From assembly GCF_013371465.1 (NCBI RefSeq), contig NZ_JABWDU010000003.1, positions 868,001 to 932,000 of the forward strand: a DNA stretch of 64,000 bases, read 5' to 3'. Of this stretch, positions 1 through 64,000 are shown piece after piece. The position numbers and the translations under genes are program-made. The stretch's first letter is position 1; each line of letters starts with the position of its first letter. The stretch comes from Ensifer oleiphilus (GTDB lineage Bacteria; Pseudomonadota; Alphaproteobacteria; Rhizobiales; Rhizobiaceae). Under the pieces are notes generated by a model, which saw only the letters and a program-made list of their open reading frames with translations, made no database searches and was not told the DNA's origin.

Positions 1-742
1 AGATGCCACAGGCCGGCGCCTCCTTCAGTACCTCGCCGTTCTCGCCGACCGTCACGCGACGGTGACAGGTTTGCGTCCACTCCCAGACGTTGCCGTCGAG
101 ATCGGCGACGCCGAATTCGTTCTCGCCAAACGTACCTGATGCTTGCGGCATCGGGTTCTTCGACTTCTGCCGGGTGGATTCGCGCTCGTAGTCGGCAAGC
201 CACCGCAGCGCCGGATTGTCCTTGCTGCCGTCGATGCCGAGCGCATCGTCGGGAAACTTCCTGCCGGCGGCAAAGGCCCATTGCCGATCGGTCGGCAGCC
301 GCCAGACTTCGCCGGTCTTTTCGGTCAGCCAGGCGGCATAGTTGCTGGCGTCGGTGTAGTTGACTCCGGTCATCGGCGTATCGTTGCCAAGGCTTGCCGC
401 CGGCTCGCCTTTTTCGCAGGCGCCGGCTTCGACGCAGCGTTGATAGTCCGTACGACTAACCTGGTACTTCATGATCCTGAACGGTTTCGAGAGCGTCGCA
501 TCGACAAGCGGCGCGTCGACGGCAAAGCCATTCTTGATGAAGTGTCCCTCGGCCCGATACTCCATGCGGCGCGGCTCGATCGTCACCGTCACCGGCGCTT
601 CGACGCGTGTATCGACCGATGCGTCGAGATCATCCAACAGCCCGACCTTGGCCGAAAGCACCCCGCCGATGGCAAACAGCAGCAGGGCTGGAACGGCAAC
701 GGAAAACACCGAGACCGAATTCTTGTGACGTCTATCGCGCAT
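1..742 (-). CDS. nirV: NirV-like formylglycine-generating-enzyme family protein, 3' end cut by the window
   Basis: Read on the minus strand, this frame starts with a short basic segment (MRDRRHKN), a single hydrophobic helix (VFSVAVPALLLFAIGG) and a periplasmic domain. That domain has FGE/SUMF1 (sulfatase-modifying factor) hallmarks: KPFRIMKYQVSRTDYQRC, a TPMTGVNYTDASNYAAWL stretch, WRLPTDRQWAFAA and DLDGNVWEW. In denitrifiers this family next to nirK is called NirV; its exact role is unsettled, and it is assumed to act on or beside nitrite reductase. The ATG at 742 follows GGGGAAG; an in-frame ATG lies at 754. The gene runs off the left edge, so the C terminus is not seen. nirK lies just upstream on the same strand, with a strong hairpin between them. 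Confidence 0.85.
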   Translation of the reverse strand, partial: MRDRRHKNSVSVFSVAVPALLLFAIGGVLSAKVGLLDDLDASVDTRVEAPVTVTIEPRRMEYRAEGHFIKNGFAVDAPLVDATLSKPFRIMKYQVSRTDYQRCVEAGACEKGEPAASLGNDTPMTGVNYTDASNYAAWLTEKTGEVWRLPTDRQWAFAAGRKFPDDALGIDGSKDNPALRWLADYERESTRQKSKNPMPQASGTFGENEFGVADLDGNVWEWTQTCHRRVTVGENGEVLKEAPACGI

Positions 743-760
743 GATCTTCCCCATCTTATG

Positions 761-787
761 GCATGCGCCGGAGGATCCGGCGCATGC
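761..787. repeat. Perfect 12-bp stem hairpin in the nirK-nirV gap
   Basis: GCATGCGCCGGA (761-772) is followed by a 3-base GGA loop and its exact reverse complement (776-787). It sits in the 110-bp gap between the nirK stop and the nirV start, about 19 bases before the nirV ATG. It has no U-tract, so an mRNA-stabilising, processing or attenuating hairpin is more likely than a simple terminator. Confidence 0.8.
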
Positions 788-852
788 GCTTGCCGCTGGC
801 TGGTGTCGTCCCAAGGCATCTTCGGACGACACGGCCAATTATGGTGCCGCGA

Positions 853-1998
853 TTACATCGAAGCCGGCTTGACGACCGAGGTCATCAGATCGTCGTTCCA
901 CTCGCCGGTGACCTTGAAATGCCCGGCTGCACCGAGTTCAAACGCCTCGATCAGGTTGTGGTTGACGTAGGCGTAGATGCCCGGCTGGCGGAATGTGTAG
1001 AAGGCCGCTCCGGCGGTTCCGCCCGGAATGAACCAGGTTTCCTGGTCGAGCTCCGGCGGGTTGCGGAACTTGCCGGTCGCCCAGACGTAGTCGCCGTGTC
1101 CGCCGATCAGGTGTGGCCGCGTATCGCGGTTGGCCTGCGAATGGATGACGAGCACATGCTCGCCCACGGCCGCCGTCAGCGCCTTCTCGCCGGTGAGCGC
1201 TCCGACCGCGCCATTGAAGACGACGTGGGTCGGCGTCAGCGTGCGCATCGCCTTGACGGTGTCTTCGTAGGCTTCGCCGGGGGTTTCGTATTTCTTGTAG
1301 TTGCCGGCCTCGTCACGCGGGATGTAGAAGTCCTGCTCGCCCACATAGTAGACCTTGTCATAGGTCAGCGGCTGGCCCTTCTCGTCCTTCAGCCCGTCGC
1401 GCGGCAGCACCATGATGGCGCCGTTCATGCCCGAGGTGACGTGCCAGGGCACCATGCCTTCCGGCGCGCAATGGTAGACGAAGACGCCTTGCTTGGTCGC
1501 CTTGAAGCGCAGGGTCGTTTCCTCGCCGGGGTTGACCTGCGTCAGGCCGCCACCGCCCAGCGCACCCGTTGCTGCGTGAAAGTCGATGTTGTGCAGCAGC
1601 GTGTTGGTGGCGGGATTGATCAGCCTGAGTTCGACATAGTCGTTCTCGTGGACAACCATCAGCGGGCCGGGAACCGAGCCGTTGAAGGTCATGGCATGCA
1701 CCTCGGTGCCCTCGCCATCAATGACCAGCTTCTTTTCTTCGATGGTCATGGTGAACTCGACCACACGCGGGCCGGTCTTGGCGACCTGGTCGTGGGCGTG
1801 AACGAAGGGCGGCGCAACGAGGTCGACCTTGACCCGTTCCAGTGTCGCAATGTCGACCGGTGCCGCGCCCGTTGCCGCGGGAGCGGCGGCCGTGGCGGCC
1901 TGGGTCGAGGTCGCCGTCAGGATCGGCGTCAGCGCGCCGGCGAAGGCGGCGCCGGCCAGTATCGTCCGGCGGGTCATCTGCAGCTGTTCTGTCATCAT
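853..1998 (-). CDS. nirK: Copper-containing nitrite reductase
   Basis: Reduces nitrite to nitric oxide in the periplasm. The 381-aa protein begins with a Tat-like signal ([14 protein letters not shown]), then two cupredoxin domains. Visible ligands: type 1 copper His136, Cys177, His186 and Met191 ([18 protein letters not shown]); type 2 copper His141 and His176 with the distal His in YAYVNHNL; catalytic Asp139 (HNIDFHA) and the His of PHLIGGHGD. Length fits the family. Two ATGs are adjacent (1998 and 1995); the AAGGAG just upstream suits either. It is probably co-transcribed with nirV downstream, and divergent from nnrS with an NnrR-type site in the shared gap. Confidence 0.97.
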
Positions 1999-2245
1999 TG
2001 CTCTCCTTGGGCATGACCGCGCGACCGGAGTGGTCGTCCGAAAATCATGCCGATATTCAGCGTGTTAAGGCGGCCTCTGCCGTCCCCGGCGGGCTCGCCT
2101 CAGGTTTTGACCACCGGTTTTTCAGCAGTCATGTCTCAAGTAGAACCGGGAGCGGATAGCGTCTTTGTCATGGAACAAATCGGCCGAGGAAGGAGACGTT
2201 TTTCTGCAAATCGTCGCGCGGGACCGCGTTGGCTGAGCTCTATAA

Positions 2246-2259
2246 TTGCGTTTTCGCAA
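2246..2259. promoter_or_regulatory. NnrR/FNR-type dyad in the nirK-nnrS divergent promoter
   Basis: TTGCG-TTTT-CGCAA is a perfect inverted repeat. It matches the TTGCG-N4-CGCAA form known for the NO-responsive Crp/Fnr regulator NnrR in alpha-proteobacteria. It lies in the 333-bp gap between nirK (start 1998) and nnrS (start 2332), 73 bp before nnrS. I saw no second comparable dyad and no gene in the rest of this gap. Confidence 0.8.
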
Positions 2260-2331
2260 AGAGGCCTTGGCAAGCCCCGGATACATCGATCCCATCCACC
2301 CGTCCGCTTGAAGAAAGAACAGGATCGAACA

Positions 2332-3555
2332 ATGTTTAGTCTCCTCAGCAAACCAAGACCCAGCGGAGGAATCCCGCGCGGGATCGCCACCACTGGTCCC
2401 GTTCTCTTTTCCTATGGCTTTAGACCATTTTTTCTCGGTGCCAGCCTTTGGGCGATCTTCGCCATGGTCGCATGGATCGCCGCCCTGATCACGGGCGTCG
2501 ACATTGCCGGCGCCTACGGGTCTATTCATTGGCACGCGCACGAGATGCTGTTCGGCTTCTCGTCCGCCGTTCTCGCCGGCTTCCTTCTGACCGCGGTTCC
2601 GAACTGGACCGGCCGGCTGCCCGTTTCCGGGTGGCCGCTCGCCTACCTCTTCGGTCTATGGCTTGTCGGGAGATTGGCGCTGCTGGCAACGGATGTCACC
2701 GGAGTGATACCAGCGGCCCTCATCGAAGCGCTATTCATGCCGGCATTGCTCGCGATCTGCGCGCGGGAAATCATCGTCGGCCGGAAGTGGAAGGATCTGA
2801 AGGTTGTCGGCGGACTGGTTCTGCTTTCAGCCGCCAATCTCTGGTTCCACATGTCCGTCATCCGTGAGCTGGACGTCGATGCGGCGGCACGGCTGGCGAT
2901 CGGCGCCTATGTCATGCTGATCATGATCGTCGGCGGAAGAATTCTGCCGAGTTTTACCCGCAACTGGCTGAACAAATTTGGCCGTACCGATTTTCCGGTT
3001 CCCTATAACCGCTTCGACACTGCGAGCATCCTCGTCGGTGTCGCGGCTCTCGCCTCATGGACCTACGCGCCCCTGCATATCGTCACTGCGGCCGTCGCAG
3101 CCATAGCCTCGTTAATGCAGGCGGCCCGGCTTGTCCGCTGGCGCGGCTGGACCACCTGGCCGGACAAGATCGTGTTCGTCCTGCACGCTGCCTATGCCTT
3201 CGTCCCGCTCGGCTTTGCAGCGGTTGCCGCCGGTGCAATTGAGATCCTCGACCCGTACTCAGCCATGCACGTGATGACTGTCGGTGTCATGGCCTCGATG
3301 ATGCTGGCCGTCATGACACGCGCAAGCCGCGGACACACGGGACGGCCCTTGGCTGCCTCGTACCTCAGCTGCGCCGCCTACGTCGCCATCATCGGCGCGG
3401 CGCTGGCGCGGCCTTTCGCCGAAATGCTGCCGACGCATTATCATCACCTGATCGCATTATCAGGGGCGCTCTGGATCACAGCCTTCGCGCTGTTCTGCAT
3501 CGAATACGGGCCGATGCTGGTTCGCGATCGCCGCTCGCCACGTGGGGCCGCCTAG
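2332..3555 (+). CDS. nnrS: NnrS family haem/copper membrane protein
   Basis: A 407-aa polytopic inner-membrane protein of about 12 hydrophobic segments. NnrS hallmarks are visible: SYGFRPFFLGA near residue 24, IHWHAHEMLFGF, GFLLTAVPNWTG, GGRILPSFTRNW and MHVMTVGVMASMMLAVMTRASRGHTG. NnrS proteins are linked to protection from nitrosative stress during denitrification; the conserved His residues are thought to bind haem and copper. The ATG at 2332 is chosen because the protein then starts at the family's normal N terminus; the longer open frame upstream overlaps the regulatory gap and looks non-coding. Confidence 0.93.
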   Translation: MFSLLSKPRPSGGIPRGIATTGPVLFSYGFRPFFLGASLWAIFAMVAWIAALITGVDIAGAYGSIHWHAHEMLFGFSSAVLAGFLLTAVPNWTGRLPVSGWPLAYLFGLWLVGRLALLATDVTGVIPAALIEALFMPALLAICAREIIVGRKWKDLKVVGGLVLLSAANLWFHMSVIRELDVDAAARLAIGAYVMLIMIVGGRILPSFTRNWLNKFGRTDFPVPYNRFDTASILVGVAALASWTYAPLHIVTAAVAAIASLMQAARLVRWRGWTTWPDKIVFVLHAAYAFVPLGFAAVAAGAIEILDPYSAMHVMTVGVMASMMLAVMTRASRGHTGRPLAASYLSCAAYVAIIGAALARPFAEMLPTHYHHLIALSGALWITAFALFCIEYGPMLVRDRRSPRGAA

Positions 3556-3587
3556 CGACTGCGGGAAACTCACCCTGCACAAATGAA

Positions 3588-3619
3588 AAGGAGGTTGACG
3601 CAGATGCGGCAACCTCCTT
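3588..3619 (-). terminator. Hairpin terminator between nnrS and the DUF59 gene
   Basis: A 10-bp stem (AAGGAGGTTG / CAACCTCCTT) with a 12-base loop. On the minus strand it is followed by TTTTCATTT, so it would end the minus-strand DUF2249/DUF59 operon. It also lies just after the nnrS stop codon. Confidence 0.7.
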
Positions 3620-3633
3620 GAGACGTTTTCCGG

Positions 3634-3942
3634 TTACTGCGCGATCGAGGTCTCGAGCATCATCTCCGGGGTCCATGGCGGTTCGTAGGTGAGCCGCACT
3701 TCGGCGTACTCGACGCCCGGCACATACCAGACGCAGTTCTGCACCGCCTCCTTGAGAAAGGCGGTCGCCGGGCAGCCCTTGATCGTCGTCGTCATCGTCA
3801 CCCGGGCAAGGCCACCCTCCTGCACGGCGATATCGTAGATCAGACCGAGATCGACGACATTGGACCCCATCTCCGGATCGACGATCGTGCGCAGGCTATC
3901 GCGGATCCTGTCGACCAGCTCTTCGCTTTCAGTCTTCTGCAT
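3634..3942 (-). CDS. DUF59/MIP18-family iron-sulfur assembly-like protein
   Basis: A 102-aa cytoplasmic protein with the DUF59 pattern: LRTIVDPEMGSNVVDLGLIYDI, then TTTIKGCPATAFL with the conserved Cys, and VRLTYEPPWTPEMM. Relatives (SufT, PaaD, MIP18) help deliver Fe-S clusters to target proteins. It is the last gene of a four-gene minus operon; its start overlaps the preceding DUF2249 gene by 14 bases. Its place beside hemN and nor genes suggests Fe-S or metal maintenance under NO, which is inference. Confidence 0.88.
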   Translation of the reverse strand: MQKTESEELVDRIRDSLRTIVDPEMGSNVVDLGLIYDIAVQEGGLARVTMTTTIKGCPATAFLKEAVQNCVWYVPGVEYAEVRLTYEPPWTPEMMLETSIAQ

Positions 3943-4465
3943 TGTCGTGCCCCTTGCGGCCGCCGACGCGGATCAGGATGCGGTAGGTCTCGCCGGCTGC
4001 GTCGAAGTTGCCGGCCCATTTGTGGCCGCGCTTGGCAAGCTCCGGGTAGAGAAACAGTGGTTCGCGCGCCAGCAGTGCGAAAAGCACCTCGCCCGCCAGC
4101 ATCTTTTCCACGACGGCGAGGATACGGACCATCGGTTCGGGCGGATCGAGGTCCGTCAGGTCGAGTTGGCGCGCGGGATCCGGCCAGGTATCGAGATCCG
4201 TATCGCCGGCCGAAACCCTGATCTCATCCACCTGTTCCTCCGGCGTGAACAGGACTTCCCAATCGCCATTCCCGAGAGGCTGATCCAAGTAGGCAAAGCC
4301 GCGGCCGGCCATGACACTGAAGAGCGGCACCGGCCTAAACGTCGCGATCAATTTCAGCGGCTGGCCGGGTGCGAGACCGTCGACGGCGTTCATGATGGCC
4401 TGGAACGGATCGCTGCCGCTCTTCAGAAGCGGCCTGACGTCGAGCTCGTAGGGGTCTTTGGTCAT
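3929..4465 (-). CDS. DUF2249 domain protein
   Basis: A 178-aa soluble protein with a DUF2249-like fold in its first ~75 residues (ELDVRPLLKSGSDPF, LKLIATFRPVPLFSVMAGRGF) and a second partial domain (LDLTDLDPPEPMVRILAVV, LFLYPELAKRGHKW). No catalytic residues are recognised. DUF2249 proteins are often found beside denitrification and anaerobic respiration genes, and their biochemical role is unknown. Its ATG overlaps the stop of the upstream membrane-protein gene as ATGA, which points to translational coupling. Confidence 0.85.
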   Translation of the reverse strand: MTKDPYELDVRPLLKSGSDPFQAIMNAVDGLAPGQPLKLIATFRPVPLFSVMAGRGFAYLDQPLGNGDWEVLFTPEEQVDEIRVSAGDTDLDTWPDPARQLDLTDLDPPEPMVRILAVVEKMLAGEVLFALLAREPLFLYPELAKRGHKWAGNFDAAGETYRILIRVGGRKGHDNAED

Positions 4466-5826
4466 GGTTGTCTCCGTGACTGAAACGATGGGAAGAAAAG
4501 ATGCGGACCGGTGGGCCCGCCGGGAAGTCGAAGATTGCTCGGGACGTTGCTGAGCCGCCGTGTTGCCACGAACTCGAAGACCAGCGCATTGACCGCAATC
4601 AATTGGCCAAGACTGCTGGCTCGAAACAGCCATGCGTTGTCGAGATAGAGAGCGACCGAGGCAACGGCCACGGTGAGATAGAAGAGCCGGAACCAGAACG
4701 CTGCACGCGTCTCGACGACCAGATCCTGAACCCGCGGCGTCGGCATGCGTCCGAGCAGAGGGCCGTAACATTCGAGCCAGGTGATGAAAGGCACGATCTT
4801 GTAGAGCTGCGCCAGTCCCATGCCGGTCAACCAGCCGAAGGTGATTAGATAGACGAGCGGCCCCACGCCTTTGTCGATCTGGCCGCTGATGAGCGAAGCC
4901 ACGAAGATGACGGTGGCGACAATCAGTGCGGCGAACGCGCCGATGCCGGCGCGGCTGTTGAGCTCGATCAGCCTCCGTTTGCGCCCGCGGTAGATCCTGA
5001 CGATGTCGGCCAAGTAAATTCCGATCGCGAGCACGCTGGCGAGCGCGGCAACGACGAGCAATGTTGTCCGCCCGGCAAAGCCGGCAAGGATCATCGGCAC
5101 GATGCAGACCATCATGCCGAGGGCTGCAGCGCCCAGTATCCAGACGGTCCTGCTGCTGCGTCGTTCCCGGTCGGGGGACAACATGAACATGGTCAGGAGC
5201 CGGTAGCTGACCCCCATGGTGGTAAAGCTCAACCAACCACCCAGCCCCAGCGCGGCATGAAGCGAAACACCTTCGAGCGTCAGATCGATCGCGCCCGGCG
5301 CGTCGGCAAGTCCTGAAAGGACGAATGCGTAGGTGCCACCAAGCAAACAAGCGATGACAAGCGATCCGAGGCCTGCAGCGACGAACCGCGCCGGCAACGG
5401 CAGCGGACGCGCATGCCACAGCGTTGCGGCAAAGACGATGACGAGCAGAGCCAAACCGGCAATCGTCACCGTCGCACCCGCTGGGAGCAGGAGCGGTGAA
5501 AGGCCCTCGGTGCCTGCGAGGCTGGCAAAGCCTAGGACCAGGCTGGTTATGCCGACAACCAGCAGCACCAAAGCTGGAAAACCCAGATGCGGAAACGAAA
5601 GCGGCCGACCAACGAGAACAGGCACGAATTGCAACAGGGCTCCCGCCATCAGCAGGCTGAGCCAGCCAAGTGTAATGGTATGAACGAGTGCCAGGGTTTC
5701 AGGAGCGTCGATGGAAGAAGCCGGATATCCGAAGCCGAGAACCATCATCATCTCGCCGATAGCGAGAAAAATCAGCGCCGCCGCGAAATAGGACATCGTC
5801 CAGCGGGAAAGCGTGGCTCCGAACAT
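4462..5826 (-). CDS. Polytopic membrane protein of the DUF2249 denitrification operon
   Basis: A 454-aa, very hydrophobic protein with about 12 predicted membrane helices. Histidines lie in membrane-like contexts: TLALVHTITLGWLSLLMAG, VSLHAALGLGGWLSFTTMG and LAQLYKIVPFITWLECYG. The layout recalls haem-copper oxidase subunit I and NnrS-like proteins, but I see no full set of oxidase ligands and cannot assign a reaction. It sits between two DUF2249 genes, overlapping the downstream one by 4 bases. A role in NO handling or electron transfer is inferred from context only. The start is taken at the first ATG; ATG 5796 is an alternative. Confidence 0.8.
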   Translation of the reverse strand: MFGATLSRWTMSYFAAALIFLAIGEMMMVLGFGYPASSIDAPETLALVHTITLGWLSLLMAGALLQFVPVLVGRPLSFPHLGFPALVLLVVGITSLVLGFASLAGTEGLSPLLLPAGATVTIAGLALLVIVFAATLWHARPLPLPARFVAAGLGSLVIACLLGGTYAFVLSGLADAPGAIDLTLEGVSLHAALGLGGWLSFTTMGVSYRLLTMFMLSPDRERRSSRTVWILGAAALGMMVCIVPMILAGFAGRTTLLVVAALASVLAIGIYLADIVRIYRGRKRRLIELNSRAGIGAFAALIVATVIFVASLISGQIDKGVGPLVYLITFGWLTGMGLAQLYKIVPFITWLECYGPLLGRMPTPRVQDLVVETRAAFWFRLFYLTVAVASVALYLDNAWLFRASSLGQLIAVNALVFEFVATRRLSNVPSNLRLPGGPTGPHLFFPSFQSRRQP

Positions 5827-5961
5827 CTTGGTTCATCCCGAACGGTTAGCATTCCCAGAAAAAGTGAGGAGCGGTTTTCCACCGGGAAATGCGTATTGAC
5901 AACGAAATTGCGCGTCTGCGGCCCCGCCCAAACCGCAAACGCTTTGGCTGTGGGCGCCCTT

Positions 5962-6252
5962 TCAGTGGCCGCTGCTGCTACCGCAGCAGCAATCGCAGCC
6001 GGAAGCCTGTTGCCGGCCGATCTGCACCCGCCAGACGTCGGGCCCGTTTTCAAGGTACTCCCAGGTGAATTCGCCGGGATAACGGCTTTCCAGCTGGTAA
6101 TGCAGCGGGCGGGGATCATGGTCGTTGACGATGATGAAGGAGCCACCTTCGGCCAGGGCGTTGAGCATGCCGAAGATCTTCGGGTGGCGCTCGACGGGCG
6201 GAATGGTGCGCACGTCGATAAAGGGCTTGGTTGCTGTTTCTGCGGTTGTCAT
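5962..6252 (-). CDS. DUF2249 domain protein with Cys-rich tail
   Basis: A 96-aa protein opening with TKPFIDVRTIPPVERHPKIF and holding the DUF2249 core (SFIIVNDHDPRPLHYQLESR, FTWEYLENGPDVWRVQIGR). It ends in a CDCCCGSSSGH tail: four cysteines in five residues, a plausible metal or cluster site. ATG 6252 is preferred over the in-frame ATG 6297, because the extra 15 residues are very basic and unlike the family. It is the promoter-proximal gene of the operon, with dyads at 6353 and 6401 in the gap shared with hemN. Confidence 0.85.
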   Translation of the reverse strand: MTTAETATKPFIDVRTIPPVERHPKIFGMLNALAEGGSFIIVNDHDPRPLHYQLESRYPGEFTWEYLENGPDVWRVQIGRQQASGCDCCCGSSSGH

Positions 6253-6352
6253 CTCAGTCCGTTCAGGGCGCCGTTGTTGCCTCAGCTTCCGGGACACGCC
6301 GACGCAAACGGCCCGGATTTACAAAGCCTAGTGCCGCGGACAACGCGACATT

Positions 6353-6366
6353 TTGTCGAAGCGCAA
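6353..6366. promoter_or_regulatory. FNR/NnrR-like dyad, DUF2249-hemN gap
   Basis: TTGTC-GAAG-CGCAA, an imperfect Crp/Fnr-type dyad about 100 bp upstream of the DUF2249 gene (start 6252). Confidence 0.55.
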
Positions 6367-6400
6367 ACAAATCCCGCTTTGCGGCCTATTGCCCGCGTAC

Positions 6401-6414
6401 TTGGCTTTTCGCAA
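6401..6414. promoter_or_regulatory. NnrR-like dyad upstream of hemN
   Basis: TTGGC-TTTT-CGCAA lies 61 bp upstream of the hemN ATG and has one perfect CGCAA half-site. Two sites in a 178-bp divergent gap fit separate control of hemN and the DUF2249 operon. Confidence 0.6.
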
Positions 6415-6475
6415 AGAACTGGCGTGGCCGCCGGCCTAGAACGGATCGATCGTTTCGACATCGATAGGAACCGCC

Positions 6476-7828
6476 ATGCAATCCACCGCCCTCCTGAAAT
6501 ACGCCGAGATGCGCTTGCCGCGTTACACCAGCTATCCGACTGCGCCCCGGTTTTCCGCGGACATCGGTCGCGACACCTACGCCGATTGGCTTGGCGCCAT
6601 CCCGACGGACAGGGATGTCTCTCTCTATCTGCACATCCCCTTCTGTCGGTCGATGTGCTGGTACTGCGGTTGTCACACCACGATTACCCGGCAGGACGAG
6701 CCGATCCTCGACTACCTCAATGTCCTGAGGCAGGAGATCGGCATGGTCGCGGATCGTGCATTCGGTCCGCTGCCGATCGGCGAGGTCCATTTCGGCGGCG
6801 GGACGCCGACGATCATCGAACCGGAAGAATTCCTTTCCCTGATGGTCCTCCTGCGTGCGCGCTACCGCTTCGGTCCGCAGACGGGCGTGGCCGTGGAAAT
6901 CGACCCTCGTCGCCTGACAGTCGCCATGGCGCAGGCGCTGGGTGAAGGCGGCGTCAGCCGCGCCAGCCTCGGCGTCCAGAGCTTCGACCCGGTCGTGCAG
7001 AAGGCCATCAACCGGATCCAGAGCGAGCAGCAGACGGCCGACGCGGTGGCGCATCTTCGCAAGGCCGGTGTGGCAGGCATCAATTTCGACCTGATCTATG
7101 GATTGCCGCACCAGACGGTTCGCTCCTGCGTCGAGACTGTCCAGGCGGCAGTGGCGCTGCGGCCGGAACGCTTTGCCGTCTTCGGCTACGCGCATGTGCC
7201 GTCGTTCAAGAAACATCAGCGCATGATCGACGAGACTGTGCTGCCCGACGCTTCGGCGCGCACCGATCAGGCGCTCGCCATCAGCGAAGCGCTTTGCCAA
7301 GCGGGTTATCGCCAGATCGGGCTCGACCACTTCGCCCTGCCGAACGACGATCTGGTGCTCGCACAATCCTCCGGCATGCTTCGGCGGAACTTTCAGGGTT
7401 ACACCACGGACAATTGCGAAACGCTGATTGGCTTCGGTGCCTCTGCGATCGGTCGCTCGCGAGACGGCTATGTACAGAACGAGGTCCCCCCAGGCCTTTA
7501 TGCAAGCCACATCGCGTCCGGCCGGCTGGCAACCACGAAGGGTTACCGCCTGACTGGGGAGGATCGTCTGCGTGCCGAAATCATCGAGCGGCTGATGTGC
7601 GACTTCACGGTCGACATCAAGGCAATCGCCACGGCACACGGGCGGGATCCGGATTTCCTTCTCGGCGGCAATGTGCGGCTGGCGACGATGGCCAGCGACA
7701 GCGTCCTCGATATCGCCGATGGCGTCTTGACGGTCCGGCAGGATCATCGCTTCGTGATCCGCGCCGTCGCCGCGGCATTCGATGCATATATAGACGACGG
7801 ACAGCGCACGCACAGCAAAGCGGCCTGA
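6476..7828 (+). CDS. hemN: Oxygen-independent coproporphyrinogen III oxidase
   Basis: A radical-SAM enzyme that converts coproporphyrinogen III to protoporphyrinogen IX without O2, giving haem for the anaerobic respiratory complexes. The 450-aa length is normal for HemN. The radical-SAM cluster motif is Cys57-x3-Cys61-x2-Cys64, followed by the extra Cys66 typical of HemN (FCRSMCWYCGC). VHFGGGTPT and INFDLIYGLPHQT are also family signatures. ATG 6476 has TAGGAA upstream. NnrR-like sites in the upstream gap support anaerobic/NO induction. Confidence 0.96.
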   Translation: MQSTALLKYAEMRLPRYTSYPTAPRFSADIGRDTYADWLGAIPTDRDVSLYLHIPFCRSMCWYCGCHTTITRQDEPILDYLNVLRQEIGMVADRAFGPLPIGEVHFGGGTPTIIEPEEFLSLMVLLRARYRFGPQTGVAVEIDPRRLTVAMAQALGEGGVSRASLGVQSFDPVVQKAINRIQSEQQTADAVAHLRKAGVAGINFDLIYGLPHQTVRSCVETVQAAVALRPERFAVFGYAHVPSFKKHQRMIDETVLPDASARTDQALAISEALCQAGYRQIGLDHFALPNDDLVLAQSSGMLRRNFQGYTTDNCETLIGFGASAIGRSRDGYVQNEVPPGLYASHIASGRLATTKGYRLTGEDRLRAEIIERLMCDFTVDIKAIATAHGRDPDFLLGGNVRLATMASDSVLDIADGVLTVRQDHRFVIRAVAAAFDAYIDDGQRTHSKAA

Positions 7829-7850
7829 ACCGCTGCCAACACCCAACACG

Positions 7851-7878
7851 AAAAGGCCCGGTCGCGACCGGGCCTTTT
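7851..7878. terminator. Bidirectional terminator between hemN and norD
   Basis: A 28-base perfect palindrome with a GGCCCGGTCGCGACCGGGCC core, flanked by A4 and T4. It lies between the convergent stops of hemN (7828) and norD (7899) and can serve both strands. Confidence 0.9.
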
Positions 7879-7898
7879 CCATGTTTCAAATCAACCTT

Positions 7899-9800
7899 CT
7901 ATCCCGCCAGGCTTCGGTAGATCGCCGGTAGTGCCGCCGGGAGCCGGGCGATGTTGCCGACCAACGCATAGCCGTTCTGGCCGAACATGGCAGGCACATA
8001 GGACTGCGCCTCGCGGTCGACGGTAACGGCAAAAGCGCTGATGCCGCTGCGCCGCGCTTCCATGACGGCCTTGCGGCTGTCCTCCAGCGCGAAGCGCCCC
8101 TCATAGTGATCGACGTCGTTCGGCTTGCCGTCGGTCAGGACCAGCAACAGCTTCTTGCTGTTGAGCTGTTTCTGCAGTTCGGCTGTGGCATGGCGGATGG
8201 CGGCCCCGATGCGGGTATAGTATCCCGGCTTCAAGGCGGCGATCCGGCTTTCGACGAGCGGGCTCATCGGCTCGTCGAAAGCCTTGACGCTCTCCACCTT
8301 CACCCAGTCTCGCCGCCGCGAGGTGAAGGTGAGGATCGAATGATTGTCGCCGCAGGCAGACAGGCCATGGGTGAGAATGAGCAACGCCTCCTTCTCGACA
8401 TCCAGCACCCGGCGATTGTCGGACCAGGCATCGGTCGAAAGCGAGACGTCCACCAGGATCGTGACGGCGAGATCGTGAACTTGCGGGCGGCTCATTAGGT
8501 GGATGCGATCGCTCCCCTGCCCGCCGGCAGCCAGATCGGTGCGGGCGCGCACCACAGCGTCGAGATCGAGATCGGCGCCGTCGATCTGCGCGCGCAGCAT
8601 TTCATTGCGCGGCCGAAGCACCTCGAACTGGCGCCGAACCCGCCGGATCAGGCTTTTGGTTTCCGCCGTCAGCTCAGCTCGGTCTTCGATGCCCGAGGCC
8701 GGGCCTGTCAGGACGCGGCAATGGTCCTTGAGATAGCTCGACGTCCTGTAGTTCCACTCGGGATAGGTCAGCTCCGATGTCAGCGGCGTCGGATCGACGG
8801 CTTCCGGCGGCAGGTCGAGGTCGAAGCGGAAACGCGCGGACGGGCGGCCCTTGCGCTCGCCCAGCGTCATCTCGTCCAGATCCTGCGCCGCCTTGTTGTC
8901 GTGTTCATCGCTGTCGTCCGACGGTCGGTCGACATTGACCATCTCGGCCATCGCCAGGATCTTCTCGAAGCGATTGAGGATGAAGGGGCTGCGATCACCC
9001 TTGCGGTTTTCGGGATTTTCCCGGACGGCCACGTGGCGTTCGGTCTCGGCAATCTGGCTGGAGGCGGCACCTGTTGCCGCGATATCGTCATCGCGTTCTG
9101 TTGCCGTCTCCGGCCGCAGCAAGGTATCCGGCCACAGCGGAACCGGCAGCAGCGGCAAATATCCCGCTGGCGCGCGATGCGGGAAGATCACCGGCAAAGT
9201 CGTATCCGGCTGGCCGGCCGCCTTGCGCAGCAACCGCAGCACGCGGTTTTCGACATGCTGCTCCACCGAAGGAAGGGAGCCGCGCTGACGCTCGACAAGG
9301 ACGGCTTCTGCCAGGCGGCAGTATTTGTGGCGCATGCCTGGGAAGCGTTGGAAGACCTCGGCCACGGTCTCCTGCGCCTGGGACAGATAGGACAGGTCCG
9401 CCTGCAACGGATCCGCTTCGTCGCGGGGGACGAGCGGCATGGTCGCCATGTACGCGACCAGCCAGAAATAGAGATCGATGTTGAGTCTTCTGTCGGGAAA
9501 AATGTCGATCTCGCCAGGCAGCATCAGCGAAGCATGATCCCGACCGGGCTGAACGAGCTTTTCCTCGCCGAGCCCCATTTTCTGTCGCCACTTCAGCCGA
9601 TGGCCCGATGTGCGGCCGCGCGCCGGCACGATCTGGACCGCGGTTTCGCCGCCGTGTCCCCGAAAGCTGATCGCCAGCATCGGCATCATGTCGACCAGCT
9701 TGACGGCCTGCTCGGGATAACGTCGCCAGGTGCCGGTGTTGCCGATGAAGCTGTGCCAGGCGCGCCCGACCGTTTCTTCGAGTTCAAGGAAATCCAGCAT
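7899..9800 (-). CDS. norD: Nitric oxide reductase activation protein NorD
   Basis: A 633-aa protein with a C-terminal von Willebrand A domain; the MIDAS motif DVSLS is in LAVTILVDVSLSTDAW and the later LLLVLTDGKPND is typical. NorD works with the AAA+ ATPase NorQ in maturing the NorCB reductase, probably helping insert the non-haem iron. The long acidic middle (DDSDEHDNKAAQDLDE) is common in this family. It follows norQ by only 10 bases, with GAGGA as Shine-Dalgarno, as the last gene of norCBQD. Confidence 0.95.
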   Translation of the reverse strand: MLDFLELEETVGRAWHSFIGNTGTWRRYPEQAVKLVDMMPMLAISFRGHGGETAVQIVPARGRTSGHRLKWRQKMGLGEEKLVQPGRDHASLMLPGEIDIFPDRRLNIDLYFWLVAYMATMPLVPRDEADPLQADLSYLSQAQETVAEVFQRFPGMRHKYCRLAEAVLVERQRGSLPSVEQHVENRVLRLLRKAAGQPDTTLPVIFPHRAPAGYLPLLPVPLWPDTLLRPETATERDDDIAATGAASSQIAETERHVAVRENPENRKGDRSPFILNRFEKILAMAEMVNVDRPSDDSDEHDNKAAQDLDEMTLGERKGRPSARFRFDLDLPPEAVDPTPLTSELTYPEWNYRTSSYLKDHCRVLTGPASGIEDRAELTAETKSLIRRVRRQFEVLRPRNEMLRAQIDGADLDLDAVVRARTDLAAGGQGSDRIHLMSRPQVHDLAVTILVDVSLSTDAWSDNRRVLDVEKEALLILTHGLSACGDNHSILTFTSRRRDWVKVESVKAFDEPMSPLVESRIAALKPGYYTRIGAAIRHATAELQKQLNSKKLLLVLTDGKPNDVDHYEGRFALEDSRKAVMEARRSGISAFAVTVDREAQSYVPAMFGQNGYALVGNIARLPAALPAIYRSLAG

Positions 9801-9810
9801 GGCTCAATCC

Positions 9811-10623
9811 TCAAGCGATCAGGGAGGCCGCAACCTCAAGAAGGGCCGCCCGCACGTCCGGCTCATCGGTCAGCGGCTCGATCATCGCGGCACGCACCGC
9901 GTCCCGGACAGGCATTCCGGCATCGATCAGGCAGGCGCAATAGACCAGCAGGCGGGTCGATACTCCCTCCTCGAGATCATGCCCCTTGAGGGCGCGCAGG
10001 CGGTGAGCAAGGTTGACGAGTGGTGCCACCTGGCTTGTAGCCAGTCCGCTCTCGCGCGAAACCACCTCGATCTCCTGGTTGCGCGGCAGGAAATCGAACT
10101 CGATGGCGACGAAGCGTTGCCGCGTGCTGGGTTTCAGGCTCTTGAGCAGGTTCTGGTAGCCGGGATTGTAGGATACGACCAACATGAATGCAGGCGGGGC
10201 TTCGAGCAGCTCGCCGGTGCGCTCCAGCGGCAGCATGCGGCGGTCGTCGGTCAGCGGATGCAGCACGACGGTCACGTCCTTGCGTGCCTCAACGATCTCA
10301 TCGAGATAGCAGATCCCGCCTTCACGCACGGCGCGCGTCAAGGGACCGTCAACCCAGACCGTATCGCCGCCTTTCAAAAGGTAGCGCCCGGTCAGGTCCG
10401 CTGCAGCCAGATCGTCGTGGCAGGAAACGGTGGAAAGCGGCAGGCCTAGCTTTGCCGCCATATGGCTGACGAAACGCGTCTTGCCGCAGCCGGTCGGCCC
10501 CTTGAGCAGGAGTGGCAGCTGGCGAACCCAGGCATTCTCGAACAGCGCGCACTCATTGCCCGAGGGGCTGTAGGCGGGAATGTCGATCGATACCGGCACC
10601 AGGCTTGGTTGAACAATGCTCAT
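9811..10623 (-). CDS. norQ: AAA+ ATPase NorQ (MoxR/CbbQ family)
   Basis: A 270-aa MoxR/CbbQ-type ATPase. Walker A is GPTGCGKT at about residue 44, Walker B is ICYLDEI, and the sensor region reads LVVSYNPGYQN. It couples ATP hydrolysis to maturation of NorCB with NorD. ATG 10623 is preferred, with GGAG about 8 bases upstream; the longer frame to 10692 would run into the norB end and has no family counterpart. Confidence 0.95.
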   Translation of the reverse strand: MSIVQPSLVPVSIDIPAYSPSGNECALFENAWVRQLPLLLKGPTGCGKTRFVSHMAAKLGLPLSTVSCHDDLAAADLTGRYLLKGGDTVWVDGPLTRAVREGGICYLDEIVEARKDVTVVLHPLTDDRRMLPLERTGELLEAPPAFMLVVSYNPGYQNLLKSLKPSTRQRFVAIEFDFLPRNQEIEVVSRESGLATSQVAPLVNLAHRLRALKGHDLEEGVSTRLLVYCACLIDAGMPVRDAVRAAMIEPLTDEPDVRAALLEVAASLIA

Positions 10624-10692
10624 GGCATGTCTCCGTGAAAGAGGACGGGGAAGAGATTGGCCGGTCTGGGCGACCCGAACCGGCGCGTTCAT

Positions 10693-12039
10693 TCATTCGG
10701 CGGGTTGGATCGATGCACTCAGCTTTTCGCTGCGTTCCCGACCGGGGACGAAGATCGCCCAGACGAACATCAGCGCCGAGATCAGCACGAAGACGCCGGA
10801 GCCGAGCCGGATCCAGTAGAACAGCGCGAGCTGGTCCTGGACGTCCATGTAGCTCTCGCCGAGAACCCGCTGCAGATGGGACTGAAGCACGCCGGCAAAA
10901 GTCAGCGCGAAGGTCATGACCGACATCGCCGTGCACATGATCCAGAAGCTGACCGTGGAAAGCATCTGGTTGTAGGGCGCGCGCCCGCGGATCTCGGGGA
11001 TCGCATAGGCCATGACCGCAAGGTTGAGCATGACATAGGCGCCGAAGAAGGCGAGGTGGCCATGTGCGGCAGTCACCTGAGTGCCGTGGGTATAGTAGTT
11101 CACCGACGACAGCGTGTGCAGGAAGCCCCAGACGCCGGCACCGAAGAAGGCCATCACCGAGCATCCGATCGACCATAGCAGCGCCGCCCTGTTCGGATGC
11201 TTGCGTCCTGCCTTCCATGTCATCACGAAGGTGAAGATCACCATGGTGAAGAACGGCGCGACCTCAAGCGTCGAAAACAGCGAGCCGATCCACTGCCAGT
11301 AACCCGGCGCGCCGATCCAGTAATAATGGTGGCCCGTGCCGAGAATGCCCGAGAACAGCGCCAGGCCGACGATGACATAGAGCCACTTCTCGACGACTTC
11401 CCGGTCGATGCCGTTGAGCTTGATCATCAGGAAGGCGAGCACGGAGGCCATGATCAACTCCCAGACGCCTTCGACCCAGAGGTGGACGACGTACCACCAG
11501 TACATCTTGTCGAGCGCGAGATTGATCGGGTTGTAGAAGGCAAAAAGGAAGAAGATCGCCACGCCCCAGAGCCCGAAGATGAGGATGTTGGTGACGGTGG
11601 TCTTGCGGCCCTTAAGGACCGTCAGCGTGATGTTGTAGAGGAACATCAGCGCGACGATGACGATGCCGACCTTGATCGCGAAGGGTTGCTCGAGAAACTC
11701 GCGACCCTCGTGGATGCGCAGGAGATAACCGACGACGGCGATGGCAGCGGCGATCAGGAAGATCCAGAACTGCGCGATGGCGATCTTGGTGCTGTAGAGT
11801 TCGGTCTCCGCCTCCTCAGGCAGGAGGTAGTAGGTGGCGCCCATGAAGCCCATCAGCAGCCAGACGATCAGCGCGTTGGTGTGCACCATGCGAACGATGT
11901 TGAACGGCAGCAGTTCGGACAGGGTATTGGGAAGGACATAGATGGTGCCGGCAAGCACGCCGAACAGCACCTGGGCGAGAAACAGGCCGATTGCTCCGTA
12001 GAAGTAGAGCATTGCGACCTTCTGGGTCTGGTATTTCAT
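10693..12039 (-). CDS. norB: Nitric oxide reductase large subunit NorB
   Basis: The 448-aa catalytic subunit of cNOR reduces two NO to N2O in the inner membrane. The 12-helix haem-copper-oxidase fold shows a low-spin haem His in MVHTNALIVW, FeB-site residues in WYVVHLWVEGVWE (His plus Glu) and LGTGHHYYWIG (two His), and haem His residues in TAAHGHLAFFGAYV. ATG 12039 has GGAG at good spacing; an upstream ATG at 12054 is less likely. It follows norC by 24 bases. Confidence 0.97.
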   Translation of the reverse strand: MKYQTQKVAMLYFYGAIGLFLAQVLFGVLAGTIYVLPNTLSELLPFNIVRMVHTNALIVWLLMGFMGATYYLLPEEAETELYSTKIAIAQFWIFLIAAAIAVVGYLLRIHEGREFLEQPFAIKVGIVIVALMFLYNITLTVLKGRKTTVTNILIFGLWGVAIFFLFAFYNPINLALDKMYWWYVVHLWVEGVWELIMASVLAFLMIKLNGIDREVVEKWLYVIVGLALFSGILGTGHHYYWIGAPGYWQWIGSLFSTLEVAPFFTMVIFTFVMTWKAGRKHPNRAALLWSIGCSVMAFFGAGVWGFLHTLSSVNYYTHGTQVTAAHGHLAFFGAYVMLNLAVMAYAIPEIRGRAPYNQMLSTVSFWIMCTAMSVMTFALTFAGVLQSHLQRVLGESYMDVQDQLALFYWIRLGSGVFVLISALMFVWAIFVPGRERSEKLSASIQPAE

Positions 12040-12063
12040 GATTTCGCACTCCAATCGCGGCGC

Positions 12064-12516
12064 TTAGCCGGCCTCGTTCGGCGGCCAGTTCTGGGTCTTG
12101 ATGCGGCTCGTCCACTCCAGGAAATCGGCGAGGTCGTTGAGTTCCTGTTCGGTGAGGTTGAACTGCGGCATCTGGCGGCGGCCTTCGATGCCGCTCGGCT
12201 GCGCGGCCATCCAGGCCTTCATCGTTTCGCGCGCGCCGTCCGGATCGGTCTCGCCGCCCCAGCGCTTCCAGACATTGCCGAGTTCAGGCGCGAAATAGGC
12301 GCCTTCGCCGAGAAGCGTGTGGCAGTTGATACAGGCGTTCTTCTCCCAGACGTGCTTGCCGCGGGCGACTGCGTCCGTCAGCGTCGACTCGTCGGTGGAG
12401 ACCGTGCGCATGTAGTAGTGACTGTGGGCGGTGAGCCCGACAAAGATTGCAAAAAAGAAGAAGGACCCGCCGTAAAAGACGTTTCGGGCCCCGGTCTTGG
12501 TGAGGCGTTCTGCCAT
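12064..12516 (-). CDS. norC: Nitric oxide reductase cytochrome c subunit NorC
   Basis: A 150-aa membrane-anchored cytochrome c that passes electrons to NorB. It has an N-terminal anchor helix (NVFYGGSFFFFAIFVGL), one haem-binding CINCH and an axial Met in RRQMPQFNLTEQE. ATG 12516 with AGGA upstream is chosen over the GTG immediately before it. First gene of norCBQD. Confidence 0.96.
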   Translation of the reverse strand: MAERLTKTGARNVFYGGSFFFFAIFVGLTAHSHYYMRTVSTDESTLTDAVARGKHVWEKNACINCHTLLGEGAYFAPELGNVWKRWGGETDPDGARETMKAWMAAQPSGIEGRRQMPQFNLTEQELNDLADFLEWTSRIKTQNWPPNEAG

Positions 12517-12653
12517 CACGTGATCCTTTCGACTTCAGCCGGCCTTAGAAACCGGGGCCGGCTTTTCTGATCCCCTCCCCGCCTGGAGCCGCGACGTGCG
12601 GCGCCGAACTATCGGGGCGCGAACCATGTCTAGGGATTTCCGGAAGGCCTTCT

Positions 12654-12667
12654 TTGCGTTTTGGCAA
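12654..12667. promoter_or_regulatory. NnrR-type dyad upstream of norCBQD
   Basis: TTGCG-TTTT-GGCAA lies about 138 bp upstream of norC (start 12516) in the norF-norC gap. It differs from the perfect form by one base in the right half. Confidence 0.75.
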
Positions 12668-12685
12668 ACAGGACAAAGAGTAGTT

Positions 12686-12970
12686 TCAAACGGATAGCAC
12701 CATACTCATCGCCAGCTTTGCGACCGCCAGCAGCGCAAGCGTCACGGGCCAGGCAAGAAGACCAAACAGCAGGCCGGCCGGTGCCTGACGCAGGCCCATG
12801 AAATCCATGGCGACAAGCCGGCATTTGATGACTGCGAGCACCAACAGAGCCGCGGTCACCAGGGCCGTCCCACCCCAGACCGCCATAACGGCCATGCCCG
12901 ACAGCACGATCGCGATCAGCACGGCCCAAATGTTGCGAAGTCGACGTTCATTGTGGTGCGTCATGGCCAT
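12686..12970 (-). CDS. norF: NorF membrane protein
   Basis: A 94-aa protein with three hydrophobic helices (IWAVLIAIVLSGMAVMAVW; ALVTAALLVLAVIKC; LLFGLLAWPVTLALLAVAKL), matching the cytochrome c oxidase subunit IV-like NorF family. NorF accompanies NorE and is needed for full NO reductase activity in some denitrifiers. Its ATG overlaps the norE stop as TGATG; a second in-frame ATG at 12964 is possible. Confidence 0.85.
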   Translation of the reverse strand: MAMTHHNERRLRNIWAVLIAIVLSGMAVMAVWGGTALVTAALLVLAVIKCRLVAMDFMGLRQAPAGLLFGLLAWPVTLALLAVAKLAMSMVLSV

Positions 12971-13527
12971 CACACGAGATAGACGAGCGGGAACATCACG
13001 ATCCAGACAAGGTCGATGACGTGCCAGAGCGTGGTGATCAGCACGATGTTTCCCGGGCTCGGGCGCCAGGCGACCAGCAGCAGGATGGCACTGCCGAAGG
13101 CGACGTGCAGCAGGTGGAAGCCGGTGATGAGGAAATAGAGTTCGAAGAAGGCGCCGAACTGCGGCAGTCCGGCCGCGCCGATTTCGGTCGAATATTCGAA
13201 AAGCTTGATGGCGACAAAACCAAGGCCGAAGAGCGCGGCGAGAGCGAGCGCACGACGGCGCGTGGTCATCGAAGCGGCCGGGCGCGCCGCCAGGGCTGCC
13301 TGCCAGCCGCTGGTCAGAAGGACGAGCGTATTGATGCCGGCGAGCAGAGGATTGAGATGCGATCGGGCCGACGCAAACGCGTCTGCCTGGAGGAACCCAA
13401 CGACGAGAAAGCCAGCGAGCAGGATGCCGAAGGCCGCCAGCTCGCTCCACACCAGCACCCAAAGCAAGAGGTCGTCGGCGGATGCCTGGTCTTCTTGGTC
13501 TTCCATCGGAAGGACGTGCCCGTCCAT
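12970..13527 (-). CDS. norE: NorE, cytochrome c oxidase subunit III-like protein
   Basis: A 185-aa protein with five hydrophobic helices. The subunit III signature is clear: FEYSTEIG after the third helix, FFELYFLITGFHLLHVAFG, and ITTLWHVIDLVWIVMFPLVY. NorE is an accessory membrane protein of the NO reductase system. ATG 13527 has AAAGGAG seven bases upstream; the longer open frame beyond has no family match. An NnrR dyad lies 58 bp upstream. Confidence 0.93.
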   Translation of the reverse strand: MDGHVLPMEDQEDQASADDLLLWVLVWSELAAFGILLAGFLVVGFLQADAFASARSHLNPLLAGINTLVLLTSGWQAALAARPAASMTTRRRALALAALFGLGFVAIKLFEYSTEIGAAGLPQFGAFFELYFLITGFHLLHVAFGSAILLLVAWRPSPGNIVLITTLWHVIDLVWIVMFPLVYLV

Positions 13528-13584
13528 GTGCCAACTCCTTTGCCGGAACCGGACGTCAGCTAGGCAGGCAGGCGCTTTCTGTCT

Positions 13585-13598
13585 TTGCGATTGCGCAA
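13585..13598. promoter_or_regulatory. NnrR-type dyad between norE and the 53-aa gene
   Basis: TTGCG-ATTG-CGCAA is a perfect inverted repeat. It lies 58 bp upstream of norE (minus) and 53 bp upstream of the small plus-strand gene at 13651, so it could drive both. Confidence 0.8.
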
Positions 13599-13650
13599 AG
13601 AGGCAGGCCAGCCGGACTGATAGCAGCAGGATCGTTCCAGGAGTTTTCCG

Positions 13651-13812
13651 ATGACAGATGCACAAATCGGCCTTTCCGTCGCAACCCCGATCATTGTCGG
13701 GTTCGCCATCCTTCTCTACCGCATGGGCGTTCTGCAGCGCGCGGCGACCCTGTCGGCTGTGCTGTTCTCCATCGCCATCGCCGTCGTGCTGTTCCTCGAT
13801 CCCTCGCAGTAG
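13651..13812 (+). CDS. 53-aa two-helix membrane protein
   Basis: A short frame with CAGGAG seven bases before the ATG. The product has two predicted membrane helices (VATPIIVGFAILLYRMGVL and LSAVLFSIAIAVVLFLD) joined by a short RAAT loop, ending DPSQ. I do not recognise the family. A perfect NnrR dyad 53 bp upstream and the position between norE and a hemerythrin gene suggest a small accessory subunit of NO reductase or NO signalling; this is inference. Confidence 0.7.
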   Translation: MTDAQIGLSVATPIIVGFAILLYRMGVLQRAATLSAVLFSIAIAVVLFLDPSQ

Positions 13813-13854
13813 CTGCGTCACGCCGCGGCGTCCTCCAGCCGGTCGCCGTCTACT

Positions 13855-13868
13855 TTGCGAAATGTCAA
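13855..13868. promoter_or_regulatory. FNR/NnrR-like dyad upstream of the hemerythrin gene
   Basis: TTGCG-AAAT-GTCAA, 65 bp before the ATG at 13933; a hybrid of NnrR and FNR half-sites. Confidence 0.65.
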
Positions 13869-13932
13869 AGATCGCCCAGTCGATTGCGCCTAGACGGTTG
13901 CGGGATGACAAATCTCGATCACGGAGCGGCCG

Positions 13933-14349
13933 ATGTCCGGAGACGATGCCCTGGAAGAAGGTTATCAGCGCCTTCTGCGATTGTGCGATGACCTTGAGGC
14001 CATTGCCGATTCCCTGCCGCGCCATATCGATCCGGCCGTTTGCCGCGACGTTGCAGCCCGGCTGCCTTCCACGCTTCTGGCCGTTCACAGGCTGGAGGAT
14101 AAGATCCTGTTTCCAGCCATCACGGCAGCGAGATATCCTGACGAAGGGCAGCTTCTGATCGATCGTTTGCGCGACGAACACCGGCATGACACAGACGCGG
14201 CCGGACAGGTCGCCCGCGTTCTCAAGGAACTGCTTCACGCGCGCAGCCCGCACAGCTGGGAGGCCATCGGCTACATGCTGCGCGCCTTTTTTGAAACCGT
14301 TAGGCGCCATGTCGCAACCGAACGGTTGCTTCTCGAAGAGAGGATTTGA
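13933..14349 (+). CDS. Hemerythrin-like protein
   Basis: A 138-aa helical protein with the hemerythrin/HHE His-Glu pattern: LLAVHRLEDKILFPAI, LRDEHRHDTDAAG and VRRHVATERLLLEERI. Such proteins bind a di-iron site; relatives near nor genes are linked to NO sensing, NO binding or iron-sulfur repair. nnrU begins 10 bases after its stop, and the FNR/NnrR-like dyad at 13855 suggests anaerobic induction of both. Confidence 0.8.
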   Translation: MSGDDALEEGYQRLLRLCDDLEAIADSLPRHIDPAVCRDVAARLPSTLLAVHRLEDKILFPAITAARYPDEGQLLIDRLRDEHRHDTDAAGQVARVLKELLHARSPHSWEAIGYMLRAFFETVRRHVATERLLLEERI

Positions 14350-14359
14350 GACCCGGCCG

Positions 14360-15052
14360 ATGTATAATTTCCTCGCGGCATTTGCGGTATTCCTTGCCCT
14401 TCACATGGTGCCGGCATGGCCGACTTTGCGTCAGCGGCTCATCACGCTATTGGGACGGCGAACCTATTTCAGCGTCTATTCGCTGCTTTCAATTGTCGCG
14501 CTGATCTGGGTTTTCCAGGCGGCACTCGCGCTTGATTTCATCCCTCTCTGGGAGCCGGCCCCGTGGCAGGCCTGGACGACATTCGTCCTTGCGCCATCAG
14601 GCGTCTTCCTCGTTCTCGCCGGCCTGTTCAGCGAAAATCCTCTTTCAGTCTCTGTTTTTCAAGGGAACGATCGGAAAGGCGCGATCGTCAGCATCACGCG
14701 TCACCCGGTGCTCTGGGGGTTCCTGCTTTGGGCACTCGGCCATGTCGTGGCCAATGGCGACCTGCGCTCCCTGGTGCTTTTCGGCGGCTTCGCCCTGTTT
14801 GCGCTCGGCGGATTCGTCATGGTGGAAAAGCGCGCCCACTGCCGGCTTGGCGATGGCTGGGCAGCCAATTCGAAGGGCACCTCGGCATGGCCTTTTGTCG
14901 CCATCCTGAAAGGCCAGGCGCGCCTGCGCGCAGATCCGGTGATGATCCTGTCGGCTTTCGCAACCGCCGCGATTACCTTCTGGCTGCTCGCGGGCGGCCA
15001 TTACGCGATGTTCGGCGCAGATCCCTTGTTGCAGGCATTGCCTTTCGGCTGA
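14360..15052 (+). CDS. nnrU: NnrU family membrane protein
   Basis: A 230-aa membrane protein of about six helices with the NnrU signature: RRTYFSVYSLLSIVALIW, ITRHPVLWGFLLWALGHVVANGD and an isoprenylcysteine-methyltransferase-like fold. NnrU is needed for normal nitrite and NO reduction in related rhizobia and Rhodobacter; its biochemistry is not settled. The 3' end overlaps the convergent ubiX gene by 52 bases. Confidence 0.92.
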   Translation: MYNFLAAFAVFLALHMVPAWPTLRQRLITLLGRRTYFSVYSLLSIVALIWVFQAALALDFIPLWEPAPWQAWTTFVLAPSGVFLVLAGLFSENPLSVSVFQGNDRKGAIVSITRHPVLWGFLLWALGHVVANGDLRSLVLFGGFALFALGGFVMVEKRAHCRLGDGWAANSKGTSAWPFVAILKGQARLRADPVMILSAFATAAITFWLLAGGHYAMFGADPLLQALPFG

Positions 15053-15627
15053 ACTTCCCCCTGCCAGGCGACGGCGAGCGGCGCGATCGGCAATGCGAGA
15101 AGATCGATCGCCCTTGCGGCGAGATGATCGACGATCGCCTCGACGCTATCAGGCCGGTGATAGAAGGCCGGGACCGGCGGCATGACGATCGCGCCCATCT
15201 CCGTCACCGCACACATGTTGCGCAGGTGCCCGAGATGAAGCGGCGTTTCGCGCGCCATCAGGACGAGACGCCGGCGCTCCTTGAGGTGCACGTCGGCGGC
15301 ACGCACGATGAGATTGTCGGCAAGCCCATTGGTGATCGCCGCAAGCGTGCGCATCGAACACGGCGCGACGATCATGCCGGCGGTCGGAAACGATCCGCTG
15401 GCGATCGCAGCGCCGATATCGCCGTGGTCATAGGTTCGGTCCGCCTTCTCCAAGAGCCGCAACAGTGCATGTCCGCCAACCTCATGGGCGAGCGTGCGGT
15501 GTGCCGATGGCGACAGCACCAGATGCAGTTCCACTTCTTCGATCCGCGCAAGCCGCTCGGCAATGCGCAACGGAATGGCGGCACCCGATGCACCGGTGAT
15601 CCCCAAGACAATACGGTGCCGGCTCAT
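15001..15627 (-). CDS. ubiX: Flavin prenyltransferase UbiX
   Basis: Makes prenylated FMN, the cofactor of UbiD. The 208-aa protein has the UbiX pattern: VLGITGASGAAIPLRIAE at the N terminus, VLSPSAHRTL, IVAPCSMRTLAAITNGLADNLIVRAADVHLKERRRLVLMARETPLH and MPPVPAFYHRP. Its ATG overlaps the ubiD stop (ATGA), so the pair is translationally coupled. Confidence 0.95.
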   Translation of the reverse strand: MSRHRIVLGITGASGAAIPLRIAERLARIEEVELHLVLSPSAHRTLAHEVGGHALLRLLEKADRTYDHGDIGAAIASGSFPTAGMIVAPCSMRTLAAITNGLADNLIVRAADVHLKERRRLVLMARETPLHLGHLRNMCAVTEMGAIVMPPVPAFYHRPDSVEAIVDHLAARAIDLLALPIAPLAVAWQGEVQPKGNACNKGSAPNIA

Positions 15628-17135
15628 GATGTTTTCCTTTCAAGCCCGAGTTCGGCCCAGATAGCATCGACCTGGCGCACGACGTCGGGCGTCATATCGA
15701 GGACACGCCCCCATTCGCGATCGGTCTCCGAACCGATCTTCGTCGTTGCATCGAGCCCGAGTTTGCCGCCGAGGCCGGTGCGTGGCGACGCGAAATCTAG
15801 ATAGTCGATCGGCGTGTCGGCAACGACGGTAACATCGCGGCTGGCATCAAAGCGTGTCGCCAGCGCCCACATCACATCGGGCCAGTGGCGGACATTGATA
15901 TCCGGGTCAACCGCGATGATCAGCTTGGTGTAGCTGAACTGCGGCAGCATCGACCAGAGCCCCATCATCAGGCGTTTCGCCTGCCCGGGGTAACGCTTGT
16001 CGATCGCGACCACCATGGCGCGATAGGAACACGCTTCCGGCGGCAGCCAAAGATCGGTGATTTCAGGAAACTGCTTCCTGGCGAGCGGAACAAAAAGCGA
16101 GTTCATCGCCTCGCCCAAGCGCGAAGGCTCGTCCGGCGGCCGGCCGGTGTAAGTTGAGAGATAATAGGGTTTGCGGCGGGTGGTGATAGCGGAAAGCGTC
16201 ATGACCGGAAACGGCTCGACCGAATTGTAGTAACCGGTGTGGTCGCCATAGGGCCCTTCGTCGGCGGTCTCGGTTGCCGACACCGTTCCTTCCAGCACGA
16301 TCTCGGCCTGTGCCGGAACGGCCAGCGGCACCGAGGTTGCGGCCACGAGCTGCGTTCGGCTCCGGCGCAAGAGGCCCGCGAAGTTGAGCTCGCTCATCCC
16401 CTCCGGCAGCGGCATGACCGAGGCAAGGATCGTTGCCGGATCGGCACCGATCGCCACCGCGACCGGCATATCGCGCCCCTGGCGCTGCCACAGACGGTGG
16501 TGCCGCGCACCGCCGCGATGGGCAAGCCAGCGCAGGATCACCCTGTTACGGCCGAGCACCTGCATGCGATAGATGCCGACATTGACATCGAGCGGATCAT
16601 CCGGCCCGCGGGTGATGACGAGCGGCCAGGTGATCAACGGCGCCGGCTCGCCCGGCCAACACCATTGGATCGGCAGGCGGCCGAGGTCTATATCCGCGCC
16701 ACGCCAGACGATGTCCTGGCACGGTGCGGATGTCATATGCTTCGGACGCATGAAGAGCGCCGAGCGCAATAGCGGCAGCCGATCCCAGGCATCGCGCAGA
16801 GACGCGGGCGCCCGGGGATCGCGCAGGTCCGCGAGGTCGCGCGCAAGGCTGGCCAGTCCGCCGTCGCCCAGACCGAATCCGCGCTCGATCCGGCGTTCGG
16901 TGCCGAAGAGATTGGCGAGCAGCGGGATGTCGTGGACCCGCCCGGAGGCATCGACGGGTCGCTCGAAGAGGAGCGCAGGGCCGTGATCGGCCAGAATGCG
17001 CCGATGGATTTCGGTGATCTCATGGACCAGGGATACGGGGCGAGAGATGCGTTTCAGCTCTCCCTCACGCTCCAGCGCACAGGCAAAATCCTGAAGCGAT
17101 GCAAATCCCCTGGCTGGACGGAAGCTCTTGTTCAT
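15624..17135 (-). CDS. ubiD: UbiD family decarboxylase
   Basis: A 503-aa prFMN-dependent decarboxylase, by family and context the 3-polyprenyl-4-hydroxybenzoate decarboxylase of ubiquinone synthesis. Family features: a PLLANLFGTERRI stretch, LGRNRVILRWLAHRGGARHH, ETADEGPYGDHTGYY with the catalytic Glu/Asp region, and GLGGKLGLDATTKIG near the C terminus. Length matches E. coli UbiD (about 497 aa). ATG 17135 follows AAGAGGCGGA. It diverges from ubiT across a dyad. Confidence 0.93.
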   Translation of the reverse strand: MNKSFRPARGFASLQDFACALEREGELKRISRPVSLVHEITEIHRRILADHGPALLFERPVDASGRVHDIPLLANLFGTERRIERGFGLGDGGLASLARDLADLRDPRAPASLRDAWDRLPLLRSALFMRPKHMTSAPCQDIVWRGADIDLGRLPIQWCWPGEPAPLITWPLVITRGPDDPLDVNVGIYRMQVLGRNRVILRWLAHRGGARHHRLWQRQGRDMPVAVAIGADPATILASVMPLPEGMSELNFAGLLRRSRTQLVAATSVPLAVPAQAEIVLEGTVSATETADEGPYGDHTGYYNSVEPFPVMTLSAITTRRKPYYLSTYTGRPPDEPSRLGEAMNSLFVPLARKQFPEITDLWLPPEACSYRAMVVAIDKRYPGQAKRLMMGLWSMLPQFSYTKLIIAVDPDINVRHWPDVMWALATRFDASRDVTVVADTPIDYLDFASPRTGLGGKLGLDATTKIGSETDREWGRVLDMTPDVVRQVDAIWAELGLERKTS

Positions 17136-17169
17136 TCCGCCTCTTAGGGGCGGCTAATGCCCGATGTCT

Positions 17170-17183
17170 TTGACGTGGGACAA
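17170..17183. promoter_or_regulatory. FNR-type dyad between ubiD and ubiT
   Basis: TTGAC-GTGG-GACAA, a near-symmetrical Crp/Fnr-family site midway in the 113-bp gap between the divergent starts of ubiD (17135) and ubiT (17249). It would tie quinone genes to low oxygen or NO. Confidence 0.65.
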
Positions 17184-17248
17184 ACAGCGGCGGCGACACG
17201 GCGACTAGCATGCCGCCATTCTTTGCTCCGTTTTCATGCAGGCAGCCC

Positions 17249-17755
17249 ATGACCCTACCCTTTGCGATGACCGCACCGTTGCGGTTCGCGCCGCTTCCTC
17301 TCATCGAACACGCCACGCGGCTCGTCTTTGCCCAGGTCGTTCGGCAGTACCCTGACCTTTTCGACCGGCTCGGGGAGCACGCCGACAAACGCTATGCCTT
17401 CGTCCCCACGGACCTTCCACTGGTCTTTCTGATAGAGCCGGCGGCTCGACGCATTTCCGTTCACCACAAGCCGCACCTGCCGGCCGCCGACGCCTGCATG
17501 GGCGGCACCTTCGTACTGCTCCTGGCGCTGCTCGAGGGTCAGCTCGATGGCGATGCCGTATTCTTCTCCAGAAGCCTGACGATAACGGGCGACATGGAGG
17601 CCATGTTGGCGCTGCGCAACGCGCTCGACGACTGCAATATCGACCTGCCGGCGGATATCGCCCGCATGAGCGGCCCGTTCGCGCCCCTGGTTCGGCGCGC
17701 GGCCAGCGAAATCAGGACACGCGCATTGTCGGGGGAGGCCGCCAGATGGAACTGA
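17249..17755 (+). CDS. ubiT: SCP2-domain protein UbiT
   Basis: A 168-aa SCP2 sterol-carrier-like protein. UbiT is an accessory lipid-binding factor of O2-independent ubiquinone synthesis and works with UbiU-UbiV. The SCP2 pattern is seen in ADKRYAFVPTDLPLVFLIEP, LEGQLDGDAVFFSRSLTITGDMEAMLALRNALDDCNID, the last part being typical of UbiT. ATG 17249 is preferred; ATG 17210 would add 13 residues. It overlaps ubiU by 10 bases. Confidence 0.9.
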   Translation: MTLPFAMTAPLRFAPLPLIEHATRLVFAQVVRQYPDLFDRLGEHADKRYAFVPTDLPLVFLIEPAARRISVHHKPHLPAADACMGGTFVLLLALLEGQLDGDAVFFSRSLTITGDMEAMLALRNALDDCNIDLPADIARMSGPFAPLVRRAASEIRTRALSGEAARWN

Positions 17756-18723
17756 TCTGTCCGGCAGGCACGCCAGCCGCCTTTCGCGAGGCCGTGGATG
17801 CCGGCGCCGATGCCGTCTATTGCGGCTTTCGCGACGAGACCAATGCCCGCAACTTTCCCGGCCTGAATTTTTCCCGCGACGAGCTGAAGACGGCGATTGC
17901 CTATGCCCGCCGACACAAGGTGATGACCTTCGTCGCCATCAACACCTTCATGCGCGCCGGACAGGAGAAGCTCTGGCATGACGCCGTCGATGATGCCGTA
18001 CGCCTTGGCGCCGATGCCCTGATCCTCGCCGACTTCGGCTTGATGGCCTACACCGCCGAGCGCCATCCGCAGCAACGGCTACACGTCTCGGTGCAGGCGT
18101 CCGCCTCCAACGCCGATGCGGTCAAATTCCTGGTCGAAACCTTCGGTGCGAAGCGTGTCGTGCTTCCGCGCATCCTCACCATTCCCGATGTCGCCCGTCT
18201 TGCGCGCCAGATCAGCTGTGAGATCGAGGTCTTCGTTTTCGGCGGGCTTTGCGTGATGGCGGAGGGGCGCTGCTCGCTGTCATCCTACGCCACCGGCAAA
18301 TCGCCCAACATGAACGGCGTCTGCTCGCCGGCAAGCCATGTGCGCTACCGCGAGGACGGCAGCGAACTCGTGTCGGAACTCGGTGACTACACGATCAATC
18401 GGTTTCCCGCCGGCGAGGCCGCCGGTTACCCCACGCTCTGCAAGGGCCGTTTCGACATAGCCGAGGAGCGCGGATACGCCTTCGAGGATCCGGTTTCGCT
18501 CGACGTCATGGACCATATCGATGCCTTGCGCGATGCCGGCGTCGGAGCACTGAAGATCGAGGGGCGCCAGCGCGGCAAGGCCTATGTCGCCGAGGTCGTT
18601 TCCGTCATGCGCCGCGCTGTCGCTGCCGATGCAACTGAGAGACCCGCCTTGCTGTCGCGCCTCAGGCGGCTCAGCGAAGGACAGAAGACGACGTCGGGCG
18701 CCTATGAAAAGCGGTGGAGATAA
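17746..18723 (+). CDS. ubiU: O2-independent ubiquinone hydroxylation protein UbiU (U32 family)
   Basis: A 325-aa U32-family protein. The four cluster-binding cysteines fall at 169, 176, 193 and 232, the same numbers as the [4Fe-4S] ligands of E. coli UbiU (GGLCVMAEGRC, NGVCSPAS, PTLCKG). With UbiV it forms the heterodimer that hydroxylates ubiquinone precursors without O2. It is between ubiT and ubiV in one operon. Confidence 0.95.
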   Translation: MELICPAGTPAAFREAVDAGADAVYCGFRDETNARNFPGLNFSRDELKTAIAYARRHKVMTFVAINTFMRAGQEKLWHDAVDDAVRLGADALILADFGLMAYTAERHPQQRLHVSVQASASNADAVKFLVETFGAKRVVLPRILTIPDVARLARQISCEIEVFVFGGLCVMAEGRCSLSSYATGKSPNMNGVCSPASHVRYREDGSELVSELGDYTINRFPAGEAAGYPTLCKGRFDIAEERGYAFEDPVSLDVMDHIDALRDAGVGALKIEGRQRGKAYVAEVVSVMRRAVAADATERPALLSRLRRLSEGQKTTSGAYEKRWR

Positions 18724-18727
18724 CGAC

Positions 18728-19678
18728 ATGCCTGCTACCCCCCACCTCTCGCTCAGTCTCGGCCCCGTGCTCTACCTTTGGGACGGACCCAAGTGGCGTG
18801 ACTTCTATTTCCGCATTGCCGACGAAGCCCCGGTCGACCACGTCACCCTCGGTGAAGCGGTCTGCTCCAAGCGCCTGCATTTCATCGAGCCGCATGTCGC
18901 CGAAGTCATCGAACGCCTGGAGGCCGCCGGCAAGAAAGTCAGCCTTGCTTCGCTGGCACTCGTCACCCTGGAGCGCGAGAGCCAACTCGTGCGCGGCCTG
19001 GTGCGCGACAGCATCCACCCGATCGAGGCCAATGATCTGTCTGCGCTCGGGTTGCTTGCCGGCAAACCGCATTCGATCGGGCCTCTGATCAATGTCTATA
19101 ATGGAGCCACCGCCCGATTGCTGGCGTCGCGCGGCGCGACCAGCATTTGCCTGCCACCGGAGTTGCCGATGGCGTCGGTCAGCGAGATCGTTCGTGATGC
19201 GCCTGACGTCGCGTTCGAAATCTTCGGCTTTGGCCGCGTGCCGTTGGCAATCTCGGCGCGTTGCGCTCACGCCCGTTCCAAGGGCCTGGTGAAGGACAAT
19301 TGCCAGTTCATCTGCGGCGACGACAGCGATGGGCTCATTGTCGAGACGCTTGATCGCCAGCCGTTCCTCGTCCTCAACGGGGTGCAGACCATGTCCCACA
19401 CATGCCAAAGCCTGCTGCAGGAACTTGCCGACCTGACTGCCGCCGGCATCAGCCGGATCCGGCTATCGCCGCAGGACTGCGACATGGTGACGGTCGCCCG
19501 CATCTATGAATCCGTCGCCGCCGGGCTGATGTCTGCGGCCGAAGGCCTTGCGCGTCTGGTGGCCGCCTATCCCGGCGTGCCGTTGTCAAACGGGTTTCAC
19601 TATGGCCAGACCGGCGCGTCGTGGATCGAAGCACCTGCCGGCGCGCGCAATGGAGGTGAAAGATGGCAGATGCGTTGA
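18728..19678 (+). CDS. ubiV: O2-independent ubiquinone hydroxylation protein UbiV (U32 family)
   Basis: A 316-aa U32-family partner of UbiU. Cluster cysteines are Cys46 (GEAVCSKRLHF), Cys179, Cys192 and Cys196 (SARCAHARSKG, DNCQFICGDD), the expected UbiV spacing. ATG 18728 has GGTGGAGA seven bases upstream and starts just after the ubiU stop; longer in-frame starts overlap ubiU. Confidence 0.94.
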   Translation: MPATPHLSLSLGPVLYLWDGPKWRDFYFRIADEAPVDHVTLGEAVCSKRLHFIEPHVAEVIERLEAAGKKVSLASLALVTLERESQLVRGLVRDSIHPIEANDLSALGLLAGKPHSIGPLINVYNGATARLLASRGATSICLPPELPMASVSEIVRDAPDVAFEIFGFGRVPLAISARCAHARSKGLVKDNCQFICGDDSDGLIVETLDRQPFLVLNGVQTMSHTCQSLLQELADLTAAGISRIRLSPQDCDMVTVARIYESVAAGLMSAAEGLARLVAAYPGVPLSNGFHYGQTGASWIEAPAGARNGGERWQMR

Positions 19679-20055
19679 CCCTTTCCGTTCGCGAGCCGGC
19701 TGGCGATGCCGATCCCGCTGACATCGTCGCCGGTATCCGTCGCCTGATTGCCGGCGCGACGCTCGATTGCGCCTGCCGGGCGGAAATCGATCAGTTGCTC
19801 CTCCAGTTCGAGCGGTTGGCCGCCGGCCGGTACCGGCGCCGCCGGCTGGACCGCGCCAGATATCAACGCCGGCGCATTGCGGCCATCGCGGAACTACTTT
19901 GCGAACTCGATGAAGTTGACGACGAGGAGGTGGATGGCAGCCTGCTGGCCGAAGCGCAATTGCTGTTCGAGGATATCGCCGAAGCCGCACGCACCGGCGC
20001 TGTCATCCTTGCAGGCGCACAACAGGTGGACCGCAATACCGAGGCCAGCGCATGA
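19663..20055 (+). CDS. Conserved-looking hypothetical protein in the ubiTUV operon
   Basis: A 130-aa acidic protein with a helical pattern: an N-terminal DPADIVAGIRRLIAGATLD, a DCACRAEID motif near residue 35, a very basic RYRRRRLDRARYQRRR patch and an acidic LDEVDDEEVDGS segment. No family is recognised. It starts inside the last 16 bases of ubiV, a spacing that implies co-translation. A quinone-synthesis accessory role is inferred from position only. Confidence 0.7.
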   Translation: MADALTLSVREPAGDADPADIVAGIRRLIAGATLDCACRAEIDQLLLQFERLAAGRYRRRRLDRARYQRRRIAAIAELLCELDEVDDEEVDGSLLAEAQLLFEDIAEAARTGAVILAGAQQVDRNTEASA

Positions 20056-20252
20056 CGACTGAGCGAGGCACCAAGGGCAACCTGCCCGAGCTGGAATTGG
20101 CGAACGATCCCGGCTTCGAAAATGCTACGTCACTTTCCTTGCTGACAGATGGCCGGCTTCGCCATCGCCGGCACCTTTCTTGGCACCGTGCCGAGCACAC
20201 CCTTTCTTCACCTGGTAACGGGCCGGTTCGTTCACGCCTCGCCGGAACTTGA
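20052..20252 (+). CDS. Doubtful 66-aa ORF after the ubi operon
   Basis: An ORF whose ATG overlaps the previous stop as ATGA, the usual operon arrangement. The product (starts MTTERGTKGNLPELEL) turns into a basic, low-complexity sequence with no domain, and the neighbouring frame is equally open, so a decayed gene or a chance frame is possible. The tatA gene lies on the opposite strand just downstream. Confidence 0.3.
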   Translation: MTTERGTKGNLPELELANDPGFENATSLSLLTDGRLRHRRHLSWHRAEHTLSSPGNGPVRSRLAGT

Positions 20253-20312
20253 GCGTCAGCTGACGGCCGACGGCACCGGGCGGCTCGCCGTGATCCACCC
20301 GGTGCGGGTCGA

Positions 20313-20501
20313 TCACGCCTCACGCTGGCTACTGTCGATCTCTCCTTCCGGCGGCGCGGCGGCATCATCCTTGAGGCCGTGCTTGAAATTGCGAATGCCC
20401 TTGGCGACATCCCCCATCAGCTCCGGAATCTTGCCGCGTCCGAACAGGACCAACACCACCGCAAGCACGATCAACCAATGCCAGATACTCAAAGACCCCA
20501 T
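20313..20501 (-). CDS. tatA: Twin-arginine translocase subunit TatA
   Basis: A 62-aa TatA-type protein with one N-terminal helix ([20 protein letters not shown]), the [16 protein letters not shown] hinge/amphipathic helix and a charged C tail. It is solitary: no tatB or tatC is nearby. It probably supplements a Tat system encoded elsewhere. NirK, in this island, carries a Tat-like signal. ATG 20501 places the helix at the normal distance from the N terminus. Confidence 0.92.
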
Positions 20502-20875
20502 GTCTGTACTTCCTTGAAACTTTTCCGATGCGGCCGGGCGGCGACTGCTCGCCGGCTGCAACACAGGATTAGCGCGCGTTCGGCGGCATATCCTTGTCAG
20601 GCGACAAACAGACGGCAGCGTTCCTCGATTTTCGAGCCATGATCCGGCACGGCGCTGCCTGCTTGCAATTCATGTGCACCGGGCGCAGGAATCACCGATG
20701 GTCCGGGGGCCATTCACCTGCAGCGGCTCGATCCGCGCCGACCGGTGCCTGCATGGCAGCAACCGACAGCGCGCCACGGGCTTCCGTCGGGCGCCGTGGC
20801 GCACAGATCAGGCGAAATCGGTTGGCCCTGCGGTTGGGCAAACATTGCCCGTTTCGGCCGGGGCCGAGCAACGAT
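20502..20875. other. Non-coding gap upstream of the SorC-type regulator, with inverted repeats
   Basis: About 370 bases without a convincing gene. It holds a 9-bp stem GCGCCACGG (20771-20779) / CCGTGGCGC (20794-20802) and a 6-bp stem GGGCAA-ACA-TTGCCC (20836-20850). Neither has a T-tract. Confidence 0.6.
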
Positions 20876-20904
20876 TTGACTTATGTCATGAGCGGTGAAT
20901 AATG
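20876..20904 (+). promoter_or_regulatory. Candidate promoter of the SorC regulator
   Basis: TTGACT (-35, 20876-20881), 17-base spacer, ATAATG (-10, 20899-20904). The -35 region overlaps TTGAC-TTAT-GTCAT, an FNR-like half-symmetric element, so anaerobic control is possible but unproven. Confidence 0.5.
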
Positions 20905-20917
20905 TCAGGGATTGACA
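20903..20917. promoter_or_regulatory. SorC-family operator, autoregulatory copy
   Basis: TGTCA-GGGAT-TGACA, overlapping the -10 element and 16 bases upstream of the regulator ATG. The same TGTCA-N5-TGACA architecture recurs at 26561-26577 before the transporter and mtnK genes. Confidence 0.7.
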
Positions 20918-20932
20918 GCATGAAGGATCCCC

Positions 20933-21913
20933 ATGCCTATCCGCAACACCGACCAGATCATGCACAAGGCCGCATGGCTCTACTACAGCCATGGGCTACG
21001 GCAGGATGAAGTCGCGCAGAAACTGGGCATATCACGTGCCTCTGTTGCCACCTATCTCAGGCGGGCACGCGAGACCGGTATCGTCAATATCAGCACATCG
21101 ACGGAGCTTTTTACCGACGATGTGCTGGCGCGCGAACTGGAGGACGCAACCGGCGTGACGACCGCGTGGATCGTGCCGGAGGATCGACAGGCCATGGACC
21201 CGACGGCGGAGATGCCGGTGCTGGCCGCATCCGTCTTCCTCGAGCTGATCAACAAGGGCGACCGCGTCGGCGTCGCCTGGGGACGCACGGTTTACCACAT
21301 CGCCGACGTGATGCCCTTCGCCGATCTGCGCGGCGTCACGGTGGTGCAGCTCTGCGGCAATCTCGGAGCGCCCTATTCCTATCGACCGGATCAATGCACG
21401 ACGGAGATCGCGCGCCGGCTCAATGCCGAAGGCATCAATTTCTACGCACCGCTCGTCTTGTCATCCGAACGGCTGGCCGAAGAGCTTCGCGGCGAGCCGG
21501 TGATCCGCGAACAGTTGTCCACGATCGCCGACTGCCATCTGGCGCTCTATTCCGTCGGCGGCATCGAAGACGACAGCCATCTCGTCAAATGCGGCGCGCT
21601 CAGCGCCGATGAAATGCACCGCATGGGCGAAGAAGGGGCCGTCGGCGTCATCGCCGGGCAGCTGATCGACGGTGACGGCCAATGGGTGAACTGCGCCCAC
21701 AATCGACGCTGCATCTCCGCCGATCTCGGATCGATCCGCGCCATCGAGAAACGCATGCTGGTCGTCCAGGAAGACAGCAAGTTCGAGCCGTTGATGGCCG
21801 CGCTAAAGGGGGGCTTCGCCTCGCATCTCGTCGTCACGACGTCGATGGCGCGCCGGGTAATGGAGCGCTGGCAGCGCGACGGCCTGAGCAAGGTGCACGC
21901 CGCGACCGTCTGA
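20933..21913 (+). CDS. SorC/DeoR-type sugar-binding transcriptional regulator
   Basis: A 326-aa regulator with an N-terminal helix-turn-helix (LRQDEVAQKLGISRASVATYLRRARETG, about residues 22-50) and a C-terminal SorC sugar-phosphate-binding domain (GDRVGVAWGRTVYHIAD, VTVVQLCGNLGAP, GAVGVIAGQLIDGDG). Family members sense phosphorylated sugars. It has AAGGATCCCC before the ATG. The nearby transporter and mtnK-mtnA-transketolase-RLP genes are the likely targets because they share its operator. Confidence 0.9.
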   Translation: MPIRNTDQIMHKAAWLYYSHGLRQDEVAQKLGISRASVATYLRRARETGIVNISTSTELFTDDVLARELEDATGVTTAWIVPEDRQAMDPTAEMPVLAASVFLELINKGDRVGVAWGRTVYHIADVMPFADLRGVTVVQLCGNLGAPYSYRPDQCTTEIARRLNAEGINFYAPLVLSSERLAEELRGEPVIREQLSTIADCHLALYSVGGIEDDSHLVKCGALSADEMHRMGEEGAVGVIAGQLIDGDGQWVNCAHNRRCISADLGSIRAIEKRMLVVQEDSKFEPLMAALKGGFASHLVVTTSMARRVMERWQRDGLSKVHAATV

Positions 21914-22020
21914 AGCAGATCGCGCAAAAGTGTGCCATGGCCTTGCGATAACGACATGCGCAAAAACAAGAACGTAAGGAGCGCCAAGCGAAGCTGAAAA
22001 ATCCCGGCGCGCTTTAGGGC

Positions 22021-22368
22021 TCAGGGATGTGGATCGGGGAAGCCATGCCGCTCTGACAAGGCGGCAAGAAGCTTGTCCTTCTCGGAAACGAACGCTCTTC
22101 CTTGAAAGACGCCCGTTTGATGCTCCGATGTATTGCCGTCTGCCAGGACAAGCAACGGCAAGGATTGGTTTTCCTCTCCGACGAACGCAATAACGGGCAA
22201 TCGCGGACGAGGCCATGCAATCCGTTCAACGTCGATCCGCTTGGCCAAATCAGGAAACGACGCGAGAACCCCTTCAATAAGCGCACAATGCCAGCAGTAA
22301 AATTGCTGCCCTGGATAGGCGGGATCCTTGAAACCCGGCTGAATGAGAAACAGTTTATCTTTCACCAC
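22021..22368 (-). CDS. DUF3088 family protein
   Basis: A 115-aa protein with the DUF3088 pattern: MVKDKLFLIQPGF, YPGQQFYCWHCALIEGVL with a thioredoxin-like C-x-x-C (CWHC), and PLLVLADG. Function unknown; the fold is probably thioredoxin-like. It stands alone between the regulator and the ABC operon. Confidence 0.75.
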   Translation of the reverse strand: MVKDKLFLIQPGFKDPAYPGQQFYCWHCALIEGVLASFPDLAKRIDVERIAWPRPRLPVIAFVGEENQSLPLLVLADGNTSEHQTGVFQGRAFVSEKDKLLAALSERHGFPDPHP

Positions 22369-22788
22369 GAGGATGTCCTTTATCCTATCGCCCTAGATAT
22401 GCTTGAAATGGTCTTTCTTGTCCGCACCGAAGCTTGCCCGATGGTAAGCCTTACAGAAACCCGGGATGCGGGCTTTCATATCTCTCAGGATCGATACGAA
22501 TTCCTAACACCGAAGCCAGGCAATTTGCCTGGATCTGGAGAGATCGACTACGATTCGCTTGGATTTCGAGCGGAACTTACAAGCTCCTCAATGTAGAGCA
22601 AGTTCTTTCTCAAAGTTGAAAGAGGCAGCCCTGTCCGTCGAACGCCAGAACGCAATTTGAATTGAAGTCGCCAAGACTACTCATGTCCCGCAAGGTTTTT
22701 TCGCGTTTCTTTTCATTCTTCGAACCGGACCGGTTTTGACGAGGCAGAGATGGAAAAGCGACCCGATGTGCAAGGTTGGCAATAGGAA
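22369..22788. other. Gap without a recognisable gene
   Basis: About 420 bases of lower coding quality between the DUF3088 start and the ABC-operon terminator. Several short overlapping frames exist, but none shows a Shine-Dalgarno sequence or domain. Confidence 0.5.
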
Positions 22789-22816
22789 AACGGGGCGACC
22801 TTTCGACCGCCCCGTT
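22789..22816 (-). terminator. Terminator of the SorC-controlled ABC operon
   Basis: AACGGGGCG / CGCCCCGTT stem with a 10-base loop. Read on the minus strand it ends in TTTTCC, 22 bases after the binding-protein stop codon. Confidence 0.85.
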
Positions 22817-22838
22817 CTCTATCAAAACAACACTACGA

Positions 22839-23882
22839 TCAGGGCTTCGGCATCCAAGCCGGCATGGCGACATCGGCATGGGCGAACTGCGGCAGCTTGG
22901 TGCCAAGTTCTTCCATGTTCTTGATGTCCTGATCGTTCAGATCCTTCTGGGTGATCAGCGTCGGCGGCACGATGACGCTGCGGCCCGGGTCCTCGCCGGC
23001 AAGCAGCATGGCAAGCGTTCTGACCGAAACCTGTCCGACCACGGCCGGATTGGTGGCAGCCGTTGCCGCCCAGGCGGAATCCGGTTCGCGCATCGCGGCG
23101 ATATCCGAGGTCGAGATATCGGCGGAATAGATCTTCACGCTCTGCGACAGACCGGCTTCATCGACGGCGATCTTCACGCCCTTGGCGAACTCGTCATAGG
23201 GCGCGAACATCACGGTGATATCCGGATTGGCGGAAATGACGGAGCGTGCCTGGTTGGCGACCGAGTTGGCGATCGGGTTGTCCATCGTGCCGAACTGCGA
23301 GATTTCGTTGATCCCCGAATACTTGGCCTTGAATTCCTTCCAGGTCTCGTCGCGGCGATCGAGCGGCGCGATGCCGGCGACATAGACGTAGCCGGCCTTG
23401 AAGCTGTCGCCGTTGTCCTTGATCGCCTGCTCGAGGGCAAGGCGGGCAAGATCGCGGTCGGACTGCTCGACCTGCGGGATCTTCTCGTTCTCGACGTTGA
23501 CGTCGAAGGCCACGACCTTGATGCCGGCATCGACGGCACGCTGGGCGGCTTCCTTCATCGATTCCGTCAGGCCGTGCTGGATGATGATCCCCTGCACGCC
23601 GAGCGCGATCGCCTGGTCGACCATGTCGGCCTGAAGCGCTGCGTCCTGGCGGCTGTCGAGAACCTGAAGCTGGACGCCGAGAGCCTTTGCCTGCGCCTCC
23701 ACGCCGGCAAGGTAGGACTGGAAGAAGTCGCCGGTCGACAGATAGCGCACCAGCGCGATCTTGACGTCGCCCGGCTTGTCGAACGGCTTCGGCATGTCGG
23801 CGGCAAAGGAAGCGGTGGCGAAAGCCACGGTTCCTGCAAGGCCAAGCGCCAGCTTGCCCATTGCTCTGCGTGTAAAGTTCAT
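22839..23882 (-). CDS. Periplasmic sugar-binding protein (RbsB-like)
   Basis: A 347-aa type I periplasmic binding protein. It has a signal peptide (NFTRRAMGKLALGLAGTVAFATASFAAD) with a Tat-like RR, then a Peripla_BP_4 fold: VKIALVRYLSTGDFFQSYLAGVEAQAKALG, DAALQADMVDQAIALGVQGIIIQHG, GIKVVAFDVNVEN. It is the last gene of the minus operon ATPase-permease-binding protein. ATG 23882 has GGAGGAGACTGAA upstream. The ligand is probably a pentose-like sugar, given the catabolic genes opposite. Confidence 0.92.
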   Translation of the reverse strand: MNFTRRAMGKLALGLAGTVAFATASFAADMPKPFDKPGDVKIALVRYLSTGDFFQSYLAGVEAQAKALGVQLQVLDSRQDAALQADMVDQAIALGVQGIIIQHGLTESMKEAAQRAVDAGIKVVAFDVNVENEKIPQVEQSDRDLARLALEQAIKDNGDSFKAGYVYVAGIAPLDRRDETWKEFKAKYSGINEISQFGTMDNPIANSVANQARSVISANPDITVMFAPYDEFAKGVKIAVDEAGLSQSVKIYSADISTSDIAAMREPDSAWAATAATNPAVVGQVSVRTLAMLLAGEDPGRSVIVPPTLITQKDLNDQDIKNMEELGTKLPQFAHADVAMPAWMPKP

Positions 23883-23934
23883 TTCAGTCTCCTCCACTGG
23901 TGAACGTTTGTTTTCCGCCTCCGGGGCTTTCCCG

Positions 23935-25002
23935 TCAGCGTTTGCCTCTTTTCGAGAGCGCAAAGGTGAAGATCAGGGCGATGACGAGAACCGCGCCCTT
24001 GATGAAGTCCTGGGTGTAGTAAGGCGCGTTCATCATCGTCAGCCCCTGGAGCAGGATGCCGACGAAGAGGGCGCCGATGGCCGTGCCGAAGGCATTCGGC
24101 TTGGCCGCACCGAGCACGGCAAAACCGATGAGGGCTGCGGCGACTGCATCGAGCAGCAGGTTGTTGCCCGAGGCGATATCACCGCGGCCGAGGCGCGCGG
24201 CCAGCAGAATGCCGCCGATCGAGGCGAAGACGCCCGAGATGACATAGGCCGAGATCTTGTAGGCATTGACCGGGGCGCCCGCCAGACCGGCGGCGCGCTC
24301 GTTCGAGCCGACCGCATACATCATCCGCCCGAAGCGGGTGTATTCGAGGAAGAACCAGATCACGACCGCCAGCACGATCAGCACCACCACCGAGACCGGC
24401 ACCAGGTTCGGCAGGACCAGATCGAAGCGGTGACGTCCGAGCGCCAGGAAGGCGGGGCTAAACGTGCCTGTGGCGACCGAACCATCGGGAAGCGTCATGC
24501 CGGCGGCAATCGAGCGCCCTTCGGTCGGGATGCGCTGCAGGCCGAGCAGCAGGAACATCATGCCGAGCGTCGCCAGAAGATCCGGCACGCGCATATAGAC
24601 GATGATGATGCCGTTGATCAGCCCGACGAGAACGCCGATCGCCAGGCAGACGAGCGTTGCCGTCAGCGCGTCGCCGCCCATCACCACCATCACATAGGAT
24701 GACGCCATCATCGACGTGGTCGCGACCGAGCCGATCGACAGGTCGAAGCCGCCGACGACGAGCGTGGCCGTGACGCCGAGCGCCAGGATGCCGGTGATCG
24801 ACACGGATTGCAGGATGAAGACGGCGCTCTGCGGCGAGGAAAACCCGCTCGTCACCAGCGAGAAATAGACAACCAGTCCGGCGAGCAGAACAAGGAAGCC
24901 GTATTTGATCGCCACGTCGCGCAAGCTTATTGCCGGACTTGCCGGCGGCACCGGCAGCGCGGAAGCGGCGGGCGTTGCGGGTTTCATCTGTTCACTGCTC
25001 AT
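23935..25002 (-). CDS. ABC sugar transporter permease (RbsC-like)
   Basis: A 355-aa permease with about ten helices of the BPD_transp_2 family; ILALGVTATLVVGGFDLSIGSVA and YAVGSNERAAGLAGAPVNAYKI are typical. A single permease gene implies a homodimer. ATG 25002 lies inside the last 11 bases of the ATPase gene, so translation is coupled. Confidence 0.94.
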   Translation of the reverse strand: MSSEQMKPATPAASALPVPPASPAISLRDVAIKYGFLVLLAGLVVYFSLVTSGFSSPQSAVFILQSVSITGILALGVTATLVVGGFDLSIGSVATTSMMASSYVMVVMGGDALTATLVCLAIGVLVGLINGIIIVYMRVPDLLATLGMMFLLLGLQRIPTEGRSIAAGMTLPDGSVATGTFSPAFLALGRHRFDLVLPNLVPVSVVVLIVLAVVIWFFLEYTRFGRMMYAVGSNERAAGLAGAPVNAYKISAYVISGVFASIGGILLAARLGRGDIASGNNLLLDAVAAALIGFAVLGAAKPNAFGTAIGALFVGILLQGLTMMNAPYYTQDFIKGAVLVIALIFTFALSKRGKR

Positions 25003-26515
25003 GGGGCTGTCCCTGCTGATGATGTTGACCGGCGATCTCCTGTAGGAGGCGCTCGACGTCGACCGAGGCGTTGCGATGCTCGCCGACAACAGTATGCTCG
25101 GACATCACCAGAATACGGTCGGCAATCTCGAAGGCTTCGTCGAGTTCGGTCAGGAAAACGATGGTGGCGCGACCTGAGGCCGAGGCGCGCAGCTTGGCGC
25201 CGATGTCGCGGCGCGCGGCGATGTCGACGCCCTGGAAGGGCTCGTCGAGGATCAGCAGGCGCGAGGGCTCGGAAAGCCAGCGCCCGACCATCACCTTCTG
25301 CTGATTGCCGCCGGAAAGGGTCTGCATTTCGTCGCGCTCGCTGCGGCAGACGACGCCGAGGGCCGCGATCTGCGCCCGCGATTTCGCCCGCTCGGCCGAC
25401 CGGCTGGATATGCCGAAGCGCGACAGCCGTTTAAGAAACGGCAGGCTGATATTCTCGTAAATGTTGAAATCCGGAACGATGCCGCTGTCGGCCCGATCCT
25501 TGGCGACGAGAAACACGCCCTTGGCAATTGCCTGGCCGGTCGATTGTGGATGGTAGGATTTGCCGTCGAGCGTCATCTGGCCGGCCACGGCATGCCGCGC
25601 CCCGAACAGCGTTTCGGCCAATGCAGTCTTGCCGACGCCGACAAGCCCGGTGACGGCAACGATTTCGCCATCGCCAAGCGCCAGATCGAACGGACGGGAC
25701 GTCTCCGTCAGCCGTAGGCCCTTCACCGAGAACACAGCACCGAATCCTTCGCGCACGGTGACGGCGCCTGCCGAGACCTTTTGCCCGAGCATCGCGTTGA
25801 CTGCACCTTCATAATCCAGATCCGCCCCTTCGAAACGGCCGGTTATGCGCCCGTCGCGCAGCGTGACGATGCTGTCGGCGAGCCGGCGGATGTCGGACAT
25901 TCGGTGCGAGATATAGAGGATGGCAACGCCGCGGGCTTTCAGCCGGTCGAGGAGATCGAACAGCCGATCGGCCTCCGCACTCGACAGCGACGAAGTCGGC
26001 TCATCGAGGATCAGCACTTGCGGTTCATGCGCCATGGCACGCGCAATCGCCACCATCTGCCGGTCGGCAAGCGTCAGGTCGTTGATATCGGCGGAAAGAT
26101 CGATCGCGAGGCCCATGCGGGCCGCAACGACGGCCGCCTCGCGCCGGACACGGCGCGGGTTGAAAAACAGGCGTGCACCGCGACCATTCAGCCGGTCGAG
26201 CGTGAGATTGGTCGCAACATCGAGATCGGCAACGACGCCGTCATTGATGTTCTGATGAACCGTGACCACGCCCGCCCGGATCGCCTCTGCCGGCGTTGCC
26301 GGCGCGAATGGAATATCGCTGAGCCGCATATCCCCGGCATCGCTGACGTAGACGCCGCTGAGGATGCGCACCAGTGTCGACTTTCCAGCGCCGTTGGCGC
26401 CCATCAGCACCGTGACGGCACCCTTGCGCAATTCGAGATCTACGCCCTTCAGGACCGGTATCGGCCCGAAGGATTTGCGCACGCCCTCGATGCGAAACAC
26501 TGCTTGTTCGCTCAT
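24992..26515 (-). CDS. ABC sugar transporter ATP-binding protein (RbsA-like, two NBDs)
   Basis: A 507-aa protein with two nucleotide-binding domains. The first has Walker A GANGAGKST and LILDEPTSSLS; its signature region is LTLADRQMVAIARAMA. The second has GLVGVGKTALAE, LSGGNQQKVMVGRWL and LLILDEPFQGVD. As in other RbsA/MglA proteins the second domain is degenerate. First gene of the operon, diverging from mtnK across the operator at 26561. Confidence 0.95.
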   Translation of the reverse strand: MSEQAVFRIEGVRKSFGPIPVLKGVDLELRKGAVTVLMGANGAGKSTLVRILSGVYVSDAGDMRLSDIPFAPATPAEAIRAGVVTVHQNINDGVVADLDVATNLTLDRLNGRGARLFFNPRRVRREAAVVAARMGLAIDLSADINDLTLADRQMVAIARAMAHEPQVLILDEPTSSLSSAEADRLFDLLDRLKARGVAILYISHRMSDIRRLADSIVTLRDGRITGRFEGADLDYEGAVNAMLGQKVSAGAVTVREGFGAVFSVKGLRLTETSRPFDLALGDGEIVAVTGLVGVGKTALAETLFGARHAVAGQMTLDGKSYHPQSTGQAIAKGVFLVAKDRADSGIVPDFNIYENISLPFLKRLSRFGISSRSAERAKSRAQIAALGVVCRSERDEMQTLSGGNQQKVMVGRWLSEPSRLLILDEPFQGVDIAARRDIGAKLRASASGRATIVFLTELDEAFEIADRILVMSEHTVVGEHRNASVDVERLLQEIAGQHHQQGQPHEQ

Positions 26516-26560
26516 GCTCTCCTCCCAATGAAAGGCACGTTAGGATGGCTATCCATCAAA

Positions 26561-26584
26561 TGTCAAGGCTGTTGACATTTGACA
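26561..26584. promoter_or_regulatory. SorC-family operator in the transporter-mtnK divergent promoter
   Basis: A perfect TGTCAA-GGCTG-TTGACA inverted repeat (26561-26577) directly followed by a third half-site TTTGACA (26578-26584). The core equals TGTCA-N5-TGACA at 20903. It sits between the ATPase start (26515) and the mtnK start (26662), so one regulator can control both operons. Confidence 0.8.
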
Positions 26585-26661
26585 GAATGGCGACTTACCT
26601 ATGAGCCACGACAGCATGACGAGGAGCGGCAAAGGCCGGTCATGCGGACATGGAGGAGCCT

Positions 26662-27933
26662 ATGGACAAACACGTTTTCGAGGCGCTGAGCGCCGAAACG
26701 CTGCCATCAAGACTGAGCGGCAACACGGCCCTTTGCGACAGGATCGGCGGCGATCATGGCCGCTGGCAGGTCAAGGAGGTCGGCGACGGCAACCTCAACC
26801 TCGTCTTCATCGTCACGGGCGAGAAGGGTGCGGCGATCGTCAAGCAGGCGCTCCCCTACGTCCGGCTCGTCGGCGAGCGTTGGCCGCTGCCGCTGAAGCG
26901 CTCGTTCTTCGAGTATCACGCCCTCATTCGCCAGGCAGCGCGCGATCCGGGCATGGTGCCCGAAATCCTGTTCTTCGACGCCGAACAGGCAATGATCATC
27001 ATGGAATACCTGACGCCGCACGTGATCCTGCGGCGCGCGCTGATCGCGGGGCGAATGCTACCGAAGATCGGTCGCGACCTCGGGCTTTTCACGGCCCGCA
27101 CGCTTTTCCGCGGCTCTGATCTTTCGATGCCGACACGCGACAAGAAGGCCGACCTCGCGCTTTTCGCCGACAATGTCGAACTCTGCGACATCACTGAAAA
27201 CCTCGTCTTCTCCGATCCCTACTTCGAGGCGGAGATGAACCGGCACACGAGCCCGCATCTCGACAACCTGGTCGAAGAGTTGCGCCGCGACCGCGACCTG
27301 AAGGTCGAGGCCCAGCGGCTGAAACATATCTTCTCCGCCAAGGCCGAAACCCTTTGCCACGGCGACCTGCACACCGGCTCGGTCATGGTCACCGACGACG
27401 AGACTCGCGTCATCGACCCGGAATTCGCCTTCTACGGCCCGATCAGCTTCGATGTCGGCATGCTCTTGGCGAACTTCTGGATGAGCTACTTCTCTCAAGG
27501 TGGCCACGAGACCACCGCCGGCGAACGCGACCAGATGCGCGCCTACCTGCTGGATACGACGGAGACGATCTGGGAAACCTTCTGCGACGAGTTTTCCGCG
27601 CTCTGGCGATCCGATCGCAAGGGCATCCTCTACCAGGCAAGCCTTTTCGAAGACCGCAACGATCCGTTCGGCTCGGAACAGGCACTGACCATCGTTCTCG
27701 ATGAGATCTACCGCGAGATGCTTGGCTTTGCCGGGGTCGAGATCCTCAGGCGCATCCTCGGCCTTGCCCACAATGCCGATTTCGAAACCATCGACGACCT
27801 CAGCCGCCGCGCCCAATGCGAAAGCAAGGCGCTGAAGCTCGGCCGTCATCTCGCCGTCAACCGGGATCGCATTGCGAGCCTCAGGGACATTCGCGCCACC
27901 GCGCAACGGCTTCAGCAGGAGACACTTTCGTGA
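26662..27933 (+). CDS. mtnK: S-methyl-5-thioribose kinase (MtnK family)
   Basis: A 423-aa APH-fold sugar kinase. MtnK phosphorylates 5-methylthioribose at C1. Visible are the N-terminal nucleotide loop ([13 protein letters not shown]), [10 protein letters not shown] with the ATP-binding Lys, the catalytic loop [11 protein letters not shown] (about residues 233-243), and the [15 protein letters not shown] metal motif. ATG 26662 sits 5 bases after GGAGG. Its stop overlaps the mtnA GTG. The neighbours are not the classical methionine-salvage set, so a related C5-modified ribose is also possible as substrate. Confidence 0.92.
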
Positions 27934-29024
27934 AAGTCGGAGAAAAGCACTACCATACGATCTGGCTCAATGCCGATGGCCGCTCGGTCGATATCATCGA
28001 CCAGCGCTGGCTGCCGCACGAGTTCCGCATCGTCACGCTGAAAACGGTTGCGGATGTTGCCGTTGCCATCCGCGACATGTGGGTGCGCGGCGCACCGCTG
28101 ATCGGCGTCACCGCCGCCTATGGCATCGCGATTGCCATGGCCGACGACCCGTCCGACCGGCATCTCGACGCTGTCTGGGAAGAGCTCAACGAGACCCGGC
28201 CAACGGCGATTAACCTGCGCTGGGCGCTCGACGCCATGCGGCAGTTCCTGCGGCCGCTACCCGCCGAAGATCGCGCCGAAGCCGCCTACAGACGCGCCGG
28301 TGAAATCGCAGAAGAGGACGTCGAACTCAACCGGGCGATCGGGGCGAACGGCCTGAAGATCATCCGCGAGATCGCCGCGACCAAGAAGCCCGGCGAGCCC
28401 GTCAACATCCTCACCCACTGCAATGCCGGCTGGCTCGCGACCGTCGACTACGGAACGGCAACGGCGCCGATCTATATGGCGACCGAGGCGGGCATTCCCG
28501 TCCATGTCTATGTGGACGAGACCCGGCCGCGCAACCAGGGTGCGCAGCTGACCGCGTGGGAGCTGAACGGCCACGGCGTGCCGCACACGCTGATCGTCGA
28601 CAATGCCGGCGGCCACCTGATGCAGCACGGCGCCGTCGACATGGTGATCGTCGGCACCGACCGCACCACGGCCAACGGCGATGTCTGCAACAAGATCGGC
28701 ACCTATCTGAAGGCCCTTGCCGCCAGCGACAACGATGTTCCCTTCTATGTCGCGCTCCCCTCGCCGACCATCGACTGGACGGTCAAGGACGGCGTCAAGG
28801 AAATCCCGATCGAGGAACGCACCGGCGACGAGGTGAGCTTCGTCCAAGGGCGTGGCCCCGATGGCGCGATCATCTCTGTACGCGTCTCGCCCGAAGGCAG
28901 CCCTTCGGCAAACCCGGCCTTCGACGTGACGCCTGCCCGGCTGATCACCGGCCTCATAACCGAACGCGGCGTCGCCACGGCTTCGCCGCAAGGCCTCAAA
29001 GCGCTGTTTCCGGAAAGGAGCTGA
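27930..29024 (+). CDS. mtnA: S-methyl-5-thioribose-1-phosphate isomerase (MtnA family)
   Basis: A 364-aa aldose-1-phosphate to ketose-1-phosphate isomerase. Key features are [13 protein letters not shown] (53-65), the catalytic Cys164 in [11 protein letters not shown] and Asp244 in [19 protein letters not shown]. The GTG start at 27930 overlaps the mtnK stop (GTGA) and has AGGAG upstream; an upstream ATG in the same frame would lie deep in mtnK. The product would be the 1-phosphate ketose for the RuBisCO-like protein. Confidence 0.94.
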
Positions 29025-29027
29025 CCG

Positions 29028-29963
29028 GTGAGCCTCACGAACCATAAGACCACCGAAGAGATCGCGCTCGGCATCCGCCGCCGCGTCTTCTTCCACACGA
29101 TGAAGAACAATGGCGGCTATCTTAGCCAGGCCTGCTCGGCCGCCGAAAGCCTCGCCCTGCTTTATAACGAACTCCTCAAGCTCGGTGAGCCGACCCTGCC
29201 GAAGGTGCCGCTGCCGTTCCGCGGCGTGCCGTCGGCCGATAATCCCGACGCCTTTACCGGCGCCGGCTATCACGGGCCGGCGGCCCCGGACTACGATCGC
29301 TTCATCATCTCGCCGGCGCATTACGCGCTGGTGATCTACTGCGCGCTGATCGAGGTGGGCCGCATGGATGAACACGCGCTCGACCATTTCAACAAGGACG
29401 GTAGCTCGGTCGAGATGATCGGCGCCGAGCACAGCCCAGGCATGGAAGTAACGACAGGCTCGCTGGCGCAGGGGCTTTCCATGGCCGCAGGCGTTGCCTT
29501 CGCCCGCAAGAAGCGCAAAGAGCCGGGCAACGTCTGGGTCTATATGTCCGACGGAGAATTCCAGGAGGGCCAGACCTGGGAGTGCCTGGCCGCCATGGCC
29601 CACCACGGCATCGACAACATCCGCGTCATCGTCGATGTCAACCGTCAGCAATGCGATGGCGCCATGTCCTCGGTTCTCGATCTCGGCGACCTTCCCGGCC
29701 GGGTTAAAGCCTTCGGCGCGACCTGCCGCTCGATCGATGGCCACGACCTCCAGGTCATGCGCGACGCGGCCAACAGTGCCGAGCCGGGCAAGCCGCTGGT
29801 TATCCTCGCCAATACCTCACCGTTCCAGGGCATGAACTTCCTTAAGAAGCGCTTCCCGCGTCTTCACTACGTGCGCTTCAAGAGCGCCGAAGAGCGGCTC
29901 GAAATGCAGACGGCGCTCGCCGCCGAACTGGGCGTCAGCCCGAACGAAATGGAAGGGGCCTGA
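29028..29963 (+). CDS. Transketolase, N-terminal (TPP-binding) subunit
   Basis: A 311-aa split transketolase half. The TPP/Mg motif is seen as MSDGEFQEGQTWECLAAMAH followed by VIVDVN, and FIISPAHYALVIYCAL and EHSPGMEVTTGSLAQGLSMAAG are typical. It needs the C-terminal half encoded next. It starts with GTG, three bases after mtnA. Split transketolases of this type are used in other sugar operons (e.g. apulose-4-phosphate transketolase); here the donor is probably the product of the RLP or isomerase step, which is inference. Confidence 0.92.
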   Translation: MSLTNHKTTEEIALGIRRRVFFHTMKNNGGYLSQACSAAESLALLYNELLKLGEPTLPKVPLPFRGVPSADNPDAFTGAGYHGPAAPDYDRFIISPAHYALVIYCALIEVGRMDEHALDHFNKDGSSVEMIGAEHSPGMEVTTGSLAQGLSMAAGVAFARKKRKEPGNVWVYMSDGEFQEGQTWECLAAMAHHGIDNIRVIVDVNRQQCDGAMSSVLDLGDLPGRVKAFGATCRSIDGHDLQVMRDAANSAEPGKPLVILANTSPFQGMNFLKKRFPRLHYVRFKSAEERLEMQTALAAELGVSPNEMEGA

Positions 29964-29965
29964 GC

Positions 29966-30967
29966 ATGGTCGAAATCGTCAATCGCCCTTACGCGAGGGC
30001 ATTCGAGGCTTTCGCGACAGCGCGCCCGGAAGTGCTTTGCCTTTCGGCCGACCTCACCTCGTCGTGCGAGGTCGACGGCTTCCGCGACCGGCATCCCGAG
30101 CAATTTCTGTCGCTGGGCATGGCCGAGCAGAACATGCTGTCCTTCGCCGGCGGCCTAGCCATGCAGGGTTATCGGCCTTTCATCCACACCTTCTCGGTGT
30201 TCCTCTATCGGCGCCCCTATGACCAGCTGATCAATTCGATCGCCTATTCCAACCGCAAGGTGCGGCTGATGGGCTTCCTGCCGGGCATCACCACGCCGGG
30301 CGGCATCACCCACCAGGCGATCGAGGACATCGCCGTCCTGCGCGCCGTGCCGAACATGACGATCCTCGAAACCGGCGACGCGACCGAGGTCGAAACCGTG
30401 CTTGAGGTTGCCGACGCGATCGACGGGCCGGTCTATGTCCGCATTCTTCGCGGCGAGGTCCCCCGTCTCTTTTCGACGCCGTTCTCATTCAACACGTTGC
30501 GCACGCTCTCGGAAGGCGACGACATCCTCGTGGTCAGCTCCGGCGTCTGCACCGAGGAAGCCTTGCGCGCCACAAAGCCGATCGAGGCGCGCGGCATCGG
30601 GCTTCATCATCTGCACGCCTCGACGCTGAAGCCGTTCGACCGCGACGGGCTTATCAAGGCTGCGCGCGGCAAGAAGGGCATCGTCACGCTGGAAAACCAC
30701 ACCATCGTCGGCGGGCTCGGTTCGATTGTTGCCGAGATAATCGCCGAAGAGGGCCTTGGCGTCCGCCTGAAGCGTCTCGGTCTGAAGGACACGTTTGCCC
30801 ATGGTGCGTCGAAGCCTTACCTCATGAAGAAGTATGGCCTCGACGCCGGCGCGCTTGTGGCGGCAATCGAAGACCTGACGGGCAAGTCGCTTGGCATCGG
30901 CGACGATGAACTGACCGAGGTTCGCCTCGATCACGTGCATTCGGCGCAGAAGGCGGAGGCGCTCTGA
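29966..30967 (+). CDS. Transketolase, C-terminal (Pyr plus C domain) subunit
   Basis: A 333-aa partner of the preceding gene. Features: FLSLGMAEQNMLSFAGGLA with the conserved Glu that activates TPP, GYRPFIHTFSVFLYRRPYDQL, and a C-terminal domain with TLENHTIVGGLGSIVAEI. It begins 2 bases after the N-terminal subunit stop; its stop overlaps the RLP start, so the five genes are tightly coupled. Confidence 0.92.
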   Translation: MVEIVNRPYARAFEAFATARPEVLCLSADLTSSCEVDGFRDRHPEQFLSLGMAEQNMLSFAGGLAMQGYRPFIHTFSVFLYRRPYDQLINSIAYSNRKVRLMGFLPGITTPGGITHQAIEDIAVLRAVPNMTILETGDATEVETVLEVADAIDGPVYVRILRGEVPRLFSTPFSFNTLRTLSEGDDILVVSSGVCTEEALRATKPIEARGIGLHHLHASTLKPFDRDGLIKAARGKKGIVTLENHTIVGGLGSIVAEIIAEEGLGVRLKRLGLKDTFAHGASKPYLMKKYGLDAGALVAAIEDLTGKSLGIGDDELTEVRLDHVHSAQKAEAL

Positions 30968-32085
30968 TGGCTCCGCGGTTCACCGTCAGCTACTACGTCA
31001 GGGCGGCCGACGAGGCCGAGGCACGCGCACGGGCGCTCGATATCGCCCTGGAACAGACGGTCGAGATCCCGAGGGATGTCGTGCCCAAAGGCTATGTCGA
31101 GGATGAAATCCTCGGCAAGCTCGAAGCCCTGGTGAAGGACCCCGACGGACGGCCCGGCTATCTCGCCAGCATTTCCTACAGCGAGGATGATGTCGGCGGC
31201 GACTTCCTGCAGTTCCTCAACATCGTCTTCGGCAACAGTTCGATCAAGCCGGGCCTGAAGGTCGAGAACATCGGCCTGTCCAAGGGTATCCTTGCGCTTT
31301 GCCCGGGCCCGAAGCATGGCATTGCCGGCTTGCGGCAAAGGGCCGGCATCGGCGCGCAACCACTGTTGATGTCCGCCATCAAGCCGGTCGGCCTGTCTTC
31401 TGCGGAGCTTGCCCAGCGGGCGCATGATTTTGCGCTCGGCGGCATGCATTTCGTCAAGGACGACCACGGGCTGGTGGATCAACGAACGTCGCCATTCGCC
31501 GAGCGGCTGGCGGCCTGCGTCGACGCCGTCGGTGACGCCAATGCCAAGGGCGGCGGGCAAGCCAGTTTCGTGCCGAACATCACGGCGTCGGCAAAAGAGC
31601 TGTTCGAGCGGGCGATAATGGCGCAGGAGGCCGGCGCCGGTGGTGTGATGATATCGCCGGCTCTTGCCGGCTACGACGTCATCCACACGCTGGCTTCCGA
31701 TCCGGACTTCACCCTGCCGATCGTTTCGCATCCAGCGTTTTCCGGCGCCAACGTCGTCTCTCCGGAGACCGGCTTTTCGCATCGGTGCTTCTACGGCGCC
31801 CTGCAGCGCCTGATGGGCGCCGACGCGGCGATCTATCCGAATTTCGGCGGCCGCTTCGGCTTCACGCGCGAGGAGTGCCAGTCGATCGCCAAGGCCTGCG
31901 CCGACGACATGGGTGGCCCGAAGGCGATCGTGCCGGCGCCCGGCGGCGGCATGAACCTCGGCCGCGTTCCCGAGATGCGCGACGCTTACGGAAACGACGT
32001 CATGTACCTCATCGGTGGTGCATTGCTGCAAGACACGGACATCGTTTCGGCCAGCCGCCGGATCGTCGAGGCGGTCGCGCGCTAG
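30967..32085 (+). CDS. RuBisCO-like protein (form IV)
   Basis: A 372-aa RuBisCO-superfamily protein with the two-domain layout. The active-site Lys is in SAIKPVGLS (Lys139). The carbamate motif reads Lys164-Asp-Asp-His167 (HFVKDDHGL): the Glu of the RuBisCO K-x-D-E motif is replaced by His, and the loop-6 Lys segment is not recognisable (PNFGGRFGF instead). It is therefore not a CO2-fixing enzyme. With mtnK-mtnA upstream, an isomerase-type RLP is the best guess (cf. the R. rubrum RLP acting on methylthioribulose-1-phosphate); RLPs of apionate-type pathways are an alternative. Confidence 0.93.
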   Translation: MAPRFTVSYYVRAADEAEARARALDIALEQTVEIPRDVVPKGYVEDEILGKLEALVKDPDGRPGYLASISYSEDDVGGDFLQFLNIVFGNSSIKPGLKVENIGLSKGILALCPGPKHGIAGLRQRAGIGAQPLLMSAIKPVGLSSAELAQRAHDFALGGMHFVKDDHGLVDQRTSPFAERLAACVDAVGDANAKGGGQASFVPNITASAKELFERAIMAQEAGAGGVMISPALAGYDVIHTLASDPDFTLPIVSHPAFSGANVVSPETGFSHRCFYGALQRLMGADAAIYPNFGGRFGFTREECQSIAKACADDMGGPKAIVPAPGGGMNLGRVPEMRDAYGNDVMYLIGGALLQDTDIVSASRRIVEAVAR

Positions 32086-32114
32086 GCGTCCAACGTTCAT
32101 AGCCTCCCAAGGCT

Positions 32115-32142
32115 CTGCCGGGCGCCATGGTGCGCCCGGCAG
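32115..32142. terminator. Strong hairpin after the RLP gene
   Basis: An 11-bp perfect stem CTGCCGGGCGC / GCGCCCGGCAG with a CATGGT loop. A second hairpin follows (GGCGCCC 32149-32155 / GGGCGCC 32163-32169). They lie between the convergent RLP and MFS genes. No T-run follows, so the call as terminator rests on position and stability. Confidence 0.65.
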
Positions 32143-32306
32143 CTGTGAGGCGCCCCCTGTCAGGGCGCCCTCAGACCACCGGTCCATTCACGGCGACCCA
32201 AAATAACGCCCCTCGCTCCTTCAGCATCCAGCCTTCTGGTGGAACCGCGGGAGGCGATAGGCCCAGAGAGCGTCTGGTCGTTCCTCTGCCCACGGCGACT
32301 TGGTAC

Positions 32307-33590
32307 CTAATCTCTCGCACCGAGGACATCGTCGCTGACAGGAGAGCTTGCCACATTGCCTATCCGTCGCATGTCGAGCTGCCTGAGACCCGGCAGAAAG
32401 ACAGCAAGCACCGTCGTAGCTGCAAGGGCTGCGGCGCAACCGAAGAGCAACCTTTGCGCGCCAAAGATCTCGACGGCACCGCCGGCGAGAATGATGGCCA
32501 GCGGGATCGCCGACAGTTCCAGTGCATCCGCCGCACCCAGCACCCGCCCGCGCAGTTTGACCGGCACGCGACGAAGGGCAGCTGTCGCGACGATCGGCCC
32601 GATCGGTCCCGTCGCCAACCCAGCCACGGCGCCGGCGGCGATCAGTATCGAAACCGGAGGTGCCAGGGCGAGCACGAAAATGGCGAGCGCCTCGACGGCG
32701 CAACCGACGATCAGGATGCCACGCCCGGAAAGCCTGTGTCCCCAGGCGGCATAGGCAAGGGTGCCGACGATGGCGCCGCCGCCGGTTGCCGACAGGAACA
32801 GCCCGAGGCTCATGGCGCTTTGGCCTGTTGCCTTGAAGAAAGCCGGCATGACGACGGCCTCCATCGCGCCGAAGATGATGCCGAACAAGGTCCCCAGCGT
32901 GATCAGGCTGCGCAGCAACGGATCGCGCAGCAGAAACCGGACGGCTTCCCATGCACCCGCAAGGCCGACTGCAACCTCCTCTTTGGCAACCGAATTGCGA
33001 CGGGTCGGCAGGGATATGACGTCGAGGATGGCTGCGGCGAGTGAACATCCCGCGGTCAGCCACAGGGTGTCCTCGACACCGACGAGCGCGATCATCACGC
33101 CGGCAAGCGCCGGCCCAATCAGTACGCCGGCGTTCTCGATCAGTTCATCGGCGGCCTTGATCCGTTCCAGCCGGAACCCGGCGAGACGGGCCAATTCCGG
33201 ATGGCGGCTTTCGGCGGCGATCGATGCCGGGCCGTCCATGGCGGCACCAATGGCGATCAGCACAACGAGTGTTCCGATCCCGAGCATATCCAGATGGTAG
33301 AGGAGCGGCACCGCCGCGACGGCAAGCGCGCTGGTGAAATCGCCTGTGAATGCGATCCAGCGTGGGCCGAAGCGATCGACGAGCCCACCGCCGAACAGCG
33401 AGCCGGCAATCATCGGCAAGACGCCTGCGGCTGCGGCAATGCCGGTCCACAACGGGCTGCCGGTCAAGGTCAGCACGAACCATGGCAAGGCCACCATCGC
33501 AACGGCATTCCCGAGCGTAGAGAATGCGCCGGCGAGGACGCTGCCCAAGACTGGCAATCGCCGCCGCAGACGAATGGAGTGGCTGTTCAT
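32307..33590 (-). CDS. MFS transporter (MFS_3, exporter-like)
   Basis: A 427-aa major-facilitator protein of about 12 helices, similar in pattern to the EntS/MFS_3 group: PVLGSVLAGAFSTLGNAVAMVALPWFVL at helix 1 and GSLFGGGLVDRFGPRWIAFTGD for the helix 2-3 motif. Substrate unknown; export of a small molecule is likely. ATG 33590 is preferred over ATG 33617. It is transcribed alone, convergent with the RLP operon. Confidence 0.88.
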   Translation of the reverse strand: MNSHSIRLRRRLPVLGSVLAGAFSTLGNAVAMVALPWFVLTLTGSPLWTGIAAAAGVLPMIAGSLFGGGLVDRFGPRWIAFTGDFTSALAVAAVPLLYHLDMLGIGTLVVLIAIGAAMDGPASIAAESRHPELARLAGFRLERIKAADELIENAGVLIGPALAGVMIALVGVEDTLWLTAGCSLAAAILDVISLPTRRNSVAKEEVAVGLAGAWEAVRFLLRDPLLRSLITLGTLFGIIFGAMEAVVMPAFFKATGQSAMSLGLFLSATGGGAIVGTLAYAAWGHRLSGRGILIVGCAVEALAIFVLALAPPVSILIAAGAVAGLATGPIGPIVATAALRRVPVKLRGRVLGAADALELSAIPLAIILAGGAVEIFGAQRLLFGCAAALAATTVLAVFLPGLRQLDMRRIGNVASSPVSDDVLGARD

Positions 33591-33856
33591 GGGAAGGCCG
33601 GCGGGCCGAAATGGCATCGAGATTGCCTTGCAGGGGCGAACATCGGATCACAGCAACTGTTGGAGAAAGAGGCGACCCCGCACTCGATTGTCTGGGGTCG
33701 AACGACGGTATCTTTAATTAATCGATTACTTGATCTATTATTTGCATATGCTATTTCTGCCGTCAAGCCGGTCCCAGACGTCTTGTGCAGCGCAGCCGCC
33801 ACCACCGACCAAATTGAAGAATTCATGTCCGTGTTTGCACAAGAAATACCGGAGTT

Positions 33857-34556
33857 ATGGCGGAGAACTTTCCTGGGCGGCATGTGCTTGCCCGCGATGA
33901 CGGCTTCATTGTCTCGGCGAACCCGGGCTTGAGTAAAGAAACAGGGTCATAGTGCTGGAAACCGTCGACGGCCGGACGATGGCGGTGTTGACGCCAGAGC
34001 TTGCCGATCGCCTGAACCTCCCACGACAAAGGGACATCAGGCCTCAGGCCTTTCGCCGGAGGCTCCCCGAAACATCAGTCACGCTCAACGGCGCCGACTA
34101 TCTGTTCTATTTTGCTGAAGCAGGCAGGCGTTCGCCGGTACGAGAGGATCTGGCGCTTGATGTGCGCCGGCTCATGGCATGCGACGAAGCGGCCTTTTCC
34201 GCCTTCGAGGCAGCTTCGTCGGAGCAGGATCTGGACGGCGCCTTTGTCGCGAACTGGATCACTGGGCGGTATTCGGCGCCTTCGCGCAGCAGTAACGTCT
34301 CGTCTGCACCGCCAGCATGTACCCCTGGGAGGATGCGCAGATCGCCGACACCGGCGTCCTGACGCTTCCCTCCCTCAGGAGCAAGGGCGATGCACGCAAC
34401 GTCGTCGCGCGATCAGCCAGTACACGTCCGAGCAGGGCCTCGAGCCGCAGACCGATGCCAGTTCGACAACCATGCCTTAGCGGCTCTTGCCAGGGCGGCA
34501 GGCCTGACGCTGTTTGGAAAGTGGGAAGGGGTCACGCCCGATCCACGACTTAAGTG
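33857..34556 (+). pseudogene. Frameshifted GNAT acetyltransferase
   Basis: Pieces of one protein lie in different frames: MAENFPGRHVLARDDG (from 33857), LETVDGRTMAVLTPELADRL, DEAAFSAFEAASSEQDLDG (33952 onward), then ELDHWAVFGAFAQQ in another frame, a stop, CTASMYPWEDAQIADTGV, and CQFDNHALAALARAAG and LTLFGKWEGVTP in a third frame. The order and the NHALAALARAAGLTLFGKW end match a GNAT acetyltransferase. At least three frame changes and two stops show a decayed gene. Confidence 0.75.
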
Positions 34557-34695
34557 GGCGACCTTGTGCAACGCCGCAACGGGCTCGTGGCCGCGCTCCC
34601 TCTCAGCTATCGCGGGATTTTGCCATTTATCGCGTCGGCATTGCAGGAAATGCTCGCCGTCGGGCAATCATCCACGCGCCGCGGCCGCCGGATCA

Positions 34696-34881
34696 TCAGT
34701 CGGTATCGCGATCGAACTGGTTGACGATGCGCAAGGCAGTCTTGCGCTGCGCGTGGCGCACATCGGCATCGTGCTTGCTTTTCAGCATAAGGTGAGCGGC
34801 GCGGACCGCCGGCAGGGCGACCGGCTTGTAGCCGGGTACGGTGATGGCATGGACAGTCGGATTAAGCTTGGGCTTACGCAT
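34696..34881 (-). CDS. Small 61-aa protein of unknown function
   Basis: A basic product (starts MRKPKLNPTVHAITVPGY, ends RIVNQFDRDTD) without a signal or membrane helix. The ATG at 34881 has GAGGAG exactly 7 bases upstream, one of the better Shine-Dalgarno sequences in the window, which supports translation. No family is recognised. It lies in a region of decayed genes between the MFS and IclR genes. Confidence 0.6.
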   Translation of the reverse strand: MRKPKLNPTVHAITVPGYKPVALPAVRAAHLMLKSKHDADVRHAQRKTALRIVNQFDRDTD

Positions 34882-35193
34882 ATGTTCACTCCTCATTCGA
34901 ACATTGACCGGCTCCTTCTCGTGTCTTTGGAGATCAAACCGGGCACGTCGACACCCTGCCTGCCAATGGAGGCGAGCGTTTGATCGGGGGAGTCAAGAAT
35001 TGTTGCGGCCTGAAATGACCTCCCGGTGTGATTGTACCGGTGTGCGCCTCCGGCCTTCCTGAAGTCGTTCAGAAGCATTGTCACAGCTGTCGGCCCGAGA
35101 ATAATCGTCCGCCCGATAAGTCCGAGAGAACTCGTAGCGTCAGCCATGCCTTGACGGGGGTGGCGACGCTCGGTAGTTTCATAATCTAGAACA

Positions 35194-35211
35194 TGTTCAA
35201 TATACTGAACA
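35194..35211. promoter_or_regulatory. IclR-type palindromic operator
   Basis: TGTTCA-ATATAC-TGAACA is a perfect 6-bp inverted repeat with a 6-base AT-rich centre, 13 bases upstream of the IclR ATG. Its position fits autoregulation. I did not find a second perfect copy in the window. Confidence 0.7.
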
Positions 35212-35224
35212 AAGAGTAGCTCTC

Positions 35225-35989
35225 ATGAGTGGCCGCGGCGCGCAAAGGATTCTGGAACTCATCGAGTGGCTGGCGTCGCGCAGCGACGCCGTCACGCTTG
35301 CACAAGTCGTGCAGGCGCTTGCCTTGCCGAAAAGCAGCACCCTGCTGCTCCTGCGCACGCTGGTCGACGCCGGGTACGTCACCCGCCAGGCGGACGGGCG
35401 TTATCTGTTGATCCGGCTGCCGGGCGAGCCATCGGAAGCAAACAACGGTTGGGGCACGATCCTCAGGGTCGCGGAGCCGATCCTTCGCGAAACGGTGGCG
35501 GCGGTCGAGGAGACCGGCTTCATCGCGGTGCTGACCGACGACCGCCAGGTGCGCTACCTCAACAAGATCCTGCCCCGACGGGAAATCCGCTACGATCGCG
35601 ACATCGCCACGCCGCGCATCGCCCACTACGTGGCAAGCGGACTGATGTTGCTTTCCGGCCTGTCCGAAGACGATTTCCAGGCCTATCTCGGTTGCTCCCT
35701 CCTTGAGGAAGACGATCCCCAAGCCATAGCCAAGCGCGTGACTGCAGCGCAAAAGGACGGCTATGTCGCCAATCTTCACGGCAGGGTCGAAGGTGCGGCA
35801 GGGGTTGCCGCCCCGATCCGCGATCCCGAGGGTCGCATCGTTGCCGTCGTCAACATGTCTGGCCCGCGCGAGCGGATCGCCGGCAATCTCGATCGTGTCG
35901 CCCAAGCAACGGTAGGGGCCGCGCTTCGCGTGAGCGAGACGCTTTCGCAGCGCATGTTCAAACCCGGGCAACCCAACGGAAGAGATTGA
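35225..35989 (+). CDS. IclR family transcriptional regulator
   Basis: A 254-aa regulator with an N-terminal winged helix (RGAQRILELIEWLASR, LPKSSTLLLLRTLVDAGYV) and a C-terminal effector domain (RYLNKILPRREIRYDRD, RIAHYVASGLMLLSGL, GVAAPIRDPEGRIVAVVNMSGPRERI). IclR proteins commonly control aromatic or organic-acid catabolism. It is followed 87 bases later by a CitE-like lyase gene in the same direction. Confidence 0.93.
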   Translation: MSGRGAQRILELIEWLASRSDAVTLAQVVQALALPKSSTLLLLRTLVDAGYVTRQADGRYLLIRLPGEPSEANNGWGTILRVAEPILRETVAAVEETGFIAVLTDDRQVRYLNKILPRREIRYDRDIATPRIAHYVASGLMLLSGLSEDDFQAYLGCSLLEEDDPQAIAKRVTAAQKDGYVANLHGRVEGAAGVAAPIRDPEGRIVAVVNMSGPRERIAGNLDRVAQATVGAALRVSETLSQRMFKPGQPNGRD

Positions 35990-36076
35990 TGCCGTATCTG
36001 AGAATAGCGTCGACGTGCTGAGCGACGTCAATGTGTTGCCCGATGAAAGCAATCAGCCCAAGAGAGGCCGAACCGA

Positions 36077-36925
36077 ATGACCATGCGATCACTGCTTTAC
36101 GTTCCCGGCAGTTCACCGCGGTTTCTGGAAAAGGCCCACGAGCGCGGGGCAGATGCTGTTATCATCGACCTGGAGGATGCCGTCGCGGCGAACGAGAAGG
36201 ATGCGGCGAGGGCGGCGCTCGCCCGATCCGTGCCGATGGTCGGTCGAGCCGGCGCTACGGTGATTGTCCGCATCAACACCCATGATGAACCCACCATGCT
36301 GGCCGATGCCAGTGCAGCCTGCCAAGCCGGCGCGCAAGCGCTTTACATTCCCAAGGTGTCTTCGCCGGATATTCTCCATCGGCTCGATGCACACCTGCGG
36401 CCGCTGGAAGATGCCGGCAACCGCCCGCCAATGCGATTTGCACCGCTGATCGAGGATACGGAGGGACTGCTGAACGCGACGCCGATCGCCGCGGGGCCGC
36501 GGGTCTTTGCGATCTCCGTCGGTGGCGAAGACCTTGCCACCGCGATGGGCGCCCAACCGACACCCGAGGTTCTGCGCCTGCCGAAGCTGATGGTCCATTA
36601 CGCCGCCAAGGCCGCCGGTATTCTTTCCTTCGGGCTGCTGCGCAGCACCGCCGACTACGCCGACAGGCAGGCATTGGCGGCTGCCGTCGCTGAGGCCAAG
36701 GACTTCGGCTTCGACGGCGCCACCTGCATTCACCCGAGTGTCGTTCCCCTCCTGAACGGAGGCTTTTCCCCTTCGCCGGAAGAACTCGACCGCGCACGTC
36801 GCCTGATAGACGCGGCCGACCAGGCCGACCAGGCCGGGATCGGCGCCTTCACCTTCGAGGGGAAATTCGTCGACCGGCCGATCGTCACCCGCGCTCGGGC
36901 ACTTCTCGCCCGCTCCCCGCGCTAG
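36077..36925 (+). CDS. HpcH/HpaI aldolase or CitE-like CoA-ester lyase
   Basis: A 282-aa TIM-barrel protein of the CitE/HpcH family. Visible are RSLLYVPGSSPRFLEKA, ADAVIIDLEDAVAANEK (Asp/Glu), VIVRINTHD with the Arg, LIEDTEGLLNA with the metal Glu, and GATCIHPSVVPLLN. Members cleave malyl-, citramalyl- or citryl-type thioesters. No CoA ligase is nearby, so the substrate is not clear. It is downstream of the IclR gene and probably regulated by it. Confidence 0.9.
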   Translation: MTMRSLLYVPGSSPRFLEKAHERGADAVIIDLEDAVAANEKDAARAALARSVPMVGRAGATVIVRINTHDEPTMLADASAACQAGAQALYIPKVSSPDILHRLDAHLRPLEDAGNRPPMRFAPLIEDTEGLLNATPIAAGPRVFAISVGGEDLATAMGAQPTPEVLRLPKLMVHYAAKAAGILSFGLLRSTADYADRQALAAAVAEAKDFGFDGATCIHPSVVPLLNGGFSPSPEELDRARRLIDAADQADQAGIGAFTFEGKFVDRPIVTRARALLARSPR

Positions 36926-36990
36926 CGCCATCACCAGACGACGGCGTCCCGGCTACACGGCAGAGGACAGCGCCCGGTCGACGGGGTTCG

Positions 36991-37422
36991 CTATCCGGCA
37001 TCCGCCACGAAGCCGGCCGCCTCGATGCCGGCGACGGCGCAGGCTTCGTCATTGTCGGACGTATCCCCGGTGATGCCGACCGCACCGATGAGGTCACCGT
37101 CCGCCGTGCGCGCCAAAACACCGCCCGGCACCGGCACGATGCGGCCGCCGGAGACGGCCGAGAGCCCCTGCACGAAATGCGGCCGCTCGACCGCCGTGTT
37201 GCTCAGCCAGCGCGACCCCATGCCGACGGCAAGCGCGCCGTAGGCTTTGCCTGAGGCGATCTCGAAGCGAAGCATAGAGGAACCGTCCTGCTTCTGGAAC
37301 GCGATGAGATGGCCACCGGCATCGAGGACGGCCACCGAGAGCGGCTTCATCCGGGCTTTTGCCGCAGCGCCGAAGGCGGCGTTGATGATCCCGTTGGCGA
37401 GATCGAGTGTGAGTTGGGGCAT
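36991..37422 (-). CDS. GlcG/HbpS family protein
   Basis: A 143-aa haem-degrading/GlcG-type protein (DUF336): MPQLTLDLANGIINAAF, LSVAVLDAGGHLIAFQKQDGS, ASGKAYGALAVGMGSR and GAVGITGDTSDNDEACAVAGI. Members are found as accessory genes in glycolate, propanediol and aromatic operons; the biochemical role is uncertain. ATG 37422 is used; the longer frame upstream is non-coding in character. Confidence 0.88.
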   Translation of the reverse strand: MPQLTLDLANGIINAAFGAAAKARMKPLSVAVLDAGGHLIAFQKQDGSSMLRFEIASGKAYGALAVGMGSRWLSNTAVERPHFVQGLSAVSGGRIVPVPGGVLARTADGDLIGAVGITGDTSDNDEACAVAGIEAAGFVADAG

Positions 37423-37784
37423 AAGAGTTCCAATCGCATTTTCGCCGGCGCAGGCCGGCAGGAAGATTTCAATCGATGGCCGGGAGGCAGGCTGGGATCC
37501 CGAAAGGCAACCGCCCACTTCGTAAGCCATCACGAACGCAACTCGCCCGCCTCCCCGGAGAAAAATCGCCCAGGGAGGCGGGTAAGATCGAGCCGATGCT
37601 GCGTTTCCGTTTAGGCGAAACCGCAAGAGCGGCCTATCTCTTGTCCTTATGCATCTTGTGGAGACGCGCTTCGCATCTTGCCTCCAGTATCCCGTTTTCA
37701 GGTGGAATCACCGAAGACGTACACGATACGATAAAGTTAAAGCGCCAGCGCGTCCTCGGTGCGTTCTTCTGAACGTACGGTGCG
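37423..37784. other. Intergenic gap with inverted repeat
   Basis: A 362-base gap between the ABC ATPase stop and the glcG-like start. A 10-bp stem CCCGCCTCCC (37546-37555) / GGGAGGCGGG (37573-37582) with a 17-base loop is its only structure. No gene was seen. Confidence 0.6.
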
Positions 37785-38630
37785 CTAGCTGGCGACGCCC
37801 ATGACCTTGCCGAGATAGGCGACGTACTCGCCAAATTTCGGCATTGCGCGAGTGGTGGCAGCGTTGCGCGGACGCGGCAGATCGATGGTCACTTCCTCGA
37901 CGATCTTGCCGGGACGGTCGGCCATGACCAGGACGCGGTCCGACAGGAACACGGCCTCGGCAATGCTGTGGGTGATCAACATCACCGTCTTGCGGGACTC
38001 CTGCCAGATACGCAGCAATTCGACATTGAGCTTGTCGCGCGTCAGCGCGTCGAGGGCTCCGAAGGGCTCGTCCATCAGCAGAATCTGTGGATCGAGAACC
38101 AGCGCCTGGCCGATCGACGCGCGCTGCCGCATGCCGCCCGACAACTGATGCGGATGCGCATCGGCAAACTTGGTCAGCGACAGCACGTCGAGGATCTTGT
38201 CGACCGCCGCGTCGCGGGCGTCTGCCGGCATGTTGCGGATGCGCGCCCCAAGCTCGACGTTGCGGCGCACCGTCAGCCACGGCAGCATGTTGTTGGTCTG
38301 GAAGACCACGCCGACGTCAGGGCGCGGCGCCCGCACCATCTCGCCCTTGATCGTCGCCGAGCCGCTCTCATAGGGGATCAGGCCGGCGACGATGCGCAGC
38401 AGCGTGCTCTTGCCGCAGCCGCTCGGGCCAAGCACCGAAACGAACTCCTGGTTCCTGATGGCAAAGTCGATGTCCTCAAGCGCCTTGAACGAGCCGAACG
38501 TCTTGTTGAGGCCATGCGCCTCGATATGGTTGACGGCAGGCTCTGCCGCCGGGCTCAAGCCCTTGCCTGATTGCGGCGCTTCGGCCGTGGCTGTCGACAC
38601 CATCTTTTCCTCCCGAACTGAAATGTTCAT
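37785..38630 (-). CDS. ABC transporter ATP-binding protein (SsuB/TauB family)
   Basis: A 281-aa single-domain ATPase for the nitrate/sulfonate/taurine-type importer. Walker A is GPSGCGKST, the Q-loop FQTNNMLPW, signature LSGGMRQRASIGQAL and Walker B ILLMDEPFGALD. ATG 38630 overlaps the permease stop (ATGA). It closes the operon FAH hydrolase-binding protein-VOC-permease-ATPase. Confidence 0.95.
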   Translation of the reverse strand: MNISVREEKMVSTATAEAPQSGKGLSPAAEPAVNHIEAHGLNKTFGSFKALEDIDFAIRNQEFVSVLGPSGCGKSTLLRIVAGLIPYESGSATIKGEMVRAPRPDVGVVFQTNNMLPWLTVRRNVELGARIRNMPADARDAAVDKILDVLSLTKFADAHPHQLSGGMRQRASIGQALVLDPQILLMDEPFGALDALTRDKLNVELLRIWQESRKTVMLITHSIAEAVFLSDRVLVMADRPGKIVEEVTIDLPRPRNAATTRAMPKFGEYVAYLGKVMGVAS

Positions 38631-39391
38631 ACCTGAATTCCCCGCCACCAGACGGACTTGGCCGCAAATTCGATCAGCGCGTAAAGAGCGAGCGAAATCA
38701 GCGTGATGACGATGATGCAGCCGAAGACGAGGTCGGTGCGCGTCGAGGCCGTTCCCAGCATGATCAGGTTGCCGAGACCACGCTCGGAGCCAACGAGTTC
38801 GCCAATGATCGCGCCGATCATCGCAAGCGGCATCGCCACCCGACAGCCGTCGATGAAGCTTGGCAGAGCGCTTGGCAGCCTAAGCGTTGTGAACGTGCGC
38901 CACGGACCGGCATTCAACGCGCGAAAATGTTCCTCGAGGTTCTTCGCCGTGCCGGCAAAGCCGCCGAGCGTCGCCACCACAATCGGGAAGAAGGCAAACA
39001 GAAACGCCATCGCCACCTTGGAGATGAAGCCGTAGCCAAACCAGACGATCATCAGCGGTGCGAGCGCGCTTTTGGGCGTCGTCTGCAACGCGGTGACAAG
39101 CGGATAGATGGTGCGCTGGGCAAAGGGCGAGACATAGACGACCATGCCGAGCATGACGCCGACGACGACGGCGGCGCCAAAGCCGATGAGCACCTCGGCG
39201 AGCGTGTACATCGAATTCTCGAAGATCTCGCTGCGCGCCTCCCAGACGGCGACGGCGATCGCCGAGATCGGCGGAAGAATGTAGCTTTTGACTTCGAAAT
39301 ATCGGACGCCATATTCCCAGAAGAGTAGAAAAGCACCGAAAAACAAGACGACTTGGCTATAGGCGGCAAGTCGCGAACTAACGCCTGGCAT
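38627..39391 (-). CDS. ABC transporter permease (SsuC/TauC family)
   Basis: A 254-aa permease with six helices and the EAA-type cytoplasmic loop (LPSALPSFIDGCRVAMPLAMIGAIIGELVG). ATG 39391 has GGAGG five bases upstream; an in-frame ATG at 39460 is unlikely. It is 160 bases after the VOC gene. Confidence 0.93.
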   Translation of the reverse strand: MPGVSSRLAAYSQVVLFFGAFLLFWEYGVRYFEVKSYILPPISAIAVAVWEARSEIFENSMYTLAEVLIGFGAAVVVGVMLGMVVYVSPFAQRTIYPLVTALQTTPKSALAPLMIVWFGYGFISKVAMAFLFAFFPIVVATLGGFAGTAKNLEEHFRALNAGPWRTFTTLRLPSALPSFIDGCRVAMPLAMIGAIIGELVGSERGLGNLIMLGTASTRTDLVFGCIIVITLISLALYALIEFAAKSVWWRGIQV

Positions 39392-39551
39392 GAGGGCCTC
39401 CGAAGAGCGAGTTGGCATCCGTGGTGAGGCGCGCCGGTCGATGCCGGCGCGCAAGGGCATTTCCAGGACAAGCCAAACCGCTTTCCTGGACAGGTCGGGA
39501 ACAAAGCGGAGCGTTTCGATCCCTGCGTTCGAAGCCGAAACGCTCCTGACA

Positions 39552-40094
39552 TCACTGACCCTGCTTGTCCTTGACCACCTGGTGCGGTGGCGGCACGACG
39601 AAGCGCTTGAAGCGCCATTGGTCGAACGCGTCGATGTTGCGTTCCCAAACCTGCGGCGTGTGCGGGTTGTCCTCCGTGACCTGGATCATGTCACAGTAGA
39701 TCTCGCAGTTGTTGCCGTCGGGATCCTTGAACACGAGGAAGCAGTTGGCGCCGGGACCGTGCTTGCCGATACCGCGGACGATCTCGACGCCCCGCTCCTG
39801 CAGCATCTCGGCGGCAGCCTCCATGTCTTCGAGGCTGTCGACGAGATAGGAGAAGTGCTCGAGGCCGGGCCTCGTGTACTTCGGCAGGTCGTCGCGGTCG
39901 GGTGAATCCGCCGGTAGCTGCGACAGAGCAAGATCGTGGTGGTCGCTGCCTGCACGCAGGAACACCATCTTGTCCTCGATCCAGTCCGAGACCTCAAGGC
40001 CGACGACATTGGTATAGAAATCGACAGACTTGTGGATGTCGCGGACCATCAGCACCATGTGGCCAAGCTTCCGCACGTTGATCTTCTTCTTCAT
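39552..40094 (-). CDS. VOC family protein, extradiol-dioxygenase-like
   Basis: A 180-aa protein with two VOC beta-alpha-beta-beta-beta modules. The ligand set of extradiol dioxygenases is present: His12 (LGHMVLMV), His80 (GLEHFSYLV) and Glu131 (GNNCEIYCD), i.e. a 2-His-1-carboxylate metal site. It is shorter than classical catechol 2,3-dioxygenase (about 300 aa), so a one-ring-cleavage enzyme of the short type or another VOC reaction is possible. It is embedded in the ABC operon between binding protein and permease, unusual for a transport gene. Confidence 0.85.
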   Translation of the reverse strand: MKKKINVRKLGHMVLMVRDIHKSVDFYTNVVGLEVSDWIEDKMVFLRAGSDHHDLALSQLPADSPDRDDLPKYTRPGLEHFSYLVDSLEDMEAAAEMLQERGVEIVRGIGKHGPGANCFLVFKDPDGNNCEIYCDMIQVTEDNPHTPQVWERNIDAFDQWRFKRFVVPPPHQVVKDKQGQ

Positions 40095-40121
40095 GTTCCT
40101 CATCCCAGGTTTGGGCCGGCC

Positions 40122-41120
40122 TCAGCGACTGATGTTGCGGTAGAGGTCGACGGTCTTGATGCTGTCGTCGACGACGAATGCTTCACGCACGAAGCCCATC
40201 GTCTTTTCCATGCGATCGGCGCGAACGAAGCCGAGATCCTTGTTTTCCGCGTGGGGATCGCGCACCAGCGCATTGATCTGCTTGATCTGGTTGAGCACAA
40301 CGCTCTTTTTCAGCGTCGGATACTGCTTGACGATCAGATCGGCGGATTCTTCCGGATGCGCGGCCATGTACTCGTAGCCGCGGTAGGAGGCGTCGAGGAA
40401 CTTGTCGACGACCTCGGGCTTCTCGGCCAGCATCGCTTCGGTGGTGACGAAGCCGCTGCCATACATGTCGAGACCGAAATCGCGATACTTGATCATGCCG
40501 ATCTTCTTGCCGCTCTCCTGCGCATTCTCGTTGAGAATGGGCAGGCTGGCACCTTCCCAGCATTCGGCAAGGTCGACCTGTCCTTCGAGGAAGGACGAGG
40601 TGATGACCGCCGGGTTCATCCGCAAGAGCTTCAGATGATCCTTCGGCAGCCCGTTCTGCTCGAGCCAGGCCGGCACGATGTTCTGGACCGGCGACGTCGC
40701 GCCGCCACCCACCGACTTACCGCTGAAATCGGCAAGCACCGGGGTCTTCTCGCCGTCCTTCTGGATGTAGCAGAGCGCGCCCGGCCAGACCGTGTTGATC
40801 GAGCCGACGAAGACGGCCTTGCCGCCGTTGACGCGGTTGAGAATGACGCTCACCGGGTCGCCGTAGCCGATATCGAACAGGCCCTGGTCGATCTCGTTGA
40901 CGGTGCGCTGACCACCATAACCCTGGTAGACCGAGACGTTGAGATCTGCCTCGTCGTAAAACCCCTTGGCCTTGGCAACGAGAACGCCTCCAACGCTCCC
41001 TTGCGGCAACCACGACATGTTGAACGAAATTTCCTCGGCGGCGGAAGCCGCCGTCATCATCGATGCAAGCGCTCCGGCGAGCGCTGCCAGGCGAAGCGAA
41101 TTTCCAAACTTTTTAGCCAT
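40122..41120 (-). CDS. NMT1/THI5-type ABC substrate-binding protein
   Basis: A 332-aa binding protein with a Sec signal (LAALAGALASMMTAASA) and the NMT1/SsuA-like fold: ISFNMSWLPQGSVGGVLVAKAKGFYDEADL, GYGGQRTVNEIDQGLFDIGYGD and GQVDLAECWEG. Relatives bind sulfonates, pyrimidines, aromatic acids or riboflavin-like compounds. The FAH gene lies 40 bases upstream in the same operon, which suggests an organic acid or ring compound. Confidence 0.92.
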   Translation of the reverse strand: MAKKFGNSLRLAALAGALASMMTAASAAEEISFNMSWLPQGSVGGVLVAKAKGFYDEADLNVSVYQGYGGQRTVNEIDQGLFDIGYGDPVSVILNRVNGGKAVFVGSINTVWPGALCYIQKDGEKTPVLADFSGKSVGGGATSPVQNIVPAWLEQNGLPKDHLKLLRMNPAVITSSFLEGQVDLAECWEGASLPILNENAQESGKKIGMIKYRDFGLDMYGSGFVTTEAMLAEKPEVVDKFLDASYRGYEYMAAHPEESADLIVKQYPTLKKSVVLNQIKQINALVRDPHAENKDLGFVRADRMEKTMGFVREAFVVDDSIKTVDLYRNISR

Positions 41121-41160
41121 ACTGTCCTCCTCAGTTTAGCCATTGCTGGCGGTTTGGTTG

Positions 41161-42099
41161 TTAGTCGATCCGAGCTCCTCTGATCGGATTGGTGATGGTG
41201 CCGACCTTCTCCACGGCGGCCGTCACGATGTCGCCGGCATTCAGGAATTCTCCCGTGCCCATTCCGACCCCGTCGGGGGTGCCGGTTGCGACCAGATCGC
41301 CCGGACGCAAGGTCAGGATCGACGACAGATAGGAAATCTGCTCGGCCACCGAGAAGATCATCGAGCCGGTGCTGTCGTCCTGCTTTCGAGTTCCGTTGAC
41401 GTCGAGCGTCAGGCGCAGGTCCTGCGGGTCGCCGATGCAATCGGCCGGCACCAGCCAGGGGCCGAGCGGCGCAAAGGTGTCGAAGCTCTTGCCGCGGAAC
41501 CAGTCGTGCTTGAACGGAAAATCGCTGCGGCGCGTCAGGTCGCGCGACGTGATGTCGTTGATGACGGTGTAGGCGGCGACGTGGTCGAGCGCCTTGTCGA
41601 CCGGAATGTCGCGGCCGCCGATGCCGATGACCGCTGCAAGCTCGACCTCCCAGTCGACCTTCTGGGCCCTCTGCGGAAGGATGATCGCCTCATCGGGGCC
41701 GATGACGCTCGAATCCGCCTTCATGAAGACGAAGGGCTGACTCTCGGACTTCGCCGCTAGCACCGTCCCCATCTCCTGCGCATGCTCGACATAATTCGAA
41801 GCGGTAGCAAAGATCCTGTTCGGACGATAGGGCGCGCAAAGCTTCGTCCCCGTTCCAAGCGGCTCGAACTTCGGACCGCTGGCGGCGAGATTGTCGGCAA
41901 GCGCTGCCAATGCCGGTTCGACGTCGGTCCAGGCGTCGAGCATCGCGGCGATGCCGCCGGCGCGCCACCGGCTCCAGTCCTCGCCCGGACGCCCCAGGAC
42001 GCGCGAGACCAGATCCAGATCGTAGACCCCCTGCTCGGTCACGATGACCGGCCGTATTTCTTCCCTGATGAGCCTTTGCCCAAGCGCATGCCAAACCAC
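41161..42099 (-). CDS. Fumarylacetoacetate hydrolase family protein
   Basis: A 312-aa FAH-fold enzyme. The core reads IFATASNYVEHAQEMG, FVFMKADSSVIGPDE, VDWEVELAAVIGIGG with the metal Glu residues, NDITSRDLTRRSDFPFKHDWFRGKSFDTFAPLGPWLV and LVATGTPDGVGMG. Members hydrolyse or decarboxylate ring-cleavage products such as fumarylpyruvate or 2-oxo-hex-4-enedioates. First gene of the ABC operon; a TTGCATACA element lies 32 bp upstream, between it and the divergent GST gene. Confidence 0.92.
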   Translation of the reverse strand: MVWHALGQRLIREEIRPVIVTEQGVYDLDLVSRVLGRPGEDWSRWRAGGIAAMLDAWTDVEPALAALADNLAASGPKFEPLGTGTKLCAPYRPNRIFATASNYVEHAQEMGTVLAAKSESQPFVFMKADSSVIGPDEAIILPQRAQKVDWEVELAAVIGIGGRDIPVDKALDHVAAYTVINDITSRDLTRRSDFPFKHDWFRGKSFDTFAPLGPWLVPADCIGDPQDLRLTLDVNGTRKQDDSTGSMIFSVAEQISYLSSILTLRPGDLVATGTPDGVGMGTGEFLNAGDIVTAAVEKVGTITNPIRGARID

Positions 42100-42131
42100 C
42101 GGCTATCTCCTTCCATGCTGTCGGTATCTTC

Positions 42132-42140
42132 TTGCATACA
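42132..42140. promoter_or_regulatory. TTGCATACA element, FAH-GST divergent promoter
   Basis: TTGCATACA, with a related TATGTATTC 10 bases further on. The 104-bp gap separates divergent FAH and GST starts. The same nonamer occurs twice at 46071 and 46091, suggesting a shared regulator. Confidence 0.6.
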
Positions 42141-42203
42141 ATTTCGTCATTATGTATTCTTGTCAAGTACACTGGTGCACACGGAAGTGAAAGTTGCGAA
42201 AAA

Positions 42204-42989
42204 ATGCACATGGGGCGTATCGAGCTGTTTCACGAATGGGGGTCGATCCAGTCCCACAAGGTCCGCCTCTGCCTCGCCGAACTCGGCCTTCCCTGGATTT
42301 CCCGCCGCGTGGATCTCGCAGCCTTTGCCAATCTCCAGGCGGACTTCCTCGCCATAAACCCGCTCGGACTCGTGCCAGCATTGAGGATCGGCGATGAGAT
42401 CGTCACCGAATCGTCCCGCATCAACGAACGACTGAATGACCTGGCGGACGGCGGGCTCTTGCCGACGGCGCCCGACGCGCGGCAGCGCGTGCGCGCCTGG
42501 ACGTCAGTGGCAGACAAGGTGGTTCATCCGGCCGTCAGGCCACCGACATTCAACCTGATCCTGAAGGTGCGCTTACGGCGGCTGCCGGCCGGTGCGCTCG
42601 ACGCCGCGATGGACCGCCATCCGCATGCTGCCCGAGCCGATGCCTATAGAGAGGCAGCCAAAGCCCCGATCGATTGCCGGGCGATCATCCGCTCGATCGC
42701 GACGATGAAACAGGTGCTTGCCAATATGGACGAGGCACTCTCGCAACGGCGATGGCTTGCGGCGGAAACCTACACATTGGCGGATGTTGCGTTGTCCGCC
42801 TTCATCGACCGGCTCGACCGGCTCGCCATGTCAGCCCTTCTCGACGCTGTTCCGAACGTCCAGGCGTGGGCCGATGCCATCAGAAACCGGCCAAGCTTTC
42901 CTCTGGCCAAAGGGCCGGAGGCCGAACGTCCCGATCCGCTCGTCGACCGCGCACTGGTCGAACGGTTGATCGCGGCCGCCAACTCATAG
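42204..42989 (+). CDS. Glutathione S-transferase family protein
   Basis: A 261-aa GST. The N-terminal thioredoxin fold carries HEWGSIQSHKVRLCLAELGL and NPLGLVPALRIGDEIVTES with the cis-Pro and the Glu-Ser glutathione site; the C-terminal helical domain includes WLAAETYTLADVALSAFIDRL. Paired with FAH-family enzymes, GSTs can act as maleylpyruvate or maleylacetoacetate isomerases; that role is inferred. Followed 34 bases later by a nitroreductase-family gene. Confidence 0.9.
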   Translation: MHMGRIELFHEWGSIQSHKVRLCLAELGLPWISRRVDLAAFANLQADFLAINPLGLVPALRIGDEIVTESSRINERLNDLADGGLLPTAPDARQRVRAWTSVADKVVHPAVRPPTFNLILKVRLRRLPAGALDAAMDRHPHAARADAYREAAKAPIDCRAIIRSIATMKQVLANMDEALSQRRWLAAETYTLADVALSAFIDRLDRLAMSALLDAVPNVQAWADAIRNRPSFPLAKGPEAERPDPLVDRALVERLIAAANS

Positions 42990-43023
42990 ACGCCCGAGAT
43001 AACCAACATCCGAAAGGGAACCC

Positions 43024-43632
43024 ATGGACCATCGAAGCCTTCAACCCACGCAGGCGGACGCAAGCCTGCTGGAAAAAATGTTCACGCAAGCGCGAAGCCA
43101 GAACGGCTGGCTCGATCGGCCCGTTGCGAACGCGCTGCTCGAGCAGATCCACGATCTCGCGCGGCTGGCGCCGACGAGCATGAACTGCTCGCCGCTGAGG
43201 ATTACCTACCTCGTCACGACAGAGGCGAAGGAAAAGCTGCGCCCGGCGCTCGCCGCCGGCAATGTCGACAAGATGATGACGTGCCCGGTCGTCGCCATCT
43301 TCGCGACAGACTTCGCCTTTGCCGAGCGCCTGCCGTTCCTGTTTCCGCACACGGACGGAAAGGGGTTCTTCGAGCGCAATCCGCATCTCGTCGCGGATAC
43401 GGCCTTCCGCAACGCCACGCTGCAGGCGGGCTATTACATGCTGGCTGCCCGCGCGCTCGGGCTCGATTGTGGCCCGATCTCCGGCTTCGACGCCAAGGCC
43501 GTCGACGCGATCTTCTTCAGCGACGCGCAGCTGAGATCGAATTTCCTTTGCGGGCTCGGCCATGGCGATCCGTCAAAGCTGTTTGCCCGCCACCCGCGCC
43601 TGTCGTTCGAAGACGCCTGCCAGATCCTCTAA
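43024..43632 (+). CDS. Nitroreductase family protein (RutE/3-hydroxypropanoate dehydrogenase-like)
   Basis: A 202-aa FMN-dependent reductase. The pattern fits malonic-semialdehyde reductase RutE: LARLAPTSMNCSPLRITYLVT, YYMLAARALGLDCGPISGFDAKAVD and NFLCGLGHGDP. RutE reduces malonic semialdehyde from pyrimidine breakdown; no other rut gene is present, so the substrate may be another small aldehyde. GGGAACCC precedes the ATG. Confidence 0.9.
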   Translation: MDHRSLQPTQADASLLEKMFTQARSQNGWLDRPVANALLEQIHDLARLAPTSMNCSPLRITYLVTTEAKEKLRPALAAGNVDKMMTCPVVAIFATDFAFAERLPFLFPHTDGKGFFERNPHLVADTAFRNATLQAGYYMLAARALGLDCGPISGFDAKAVDAIFFSDAQLRSNFLCGLGHGDPSKLFARHPRLSFEDACQIL

Positions 43633-43638
43633 ACGGCA

Positions 43639-43672
43639 GCAGCCCCCGGCGGCATCGCCAGGGGCTGCTTTT
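43639..43672. terminator. Terminator between the convergent nitroreductase and RidA genes
   Basis: GCAGCCCC (43639-43646) / GGGGCTGC (43661-43668) with a 14-base loop and TTTT on the plus strand. Confidence 0.85.
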
Positions 43673-43689
43673 CAGACCTTCATAAAGCT

Positions 43690-44097
43690 TCATGCCGGCG
43701 CGCGAGCCACCACCTTCAGTTCCACGACCATATCGGGATGCGGCAGTTCGTTGACCCCGACTGTGGTGCGTGCCGGCCCATCGGCGGCAAACCACATATT
43801 GTACTCGTCGTTCATCGCCCGGTAGTGGCGCATGTCGGTCAGGAACACCGTGACATCGACGATGTCGCCGAAGCTTCCACCATTGCGGGCGAGCGTTTCG
43901 CCGATCTTGCGCAGGATCACCCGCAATTGCTCGGCGACATCGTAGGTCGCTTGACCGTCAGCGGTTCTTGCCGAGCCTGCAATTGTGCCATCCGCCTGCC
44001 GGGCGCTCATGCCGGACAGGAAGAGCAATCCGCCCGCCCGCCTGAGATCAGGATAGTTGGCAAGCGGCTTTATGGCCCCCGGAACCACCGCGCTCAT
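43690..44097 (-). CDS. RidA/YjgF family protein (aminomuconate-deaminase-like)
   Basis: A 135-aa RidA-fold protein: GLLFLSGMSARQADGTI, DVAEQLRVILRKIGETLARNGGSFGDIVDVTVFL and RTTVGVNELPHPDMVVELKVVA. The conserved RTTVGVNELP and the Glu near the C terminus suggest enamine/imine deaminase activity; 2-aminomuconate deaminases are of this type. ATG 44097 overlaps the DapA-like gene stop by 4 bases. Confidence 0.9.
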   Translation of the reverse strand: MSAVVPGAIKPLANYPDLRRAGGLLFLSGMSARQADGTIAGSARTADGQATYDVAEQLRVILRKIGETLARNGGSFGDIVDVTVFLTDMRHYRAMNDEYNMWFAADGPARTTVGVNELPHPDMVVELKVVARAPA

Positions 44098-45014
44098 GCT
44101 GGCTCCATCGTCGCGGCCCAGGGCCTGAAGCCGATCTCTGTGCAGGCGGACACGAATTTCTGTTCGGCCTGGCGATCGAGCTCCACCAGCGGCGGACGCA
44201 CCGCGCGCCAGGTCTCGTCGCCGGTGTGGCGGGCCATTGCGATCTTCATCGCCTGGATCATCGGAAACTGCTGGAACAACGTGCGCACCGGGGCAATCGA
44301 AGCGAAAGCCTGTGCGGCCCCGACTGTGCTCGCGGCCGAAACCGCATCGACCATGGCCTTGGCGTTGACATTGGCCGTCGCCGAAATGCAACCGACGGCG
44401 CCACGCTCGATGGTCTCGCCAAGCAGGATCTCCGAAGCGGGAAAGACGCGGAACCCGTTTCCGACGCCGAGAAAGCCGTTCAGCGTGTCGCGGTCGCCGG
44501 AGCTGTCCTTCACGCCGAGAATGTTGGCAGGATATCGCCGCTGCAGGGTCTCGATCAGCTCAAGGGTGATCGGCACGCCGGTGAATTGCGGTATGTGATA
44601 GAGAACGATCGAGAGACGGTCGGATCCGACCGCTTCGATCAGCCGCCCGTAATAGCGCGCGAGACCGTCCGTCGTCAGCGGCTTGTAGAAGAACGGCGGC
44701 AGCACGAGCACCGAGGGCGCACCAGCATCGACGGCTGCGCGGGTAAGCTCGATGGTTTCCTCCAAGCTGCAGGCGCCGACCCCCGGCATCAGCGCCTTCG
44801 TGGGGATGCCGGCCATGACGACCGCATCGAGCAGGTCGCGCTTCTTGCGCAACGCCAGCGAGGCTGCCTCACTGTTGGTGCCGAAGACCGCGAGCCCGGC
44901 GCCCTGTTCGACGATCCAGCGGCAATGCTCGATGAAGCGGGGTGTGTTGCAGCTCAGGTCCGCCTTGAACGGGGTGAGGACGGGAGCGTAGACGGAAAAG
45001 AGGTCTGGATTCAT
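44094..45014 (-). CDS. DapA-like aldolase/lyase (DHDPS/NAL family)
   Basis: A 306-aa Schiff-base TIM barrel. The Schiff-base Lys is Lys169 (GVKDSSGD), the Tyr is Tyr139 (LYHIPQFTG), and GTNSEA (45-50) replaces the usual GTTGE. Such replacements are typical of paralogues acting on keto-acids other than aspartate semialdehyde. Located between an alpha/beta hydrolase and RidA in one minus operon. Confidence 0.92.
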   Translation of the reverse strand: MNPDLFSVYAPVLTPFKADLSCNTPRFIEHCRWIVEQGAGLAVFGTNSEAASLALRKKRDLLDAVVMAGIPTKALMPGVGACSLEETIELTRAAVDAGAPSVLVLPPFFYKPLTTDGLARYYGRLIEAVGSDRLSIVLYHIPQFTGVPITLELIETLQRRYPANILGVKDSSGDRDTLNGFLGVGNGFRVFPASEILLGETIERGAVGCISATANVNAKAMVDAVSAASTVGAAQAFASIAPVRTLFQQFPMIQAMKIAMARHTGDETWRAVRPPLVELDRQAEQKFVSACTEIGFRPWAATMEPA

Positions 45015-45020
45015 GGGTGT

Positions 45021-45977
45021 TCACTTTCGATTTTGACAGGTGAGGCCGCAGGAAAAGAAGCCGCATTCCTGCTGGGCGAACCGGAGGATCTCGCGTCCAA
45101 GCTCCTCCTCGCGCGTATCGAAATGCGCGACGATGGACGTGTGATTGTGGCGGTTGAGCTGCAGGAAACGCGGCGCCTTGCCCTTGCGGAGCGCATGGCG
45201 CTGGACGAACTCGGCACCATAGGCATCGATGTAGCGGTTCTCGTGCTCTGCGACGGCGACCAGCACCGGCAGGTCGCTCGCGCCCGCGTGGGTTACCGGG
45301 GAGCGCGCCTCGTAGGTGGCGAGATCATCCCCGAAATATTGACGGACGTTGGCGGCATTGGGGTTGTCGGGCAACTGGTCGGCCCTGAGCCGCGCGCTGA
45401 TGAACACGGCCCCCTTGACCGCCGGGCTCGGCAATCGACCGGCCGCCGGATCATAGAGATAGCCCGCGACATGGCAGCCGCCGGCGGAATGGCCGATAAG
45501 CAGGATCGATTGCGGATCGCCGCCGTAATCGGCGATCGACCCGGTAATCCAGTCGATCGCCGCGGCGACGTCGCGCGCGCCCTCAGGATACTGCGCCCCC
45601 GGCGCCAGGCGATATTCGATGTTGACGCCGACGAAGCCCTGTCGGGCAAACCAGCGCAGCACGTTGTCGTAGATCAGCCCGTCGGCGCTCTTTGAACCGC
45701 GCGTAAATGCACCGCCGTGGACGAAGGCGACGACATCGCGTGGACGACCACCGGCGCAGGAATAGGCGCTTTCGAACACGTCCAGGCGTTGCGCACTGTC
45801 TTCGCCATAGGGGATGTCGCGATGCTCGACGAGCGGCTGGCGGACGATGCTTGCCTCGACATGCGGCCGGTAGACGTCGAGCACGACCTTGCGGCTTGCC
45901 GCCAGGTCGTCGTTCCAGATGGCGCCGACGGCGTCCAGCCGCGCCTGATCCGTGACCGTCAATCCCGCAAACCTCAT
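45021..45977 (-). CDS. Alpha/beta hydrolase, kynurenine-formamidase/HSL-like
   Basis: A 318-aa hydrolase with the HSL-like motif VHGGAFTRGS (oxyanion), the nucleophile GHSAGG and the His in NRHNHTSIVAHF. EYRLAPGAQYPEGARDVAAAIDWI is typical of BD-FAE/formamidase-type esterases. ATG 45977 with TTGGAGGCG upstream is chosen; the longer open frame runs through the regulatory gap. First gene of hydrolase-DapA-RidA. Confidence 0.9.
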   Translation of the reverse strand: MRFAGLTVTDQARLDAVGAIWNDDLAASRKVVLDVYRPHVEASIVRQPLVEHRDIPYGEDSAQRLDVFESAYSCAGGRPRDVVAFVHGGAFTRGSKSADGLIYDNVLRWFARQGFVGVNIEYRLAPGAQYPEGARDVAAAIDWITGSIADYGGDPQSILLIGHSAGGCHVAGYLYDPAAGRLPSPAVKGAVFISARLRADQLPDNPNAANVRQYFGDDLATYEARSPVTHAGASDLPVLVAVAEHENRYIDAYGAEFVQRHALRKGKAPRFLQLNRHNHTSIVAHFDTREEELGREILRFAQQECGFFSCGLTCQNRK

Positions 45978-46070
45978 CCCGCGCCTCCAAGCTGGTGTGA
46001 CCGACGGCTTTCCGTGCACCGTCGTCTGTTTGCATGTCGATAACATCCAAAAACACACTTGACAACCATT

Positions 46071-46099
46071 TTGCATACACAGATTAGTATTTGCATACA
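46071..46099. promoter_or_regulatory. Tandem TTGCATACA elements
   Basis: Two identical TTGCATACA nonamers at 46071-46079 and 46091-46099, exactly 20 bases apart (about two helical turns). A related TTTGCATGTC lies near 46030. The gap separates the hydrolase operon (minus) from the VOC-dehydrogenase-gntR operon (plus). Confidence 0.7.
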
Positions 46100-46171
46100 C
46101 GAAGCGATTTGATCTCGTGTTGCGCGCCGCATGTCGCCTCGCGCTCGTCATCGACAGAAGGAAATTGACCC

Positions 46172-46576
46172 ATGGCAAAATTGCGCCATCTCGCTATCGC
46201 GGTTTCGGATCCGGAAGCCGCAGCCCAGTTCTTCGAAAAGGCATTCGGCATGACCCGCGCCGGCCAGGCCATGCGCGGCGTCTATATGACCGACGGCATC
46301 ATGAACGTGGCCCTGCTCAACTTCGGCGAAGAGCCGGTTCCGGGCTTCGAGACCGAGAAGGACTATAACGGCCTCATCCACTTCGGCGTCTGGGTCGATT
46401 CCGTCGAGGAAACAGACCAGCTCGTGCGTGCTGCCGGCGGGTCCTACATGGCCGGCCGCAAGGAAACCAACCCGAACGTTTTCTACGAGGTCAAGTACAA
46501 GACGCCCGAAGGCATTGTCTTCGACGTCACCGAGAATGGCTGGAAGGGTGCAGTCAAGAACGTCAACGCGGCCTGA
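46172..46576 (+). CDS. VOC family protein (glyoxalase-like)
   Basis: A 134-aa single-module VOC protein: LRHLAIAVSDPEAAAQFFEKAFGM, GLIHFGVWVDSVEETDQLV and TPEGIVFDVTENGW. His6, His in LIHFG and the Glu/Asp near the end could bind a metal. The reaction is unknown; it is the first gene of the operon with the dehydrogenase and the GntR regulator. Confidence 0.88.
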   Translation: MAKLRHLAIAVSDPEAAAQFFEKAFGMTRAGQAMRGVYMTDGIMNVALLNFGEEPVPGFETEKDYNGLIHFGVWVDSVEETDQLVRAAGGSYMAGRKETNPNVFYEVKYKTPEGIVFDVTENGWKGAVKNVNAA

Positions 46577-46681
46577 TCAGGCCTGTCGCGGCCGCGCCTC
46601 AGGCGCGGCACGCCACACAGCTGAAACAATCGTCCGGTTCGCATGACGGAACGACACGACAAACGCATTGGAGAGACTGAC

Positions 46682-47617
46682 ATGGCAAGAAAGACGATTG
46701 TGGTTTCGATACCGGTTTCCGAAAAGTGCCTGTCACGCCTCTCCAGCGCCTACGATGTGATCACGCTGCCTAACGGCTTGGGCAGCGGATCACCGGATCT
46801 CGACCCGAACACAGTCTGGGCGATCGTGACCAACGGCAGCACCGGACTGTCGCAGGCCGACATGGCACGGCTTCCGGGCCTCAAGCTCGCTTGCTCCTTT
46901 GGTGCCGGCTACGAGAACATCGATTTGGACGGGGCCAGGCATCATGGCGTGTCCGTCACCCATGCGCCGAACACCAATATGGAGACGGTCGCCGATCACG
47001 CGCTTGCGCTGATGCTGGCGGTCTCGCGCGATATCTGCGTCCGCGACCGGGCGCTGCGCACCGGCGCCTGGGCTTCGATCCGCTCGCCCCGCCCGACGCT
47101 TTCGGGGTCGAGGCTCGGCATGATCGGACTTGGCAATATCGGCCAGGCCATTGCCGGGCGCGGCGAAGCCTTCGGCATGGAGGTCACCTATACGGCACCG
47201 GAAGTCATGCCCGGTGTTACCTGGCCACGCCTCCCCGACGCGGTGGCGCTTGCGGCCGTCAGCGACTTTCTTGTCGTTGCCTGTCCCGGCGGGCCGGCGA
47301 CGCGGCATCTGGTCAACCGCGAAGTGCTGGAAGCGCTCGGACCAAAGGGCTTTCTGGTCAACATTTCGCGCGGCATGGTGGTGGATACCGCGGCACTCGT
47401 TGAGGTGTTGCAACGCGGCGGCATCGCCGGCGCCGGGCTCGATGTCTTCGAAGGTGAGCCGGCGCTGCCTGCTGCGCTTCGCGACCTCGACAATGTCGTT
47501 CTCACGCCGCATATGGCCGGGCGCTCACCGGCGGCAGAGGAGGCTCAGGTAACCGCGTTGTTGCACAACCTTGACGCGGCCCGCGAGGGCCGCCCCCTGA
47601 CAGCTCAACTTGCATAA
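46682..47617 (+). CDS. D-isomer specific 2-hydroxyacid dehydrogenase
   Basis: A 311-aa NAD(P)-dependent dehydrogenase. The Rossmann motif is GLGNIGQAIA; catalytic residues are the Arg in LVNISRGMVVD, the Glu in DVFEGEPALP and the His in LTPHMAGRSPA. It resembles hydroxypyruvate/glyoxylate reductases. The ATG at 46682 has GGAGAGA at normal spacing. Substrate is presumably a 2-oxo acid of the island's pathway. Confidence 0.93.
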   Translation: MARKTIVVSIPVSEKCLSRLSSAYDVITLPNGLGSGSPDLDPNTVWAIVTNGSTGLSQADMARLPGLKLACSFGAGYENIDLDGARHHGVSVTHAPNTNMETVADHALALMLAVSRDICVRDRALRTGAWASIRSPRPTLSGSRLGMIGLGNIGQAIAGRGEAFGMEVTYTAPEVMPGVTWPRLPDAVALAAVSDFLVVACPGGPATRHLVNREVLEALGPKGFLVNISRGMVVDTAALVEVLQRGGIAGAGLDVFEGEPALPAALRDLDNVVLTPHMAGRSPAAEEAQVTALLHNLDAAREGRPLTAQLA

Positions 47618-47698
47618 ATCCTTGGCTGTCATTAAATCGATTCCAAGCACCTTCGGCTGAAGGTCGCTCAATGTCGTGAAGACAGGAAAGCTGCGCGC

Positions 47699-48349
47699 AT
47701 GACAACTATCGCCTCTCAGATCTATCAGGCCCTGGCGGAAGAGATCGCCAAGGGTGTGATGACCCCTGGGCAGAAGCTTGAGGAAAAGATGATCGCCGAG
47801 AAGTTCGGCGTTTCCAGAACCCCCGTGCGCGAAGCGATGCGCGAACTGGGTGCGCGCGGGCTGATCGAGATGAATCCTCGACGCGGCGGCATCGTCGCGC
47901 GGATCGACGTCGAGCAGATGGCCGACATGCTGGAGGCCGAATGCGAGATCGAGGCCTCCTGCGCCCGGCTGGCCGCCCAGCGCATGACGGGCATGGAGCG
48001 CGAACAGCTCTACGAACTCCACCGGCTCTATGCCGAATGTGTCGGCAATCAGGATCTCGATGGCTGCCGTGACATCAATCGCAAGTTCCACGACGCGATC
48101 TGCCGAGGGGCCCACAACACCACGATCGCCGCCATGGCGGTCGAGCTCAGGGTCAGGCTGGCCCCGTTCCGCCAGCATCAGGCGGGTCCTGCCGACGTGC
48201 GGCTGCAGCAGTCGCTCGACGAGCACCAGAAGATCGTCGACGCCATCCGCGCCAACGACGCCGCCGGCGCATACGCCGCGCTTTCCGAGCACAATGCCCG
48301 CCTGAGCGCCGGCGTCATGCGACGGTTTACGGCGGCAGCCAGCAAATAA
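47699..48349 (+). CDS. GntR family regulator, FCD subfamily
   Basis: A 216-aa regulator with an N-terminal winged helix (QIYQALAEEIAKGVMTPGQKLEEKMIAEKFGVSRTPVREAMREL) and a C-terminal FCD domain (metal-type His/Asp: NRKFHDAICRGAHN, DEHQKIVDAI). FCD regulators bind carboxylate ligands. It closes the VOC-dehydrogenase operon and most likely acts at the TTGCATACA elements. Confidence 0.93.
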   Translation: MTTIASQIYQALAEEIAKGVMTPGQKLEEKMIAEKFGVSRTPVREAMRELGARGLIEMNPRRGGIVARIDVEQMADMLEAECEIEASCARLAAQRMTGMEREQLYELHRLYAECVGNQDLDGCRDINRKFHDAICRGAHNTTIAAMAVELRVRLAPFRQHQAGPADVRLQQSLDEHQKIVDAIRANDAAGAYAALSEHNARLSAGVMRRFTAAASK

Positions 48350-48761
48350 TCTCGCCCGCGGGCATTTCTGATCTGAACCGGTTCGGCCGCGAGCGCGCTC
48401 GCGATTACGCGGCCTGACGGCCCACCACCCTCAGGCTTGCTTGGCTGCGCGAAAGCGCGGCCCGTTTGGCTTGATCGATCACCGGACGACGCCGGCTCCC
48501 GTCGCTCCTCCCGCCCGCCGTCTCCCTGTCATCCCGTGTACCCAGCCGTTGCGGTCGTTTGCCGAGGCATCCGATGGCGTTGCGCAAGCAGGGCTCCCTA
48601 ACGCGGTCTTCCTCGGCGCGCGCCGACTTTCAGATGTGCAAATTTATCTGTTTGCATTCCTTATCAAGTCTGTGCATACATAATAGTCGTATTGAATGCA
48701 CAATGGTCGGTACGATACAACGCCCGACGAAATTCATGACCCGAGTTCTGGAGGAGAAATC
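48350..48761. other. Regulatory gap before the orphan binding-protein gene
   Basis: A 412-base gap. It has a 14-base palindrome GCGAGCGCGCTCGC (48389-48402) after gntR and, near the end, TTGCATTCC at 48652 and GTGCATACA at 48672. TGTGCAT (48671-48677) and ATGCACA (48696-48702) form an 18-base-spaced inverted repeat. No convincing gene. Confidence 0.6.
48671..48702. promoter_or_regulatory. GCATACA-type operator upstream of the binding-protein gene
   Basis: TGTGCAT-N18-ATGCACA with an internal GTGCATACA, similar to the elements at 42132 and 46071. It lies 60-90 bp upstream of the ATG at 48762. Confidence 0.5.
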
Positions 48762-49715
48762 ATGGGCAGGAATGCACGATATATGACGTTGGTTCTGGCG
48801 GCCGCCGCTACGGGCGCACTGGCCACTCCCGCGTCAGCCGAAACGCAGAAGACGATCGGGGTGACGGTGCCCTATTTCGCCTCGCCTTTCTGGAAGGCCG
48901 GGTTGTACGGCGTCGAGACGGCGGGCAAGGAGAAGGGCTACGCCGTCATCAAGGGAGATGCCAAGGACAAGGCCGAACTGCAGATCGAGCAGATCCGCGG
49001 CTTTATCGACAAGAAGGTTGCTGCCATTATCATCGGTGCTGCCGATGCCGTGGCCGTTGCACCGGCCGTGGAAGAAGCCATCGACAAGGGCATCCCCGTT
49101 ATCGCGCTTTCGGTTCCACCGAAGTCCGACCGGCTGACGTCCTTCGTCGGTGCCGACAACATCGGCATGGGCCGACTACAGGGCATTTGCCTTGGCCGTG
49201 CGATCGGCGGCAAGGGCGAAGTCGGCCTTTTCGCCGGCCCGGACGAGATCTGGGCGAAGCTTCGCGTCACCGGCTTCAAGAACACCATCGAGGCCGACTT
49301 CCCCGACATCAAGATCGTCGCGGAAAAAGCCGGCGGCACGAAGGATGCCGGCGTTGCTGTCGCCGAATGGGCCAAGGCCTATCCCGGCATGCACGGCATC
49401 TTCACCGCAGCCGACACGATGGCGGTGGAATCGATCAAGTCGCTCGACGAAGCCAAGGCGATGGACAAGTTCAAGGTTTCAACCTCGAACCTGAACGACG
49501 AGGCACGCGCAGCGCTCGACAACGGCACGCTGACCTGCGCGTCGCTGCAGCCCGCGGTTTCGATGGGCCGCGACGCGATGCGCGAAGCCACGGCCGCGAT
49601 CGAGGGCGGCAAGGTGCTCGGCCGGATCGAAGCACCGGCGCTGCTGGTCACTCGGGAGAAGGTCGCCTCCTACGACTTCAGCAAGATCATCGCTCCGGCC
49701 GACTACCAGCCGTAA
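48762..49715 (+). CDS. Orphan sugar-type periplasmic binding protein
   Basis: A 317-aa type I binding protein with a Sec signal (YMTLVLAAAATGALATPASA) and the Peripla_BP_4 fold: IGVTVPYFASPFWKAGLYGVETAGKEKG, IRGFIDKKVAAIIIGAADAVAV and VEEAIDKGIPVIALSVPP. GGAGGAGAAATC precedes the ATG. It is alone on the plus strand with its own terminator; its transporter partners may be those on the facing minus operon, or elsewhere. Confidence 0.92.
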   Translation: MGRNARYMTLVLAAAATGALATPASAETQKTIGVTVPYFASPFWKAGLYGVETAGKEKGYAVIKGDAKDKAELQIEQIRGFIDKKVAAIIIGAADAVAVAPAVEEAIDKGIPVIALSVPPKSDRLTSFVGADNIGMGRLQGICLGRAIGGKGEVGLFAGPDEIWAKLRVTGFKNTIEADFPDIKIVAEKAGGTKDAGVAVAEWAKAYPGMHGIFTAADTMAVESIKSLDEAKAMDKFKVSTSNLNDEARAALDNGTLTCASLQPAVSMGRDAMREATAAIEGGKVLGRIEAPALLVTREKVASYDFSKIIAPADYQP

Positions 49716-49750
49716 GCATTACCGGTCTTTTGAAGACATGTGCACACTCG

Positions 49751-49782
49751 ACAGGGCCCGGCCGAGCTGGGCCCTGTTTTTG
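49751..49782 (+). terminator. Terminator of the orphan binding-protein gene
   Basis: ACAGGGCCC (49751-49759) / GGGCCCTGT (49769-49777) with a T-run, 35 bases after the stop. Confidence 0.9.
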
Positions 49783-49928
49783 CATGCGGTTTGGCTGCGT
49801 GCCGTCAGGGTTCAAAAACTGGGACGACTTGCGGCCCAAACCACGGCGCCCATCACGAACCGGCCCTCACTCTGGCTGACCCGTCGCGGAGATCCACTCA
49901 GCCCTGTTTATCGCCGCCGGCTTTCCGG

Positions 49929-50690
49929 CTAGCTGTGCTGCAGACCCGTGATCATCGCGATGATCTCGTTCTTGTCGGTCTTGGCCGTTTCCCGGACGCC
50001 GATCTGCTTGCCGCGTCGCAGGACACAGATGCGGTCCGACAATTTGAACACCTGGTCGAGACTATGGCTGATGATCAGCACGCCGATGTTGCGGCTCTTC
50101 AGCGACTGCACGATTTCCTCGACCTTGGCCGTTTCGGCAACCCCGAGCGCTGCCGTCGGCTCATCCAGCAGAATGAGCTTGCTTGCCCAATGGGTGGCGC
50201 GCGCGATCGCCACGCCCTGGCGCTGCCCGCCGGAGAGATCCCGGATCGTCGCATGGGCTGAAGGGATGCGGACATCCAGCTCCTTCACGAGCTTTTCGGT
50301 CTCATCGATCATCCGGCGACGGTCCAAAAGGCCGAAGCGGTTTGTCGGCTCGCGGCCAAGGAACATGTTCATGTAGACGCTCTGCTGATCGGCAAGGGCG
50401 AGATCCTGATAGACGACCTCGATGCCGTGTGCCCGCGCCATCGTGGCGTTCGACATGGTCACCGTTTCGCCCTCGATCGTCATCGTTCCGGATGTCGGCG
50501 GATGAACGCCGGAAATGATCTTGATCAGCGTGGACTTGCCGGCACCGTTATCGCCGACAAGCGCGACGATCTCGCCGGGATAGACTTCGAGCGAAAAGTT
50601 CTCGATGGCAACGATGCCGCCGAAGGACTTGCGAATGTCTTGCAGCCGAAGGACCGGCGCACCCTGTGTGGCTTCTGCATTCACAGTCAT
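49929..50690 (-). CDS. ABC sugar transporter ATPase, single NBD
   Basis: A 253-aa single-domain relative of RbsA/FrcA. Walker A GDNGAGKST, signature LSGGQRQGVAIARAT, Walker B LILLDEPTAALG. Single-NBD forms pair as homodimers. ATG 50690 is preferred because AGGAGG lies 6 bases upstream; an ATG at 50696 is too near that sequence. Last gene of the seven-gene minus operon that begins with the ROK repressor. Confidence 0.94.
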   Translation of the reverse strand: MTVNAEATQGAPVLRLQDIRKSFGGIVAIENFSLEVYPGEIVALVGDNGAGKSTLIKIISGVHPPTSGTMTIEGETVTMSNATMARAHGIEVVYQDLALADQQSVYMNMFLGREPTNRFGLLDRRRMIDETEKLVKELDVRIPSAHATIRDLSGGQRQGVAIARATHWASKLILLDEPTAALGVAETAKVEEIVQSLKSRNIGVLIISHSLDQVFKLSDRICVLRRGKQIGVRETAKTDKNEIIAMITGLQHS

Positions 50691-50700
50691 GCTCATCCTC

Positions 50701-51900
50701 CTAAACCGGCCAGGCGGCGGTTTCGCCGAACCCGTTTTCAATTGTTTCGACCACCGGCTCGCCCTTGGCGATGCCGGACACGCCCACGACATAGGCGCGA
50801 GTAACGAAAGCCTGGCCGCGGAAGCCGAACACAGCAGTGTCGCCGGGCTTGGGTGCGGCAGCACCGCTGGCGTCGATCATCGCATAGTAGTCGATGGCCG
50901 AAGGCGGCGGCACTTCGACACTGCGCAGCGCATCGGCAGCCGTCGTAGGCTCAGCGCCGACGATCGCCTTGACGTCATAGGGCGGGAACACCGGGTCGAT
51001 GTAGAAACCGCCGCCAAAACAATAGGCCTTGCCGCCCGACAGATGCGACACCTCGGTCAGATAGAGCACAGCCGGGATTTCCGGAAGGTCCTCCATCGCA
51101 TGCAAAGCGGTCGTACCGTGCAGGCCGTTGCCCGGTTCGCATTGCGTAGCACCTGCCTCGGCAAGCGCGGCCAGCATGACGCTCGACGTGGTTCCAGGGG
51201 CATTGACCTCGATGTCCTTGCGACCGGCCCTGGCCAGAGCCTCCGCCGCTCTCGAAAGGGTGGCAAGATTGTGCGTCGGCAGAACCTTGCGTGTGGCGAG
51301 ATCAAAGAGCAGGGCGGGAAAAGTGGTGATGCCGGCAAAGCGACCACCATCAAGCGCATCCAGCCGGTCAGCGACAGCGGCGACCTCGCTGGCATCGTAT
51401 CCCCCTTCATGGCCGCGGTAAAACGTATCTCCCTCGGCGCGAATACGCGCGAGCAGACCCTGCGTCCGCCCTGCAGCCTTCGCACCCGCCGACGCTTCTG
51501 CAGCCTTCGTGTCGTTGAAGACCGTCCAGTATTCAGGTTCGAAGCGCTTGGCGGCCGCTGCCGCTTCATGGCGTGCGACCTGCTGCAGATGGCCAAGGTG
51601 CGCAAGCTTCAGACCGGCATTGTGCGTTGCCCGCGCGCAAGCCATATCCACCGCCACGGCCCTCTCGATACCACCGCGCTTAACCGCCCGGCAAAAAGAG
51701 CTGGCCCGGCCGACCTGCTTCGTCATCGCGAAGGTCTTCAACCCCAGGCGATGCGCTTCATCGCTTAGAATGCGGGCATTGCGCTCGACCGCGTCAAGGT
51801 CGAGCACGTAGGCGTTGGCAGGGATTTTACCCTGCTGATGCAGGGCCATTGCAGCCTCGATGAAGGCAGGGTTGCGGCGGCGCAAAACGTCGAGAAACAT
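50701..51900 (-). CDS. YhfX-like PLP-dependent enzyme (alanine racemase N-terminal fold)
   Basis: A 399-aa fold-type III PLP protein. The N terminus (MFLDVLRRRNPAFIEAAMALHQ), AYVLDLDAVERNARIL and the Schiff-base Lys region FAMTKQVGR resemble YhfX, a poorly characterised relative of amino-acid racemases and D-threonine aldolases. It lies between the permease and ATPase genes of a sugar-type transporter, an unusual place. A D/L-amino-acid or amino-sugar substrate is inferred. Confidence 0.82.
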   Translation of the reverse strand: MFLDVLRRRNPAFIEAAMALHQQGKIPANAYVLDLDAVERNARILSDEAHRLGLKTFAMTKQVGRASSFCRAVKRGGIERAVAVDMACARATHNAGLKLAHLGHLQQVARHEAAAAAKRFEPEYWTVFNDTKAAEASAGAKAAGRTQGLLARIRAEGDTFYRGHEGGYDASEVAAVADRLDALDGGRFAGITTFPALLFDLATRKVLPTHNLATLSRAAEALARAGRKDIEVNAPGTTSSVMLAALAEAGATQCEPGNGLHGTTALHAMEDLPEIPAVLYLTEVSHLSGGKAYCFGGGFYIDPVFPPYDVKAIVGAEPTTAADALRSVEVPPPSAIDYYAMIDASGAAAPKPGDTAVFGFRGQAFVTRAYVVGVSGIAKGEPVVETIENGFGETAAWPV

Positions 51901-51913
51901 GGTGGATCTTCCT

Positions 51914-52891
51914 TCAGCGGGATTTTTCGCGCAGCGATACCGCGACCGCCGCAAGAATGATGAGACCACGAACGATCATCTGGTCGGAGACGGACAGGCC
52001 CATCAGGATCAGTCCATTGTTCAACATGCCCATCATAAGCGAGCCGACCAATGCCCCGATGATCGAGCCCTTGCCGCCATTGAGCAGCGTGCCGCCGACG
52101 ATGACGGCCGCGATGACCGTCATGAGATCGGTCTCGCCGAGCGTGTACTTCGCCGCCTGCAGACGGCCGGCGTAGAGCAGACCGGCAAGGCCGGCGAGGC
52201 CGCCGCTGATCATCAGAACGGTGAGCCGGATGCGTGGCACGCTGATGCCGGACACGCCCGCTGCACGGCTGTTGTCGCCGACGGCAAGCACATGCGCGCC
52301 GAAACGGGTTTCACGATAGATGAGATGACCGATGGCGACGGCGATCGCCGTCCACCAGATCAGCGAGGGGATGCCGAGGAATGCACCCGAGCCGAAAAAG
52401 CCGGTGAAGGTGCCGTTCGTAACCGGAATCGACCGAAGATCGGTCATCGAGCGCGACACGCCAGCAAAAAGCCCCAGTGTCGCCAGGGTGACCAGGAACG
52501 AGGGCAGCTTCACATATGCGACCAGCGCGCCGTTCAGCAACCCGACCAGCAAGCCGGCGCCGAGCCCGGCGAGCACGCCGGCAACAAGCCCGTAGTCGTT
52601 CATCGTCACGGCTGCGGCAAGGGCCGAGACCGCCACGGTCGAGCCGATCGACAGGTCGATTTCTCCCGCCGACATGACGAAGACCAGGCCAATCGCCATG
52701 ATCGTCGCCGGTGCGGTCTGCAGCACGATGTTCGACAGGTTGCGCACGGTCAGAAAGCCGCTGTCTCTCAGCACGATGGCAAAGAACAGGAAAATCGCCA
52801 GAAAGCCGAAGTAGACGACGTATTGTTGCAGGTTTATGCGGTTGGCAAAGCCATTCGGCCTGCCTGACGCAGCGGTATTGGCACTGGGCAT
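51914..52891 (-). CDS. ABC sugar transporter permease (RbsC/FrcC-like)
   Basis: A 325-aa BPD_transp_2 permease of about ten helices with IMAIGLVFVMSAGEIDLSIGSTVAV and LAVGDNSRAAGVSGISVPRIRL. It lies 13 bases upstream of the PLP gene and follows the two binding-protein genes in the operon. Confidence 0.94.
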   Translation of the reverse strand: MPSANTAASGRPNGFANRINLQQYVVYFGFLAIFLFFAIVLRDSGFLTVRNLSNIVLQTAPATIMAIGLVFVMSAGEIDLSIGSTVAVSALAAAVTMNDYGLVAGVLAGLGAGLLVGLLNGALVAYVKLPSFLVTLATLGLFAGVSRSMTDLRSIPVTNGTFTGFFGSGAFLGIPSLIWWTAIAVAIGHLIYRETRFGAHVLAVGDNSRAAGVSGISVPRIRLTVLMISGGLAGLAGLLYAGRLQAAKYTLGETDLMTVIAAVIVGGTLLNGGKGSIIGALVGSLMMGMLNNGLILMGLSVSDQMIVRGLIILAAVAVSLREKSR

Positions 52892-52942
52892 CCTATTTCC
52901 TCCAGAGGGCAGCAGGGAGACAGGCGCTCCCTGCGGCAGGCA

Positions 52943-54007
52943 TCACTTCAACGCATCGGCGATGGTGGCAGGAACGTCCTTGTTGAGGGACTTCTTCCAA
53001 CCGTCGGCAACGGTGTCCTTGGTCACGGCCAGGGAATCGACGACCAGGAACGGCTGCGACGACTTGCCGACCAGAGAACCGGCAGCGGCACGGGCAACGG
53101 TCACCCCGATGTTGTAGGCCTCGTCGGCGACGAGCGCGGCGACATTGCCGCCCTTGACCATGTCGAGAGCCGCAGGTTCATTGAGATCCAGGGTCACGAT
53201 TTTCGTATGTGTGTTCCCCGCCCCACGCAGGCTTGAGAGAACACTGAGGGCCGGTTCGGCCCAGGTGACATAGATGCCGTCGAGATCAGGGTTCTGCGTG
53301 ATCATGCCCTGCGCGATCTCCTCGCTGCGGGCCGGATCAGCCATGCCGGCTTCGGCGACGATCTGCATGTCGGGATAGTCCTGCCCGATCGTCGCTTTGA
53401 ACGCGCCGTCGCGCTGGTTGGTGACGTAGAAATCGGCATCGTGATAGATGTAGCCGATCTTGCCCTTGTTGCCGAGCGCGTGGGCCATGGCGATCGCTGC
53501 CTTGTTGCCCATCTGGAACAGGTCGTCCGAGACGATCGTCACATAGTCCTTGCCGTGCACGTAGCCGGCCGGAGAGTTGTCGACGAAGGCGAGTTTGGTG
53601 CCGGCTGTCCGTGCGGGGTCGTAGACGACGGCTGCGGTTGCCGGATCGACGGGCAAAGAAACGATGATCGAAGGATTTTTCGCAAGAACGGTTTCGACGT
53701 CAGCCTTCTGTCGAGCGGCATCGAAGCCCGCGTCGGTCTGCGCAACGACCTCGATGCCAAGACGCTTGAACTCGTCCTGCGCACCGTTGTTGACGGCGTT
53801 GGTATATTCACTCATCTCGTGCCAAACGAGCGCGGCGGTAAATTTTCCATCCTTGATCTGGGTTTCTTCCGCCGCGGTCAGCGTCACGCTCGCAGCCGGC
53901 GTCGGCTTCTCCCCGTGCGGACCCGTTGTGACGCCATCCGCCGCGTAAACACTGGTCGTCGCCCACATCGTCGCCAGCAGGGCCAGCCTTGTAACTTCCT
54001 TACGCAT
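52943..54007 (-). CDS. Periplasmic sugar-binding protein, paralogue 1
   Basis: A 354-aa binding protein with a signal peptide (LALLATMWATTSVYAADG). Type I fold: AALVWHEMSEYTNAVNNGAQDEFKRLG, TDAGFDAARQKADVETVLAKNPSIIVSLPVDP, and IYVTWAEPALSVLSSLR. It is clearly paralogous to the next gene upstream (same AALxWHxxSxxTNAV opening and DGWKxSLNxDxP ending). Confidence 0.93.
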   Translation of the reverse strand: MRKEVTRLALLATMWATTSVYAADGVTTGPHGEKPTPAASVTLTAAEETQIKDGKFTAALVWHEMSEYTNAVNNGAQDEFKRLGIEVVAQTDAGFDAARQKADVETVLAKNPSIIVSLPVDPATAAVVYDPARTAGTKLAFVDNSPAGYVHGKDYVTIVSDDLFQMGNKAAIAMAHALGNKGKIGYIYHDADFYVTNQRDGAFKATIGQDYPDMQIVAEAGMADPARSEEIAQGMITQNPDLDGIYVTWAEPALSVLSSLRGAGNTHTKIVTLDLNEPAALDMVKGGNVAALVADEAYNIGVTVARAAAGSLVGKSSQPFLVVDSLAVTKDTVADGWKKSLNKDVPATIADALK

Positions 54008-54072
54008 CGATCTTCCTCCCTTAAGACGGATCCAGCGACCCCGGCGACGGCGAGCGCCGCCGGGACCGAGAC

Positions 54073-55131
54073 TTATTTTGCCGCGTCGAGCACCGACTGC
54101 GGCGCATCGCGGTTAAGCGACTGCTTCCAGCCGTCCGAGACGTTTTCCTTGGTGACGGTGAGAGCGGGAGCGACGACAAAGGCAGGCGTTGGCTGACCGA
54201 GCAGCGACTTCAATCCTGCAGCAGCCATGGCGCGACCGAGCTCATAGGCCTTGTCGGCCACGAGCGCAGTGACGCTACCGCCCTTGACCATGTCGAGCGC
54301 AACCGGTTCGGCCAGGTCAAGCGTCACGATCTTGGTCTTGGTATTGCCGTTGGCGCGCAGCGCCGACAGGACGCCGTCGGCAGGCTCTGCCCAAGTGACG
54401 TAGATACCGTCGAGATCCGGATTCTGCAGCAGCATGGCGCTTGCAAGTTCCTCGGCCCGCGCCGGATCGGAAATACCTTGCTCGGCAACGATCTTGATAT
54501 CGGGATAATCCTTCTCGATCGTCGATTTGAACGCCTGATCGCGCTGGTTCGTCACATAGTAGCTGGCGTCATGAAAGATGTAGCCGACCTTGCCCTTGCC
54601 GCCGATCCCCTTGGCGAGCGCATCGGCCGCCTGTTTGCCCATCTGGAAAAGGTCGTCGGTGACGATCGAGGCATAATCAGTGCCCTGCTTGTAACCGCTT
54701 GGCACGTTGGACAGGAAGACCAGCTTGGTGCCATCCGTGACGGCCTGGCGGAACGCTTCGGCGGATGTGACCGGATCGAGCGGCAGGGCAAGGATGACGT
54801 TGGGCTTGGCGGCCAGCGCCGTTTCGATGTCACTGCGCTGACGGGCTGCGTCAAACCCGGCGTCGGTCGTTACCGCCACCTCGACACCCGCCCGCGTGAA
54901 CTCGTCTTTCGCGCCGGCTGAGACCGCATTGGTGAAATCGGAAGATGTGTGCCACAGGAGGGCTGCCTTGTAGCCTTTGCCCGTCAGTGCGGCGATGTCG
55001 GCGTCAGACAGCGTCACGTCGGCGCTCGGCGTCGCCGCTTCACCGGATGGCCCGACCGTCTGCGCATTGGACGGGCTGGCGGCGAACATCAGCCCTCCGG
55101 CAATCGCCGCCGCAATGATCTTGTTCAGCAT
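54073..55131 (-). CDS. Periplasmic sugar-binding protein, paralogue 2
   Basis: A 352-aa binding protein with a signal peptide (IIAAAIAGGLMFAASPSNAQ). Matching segments to paralogue 1: AALLWHTSSDFTNAVSAGAKDEFTRAG, TDAGFDAARQRSDIETALAAKPNVILALPLDP and IYVTWAEPADGVLSALR. A tandem duplication within one operon suggests two related ligands served by one permease. Confidence 0.93.
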   Translation of the reverse strand: MLNKIIAAAIAGGLMFAASPSNAQTVGPSGEAATPSADVTLSDADIAALTGKGYKAALLWHTSSDFTNAVSAGAKDEFTRAGVEVAVTTDAGFDAARQRSDIETALAAKPNVILALPLDPVTSAEAFRQAVTDGTKLVFLSNVPSGYKQGTDYASIVTDDLFQMGKQAADALAKGIGGKGKVGYIFHDASYYVTNQRDQAFKSTIEKDYPDIKIVAEQGISDPARAEELASAMLLQNPDLDGIYVTWAEPADGVLSALRANGNTKTKIVTLDLAEPVALDMVKGGSVTALVADKAYELGRAMAAAGLKSLLGQPTPAFVVAPALTVTKENVSDGWKQSLNRDAPQSVLDAAK

Positions 55132-55166
55132 GCTCTTTCTCCCTTTTCTCCTCTAGGGGTGGCAGT

Positions 55167-56426
55167 TCAAGCGGTCACGCCGCAGTAGCGGGCGATGAAC
55201 GCGGCAAACCCGACGACGCCGGCGAGGTATTCCTCCACCTCGACCCGCTCCTCGTAAGTATGGCAATTGCGGATATCACCCGGCGCGCAATAGACCGCCG
55301 GCACACCGAGACGATTGACGAAGAACGGGGACTCCGACCAGAACGGCGCGCCCTCGATCACCCCTCGCCCACTCAACGCCTCGGCCATCGAGGCCGACAG
55401 CAAACCGACCTCGGCGCGGCCTTCATCGATCTCGGCCGCCGTTCCGCCGAGTGCATGGTCGCGGCCCGCCGGGTAGGCGAACTCGACCTTGATTTCGGGA
55501 TCGGTGACGGCGGAGCGCACGGCCGCTTCGATTTCGGCCGCGGCCGTATCCAGGGATTCCCCCGGCAGAAGCTTGCGGATCAGCGACAGCGTGCAGCGCT
55601 CGGGCACAGCGATGTATCCGCCACCGGCCAAACCGGTGATCAGCAGGAAACTGCGCCCGACATGCTTGTGTTCGGCACGGGCGGCGATCTCGTCGGAATG
55701 CTTCCACAAGGCACTCATCACCGCGTGGCTGGCGCGCAACGCATCCTTGCCGAGTTCGGGCACGCCGAAATAGGCAGACTTGCCGGTGATGGTAATGTCG
55801 GCGATGAAAAAGCCGATCTGCGCGGGATAGACCGAGAGCCGTGTCGGCTCGACATAGACGACGAAATCGGGCCGGGCGATTGCACCCGCTTCGATACGCG
55901 AAACGAGATCCTTGATGCCCGCCGAGACGCCGGTATCCGGCTCACCGCTCTCCTCGTCGCCGATGAAGGCGAAGGCGACATCGCCGCGAAGGTTTATCGA
56001 CGCCATGTCCAGCAACGAAAGTGCTGCAAGCGAGGCCGAAATGCCGGCCTTCAGGTCGCCGGAGCCACGCCCCCAGACCGCGCCGTCGATGATCGGCGCA
56101 GCAAAAGGGTCTTCCCGTTCCGTGCCGGCCCAGTGCTCCCGCCATCCGTCGACATGCACCGTATCGGTGTGGCCGACAAACAGCAGCCGCGGACCATCAC
56201 CCGCACCCTTCCGTTCGCCCCAGATGTTCGGCCGACCCGGCAGGAATTCTGCCGTCTCAAGGTTGTTCAGACCAAGGCCCGACATTTTTTCGCGCAGATA
56301 GGCAACGAAATTGGCCTCGTTGCCGGTGATGCTCTGGCGCCCGATGGCGCCGCGGAAAAGCGCGATCGCCGCGTCACGATCCAGAGCCTCTGTCAGGCGG
56401 GCGACCAGGTCGTTCGGCACCGTCAT
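55167..56426 (-). CDS. M20 family metallopeptidase/deacylase
   Basis: A 419-aa ArgE/DapE-type hydrolase. Metal residues: FVGHTDTVHV (His, Asp), GRGSGDLKAG (Asp), FIGDEESGEPDTG (Glu-Glu), VEPTRL, and CHTYEERVEVEEYL (His). It probably removes an acyl or amino-acid group from the imported compound. ATG 56426 overlaps the ROK stop (ATGA). Confidence 0.92.
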   Translation of the reverse strand: MTVPNDLVARLTEALDRDAAIALFRGAIGRQSITGNEANFVAYLREKMSGLGLNNLETAEFLPGRPNIWGERKGAGDGPRLLFVGHTDTVHVDGWREHWAGTEREDPFAAPIIDGAVWGRGSGDLKAGISASLAALSLLDMASINLRGDVAFAFIGDEESGEPDTGVSAGIKDLVSRIEAGAIARPDFVVYVEPTRLSVYPAQIGFFIADITITGKSAYFGVPELGKDALRASHAVMSALWKHSDEIAARAEHKHVGRSFLLITGLAGGGYIAVPERCTLSLIRKLLPGESLDTAAAEIEAAVRSAVTDPEIKVEFAYPAGRDHALGGTAAEIDEGRAEVGLLSASMAEALSGRGVIEGAPFWSESPFFVNRLGVPAVYCAPGDIRNCHTYEERVEVEEYLAGVVGFAAFIARYCGVTA

Positions 56427-57637
56427 CGTACAGCCTCCTGCAGCGCGGTCATGCTGGCCCGCGGCAATGAAATCCGGCCGTCCGGCGCGTCGACGCCGAA
56501 CAGCGTGTTGTGCAATTGACCAAGGCCGATCGCAGCAGCCCCAATGATGGCCGCGCGCGATCCAAGCTCCCCCGTCTCGACGTTGACGGGATAGGGGAAG
56601 CATTGCGGCAGAAACGCCTTGACCCGCTCAAGTATCTCCGGCCTGAGGCCGATCGAGCCGCCAAGAATGACTTTTTCCGGATTGGCGATTGCGGCGATCG
56701 CTCCGATGCCCCGAACGAGGTATCGGGCCGTCTCATCCAGAACGGCGAGTGCTGCCTCATCGCCATTCTGCGCGTTCTCGAAGATCGCCGGCACGCTGAT
56801 GACCCTGCCCGACAGCGCTGCATAACGGTCCGCCATGCCATGGGATGCGACGGCGCGCTCGAATGCGCCCGTTCGCAGCGACTCCGCCTCGAACGGATCG
56901 GCGCCAAGCGGAAGAAACCCTAGCTCGCCTGCCGCATTGATGGCGCCGCGAACGAGTTGCCCACCAACCATCAGGCCGCTGCCGACGCCCGTGCCGAGCG
57001 CCACATAGGCCAGATTGTCGATGCCCTGGCCTTGTCCGAGCCAGTTCTCGCCCAGCACGGCCAGATTGACGTCATTCTCAAGCATGGCGTCGAAACCGAA
57101 CGCGCGCTCGAACGCCGCAACCACGTCCATCTTGTCGAAGCCGGCAATGTTTGGCGCAAGCAGAACCCGGCCGGTCTGGGCATCCGGCGCGCCCGGAACA
57201 CCGACGACGGCAAGACGTATCTTCTTGCGGGCAATTCGCTGGCGCGAGGCTGCCTGAAAGGCGAGCTTTACGATCTGGTCGACGATGTACTGGCCACCGC
57301 GCGGGTCCGTCGGCTCGGTATCTTCAGCAAAGATCTGGCAAGCCAGGTCGGTGATCGCCACCCTCACCTTCGTGCCGCCGAGATCGACCGCGACAATGTA
57401 GGCGGCGTCATAGACCAGCTCGTACGTCACGGCTGTGCGTCCGACATGACCACTGGTTCGACCGGTCTCCTTGACCCAGCCCTCCACCTCTAGCGCACGC
57501 ACGATTTCCGAGATCGTCTGCTTGGAGAGACCTGTCTGCTTGGCGATGGAGGCGCGAGATATTGGCCCACCCTGGACAATCGCCTCCATGACGGAGCGCT
57601 GAGAGAACTTTCTGGAGATACGAAGACTGTCGCTCAC
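56423..57637 (-). CDS. ROK family transcriptional repressor
   Basis: A 404-aa repressor with an N-terminal winged helix (FSQRSVMEAIVQGGPISRASIAKQTGLSKQTISEIVRAL) and a sugar-kinase-like domain (DLGGTKVRVAI). The usual ROK zinc motif (GHxx...CxCGxxGC) is absent: the segment reads AAGELGFLPLGADPFEAES without cysteines. The GTG start at 57637 follows GAGGG; a far upstream ATG is less likely. It heads the operon and probably represses it. Confidence 0.9.
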   Translation of the reverse strand: MSDSLRISRKFSQRSVMEAIVQGGPISRASIAKQTGLSKQTISEIVRALEVEGWVKETGRTSGHVGRTAVTYELVYDAAYIVAVDLGGTKVRVAITDLACQIFAEDTEPTDPRGGQYIVDQIVKLAFQAASRQRIARKKIRLAVVGVPGAPDAQTGRVLLAPNIAGFDKMDVVAAFERAFGFDAMLENDVNLAVLGENWLGQGQGIDNLAYVALGTGVGSGLMVGGQLVRGAINAAGELGFLPLGADPFEAESLRTGAFERAVASHGMADRYAALSGRVISVPAIFENAQNGDEAALAVLDETARYLVRGIGAIAAIANPEKVILGGSIGLRPEILERVKAFLPQCFPYPVNVETGELGSRAAIIGAAAIGLGQLHNTLFGVDAPDGRISLPRASMTALQEAVR

Positions 57638-57647
57638 GGCACCCTCT

Positions 57648-57696
57648 TTAATTCGTTCTGTTACCGAACTTATTATCAGGTCAGACCGTTTGTCAA
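57648..57696 (-). promoter_or_regulatory. Promoter/operator region of the ROK operon
   Basis: On the minus strand TTGACA (57691-57696) is followed by an AT-rich TGATAATAAG stretch. The gap also holds GTTC-N7-GAAC (57655-57669) inside A/T-rich flanks, as for other ROK operators. The promoter -10 is not certain. Confidence 0.4.
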
Positions 57697-57872
57697 ATGT
57701 TTTGCGCAGGCGGTGGCGCCAGCCGCATCGTTTCTGCAGCATCATTCCTTGAGCTGCGGATCGGTTTAGTGGCGCGAATGCCCCGATTTTGTCCAATCTC
57801 TCTCTCGAGCCGGAAATTCGCACGCCTTAATATCTGCCCATGCCGACGTTCGATATCGCGAGGGAGACGAAG

Positions 57873-58823
57873 ATGAAAAGCACGTTAGAGACCCACATGC
57901 CAAACCGACGCCAGTTCCTGCTCGCAGGAGCAGCCCTGGCCGCGGCGGCCACAATTTCGAGGAGCGACGCCATGGCCGACATGAAGTCTGAGAAGATCGT
58001 CAGCGCCAACGGCGTCACGATCGCGACGGAGGCCTTTGGCGATCCGGCTGCGCCGCCCGTGCTTTTGATCATGGGCGCGATGGCTTCGATGTTGTGGTGG
58101 CCGGATGCTTTCTGCCGCAAGCTGGCGGCAAGCGGCCGCTACGTGATCCGCTACGACAACCGCGACACCGGGCTTTCGACCAAGTATGCTCCGGGCAATC
58201 CGCCCTATTCGATGGACGACATGGCCGGCGATGCGGTTGCCGTGCTCGATGCCTATGGCATTGCCGCTGCCAACATCGTCGGCATGTCGCTTGGTGGCAT
58301 GATCGCCCAGATCGTGGCGCTGTCAGCGCCAAAACGCGTGTCGTCGCTGACGCTTGTCAGCACGACGCCGATCGGCCTTGGGCTTGAGCTCCCGCCGATA
58401 AGTGCGGCCTATATGGAACACGCCGCGTCAGCCGAAAACCTCGACTGGTCGGATCGGGCCCAGGTGATCGACTTCATGACCAGGGATGCCCGGATGATCG
58501 CGAGCACCGCGCGCGCCCACGATCCGGACCGCATCCGTGCCTTCATCGAGCGGGACTACGACCGTTCGGGCGGGCTGCTCTCCGCCACCAACCATTTCAT
58601 GCTTCAAGGCGGGGATAGCGTCAAAGGCAAACTCAAATCGCTCGAGACACCGCTCCTGGTCATTCACGGCACCACCGACCCGATCTTCTCGGTCGAACAT
58701 GGGATGGCGATTGCCGCTGCGGTGGCCGGATCCGAATTTCTTGCGATCCCCGGCGGCGGCCACGAACTCCATGGCAACGATTGGGGCATCATCCTTGCTG
58801 CCATCACGAGGCACACGACATAA
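57873..58823 (+). CDS. Alpha/beta hydrolase with Tat-like signal
   Basis: A 316-aa hydrolase. N-terminal MPNRRQFLLAGAALAAAATI is a Tat-type signal with an RR motif. The alpha/beta fold shows VLLIMGAMASM, the nucleophile GMSLGGMIAQ, an Asp in HGTTDPIF and the His in GGGHELHGND. ATG 57873 is preferred for GAGGGAG upstream; ATG 57840 is in frame. Substrate unknown; it could also be a perhydrolase-like enzyme. Confidence 0.88.
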   Translation: MKSTLETHMPNRRQFLLAGAALAAAATISRSDAMADMKSEKIVSANGVTIATEAFGDPAAPPVLLIMGAMASMLWWPDAFCRKLAASGRYVIRYDNRDTGLSTKYAPGNPPYSMDDMAGDAVAVLDAYGIAAANIVGMSLGGMIAQIVALSAPKRVSSLTLVSTTPIGLGLELPPISAAYMEHAASAENLDWSDRAQVIDFMTRDARMIASTARAHDPDRIRAFIERDYDRSGGLLSATNHFMLQGGDSVKGKLKSLETPLLVIHGTTDPIFSVEHGMAIAAAVAGSEFLAIPGGGHELHGNDWGIILAAITRHTT

Positions 58824-58950
58824 AAGCGGCATGCCTGTCGTCATTTTCTTGGCAGCACGCAGGTTCCAACGCTTTGCGTGCCGCACTCCCTCGCTTCGCT
58901 TTGCGTCGCCAAAGGCAAGGAGCAAGCAATGCCGTTGCCGCCGGCAGCCT

Positions 58951-59160
58951 TCAGCGGCAACGGGTTCTGTTGCGGGCAATGTCGCGTCGGATTTCCTTCA
59001 GCGAGTGCCGCAGCTCTGTGAGGGTGCCATCATCGCTCATGGCGGTGCTAGTGCACTCGAGAAAGTCGAGTTTGAGTTCCAGCTCATCGTGCCGTTCGAT
59101 CAGTCCGGCCAGAATTCGAGACATGCGCATGTCATACCCATCAAACGTCGACGCCACCAC
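58951..59160 (-). CDS. Possible small helical protein
   Basis: Up to 69 aa starting with GTG, or 59 aa from the ATG at 59130 (MRMSRILAGLIERHDELELKL). The sequence is amphipathic-helical (LKEIRRDIARNRTRCR end). There is no clear Shine-Dalgarno or family match. Confidence 0.35.
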   Translation of the reverse strand: MVASTFDGYDMRMSRILAGLIERHDELELKLDFLECTSTAMSDDGTLTELRHSLKEIRRDIARNRTRCR

Positions 59161-59239
59161 GGGCGAACGCGGACATCAGGATTGCTTCGCGGTCTGCGAT
59201 ACCTTTCCTGTGCGACAGTTTGTTGAAGCGTGACGCCTT

Positions 59240-59401
59240 TCACGTGAAGTCCCCTGCTTCGATGAACACGGCACGGAAATCGTTGACGTTCGTCCTGGTC
59301 GGGCCGGTGACGATCAGATCGCCGAGCCGTTCGAAGAAGCTGTAGGCATCATTTTTGGCGAGATGTTCCCCAGCATCGAGACCAAGAACCTTTTGCGCGC
59401 G
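59240..59401 (-). pseudogene. Remnant of a glycerate kinase/hydroxypyruvate reductase (MOFRL family) C terminus
   Basis: Between two stop codons on the minus strand the frame reads [40 protein letters not shown] and IEAGDFT: the characteristic C-terminal end of MOFRL/TtuD-type glycerate 2-kinases. Only about 50 residues remain and there is no upstream continuation or start, so it is a truncated remnant. Confidence 0.75.
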
Positions 59402-59707
59402 TCAGCTTCCTACGCCCGATCAAGCCGGCTTTGCCTGTGCCATCTTGCAATTTGCGTCCCCCGCAAGCGAAGATCGTTGACCCGTAAATAATCGGAACGA
59501 TCTTCGGTCGTCGTTTCTGGATTAACGCAGCGTTAATTTGTGAATGCAAAATATAGCCAGGCAAAATCTGGGGGTTGCGCATGCGCATGATGCGCCGATG
59601 GCAATCCCGTTTGCGATGATGTGCGTTTAGCTGTGCGGCAGATCTCTCTTCGAATGAGAGCTGTCGTCGCCACGGCTGCGGGTCGTGCTCGACAAAGGAC
59701 ATTCAAG
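59402..59707. other. Gap with an 11-bp inverted repeat
   Basis: CGAAGATCGTT (59468-59478) and AACGATCTTCG (59496-59506) are exact reverse complements separated by 17 bases. No T-run adjoins. The rest of this 306-base gap shows no gene I would support; it contains the chemoreceptor promoter region. Confidence 0.6.
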
Positions 59708-61498
59708 ATGAAACGTTTTTCGGTAGCCTTCGGCTCCGAGGCCAAGGCTGTGCGCGACGCAATGTCCCGCTCCCAGGCGATGATCGAGTTCGACCTCACC
59801 GGCCGGATCCTGGATGCGAACGCGAACTTCTGCGCCGTCTTGGGCTACGAGCTTGGGGAGATCGTGGGGCAACACCATCGGCTCTTTGTCGACCCGGTCG
59901 AAGCGGCATCGGCCGACTATCGCGCCTTCTGGGCAAAGCTTGCCCGCGGCGAATTCGACCGCCGACAGTACAAACGCGTCGGCAAGGGCGGCAAGGAGAT
60001 CTGGATTGAAGCGTCGTACAATCCGGTCTTCAGAGCCGGCAAGCCCTACAAGGTTATCAAGCTTGCAACCGATATCACCGAACACAAGCGCCGGAGTGCG
60101 GAAGATGCCGGCAAGCTTGCCGCACTTTCGCGAGCGCAGGCTGTCATCGAATTCACGACATCAGGTGAAATCCTGGCCGCCAACGAGAACTTCCTGGCGA
60201 CACTCGGCTACGCGCTTTGCGAAATCCAGGGCAGACACCATTCGATGTTCTGCGACCCGGACTACACCGCCAGCGAGGCTTATCGCCGCTTCTGGCAGAG
60301 GCTGGCCAGTGGCGAGTTCGTGACCGACGAATTCATGCGGCTCGGCAAGGGCGGCCGCAAGGTGTACATCCAGGCGTCCTACAATCCGATTTTCGACATG
60401 AACGGCAAGGTGTTCAAGGTGGTGAAGTTCGCAACCGACGTCACCGGTCGTGTCAGCAACGTGGAGGTACTTGCCCGTGCATTGCAATCCCTCTCCGATG
60501 GCGACCTGACGCAAACCCTGGATACGGCGTTCATCCCGACACTCGACACGCTGCGGGTCGACTTCAACACAGCGGCTGCCAAGCTGAAGAACGCGATGCA
60601 GACCGTCGCCGAAAACGCGAGCGCGATTGCAGTAGGTGCGCAGCAGGTTCGCGCTGCCTGCGATGATCTGTCGAAACGCACGGAACAACAGGCGGCATCG
60701 GTCGAAGAAACGGCCGCGGCTCTCGAAGAGATCACCACCACGGTCAGCGATTCCAGCCGGCGCGCGGAGGACGCCGGAGAGCTGGTGCGCAAGACCCGCC
60801 AGAACGCTGAACAGTCCGGCTCGGTGATGCGCAGCGCCGTCGAGGCGATGGGACGGATAGAGAGCTCATCGGCAGAGATCTCCAACATTATCGGCGTCAT
60901 AGACGAAATCGCATTCCAGACCAACCTGCTGGCGCTCAACGCCGGCGTGGAAGCCGCCCGCGCTGGCGATGCCGGCAAGGGCTTTGCCGTCGTGGCGCAG
61001 GAGGTGCGCGAACTCGCCCAGCGCTCGGCAAAGGCCGCCAAGGAAATCAAGGCTTTGATCACCGCATCCAACGGTCACGTGAAGAACGGCGCAACGCTTG
61101 TCGGGCAGACAGGAGCGGTGCTCGAAGAGATCGTCACGCAGGTCCTTCAAGTCAATGGCAATGTCGCAGCCATCGTCGACGCATCGAAGGAGCAGGCGAC
61201 GGGCCTGAAGGAGATCAATCAGGCCGTCAACGTCATGGATCAGGGCACGCAACAGAACGCCGCAATGGTCGAGGCGTCTACTGCCGCCGCCCGTCGTCTG
61301 TCGAGCGAAGCCGACGCCCTTTTCCAGCTCCTCAGTCAGTTCAATATTGGTGCGAACACCACATCCAAAGAGGCTGCCCGGGGTGTCGCGGCGACCCTGT
61401 CGAGACCCGCCTTGCTCCCCGCGCGCAGCGCGGCTGCGAGAATGACCGCGGCCGTTCGTGGCAATGTAGTGCTCGCCGATGACTGGAGAGAATTCTGA
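59708..61498 (+). CDS. Soluble PAS-PAS methyl-accepting chemotaxis protein
   Basis: A 596-aa receptor without membrane helices. Two PAS domains (about 20-125 and 143-245), both with an FDxxGxIxxAN-like start and DITEHK/DVTGRV ends; then a signalling domain with the hairpin tip DEIAFQTNLLALNAGVEAAR. It ends in DWREF, a W-x-x-F pentapeptide like the tether that recruits CheR/CheB. ATG 59708 has AAAGGA upstream. It probably senses redox, O2 or an aromatic-type signal through PAS cofactors. Confidence 0.93.
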   Translation: MKRFSVAFGSEAKAVRDAMSRSQAMIEFDLTGRILDANANFCAVLGYELGEIVGQHHRLFVDPVEAASADYRAFWAKLARGEFDRRQYKRVGKGGKEIWIEASYNPVFRAGKPYKVIKLATDITEHKRRSAEDAGKLAALSRAQAVIEFTTSGEILAANENFLATLGYALCEIQGRHHSMFCDPDYTASEAYRRFWQRLASGEFVTDEFMRLGKGGRKVYIQASYNPIFDMNGKVFKVVKFATDVTGRVSNVEVLARALQSLSDGDLTQTLDTAFIPTLDTLRVDFNTAAAKLKNAMQTVAENASAIAVGAQQVRAACDDLSKRTEQQAASVEETAAALEEITTTVSDSSRRAEDAGELVRKTRQNAEQSGSVMRSAVEAMGRIESSSAEISNIIGVIDEIAFQTNLLALNAGVEAARAGDAGKGFAVVAQEVRELAQRSAKAAKEIKALITASNGHVKNGATLVGQTGAVLEEIVTQVLQVNGNVAAIVDASKEQATGLKEINQAVNVMDQGTQQNAAMVEASTAAARRLSSEADALFQLLSQFNIGANTTSKEAARGVAATLSRPALLPARSAAARMTAAVRGNVVLADDWREF

Positions 61499-61560
61499 TC
61501 ATATCCGAGGTTCGCACCGGCCACGCCGTTTCATGATTTGACGAGCAATTCAGGAGAGGA

Positions 61561-62520
61561 ATGCACAAGCGAATACGACGACATCAGGTCCGGCTCGGCA
61601 TGTTCGTCGAGGAGCTTGAAGGCGGGACCACGGCAGCGGGCCTGCGGCGCGGCTTCCTGTTGAGTACGGAGCTGGAGGTTGATCGTGTCCGTGCCAGCAA
61701 TGTCATCAGTGTTCTCATCGACGTGCAGAAAGGTTGCGACATTGCCGGCCGAACACGGGACGCGCCGCCTTTCGGCAGTGCGGCCCGGAGCGCTATTACC
61801 GCTGCCGAAACCAGGGCGGTTTCGCGAACGATCGATCAAACGAAACACCTGCTCGCCGGCGTGTTTACCGATGCCCGCATGGGCGGAACGGTTGCGCTCG
61901 GCCAGGCGGAGGAAGCCGTCGAGAAAATCGCGTCGGCCGTAGAGCACAACCCGATCGCCTTGATCGGCATCAGCCGACTGAAGAAGAAGGACGAATACAC
62001 TTTCCTGCATTCGATCGCCGTCAGCGGTTTGATGGTCCATTTTGGTCGCTGGTTGAAGCTCGACGAACGCGCTGTTCAGATCCTGGGATTGAGCGGATTG
62101 CTTCACGATATCGGCAAGCTGCTGTTGCCGAAGGGGCTGCTGAACAAGACGGAACGGCTTGACGATCAGGAGATCGCGCAAATTCGCACACACACCCGGC
62201 GAGGCTACGACCTGCTCAGCGCCAATGGCGACGTCGATGAGACGGTGCTGGATGTTTGTCTTCATCATCACGAGCATGCCGACGGCGGCGGCTACCCCGA
62301 CCGTCTTCGCGGCGACCAGCTCAGCATGCCGGTGCGGATTGCTGCCATTTGCGACGTCTATGACGCTATGACGACGCTCCGGCCCTATAAGCGCGCGTGG
62401 ACACCTGCCGAGACGGTTCAGATGATGTTTGGCTCGAGGGGCCATTTCGACCGCGAACTTCTCTGCGAATTTGTCGAAAGCCTGGAACCATTCCTTCGGC
62501 TGAAGCCTTCAAGTCCGTAG
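61561..62520 (+). CDS. HD-GYP domain protein (cyclic-di-GMP phosphodiesterase)
   Basis: A 319-aa protein with a DUF3391-like N terminus (RHQVRLGMFVEEL) and an HD-GYP domain: His182-Asp183 (LLHDIGK), HHHEHADGGGYP (235-246), and ICDVYDAMTTLRPYK. All core metal residues are visible, so it is probably an active c-di-GMP phosphodiesterase. AGGAGAGGA precedes its ATG, 62 bases after the chemoreceptor stop. Confidence 0.94.
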   Translation: MHKRIRRHQVRLGMFVEELEGGTTAAGLRRGFLLSTELEVDRVRASNVISVLIDVQKGCDIAGRTRDAPPFGSAARSAITAAETRAVSRTIDQTKHLLAGVFTDARMGGTVALGQAEEAVEKIASAVEHNPIALIGISRLKKKDEYTFLHSIAVSGLMVHFGRWLKLDERAVQILGLSGLLHDIGKLLLPKGLLNKTERLDDQEIAQIRTHTRRGYDLLSANGDVDETVLDVCLHHHEHADGGGYPDRLRGDQLSMPVRIAAICDVYDAMTTLRPYKRAWTPAETVQMMFGSRGHFDRELLCEFVESLEPFLRLKPSSP

Positions 62521-62625
62521 TCTGCGCGCCGATCCGGCCATATAGTCGCGGCGAGGCCCATGCCAGACACCATCCCACGGTTGCTTGGATGAGCAAAAAC
62601 CCACGGCGCAAAAGGGAGCTGCTTC

Positions 62626-63012
62626 ATGTACTACGCCATCCTCGCCTATCACGAAGAGGGAGTGGTCGAATCCTGGTCGAAGGAAGAAGACGCCGCGTTG
62701 ATGACCGACCTTCTGCAGGTCAACGATCGCCTCGTGCGCGAAAAATCCTTGGGTCCGGCGGCACGGCTTGGCCCCACGGAGCGCGCCGTGACGCTGAGAG
62801 GCAATGGCGAAGGTATCGTCATCGATGGCCCCTTTGCCGAAACCAAGGAGCAGTTGCTCGGCTTCTACGTCGTGGACTTTCCAACGCTTGAGGCAGCCGT
62901 TGCCGCGGCCCGCGAACTGCGCCGCGCCAACCCGACTGCGGTCTATGAAATCCGGCCGATTTCGCTGTTTCTTCCCGGTGCGCCGCTGGGATTCACGGAG
63001 CAGCAATCGTAA
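62626..63012 (+). CDS. YCII/DGPF-domain protein
   Basis: A 128-aa YCII-related protein: MYYAILAYHEEGVVESWSKE, IVIDGPFAETKEQLLGFYVVD (DGPF motif) and AAARELRRANPTAVYEIRPI. Function unknown; such proteins often accompany ECF sigma factors, none of which is seen here. Confidence 0.9.
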   Translation: MYYAILAYHEEGVVESWSKEEDAALMTDLLQVNDRLVREKSLGPAARLGPTERAVTLRGNGEGIVIDGPFAETKEQLLGFYVVDFPTLEAAVAAARELRRANPTAVYEIRPISLFLPGAPLGFTEQQS

Positions 63013-63034
63013 GTCATAACTTACGGTAAACGAC

Positions 63035-63059
63035 GGGGCTCTCCGGGATGGAGAGCCCC
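63035..63059. terminator. Bidirectional terminator
   Basis: GGGGCTCTC / GAGAGCCCC stem with a 7-base loop between convergent YCII and YczE-like genes. Confidence 0.85.
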
Positions 63060-63084
63060 TTCTGTTGCACCTGCGGTGCCTATC

Positions 63085-63795
63085 CTACTTGGCGGCCGGC
63101 TCGAGCCCACTCGATGAGGGAGCGGTTTTCCTCGCCTGCATCTTCTTGTAGAGGAAGAAATAGAGCCTGATGTACTGGCCGACCAGGACTGCATTGAGCA
63201 CAGTGCCTTCGCGGATGAAGGGGATGTCAGCCAGGAAGGCGAGACCGATGCCGGCCGACACGACCAGCAGCGCGCAGTCATAGCCGGTCTTGATATTGCC
63301 CCACTTCCAGCCTGTGCGCTTGCAGAGCGTGTTCACGAACATGTCCATCGGCATGAGCACCAGGTTGGCCCGGATCATCAGGAACAGGCCATAGGCGAGC
63401 GCCGCGTCCGCGAACACGAGAAGAGCGACCTTCGCATAGTAGACGTCGAGCTTGACAAACTCGGTCATGCTCAGATTGAAATCGAGGAACACCGCGAGCG
63501 CAAAGGCCGGAAGCAGCGATGCGAAGCTCTTCAACCTGAAATCCTTGGGTAGCACCAGATAGGTCAGTGCCAGCATGATCAGTTCGGTGATGAAATTGTA
63601 GGTGCCCTGGCTCAACGGCGGATAGACCAGCGTCATGGTCCGCGTCAGACTGCTCAGCGGCGACACACCGATACCGGCTCGGATCGCCAGGCTGACCCCG
63701 AAGGTGAGCACGTAAATGCCCACCACATACATGATCCATCGCCTGGTCAGGCTGCCGGTATCGACGATTTCGGCCTCGTCCGTCTTCTGTCCCAT
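63085..63795 (-). CDS. YczE/YitT-like membrane protein
   Basis: A 236-aa protein of five to six helices: RWIMYVVGIYVLTFGVSLAI, AGIGVSPLSSLTRTM, LIMLALTYLVLPKDFRLK and MPMDMFVNTLCKRTGWKWGNIKTGYD. This pattern fits the YczE/DUF6198 family, function unknown. Its ATG overlaps the stop of an upstream open frame (TAATG), so it is the second gene of an operon. Confidence 0.85.
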   Translation of the reverse strand: MGQKTDEAEIVDTGSLTRRWIMYVVGIYVLTFGVSLAIRAGIGVSPLSSLTRTMTLVYPPLSQGTYNFITELIMLALTYLVLPKDFRLKSFASLLPAFALAVFLDFNLSMTEFVKLDVYYAKVALLVFADAALAYGLFLMIRANLVLMPMDMFVNTLCKRTGWKWGNIKTGYDCALLVVSAGIGLAFLADIPFIREGTVLNAVLVGQYIRLYFFLYKKMQARKTAPSSSGLEPAAK

Positions 63796-64000
63796 TACTT
63801 TCCTCCCCAGATGTTCTGTTGCCCTTTCGCTACCGCCATTTCAACGGCTGCGGGCATGTCGTGTCGTGATTTCGTGGATGTCCCGGACTCCTCTCGGTCG
63901 ATCCACGCGCCCTCATCGACAGGCGCCACAGCGCCTGCCTCGTTCCCTCCACCGGCCATCAGGCCATCAATCGGAACCTGTGCAGCGAGATGAACAGGCT
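63795..64000 (-). CDS. C-terminal end of an unidentified gene cut by the window edge
   Basis: An open frame enters from the right edge and ends at TAA (63795-63797), which overlaps the ATG of the YczE-like gene. About 67 residues are visible (end: VEMAVAKGQQNIWGGK). No domain is recognised. The overlap suggests a real gene in the same operon. Confidence 0.45.
   Translation of the reverse strand, partial: PVHLAAQVPIDGLMAGGGNEAGAVAPVDEGAWIDREESGTSTKSRHDMPAAVEMAVAKGQQNIWGGK

Follow-up and report, generated by a model that had tools for sequence, protein, structure and literature searches.

What is the substrate of a gene cluster that joins the first two enzymes of methionine salvage to a split transketolase and a RuBisCO-like protein (RLP)? 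This question is raised by a cassette at positions 20933-32085 of a 64,000-nucleotide stretch of the Ensifer oleiphilus genome (hereafter the window), which comprises a gene for a SorC-type regulator, minus-strand genes for a sugar ABC importer, and a divergent, tightly packed mtnK-mtnA-tkA-tkB-RLP gene series. We consider it reasonably probable that this cassette imports 5-methylthioribose (MTR) and degrades it via kinase, isomerase, RLP and transketolase.

Organization and distribution of the cassette

The regulator gene (20933..21913, plus strand) codes for a SorC/DeoR-type sugar-responsive protein (PF04198, 168 bits), a homologue of which adjoins the cassette in L001-L005, L027 and L116-L119. 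The importer genes on the minus strand encode a periplasmic binding protein (SBP; 22839..23882), predicted from its sequence relation to 4RY8 to bind MTR, an ABC permease of the BPD_transp_2 family (PF02653, 138 bits; 23935..25005, with an uncertain exact start in a frame that is open to 25089) and a sugar ABC ATPase whose two ATPase domains match PF00005 in two stretches (24992..26515). On the plus strand are found mtnK for 5-methylthioribose kinase (26650..27933; TIGR01767, 484 bits, cut-off 275), mtnA for 5-methylthioribose-1-phosphate isomerase (27930..29024; TIGR00512, 442 bits for a query that started upstream of the gene at 27816, cut-off 279), tkA for the N-terminal, thiamine diphosphate (ThDP)-binding half of a split transketolase (29028..29963; PF00456, 66 bits), tkB for its C-terminal half (29966..30967; PF02779 and PF02780) and the gene for the RLP (30967..32085; PF00016), a predicted 1,3-isomerase of 5-methylthioribulose-1-phosphate (MTRu-1-P). 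The stop codon of mtnK overlaps the start of mtnA (GTGA), as does that of tkB the start of the RLP gene (TGATG), and the mtnA-tkA and tkA-tkB gaps measure only 3 and 2 nucleotides. MtnA is the sole PF01008 match obtained by profile search of the Ensifer genome. Profile matches and ORF calls thus confirm the parts listed in a preliminary description of this DNA, namely MtnK, MtnA, a split transketolase and an RLP opposite an ABC importer.

A search of genome contigs recovered SBP, mtnK, mtnA, tkA, tkB and RLP together in 41 of 43 related loci, the two exceptions being a locus that begins at a contig edge (L023) and an RLP fragment alone (L034), and therefore the grouping of these genes is not due to chance. 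At one locus (L079), the ATPase, permease, SBP, mtnK, mtnA, tkA, tkB and RLP genes are consecutive on one strand, and in one distant genome (L167) MtnA is fused to TkA. The gene set is not unique to this genome, given that the tkA-tkB-RLP trio is present in 23 of the 397 genomes of the order sample, with other neighbours in 7 of the 23. In G370, G306 and G346 the trio is located elsewhere, yet an importer of this kind is still present with mtnK-mtnA. Three of the 26 genomes with a close transketolase (G273, G330 and G367) carry no such RLP, and thus the donor of this enzyme must have another source as well. Methionine-side neighbours (a homocysteine methyltransferase and an ABC permease) in L084, L086 and L090 were rejected as parts of the pathway, given that their orientation varies and that all come from one genus (g103).

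Between the importer and mtnK arms lies a perfect inverted repeat, AAATGTCAA-N5-TTGACATTT (26558..26580), which is presumed to be a SorC operator. Its core, TGTCAA-N5-TTGACA, is exact in 44 of the 55 ATPase/mtnK intergenic regions scored and has at most two mismatches in 46, and the exact site at 26558-26580 is the only one both in the genome and in the window. We infer that the regulator binds this palindrome, through which the SorC-type protein would switch the divergent unit.

Evidence for 5-methylthioribose as the probable substrate

The nearest solved relative of the SBP, by sequence and by fold, is the MTR-binding protein 4RY8. Since the predicted fold of the SBP is poor (mean pLDDT 59.8), this resemblance is carried by the sequence match. 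A literature search conducted mostly outside subscription papers found no publications under the names of 4RY8. MtnK and MtnA both exceed their curated cut-offs, the activity of MtnA being assigned from its family, and the predicted import, kinase and isomerase steps that lead to MTRu-1-P are strongly supported by sequence. The predicted substrate of the cassette can be narrowed to MTR because the SBP is nearest to 4RY8 and because the RLP groups beside MTRu-1-P isomerases. On these same two grounds, MTR is now favoured among the C5-modified sugars initially proposed, while 1-deoxyxylulose-5-phosphate (DXP) formation from 5-deoxyribose drops to a secondary option.

The notion that this genome is devoid of any MTA nucleosidase (TIGR01704 yields just 27.7 bits) was overturned by L146, which scores 350 bits with TIGR01705 and so exceeds the cut-off of 152. 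This gene product is a predicted nucleosidase, and thus MTR may also come from inside the cell. Methylthioribose is exported by E. coli, according to a reference cited within PMC10986504.

The RuBisCO-like protein and an exchange of partners

By sequence, the solved structure closest to the RLP is 3qfw, titled as an RLP of Rhodopseudomonas palustris, and 2qyg is rlp2 of this species. Given that R. palustris has two RLPs (PMC5893883) and that 3qfw is not rlp2, we assign 3qfw by exclusion to RLP1, which acts in vitro as an MTRu-1-P 1,3-isomerase (PMC5893883). Among the RLP rows analysed, the 15 that match 3qfw best exhibit 50-60% identity to it, and all of them (including L103) are cupin-linked. 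The RLP of the window groups beside these cupin-linked proteins rather than inside them, in a tree that gives only low basal support (80/48 and 85/64) to the split between transketolase-linked and cupin-linked branches. Three transketolase-linked labels in this tree were given by hand: for L078 the contig breaks off within tkB, for L095 the tkA-tkB pair (L128) shares the contig of the RLP but is 21 kb distant from it, and L034 is the RLP fragment, with no transketolase seen. A K-D-D-H motif is present in 61 of 70 transketolase-linked rows (with KEDH in eight and a gap in one) and in all 15 cupin-linked rows, and four outer RLPs carry KDDE in its place. L103 is labelled OTH in the tree and its cupin match came from a later search, and so the cupin-linked count is 16, not 15. 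The RLP scores 155 bits with the MtnW model (cut-off 514) and 62 bits with the OiaX model (cut-off 700). Its predicted function as an MTRu-1-P 1,3-isomerase is well supported.

Most of these RLPs are associated with one of two partners. Both tkA and tkB are in the locus for 67 of 92 RLP rows and a cupin for 16 of 92, and the two partners were never found together at any RLP locus where both were searched. With one tblastn query (E 1e-4), there was no cupin match in the 64-kb window or the 43 related loci, and none was found in 26 transketolase-linked loci of a wider search. Among the cupin-side ORFs, those of L098, L099, L100 and L105 match Cupin_2 of Pfam, and those of L097, L101 and L103 gave no Pfam match, and in L097 and L101 the ORF and the cupin hit are on different strands.

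The cassette invites comparison with the MTA-isoprenoid shunt of Rhodospirillum rubrum and R. palustris, with which it shares the MtnA product MTRu-1-P and the KDDH motif; its RLP groups beside the DeepYkr-type 1,3-isomerase of that pathway. It differs in that a split transketolase stands in place of the cupin, a 1-methylthio-xylulose-5-phosphate methylsulfurylase, and in having its own predicted MTR importer and SorC-type regulator. Moreover, MtnK is employed where R. palustris has MtnP (PMC5893883). In the passages of PMC5893883 considered here, members of this RLP subgroup act in vivo only in the MTA-isoprenoid shunt, together with a cupin.

An altered donor pocket in the split transketolase

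The best PDB match of TkA is 6yak (115 bits), the N-terminal component of a split transketolase, and that of TkB is 6yaj (217 bits), the C-terminal chain of such an enzyme. As in this Carboxydothermus enzyme, the halves are separate genes that retain the ThDP and catalytic residues; AptAB and the sulfofructose transketolase are further split transketolases. The proteins described here are distinguished from such enzymes by their linkage to an RLP and by the replacement of H26, H100 and H461 in nearly all rows.

Residues were counted in columns fixed on this genome's own transketolase (L177), with the residue numbering and roles of the E. coli enzyme; tkA and tkB rows of 150 amino acids or fewer were left out, so that 67 of 68 and 68 of 69 rows, respectively, were used. 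Catalytic residues are retained at E411 (67/68, with Asp in one row), H473 (68/68), R520 (68/68) and H66 (67/67), as are D155 and the ThDP Asn of the cofactor site (67/67 each). Almost every row departs from the canonical donor and phosphate pocket (H26, H100, H461, D469 and R358): H26 is replaced by Tyr in 66 of 67, H100 by Met in 66 of 67 and by Leu in the other, H461 by Phe in all 68, and R358 also in all 68. The substitutions at D469, R358 and H261 do not set these enzymes apart, because the same residues are missing from the other split transketolase of this genome (L182), which keeps H26, H100 and H461. The placement of H100 is alignment-dependent (one alignment puts Met there, whereas HMMER leaves a gap when pairing with 6yak), and the DXS of this genome also has no histidine in that column (P).

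We take H100 to bind the C1-OH of the donor and H461 to be a phosphate ligand. The loss of H100 thus fits a 1-methylthio ketose, which has no C1-OH, and with both H461 and R358 replaced, the binding of the glyceraldehyde-3-phosphate (G3P) half should not be simply canonical. We infer, with moderate support, that the donor is 1-methylthio-xylulose-5-phosphate.

Proposed pathway and its alternatives

The order put forward in the preliminary description, in which kinase and isomerase are followed by a carbonyl shift on the RLP and by transketolase cleavage, is the best supported one. MTR would be taken up by the ABC importer or perhaps formed from MTA by the predicted nucleosidase encoded elsewhere in the genome, phosphorylated by MtnK to MTR-1-phosphate, and converted by MtnA to MTRu-1-P, from which the RLP would produce 1-methylthio-xylulose-5-phosphate by 1,3-isomerization. 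Transketolases need a D-threo configuration at C3 and C4, and this product is suitable because it has that configuration. In the cupin's stead, TkA-TkB would then cleave the C2-C3 bond on ThDP to yield G3P and a methylthio-C2 unit. For this unit, we speculatively favour beta-elimination of methanethiol to leave acetyl-ThDP, released as acetate or acetyl-phosphate, over transfer to an aldehyde acceptor; no gene for an acetyl or methanethiol product was recognized in the cassette. That a ThDP enzyme descended from transketolases acts on 1-methylthio-xylulose-5-phosphate in this oxygen-independent manner, forming G3P and acetyl-ThDP with expulsion of methanethiol, and is fed in some bacteria by the RLP isomerase and in others by a xylulokinase-like enzyme, is a tentative proposal that we regard as possible but doubtful; by such a route, whole methylthioribose would be converted to central carbon and reusable methanethiol.

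The route shares its first two steps with universal methionine salvage (MtnKABCD/MtnW), from which it differs in that the genes of the operon include no dehydratase, enolase/phosphatase or dioxygenase and in that the RLP falls below the MtnW cut-off. MtnK and MtnA are also common to the DHAP shunt (MtnK-MtnA-Ald2/DrdA), some published clusters of which likewise include sugar transporter genes (PMC6079011). In contrast to that pathway, no class II aldolase was found in the window (one aldolase/short-chain dehydrogenase and one AraD-type query), and G3P, not DHAP, is the C3 product predicted here.

The cassette might instead serve 5-deoxyribose or other 5-deoxypentoses, with the RLP making DXP and the transketolase either exchanging it or releasing G3P and a hydroxyethyl (acetaldehyde) unit. 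According to PMC10986504, MtnK and MtnA of E. coli handle 5-deoxyribose as well as MTR, DHAP-shunt clusters employ MtnK and MtnA paralogues (PMC6079011), and the DXS column mentioned above also accords with this reading. Nevertheless, we judge it unlikely, since the nearest solved relative of the SBP binds MTR and the related RLP1 is proven on a methylthio substrate (PMC5893883). Sulfur is also indicated by loci of a second kind, where a BisC-like S/N-oxide reductase accompanies the trio in seven of seven cases, with a score (866 bits) that is below the family cut-off of 1018. No match to an S/N-oxide reductase, an aldolase/short-chain dehydrogenase fusion, an AraD-type enzyme or a XylB-like kinase was obtained in the 64-kb window (tblastn, one query each, E 1e-4).

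The earlier statement that an aldolase is absent holds for the window with these queries, but not for its relatives: a RhaD-type aldolase/short-chain dehydrogenase fusion is directly beside the SBP in 30 of the 43 related loci and follows mtnA in L118 and L119. Such an enzyme could consume MTRu-1-P without the RLP, and aldolase and RLP branches run in parallel in R. palustris (PMC5893883). Aldol cleavage might be the main exit, with RLP and transketolase as a side branch that recycles 1-methylthio-xylulose-5-phosphate or makes a 1-modified heptulose. The formation of 7-deoxysedoheptulose from a 5-deoxy sugar is within the capacity of transketolase. We regard this arrangement as rather improbable, in that the window and the L079 stretch have no such aldolase by our searches and keep the RLP-transketolase part whole, although three unlinked homologues in this genome (43, 47 and 35% identity) could still serve.

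A split transketolase together with an RLP also recalls apiose catabolism, and a pathway for apiose, hamamelose or another branched sugar would pair an AptAB-type transketolase with a decarboxylating RLP; apiose RLPs are treated in PMC6302742. This reading, which the preliminary description had named as a possible refutation, was rejected and appears very improbable, given the OiaX score far under its cut-off, the lack of a XylB-like FGGY kinase match in the window with one query, the identity of the kinase and isomerase as MtnK and MtnA, and the proximity of the SBP to an MTR binder. For FGGY-type loci, methylthioxylose of mycobacterial LAM was set aside as a mere thought: the sugar is known, and no catabolism of it was among the matches listed.

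Implications

No paper combining a RuBisCO-like protein, transketolase and mtnA was among the matches listed by our literature search, which lay mostly outside subscription papers. If the proposed MTR pathway is correct, this conserved branch, in which a remodelled transketolase takes over from the cupin, would be a second exit for 1-methylthio-xylulose-5-phosphate that has no isoprenoid outcome, and 1-thioether ketoses would be added as a new class of transketolase substrates. The role of these RLPs also becomes open to a direct test on a small number of purified proteins, and the cassette would let rhizobia and their relatives use exogenous methylthioribose.

A conserved cassette uniting MtnK, MtnA, a split transketolase and an RLP

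The cassette (window positions 20933–32085, in a 6.76 Mb genome) carries genes for a SorC-type regulator and for the substrate-binding protein (SBP), permease and ATPase of an ABC importer, the latter three on the minus strand, together with the divergent genes mtnK, mtnA, tkA and tkB (the N- and C-terminal halves of a split transketolase) and the gene for a RuBisCO-like protein (RLP). Its junctions are tight: the GTG start of mtnA overlaps the mtnK stop, and the tkB stop is overlapped by the RLP ATG. The MtnK-MtnA-split transketolase-RLP operon opposite an importer, as proposed in the preliminary description, is present with all its genes. The closest named relatives of the RLP are Ensifer records (94–96% identity), and 41 of the 43 loci found via the RLP in a contig database, which span Ensifer, Shinella, Rhizobium, Ciceribacter, Brucella/Ochrobactrum, Metarhizobium and Devosia records, among others, encode SBP, MtnK, MtnA, TkA, TkB and RLP. 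No description of this combination was found in the literature searched (including PMC5893883, PMC6302742, PMC6079011, PMC10986504 and PMC10663253), which lay mostly outside subscription papers.

A transketolase-linked RLP occurs in 23 of 397 genomes sampled across the order, and a close transketolase (at least 65% identity) in 26, three of which lack such an RLP (G273, G330 and G367); two further genomes match at 48 and 43%. Counting the window's own genome, matches at E 1e-50 or better are found in 17 of 385 class-level and 6 of 398 phylum-level genomes, with the tkA-tkB-RLP trio recurring outside the order in G737, G596, G1069 and G1043.

The interval separating the ATPase start from the mtnK start contains an inverted repeat, AAATGTCAA-N5-TTGACATTT. 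An exact copy of its core, TGTCAA-N5-TTGACA, occurs in 44 of the 55 ATPase/mtnK intergenic regions scored (L079 was left out because its two starts are not adjacent), and a copy with at most two mismatches in 46, in each of which 0 of 200 shuffles were equally good; in the other nine (L080, L081, L083, L085, L087, L088, L091, L092 and L093), 30–196 of 200 shuffles equalled it. In the window, this core is the only match with at most one mismatch (0.03 expected). The genome holds an exact core only at the cassette and one-mismatch copies at three places, and the backward control pattern occurs at one place. We infer that the SorC-type protein binds this palindrome.

Two arrangements bind the pathway steps together. 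Locus L167 (G596; 7152–9119, minus strand) encodes a natural MtnA-TkA fusion of 656 residues, followed by tkB and RLP, and in L079 (G388) the ATPase, permease, SBP, mtnK, mtnA, tkA, tkB and RLP genes are consecutive on a single strand. Next to the L167 operon are genes for a nucleoside transporter and for a TonB receptor. In 15 of the 23 order-level genomes the trio shares its stretch with mtnK and mtnA, whereas G172 has these two on a separate contig that starts inside tkB. The other seven (G310, G346, G393, G370, G306, G071 and G282) encode an MtnA-family protein elsewhere. Of the five such stretches examined, those of G370, G306 and G346 also contain mtnK and an importer of the cassette kind; in those of G071 and G310, mtnA is the only cassette gene recognised.

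Elsewhere in the window, two overlapping ORFs (17746–19678, plus strand) have the appearance of a U32-peptidase-type pair, presumably UbiU/UbiV-like.

Proposed pathway and transketolase pocket

The proposed substrate is 5-methylthioribose, which would pass through the importer, MtnK and MtnA to 5-methylthioribulose-1-phosphate (MTRu-1-P), which the RLP would convert to 1-methylthio-xylulose-5-phosphate. Cleavage by TkA-TkB with thiamine diphosphate (ThDP) would then give glyceraldehyde-3-phosphate (G3P) and an enamine bearing the methylthio group in the beta position, from which methanethiol would be expelled to leave acetyl-ThDP. Such an elimination has precedents in the release of sulfite by sulfoacetaldehyde acetyltransferase and of water by phosphoketolase. 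We regard the pathway up to transketolase cleavage as fairly probable, and the elimination of methanethiol from the C2 unit as rather doubtful; this unit may instead be transferred to an acceptor, and nothing in the sequence proves elimination over such a transfer.

Pocket columns were set on the genome's own transketolase (L177), with E. coli numbering and residue roles that we take to apply. The RLP-linked TkA proteins keep H66, D155 and the ThDP Asn (each 67/67), and the TkB proteins keep S385 (67/68, one gap), E411 (67/68, one Asp), H473 and R520 (both 68/68). Replaced residues are H26 (Tyr in 66/67, one gap), H100 (Met in 66/67, Leu in one), H461 (Phe in 68/68), D469 (Gly in 68/68), R358 (other residues in 68/68) and H261 (Arg in 67/67, in a column of uncertain alignment). 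The genome's second split transketolase (L182) retains H26, H100 and H461 and also lacks D469, R358 and H261; therefore, only the changes at H26, H100 and H461 separate the RLP-linked enzymes from it. Loss of H100, presumably the histidine for the donor C1 hydroxyl, fits a donor without that group, and loss of H461 and R358 argues against an ordinary phosphate site of the G3P type. The H100 position is a gap in the HMMER pairing with 6yak, and the genome's 1-deoxy-xylulose-5-phosphate synthase likewise lacks this histidine.

Alternative partners and exits

Genes tkA and tkB accompany 67 of the 92 RLP rows, every one at at least 40% identity. A cupin, as in the MTA-isoprenoid shunt, adjoins 16 RLP rows (L103 among them), and neither tkA nor tkB was found in these 16 loci; no cupin was matched in the 26 transketolase-linked loci examined (L095 counted via L128), the window or the 43 contig-database loci. 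Eight of the transketolase-linked RLP rows carry KEDH in place of KDDH. At L107:6553-13807, an RLP with 36% identity occurs with MtnK, a PfkB kinase and an NMT1-type ABC transporter, with neither cupin nor transketolase seen there. At L109:8901-11056, a fast-evolving RLP with IEQP at the carbamate motif adjoins an APH-fold kinase; this genome additionally carries the transketolase-linked RLP. A second RLP of the window's own genome (L115; G000:C30:320354-321253) is 25% identical, belongs to the KDDE type and shares its stretch with sugar ABC transporter genes.

The preliminary description reported no aldolase, which holds for the 64 kb window as far as searched (an aldolase/short-chain dehydrogenase fusion is absent there) but does not extend to relatives: this fusion, or its part within the stretch examined, adjoins the SBP gene in 30 of 43 loci. 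It was not seen there in L001–L005, L015, L021, L023, L027, L030 and L032–L034, some of which end early. The fusion gene follows the SorC gene in L116 and L117 and mtnA in L118 and L119, and the two copies scanned score 853 and 1155 bits against NF006192 ('bifunctional aldolase/short-chain dehydrogenase'; cut-off 639). Therefore, MTRu-1-P probably has two exits in the relatives, and the Ensifer form probably leans on RLP and transketolase, unless an unlinked aldolase serves; outside the window, the genome encodes three fusion homologues, two with 43% and 35% identity and one that matches at 47% over the aldolase part only. One cluster in this genome (L140; G000:C31:262000-280000) combines such a fusion with a SorC-type regulator, a PfkB kinase and an ABC transporter. 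Where relatives carry the fusion, the window has a small ORF (22021–22368, minus strand, 115 aa) with no NCBIfam match, which we take to resemble DUF3088.

A second kind of trio locus

The same seven genomes that encode MtnA elsewhere carry a second kind of locus (L082, L084, L086, L089, L090, L111 and L128, with L122, L123, L126, L127 and L095), in which a BisC-like S/N-oxide reductase lies near the trio in all seven (the sole copy scanned, in L084, scores 866 bits versus a family cut-off of 1018). A XylB-like FGGY kinase, Zn-alcohol dehydrogenase, AraD-type class II aldolase/epimerase and PfkB kinase are present in five (G310, G346, G370, G282 and G071); none of these was seen in G306 or in G393, whose stretch ends at contig edges. 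These loci suggest a pathway that would supply the same transketolase from an oxidised sulfur sugar.

This kind of transketolase also occurs without a close RLP in L189, L190 and L191, beside a BisC-like reductase in L189 (which also has DmsA/DmsB-type genes) and L190, and beside a XylB-like kinase in L191. In G367, which lacks the RLP, the XylB-like kinase of the transketolase locus scores 278 bits against a cut-off of 380. Xylulokinase accepts 1-deoxyxylulose, and could be a direct source of a 1-modified xylulose-5-phosphate. Therefore, the constant element seems to be the transketolase together with a 1-modified xylulose-5-phosphate donor, for which the RLP would be one of two feeders.
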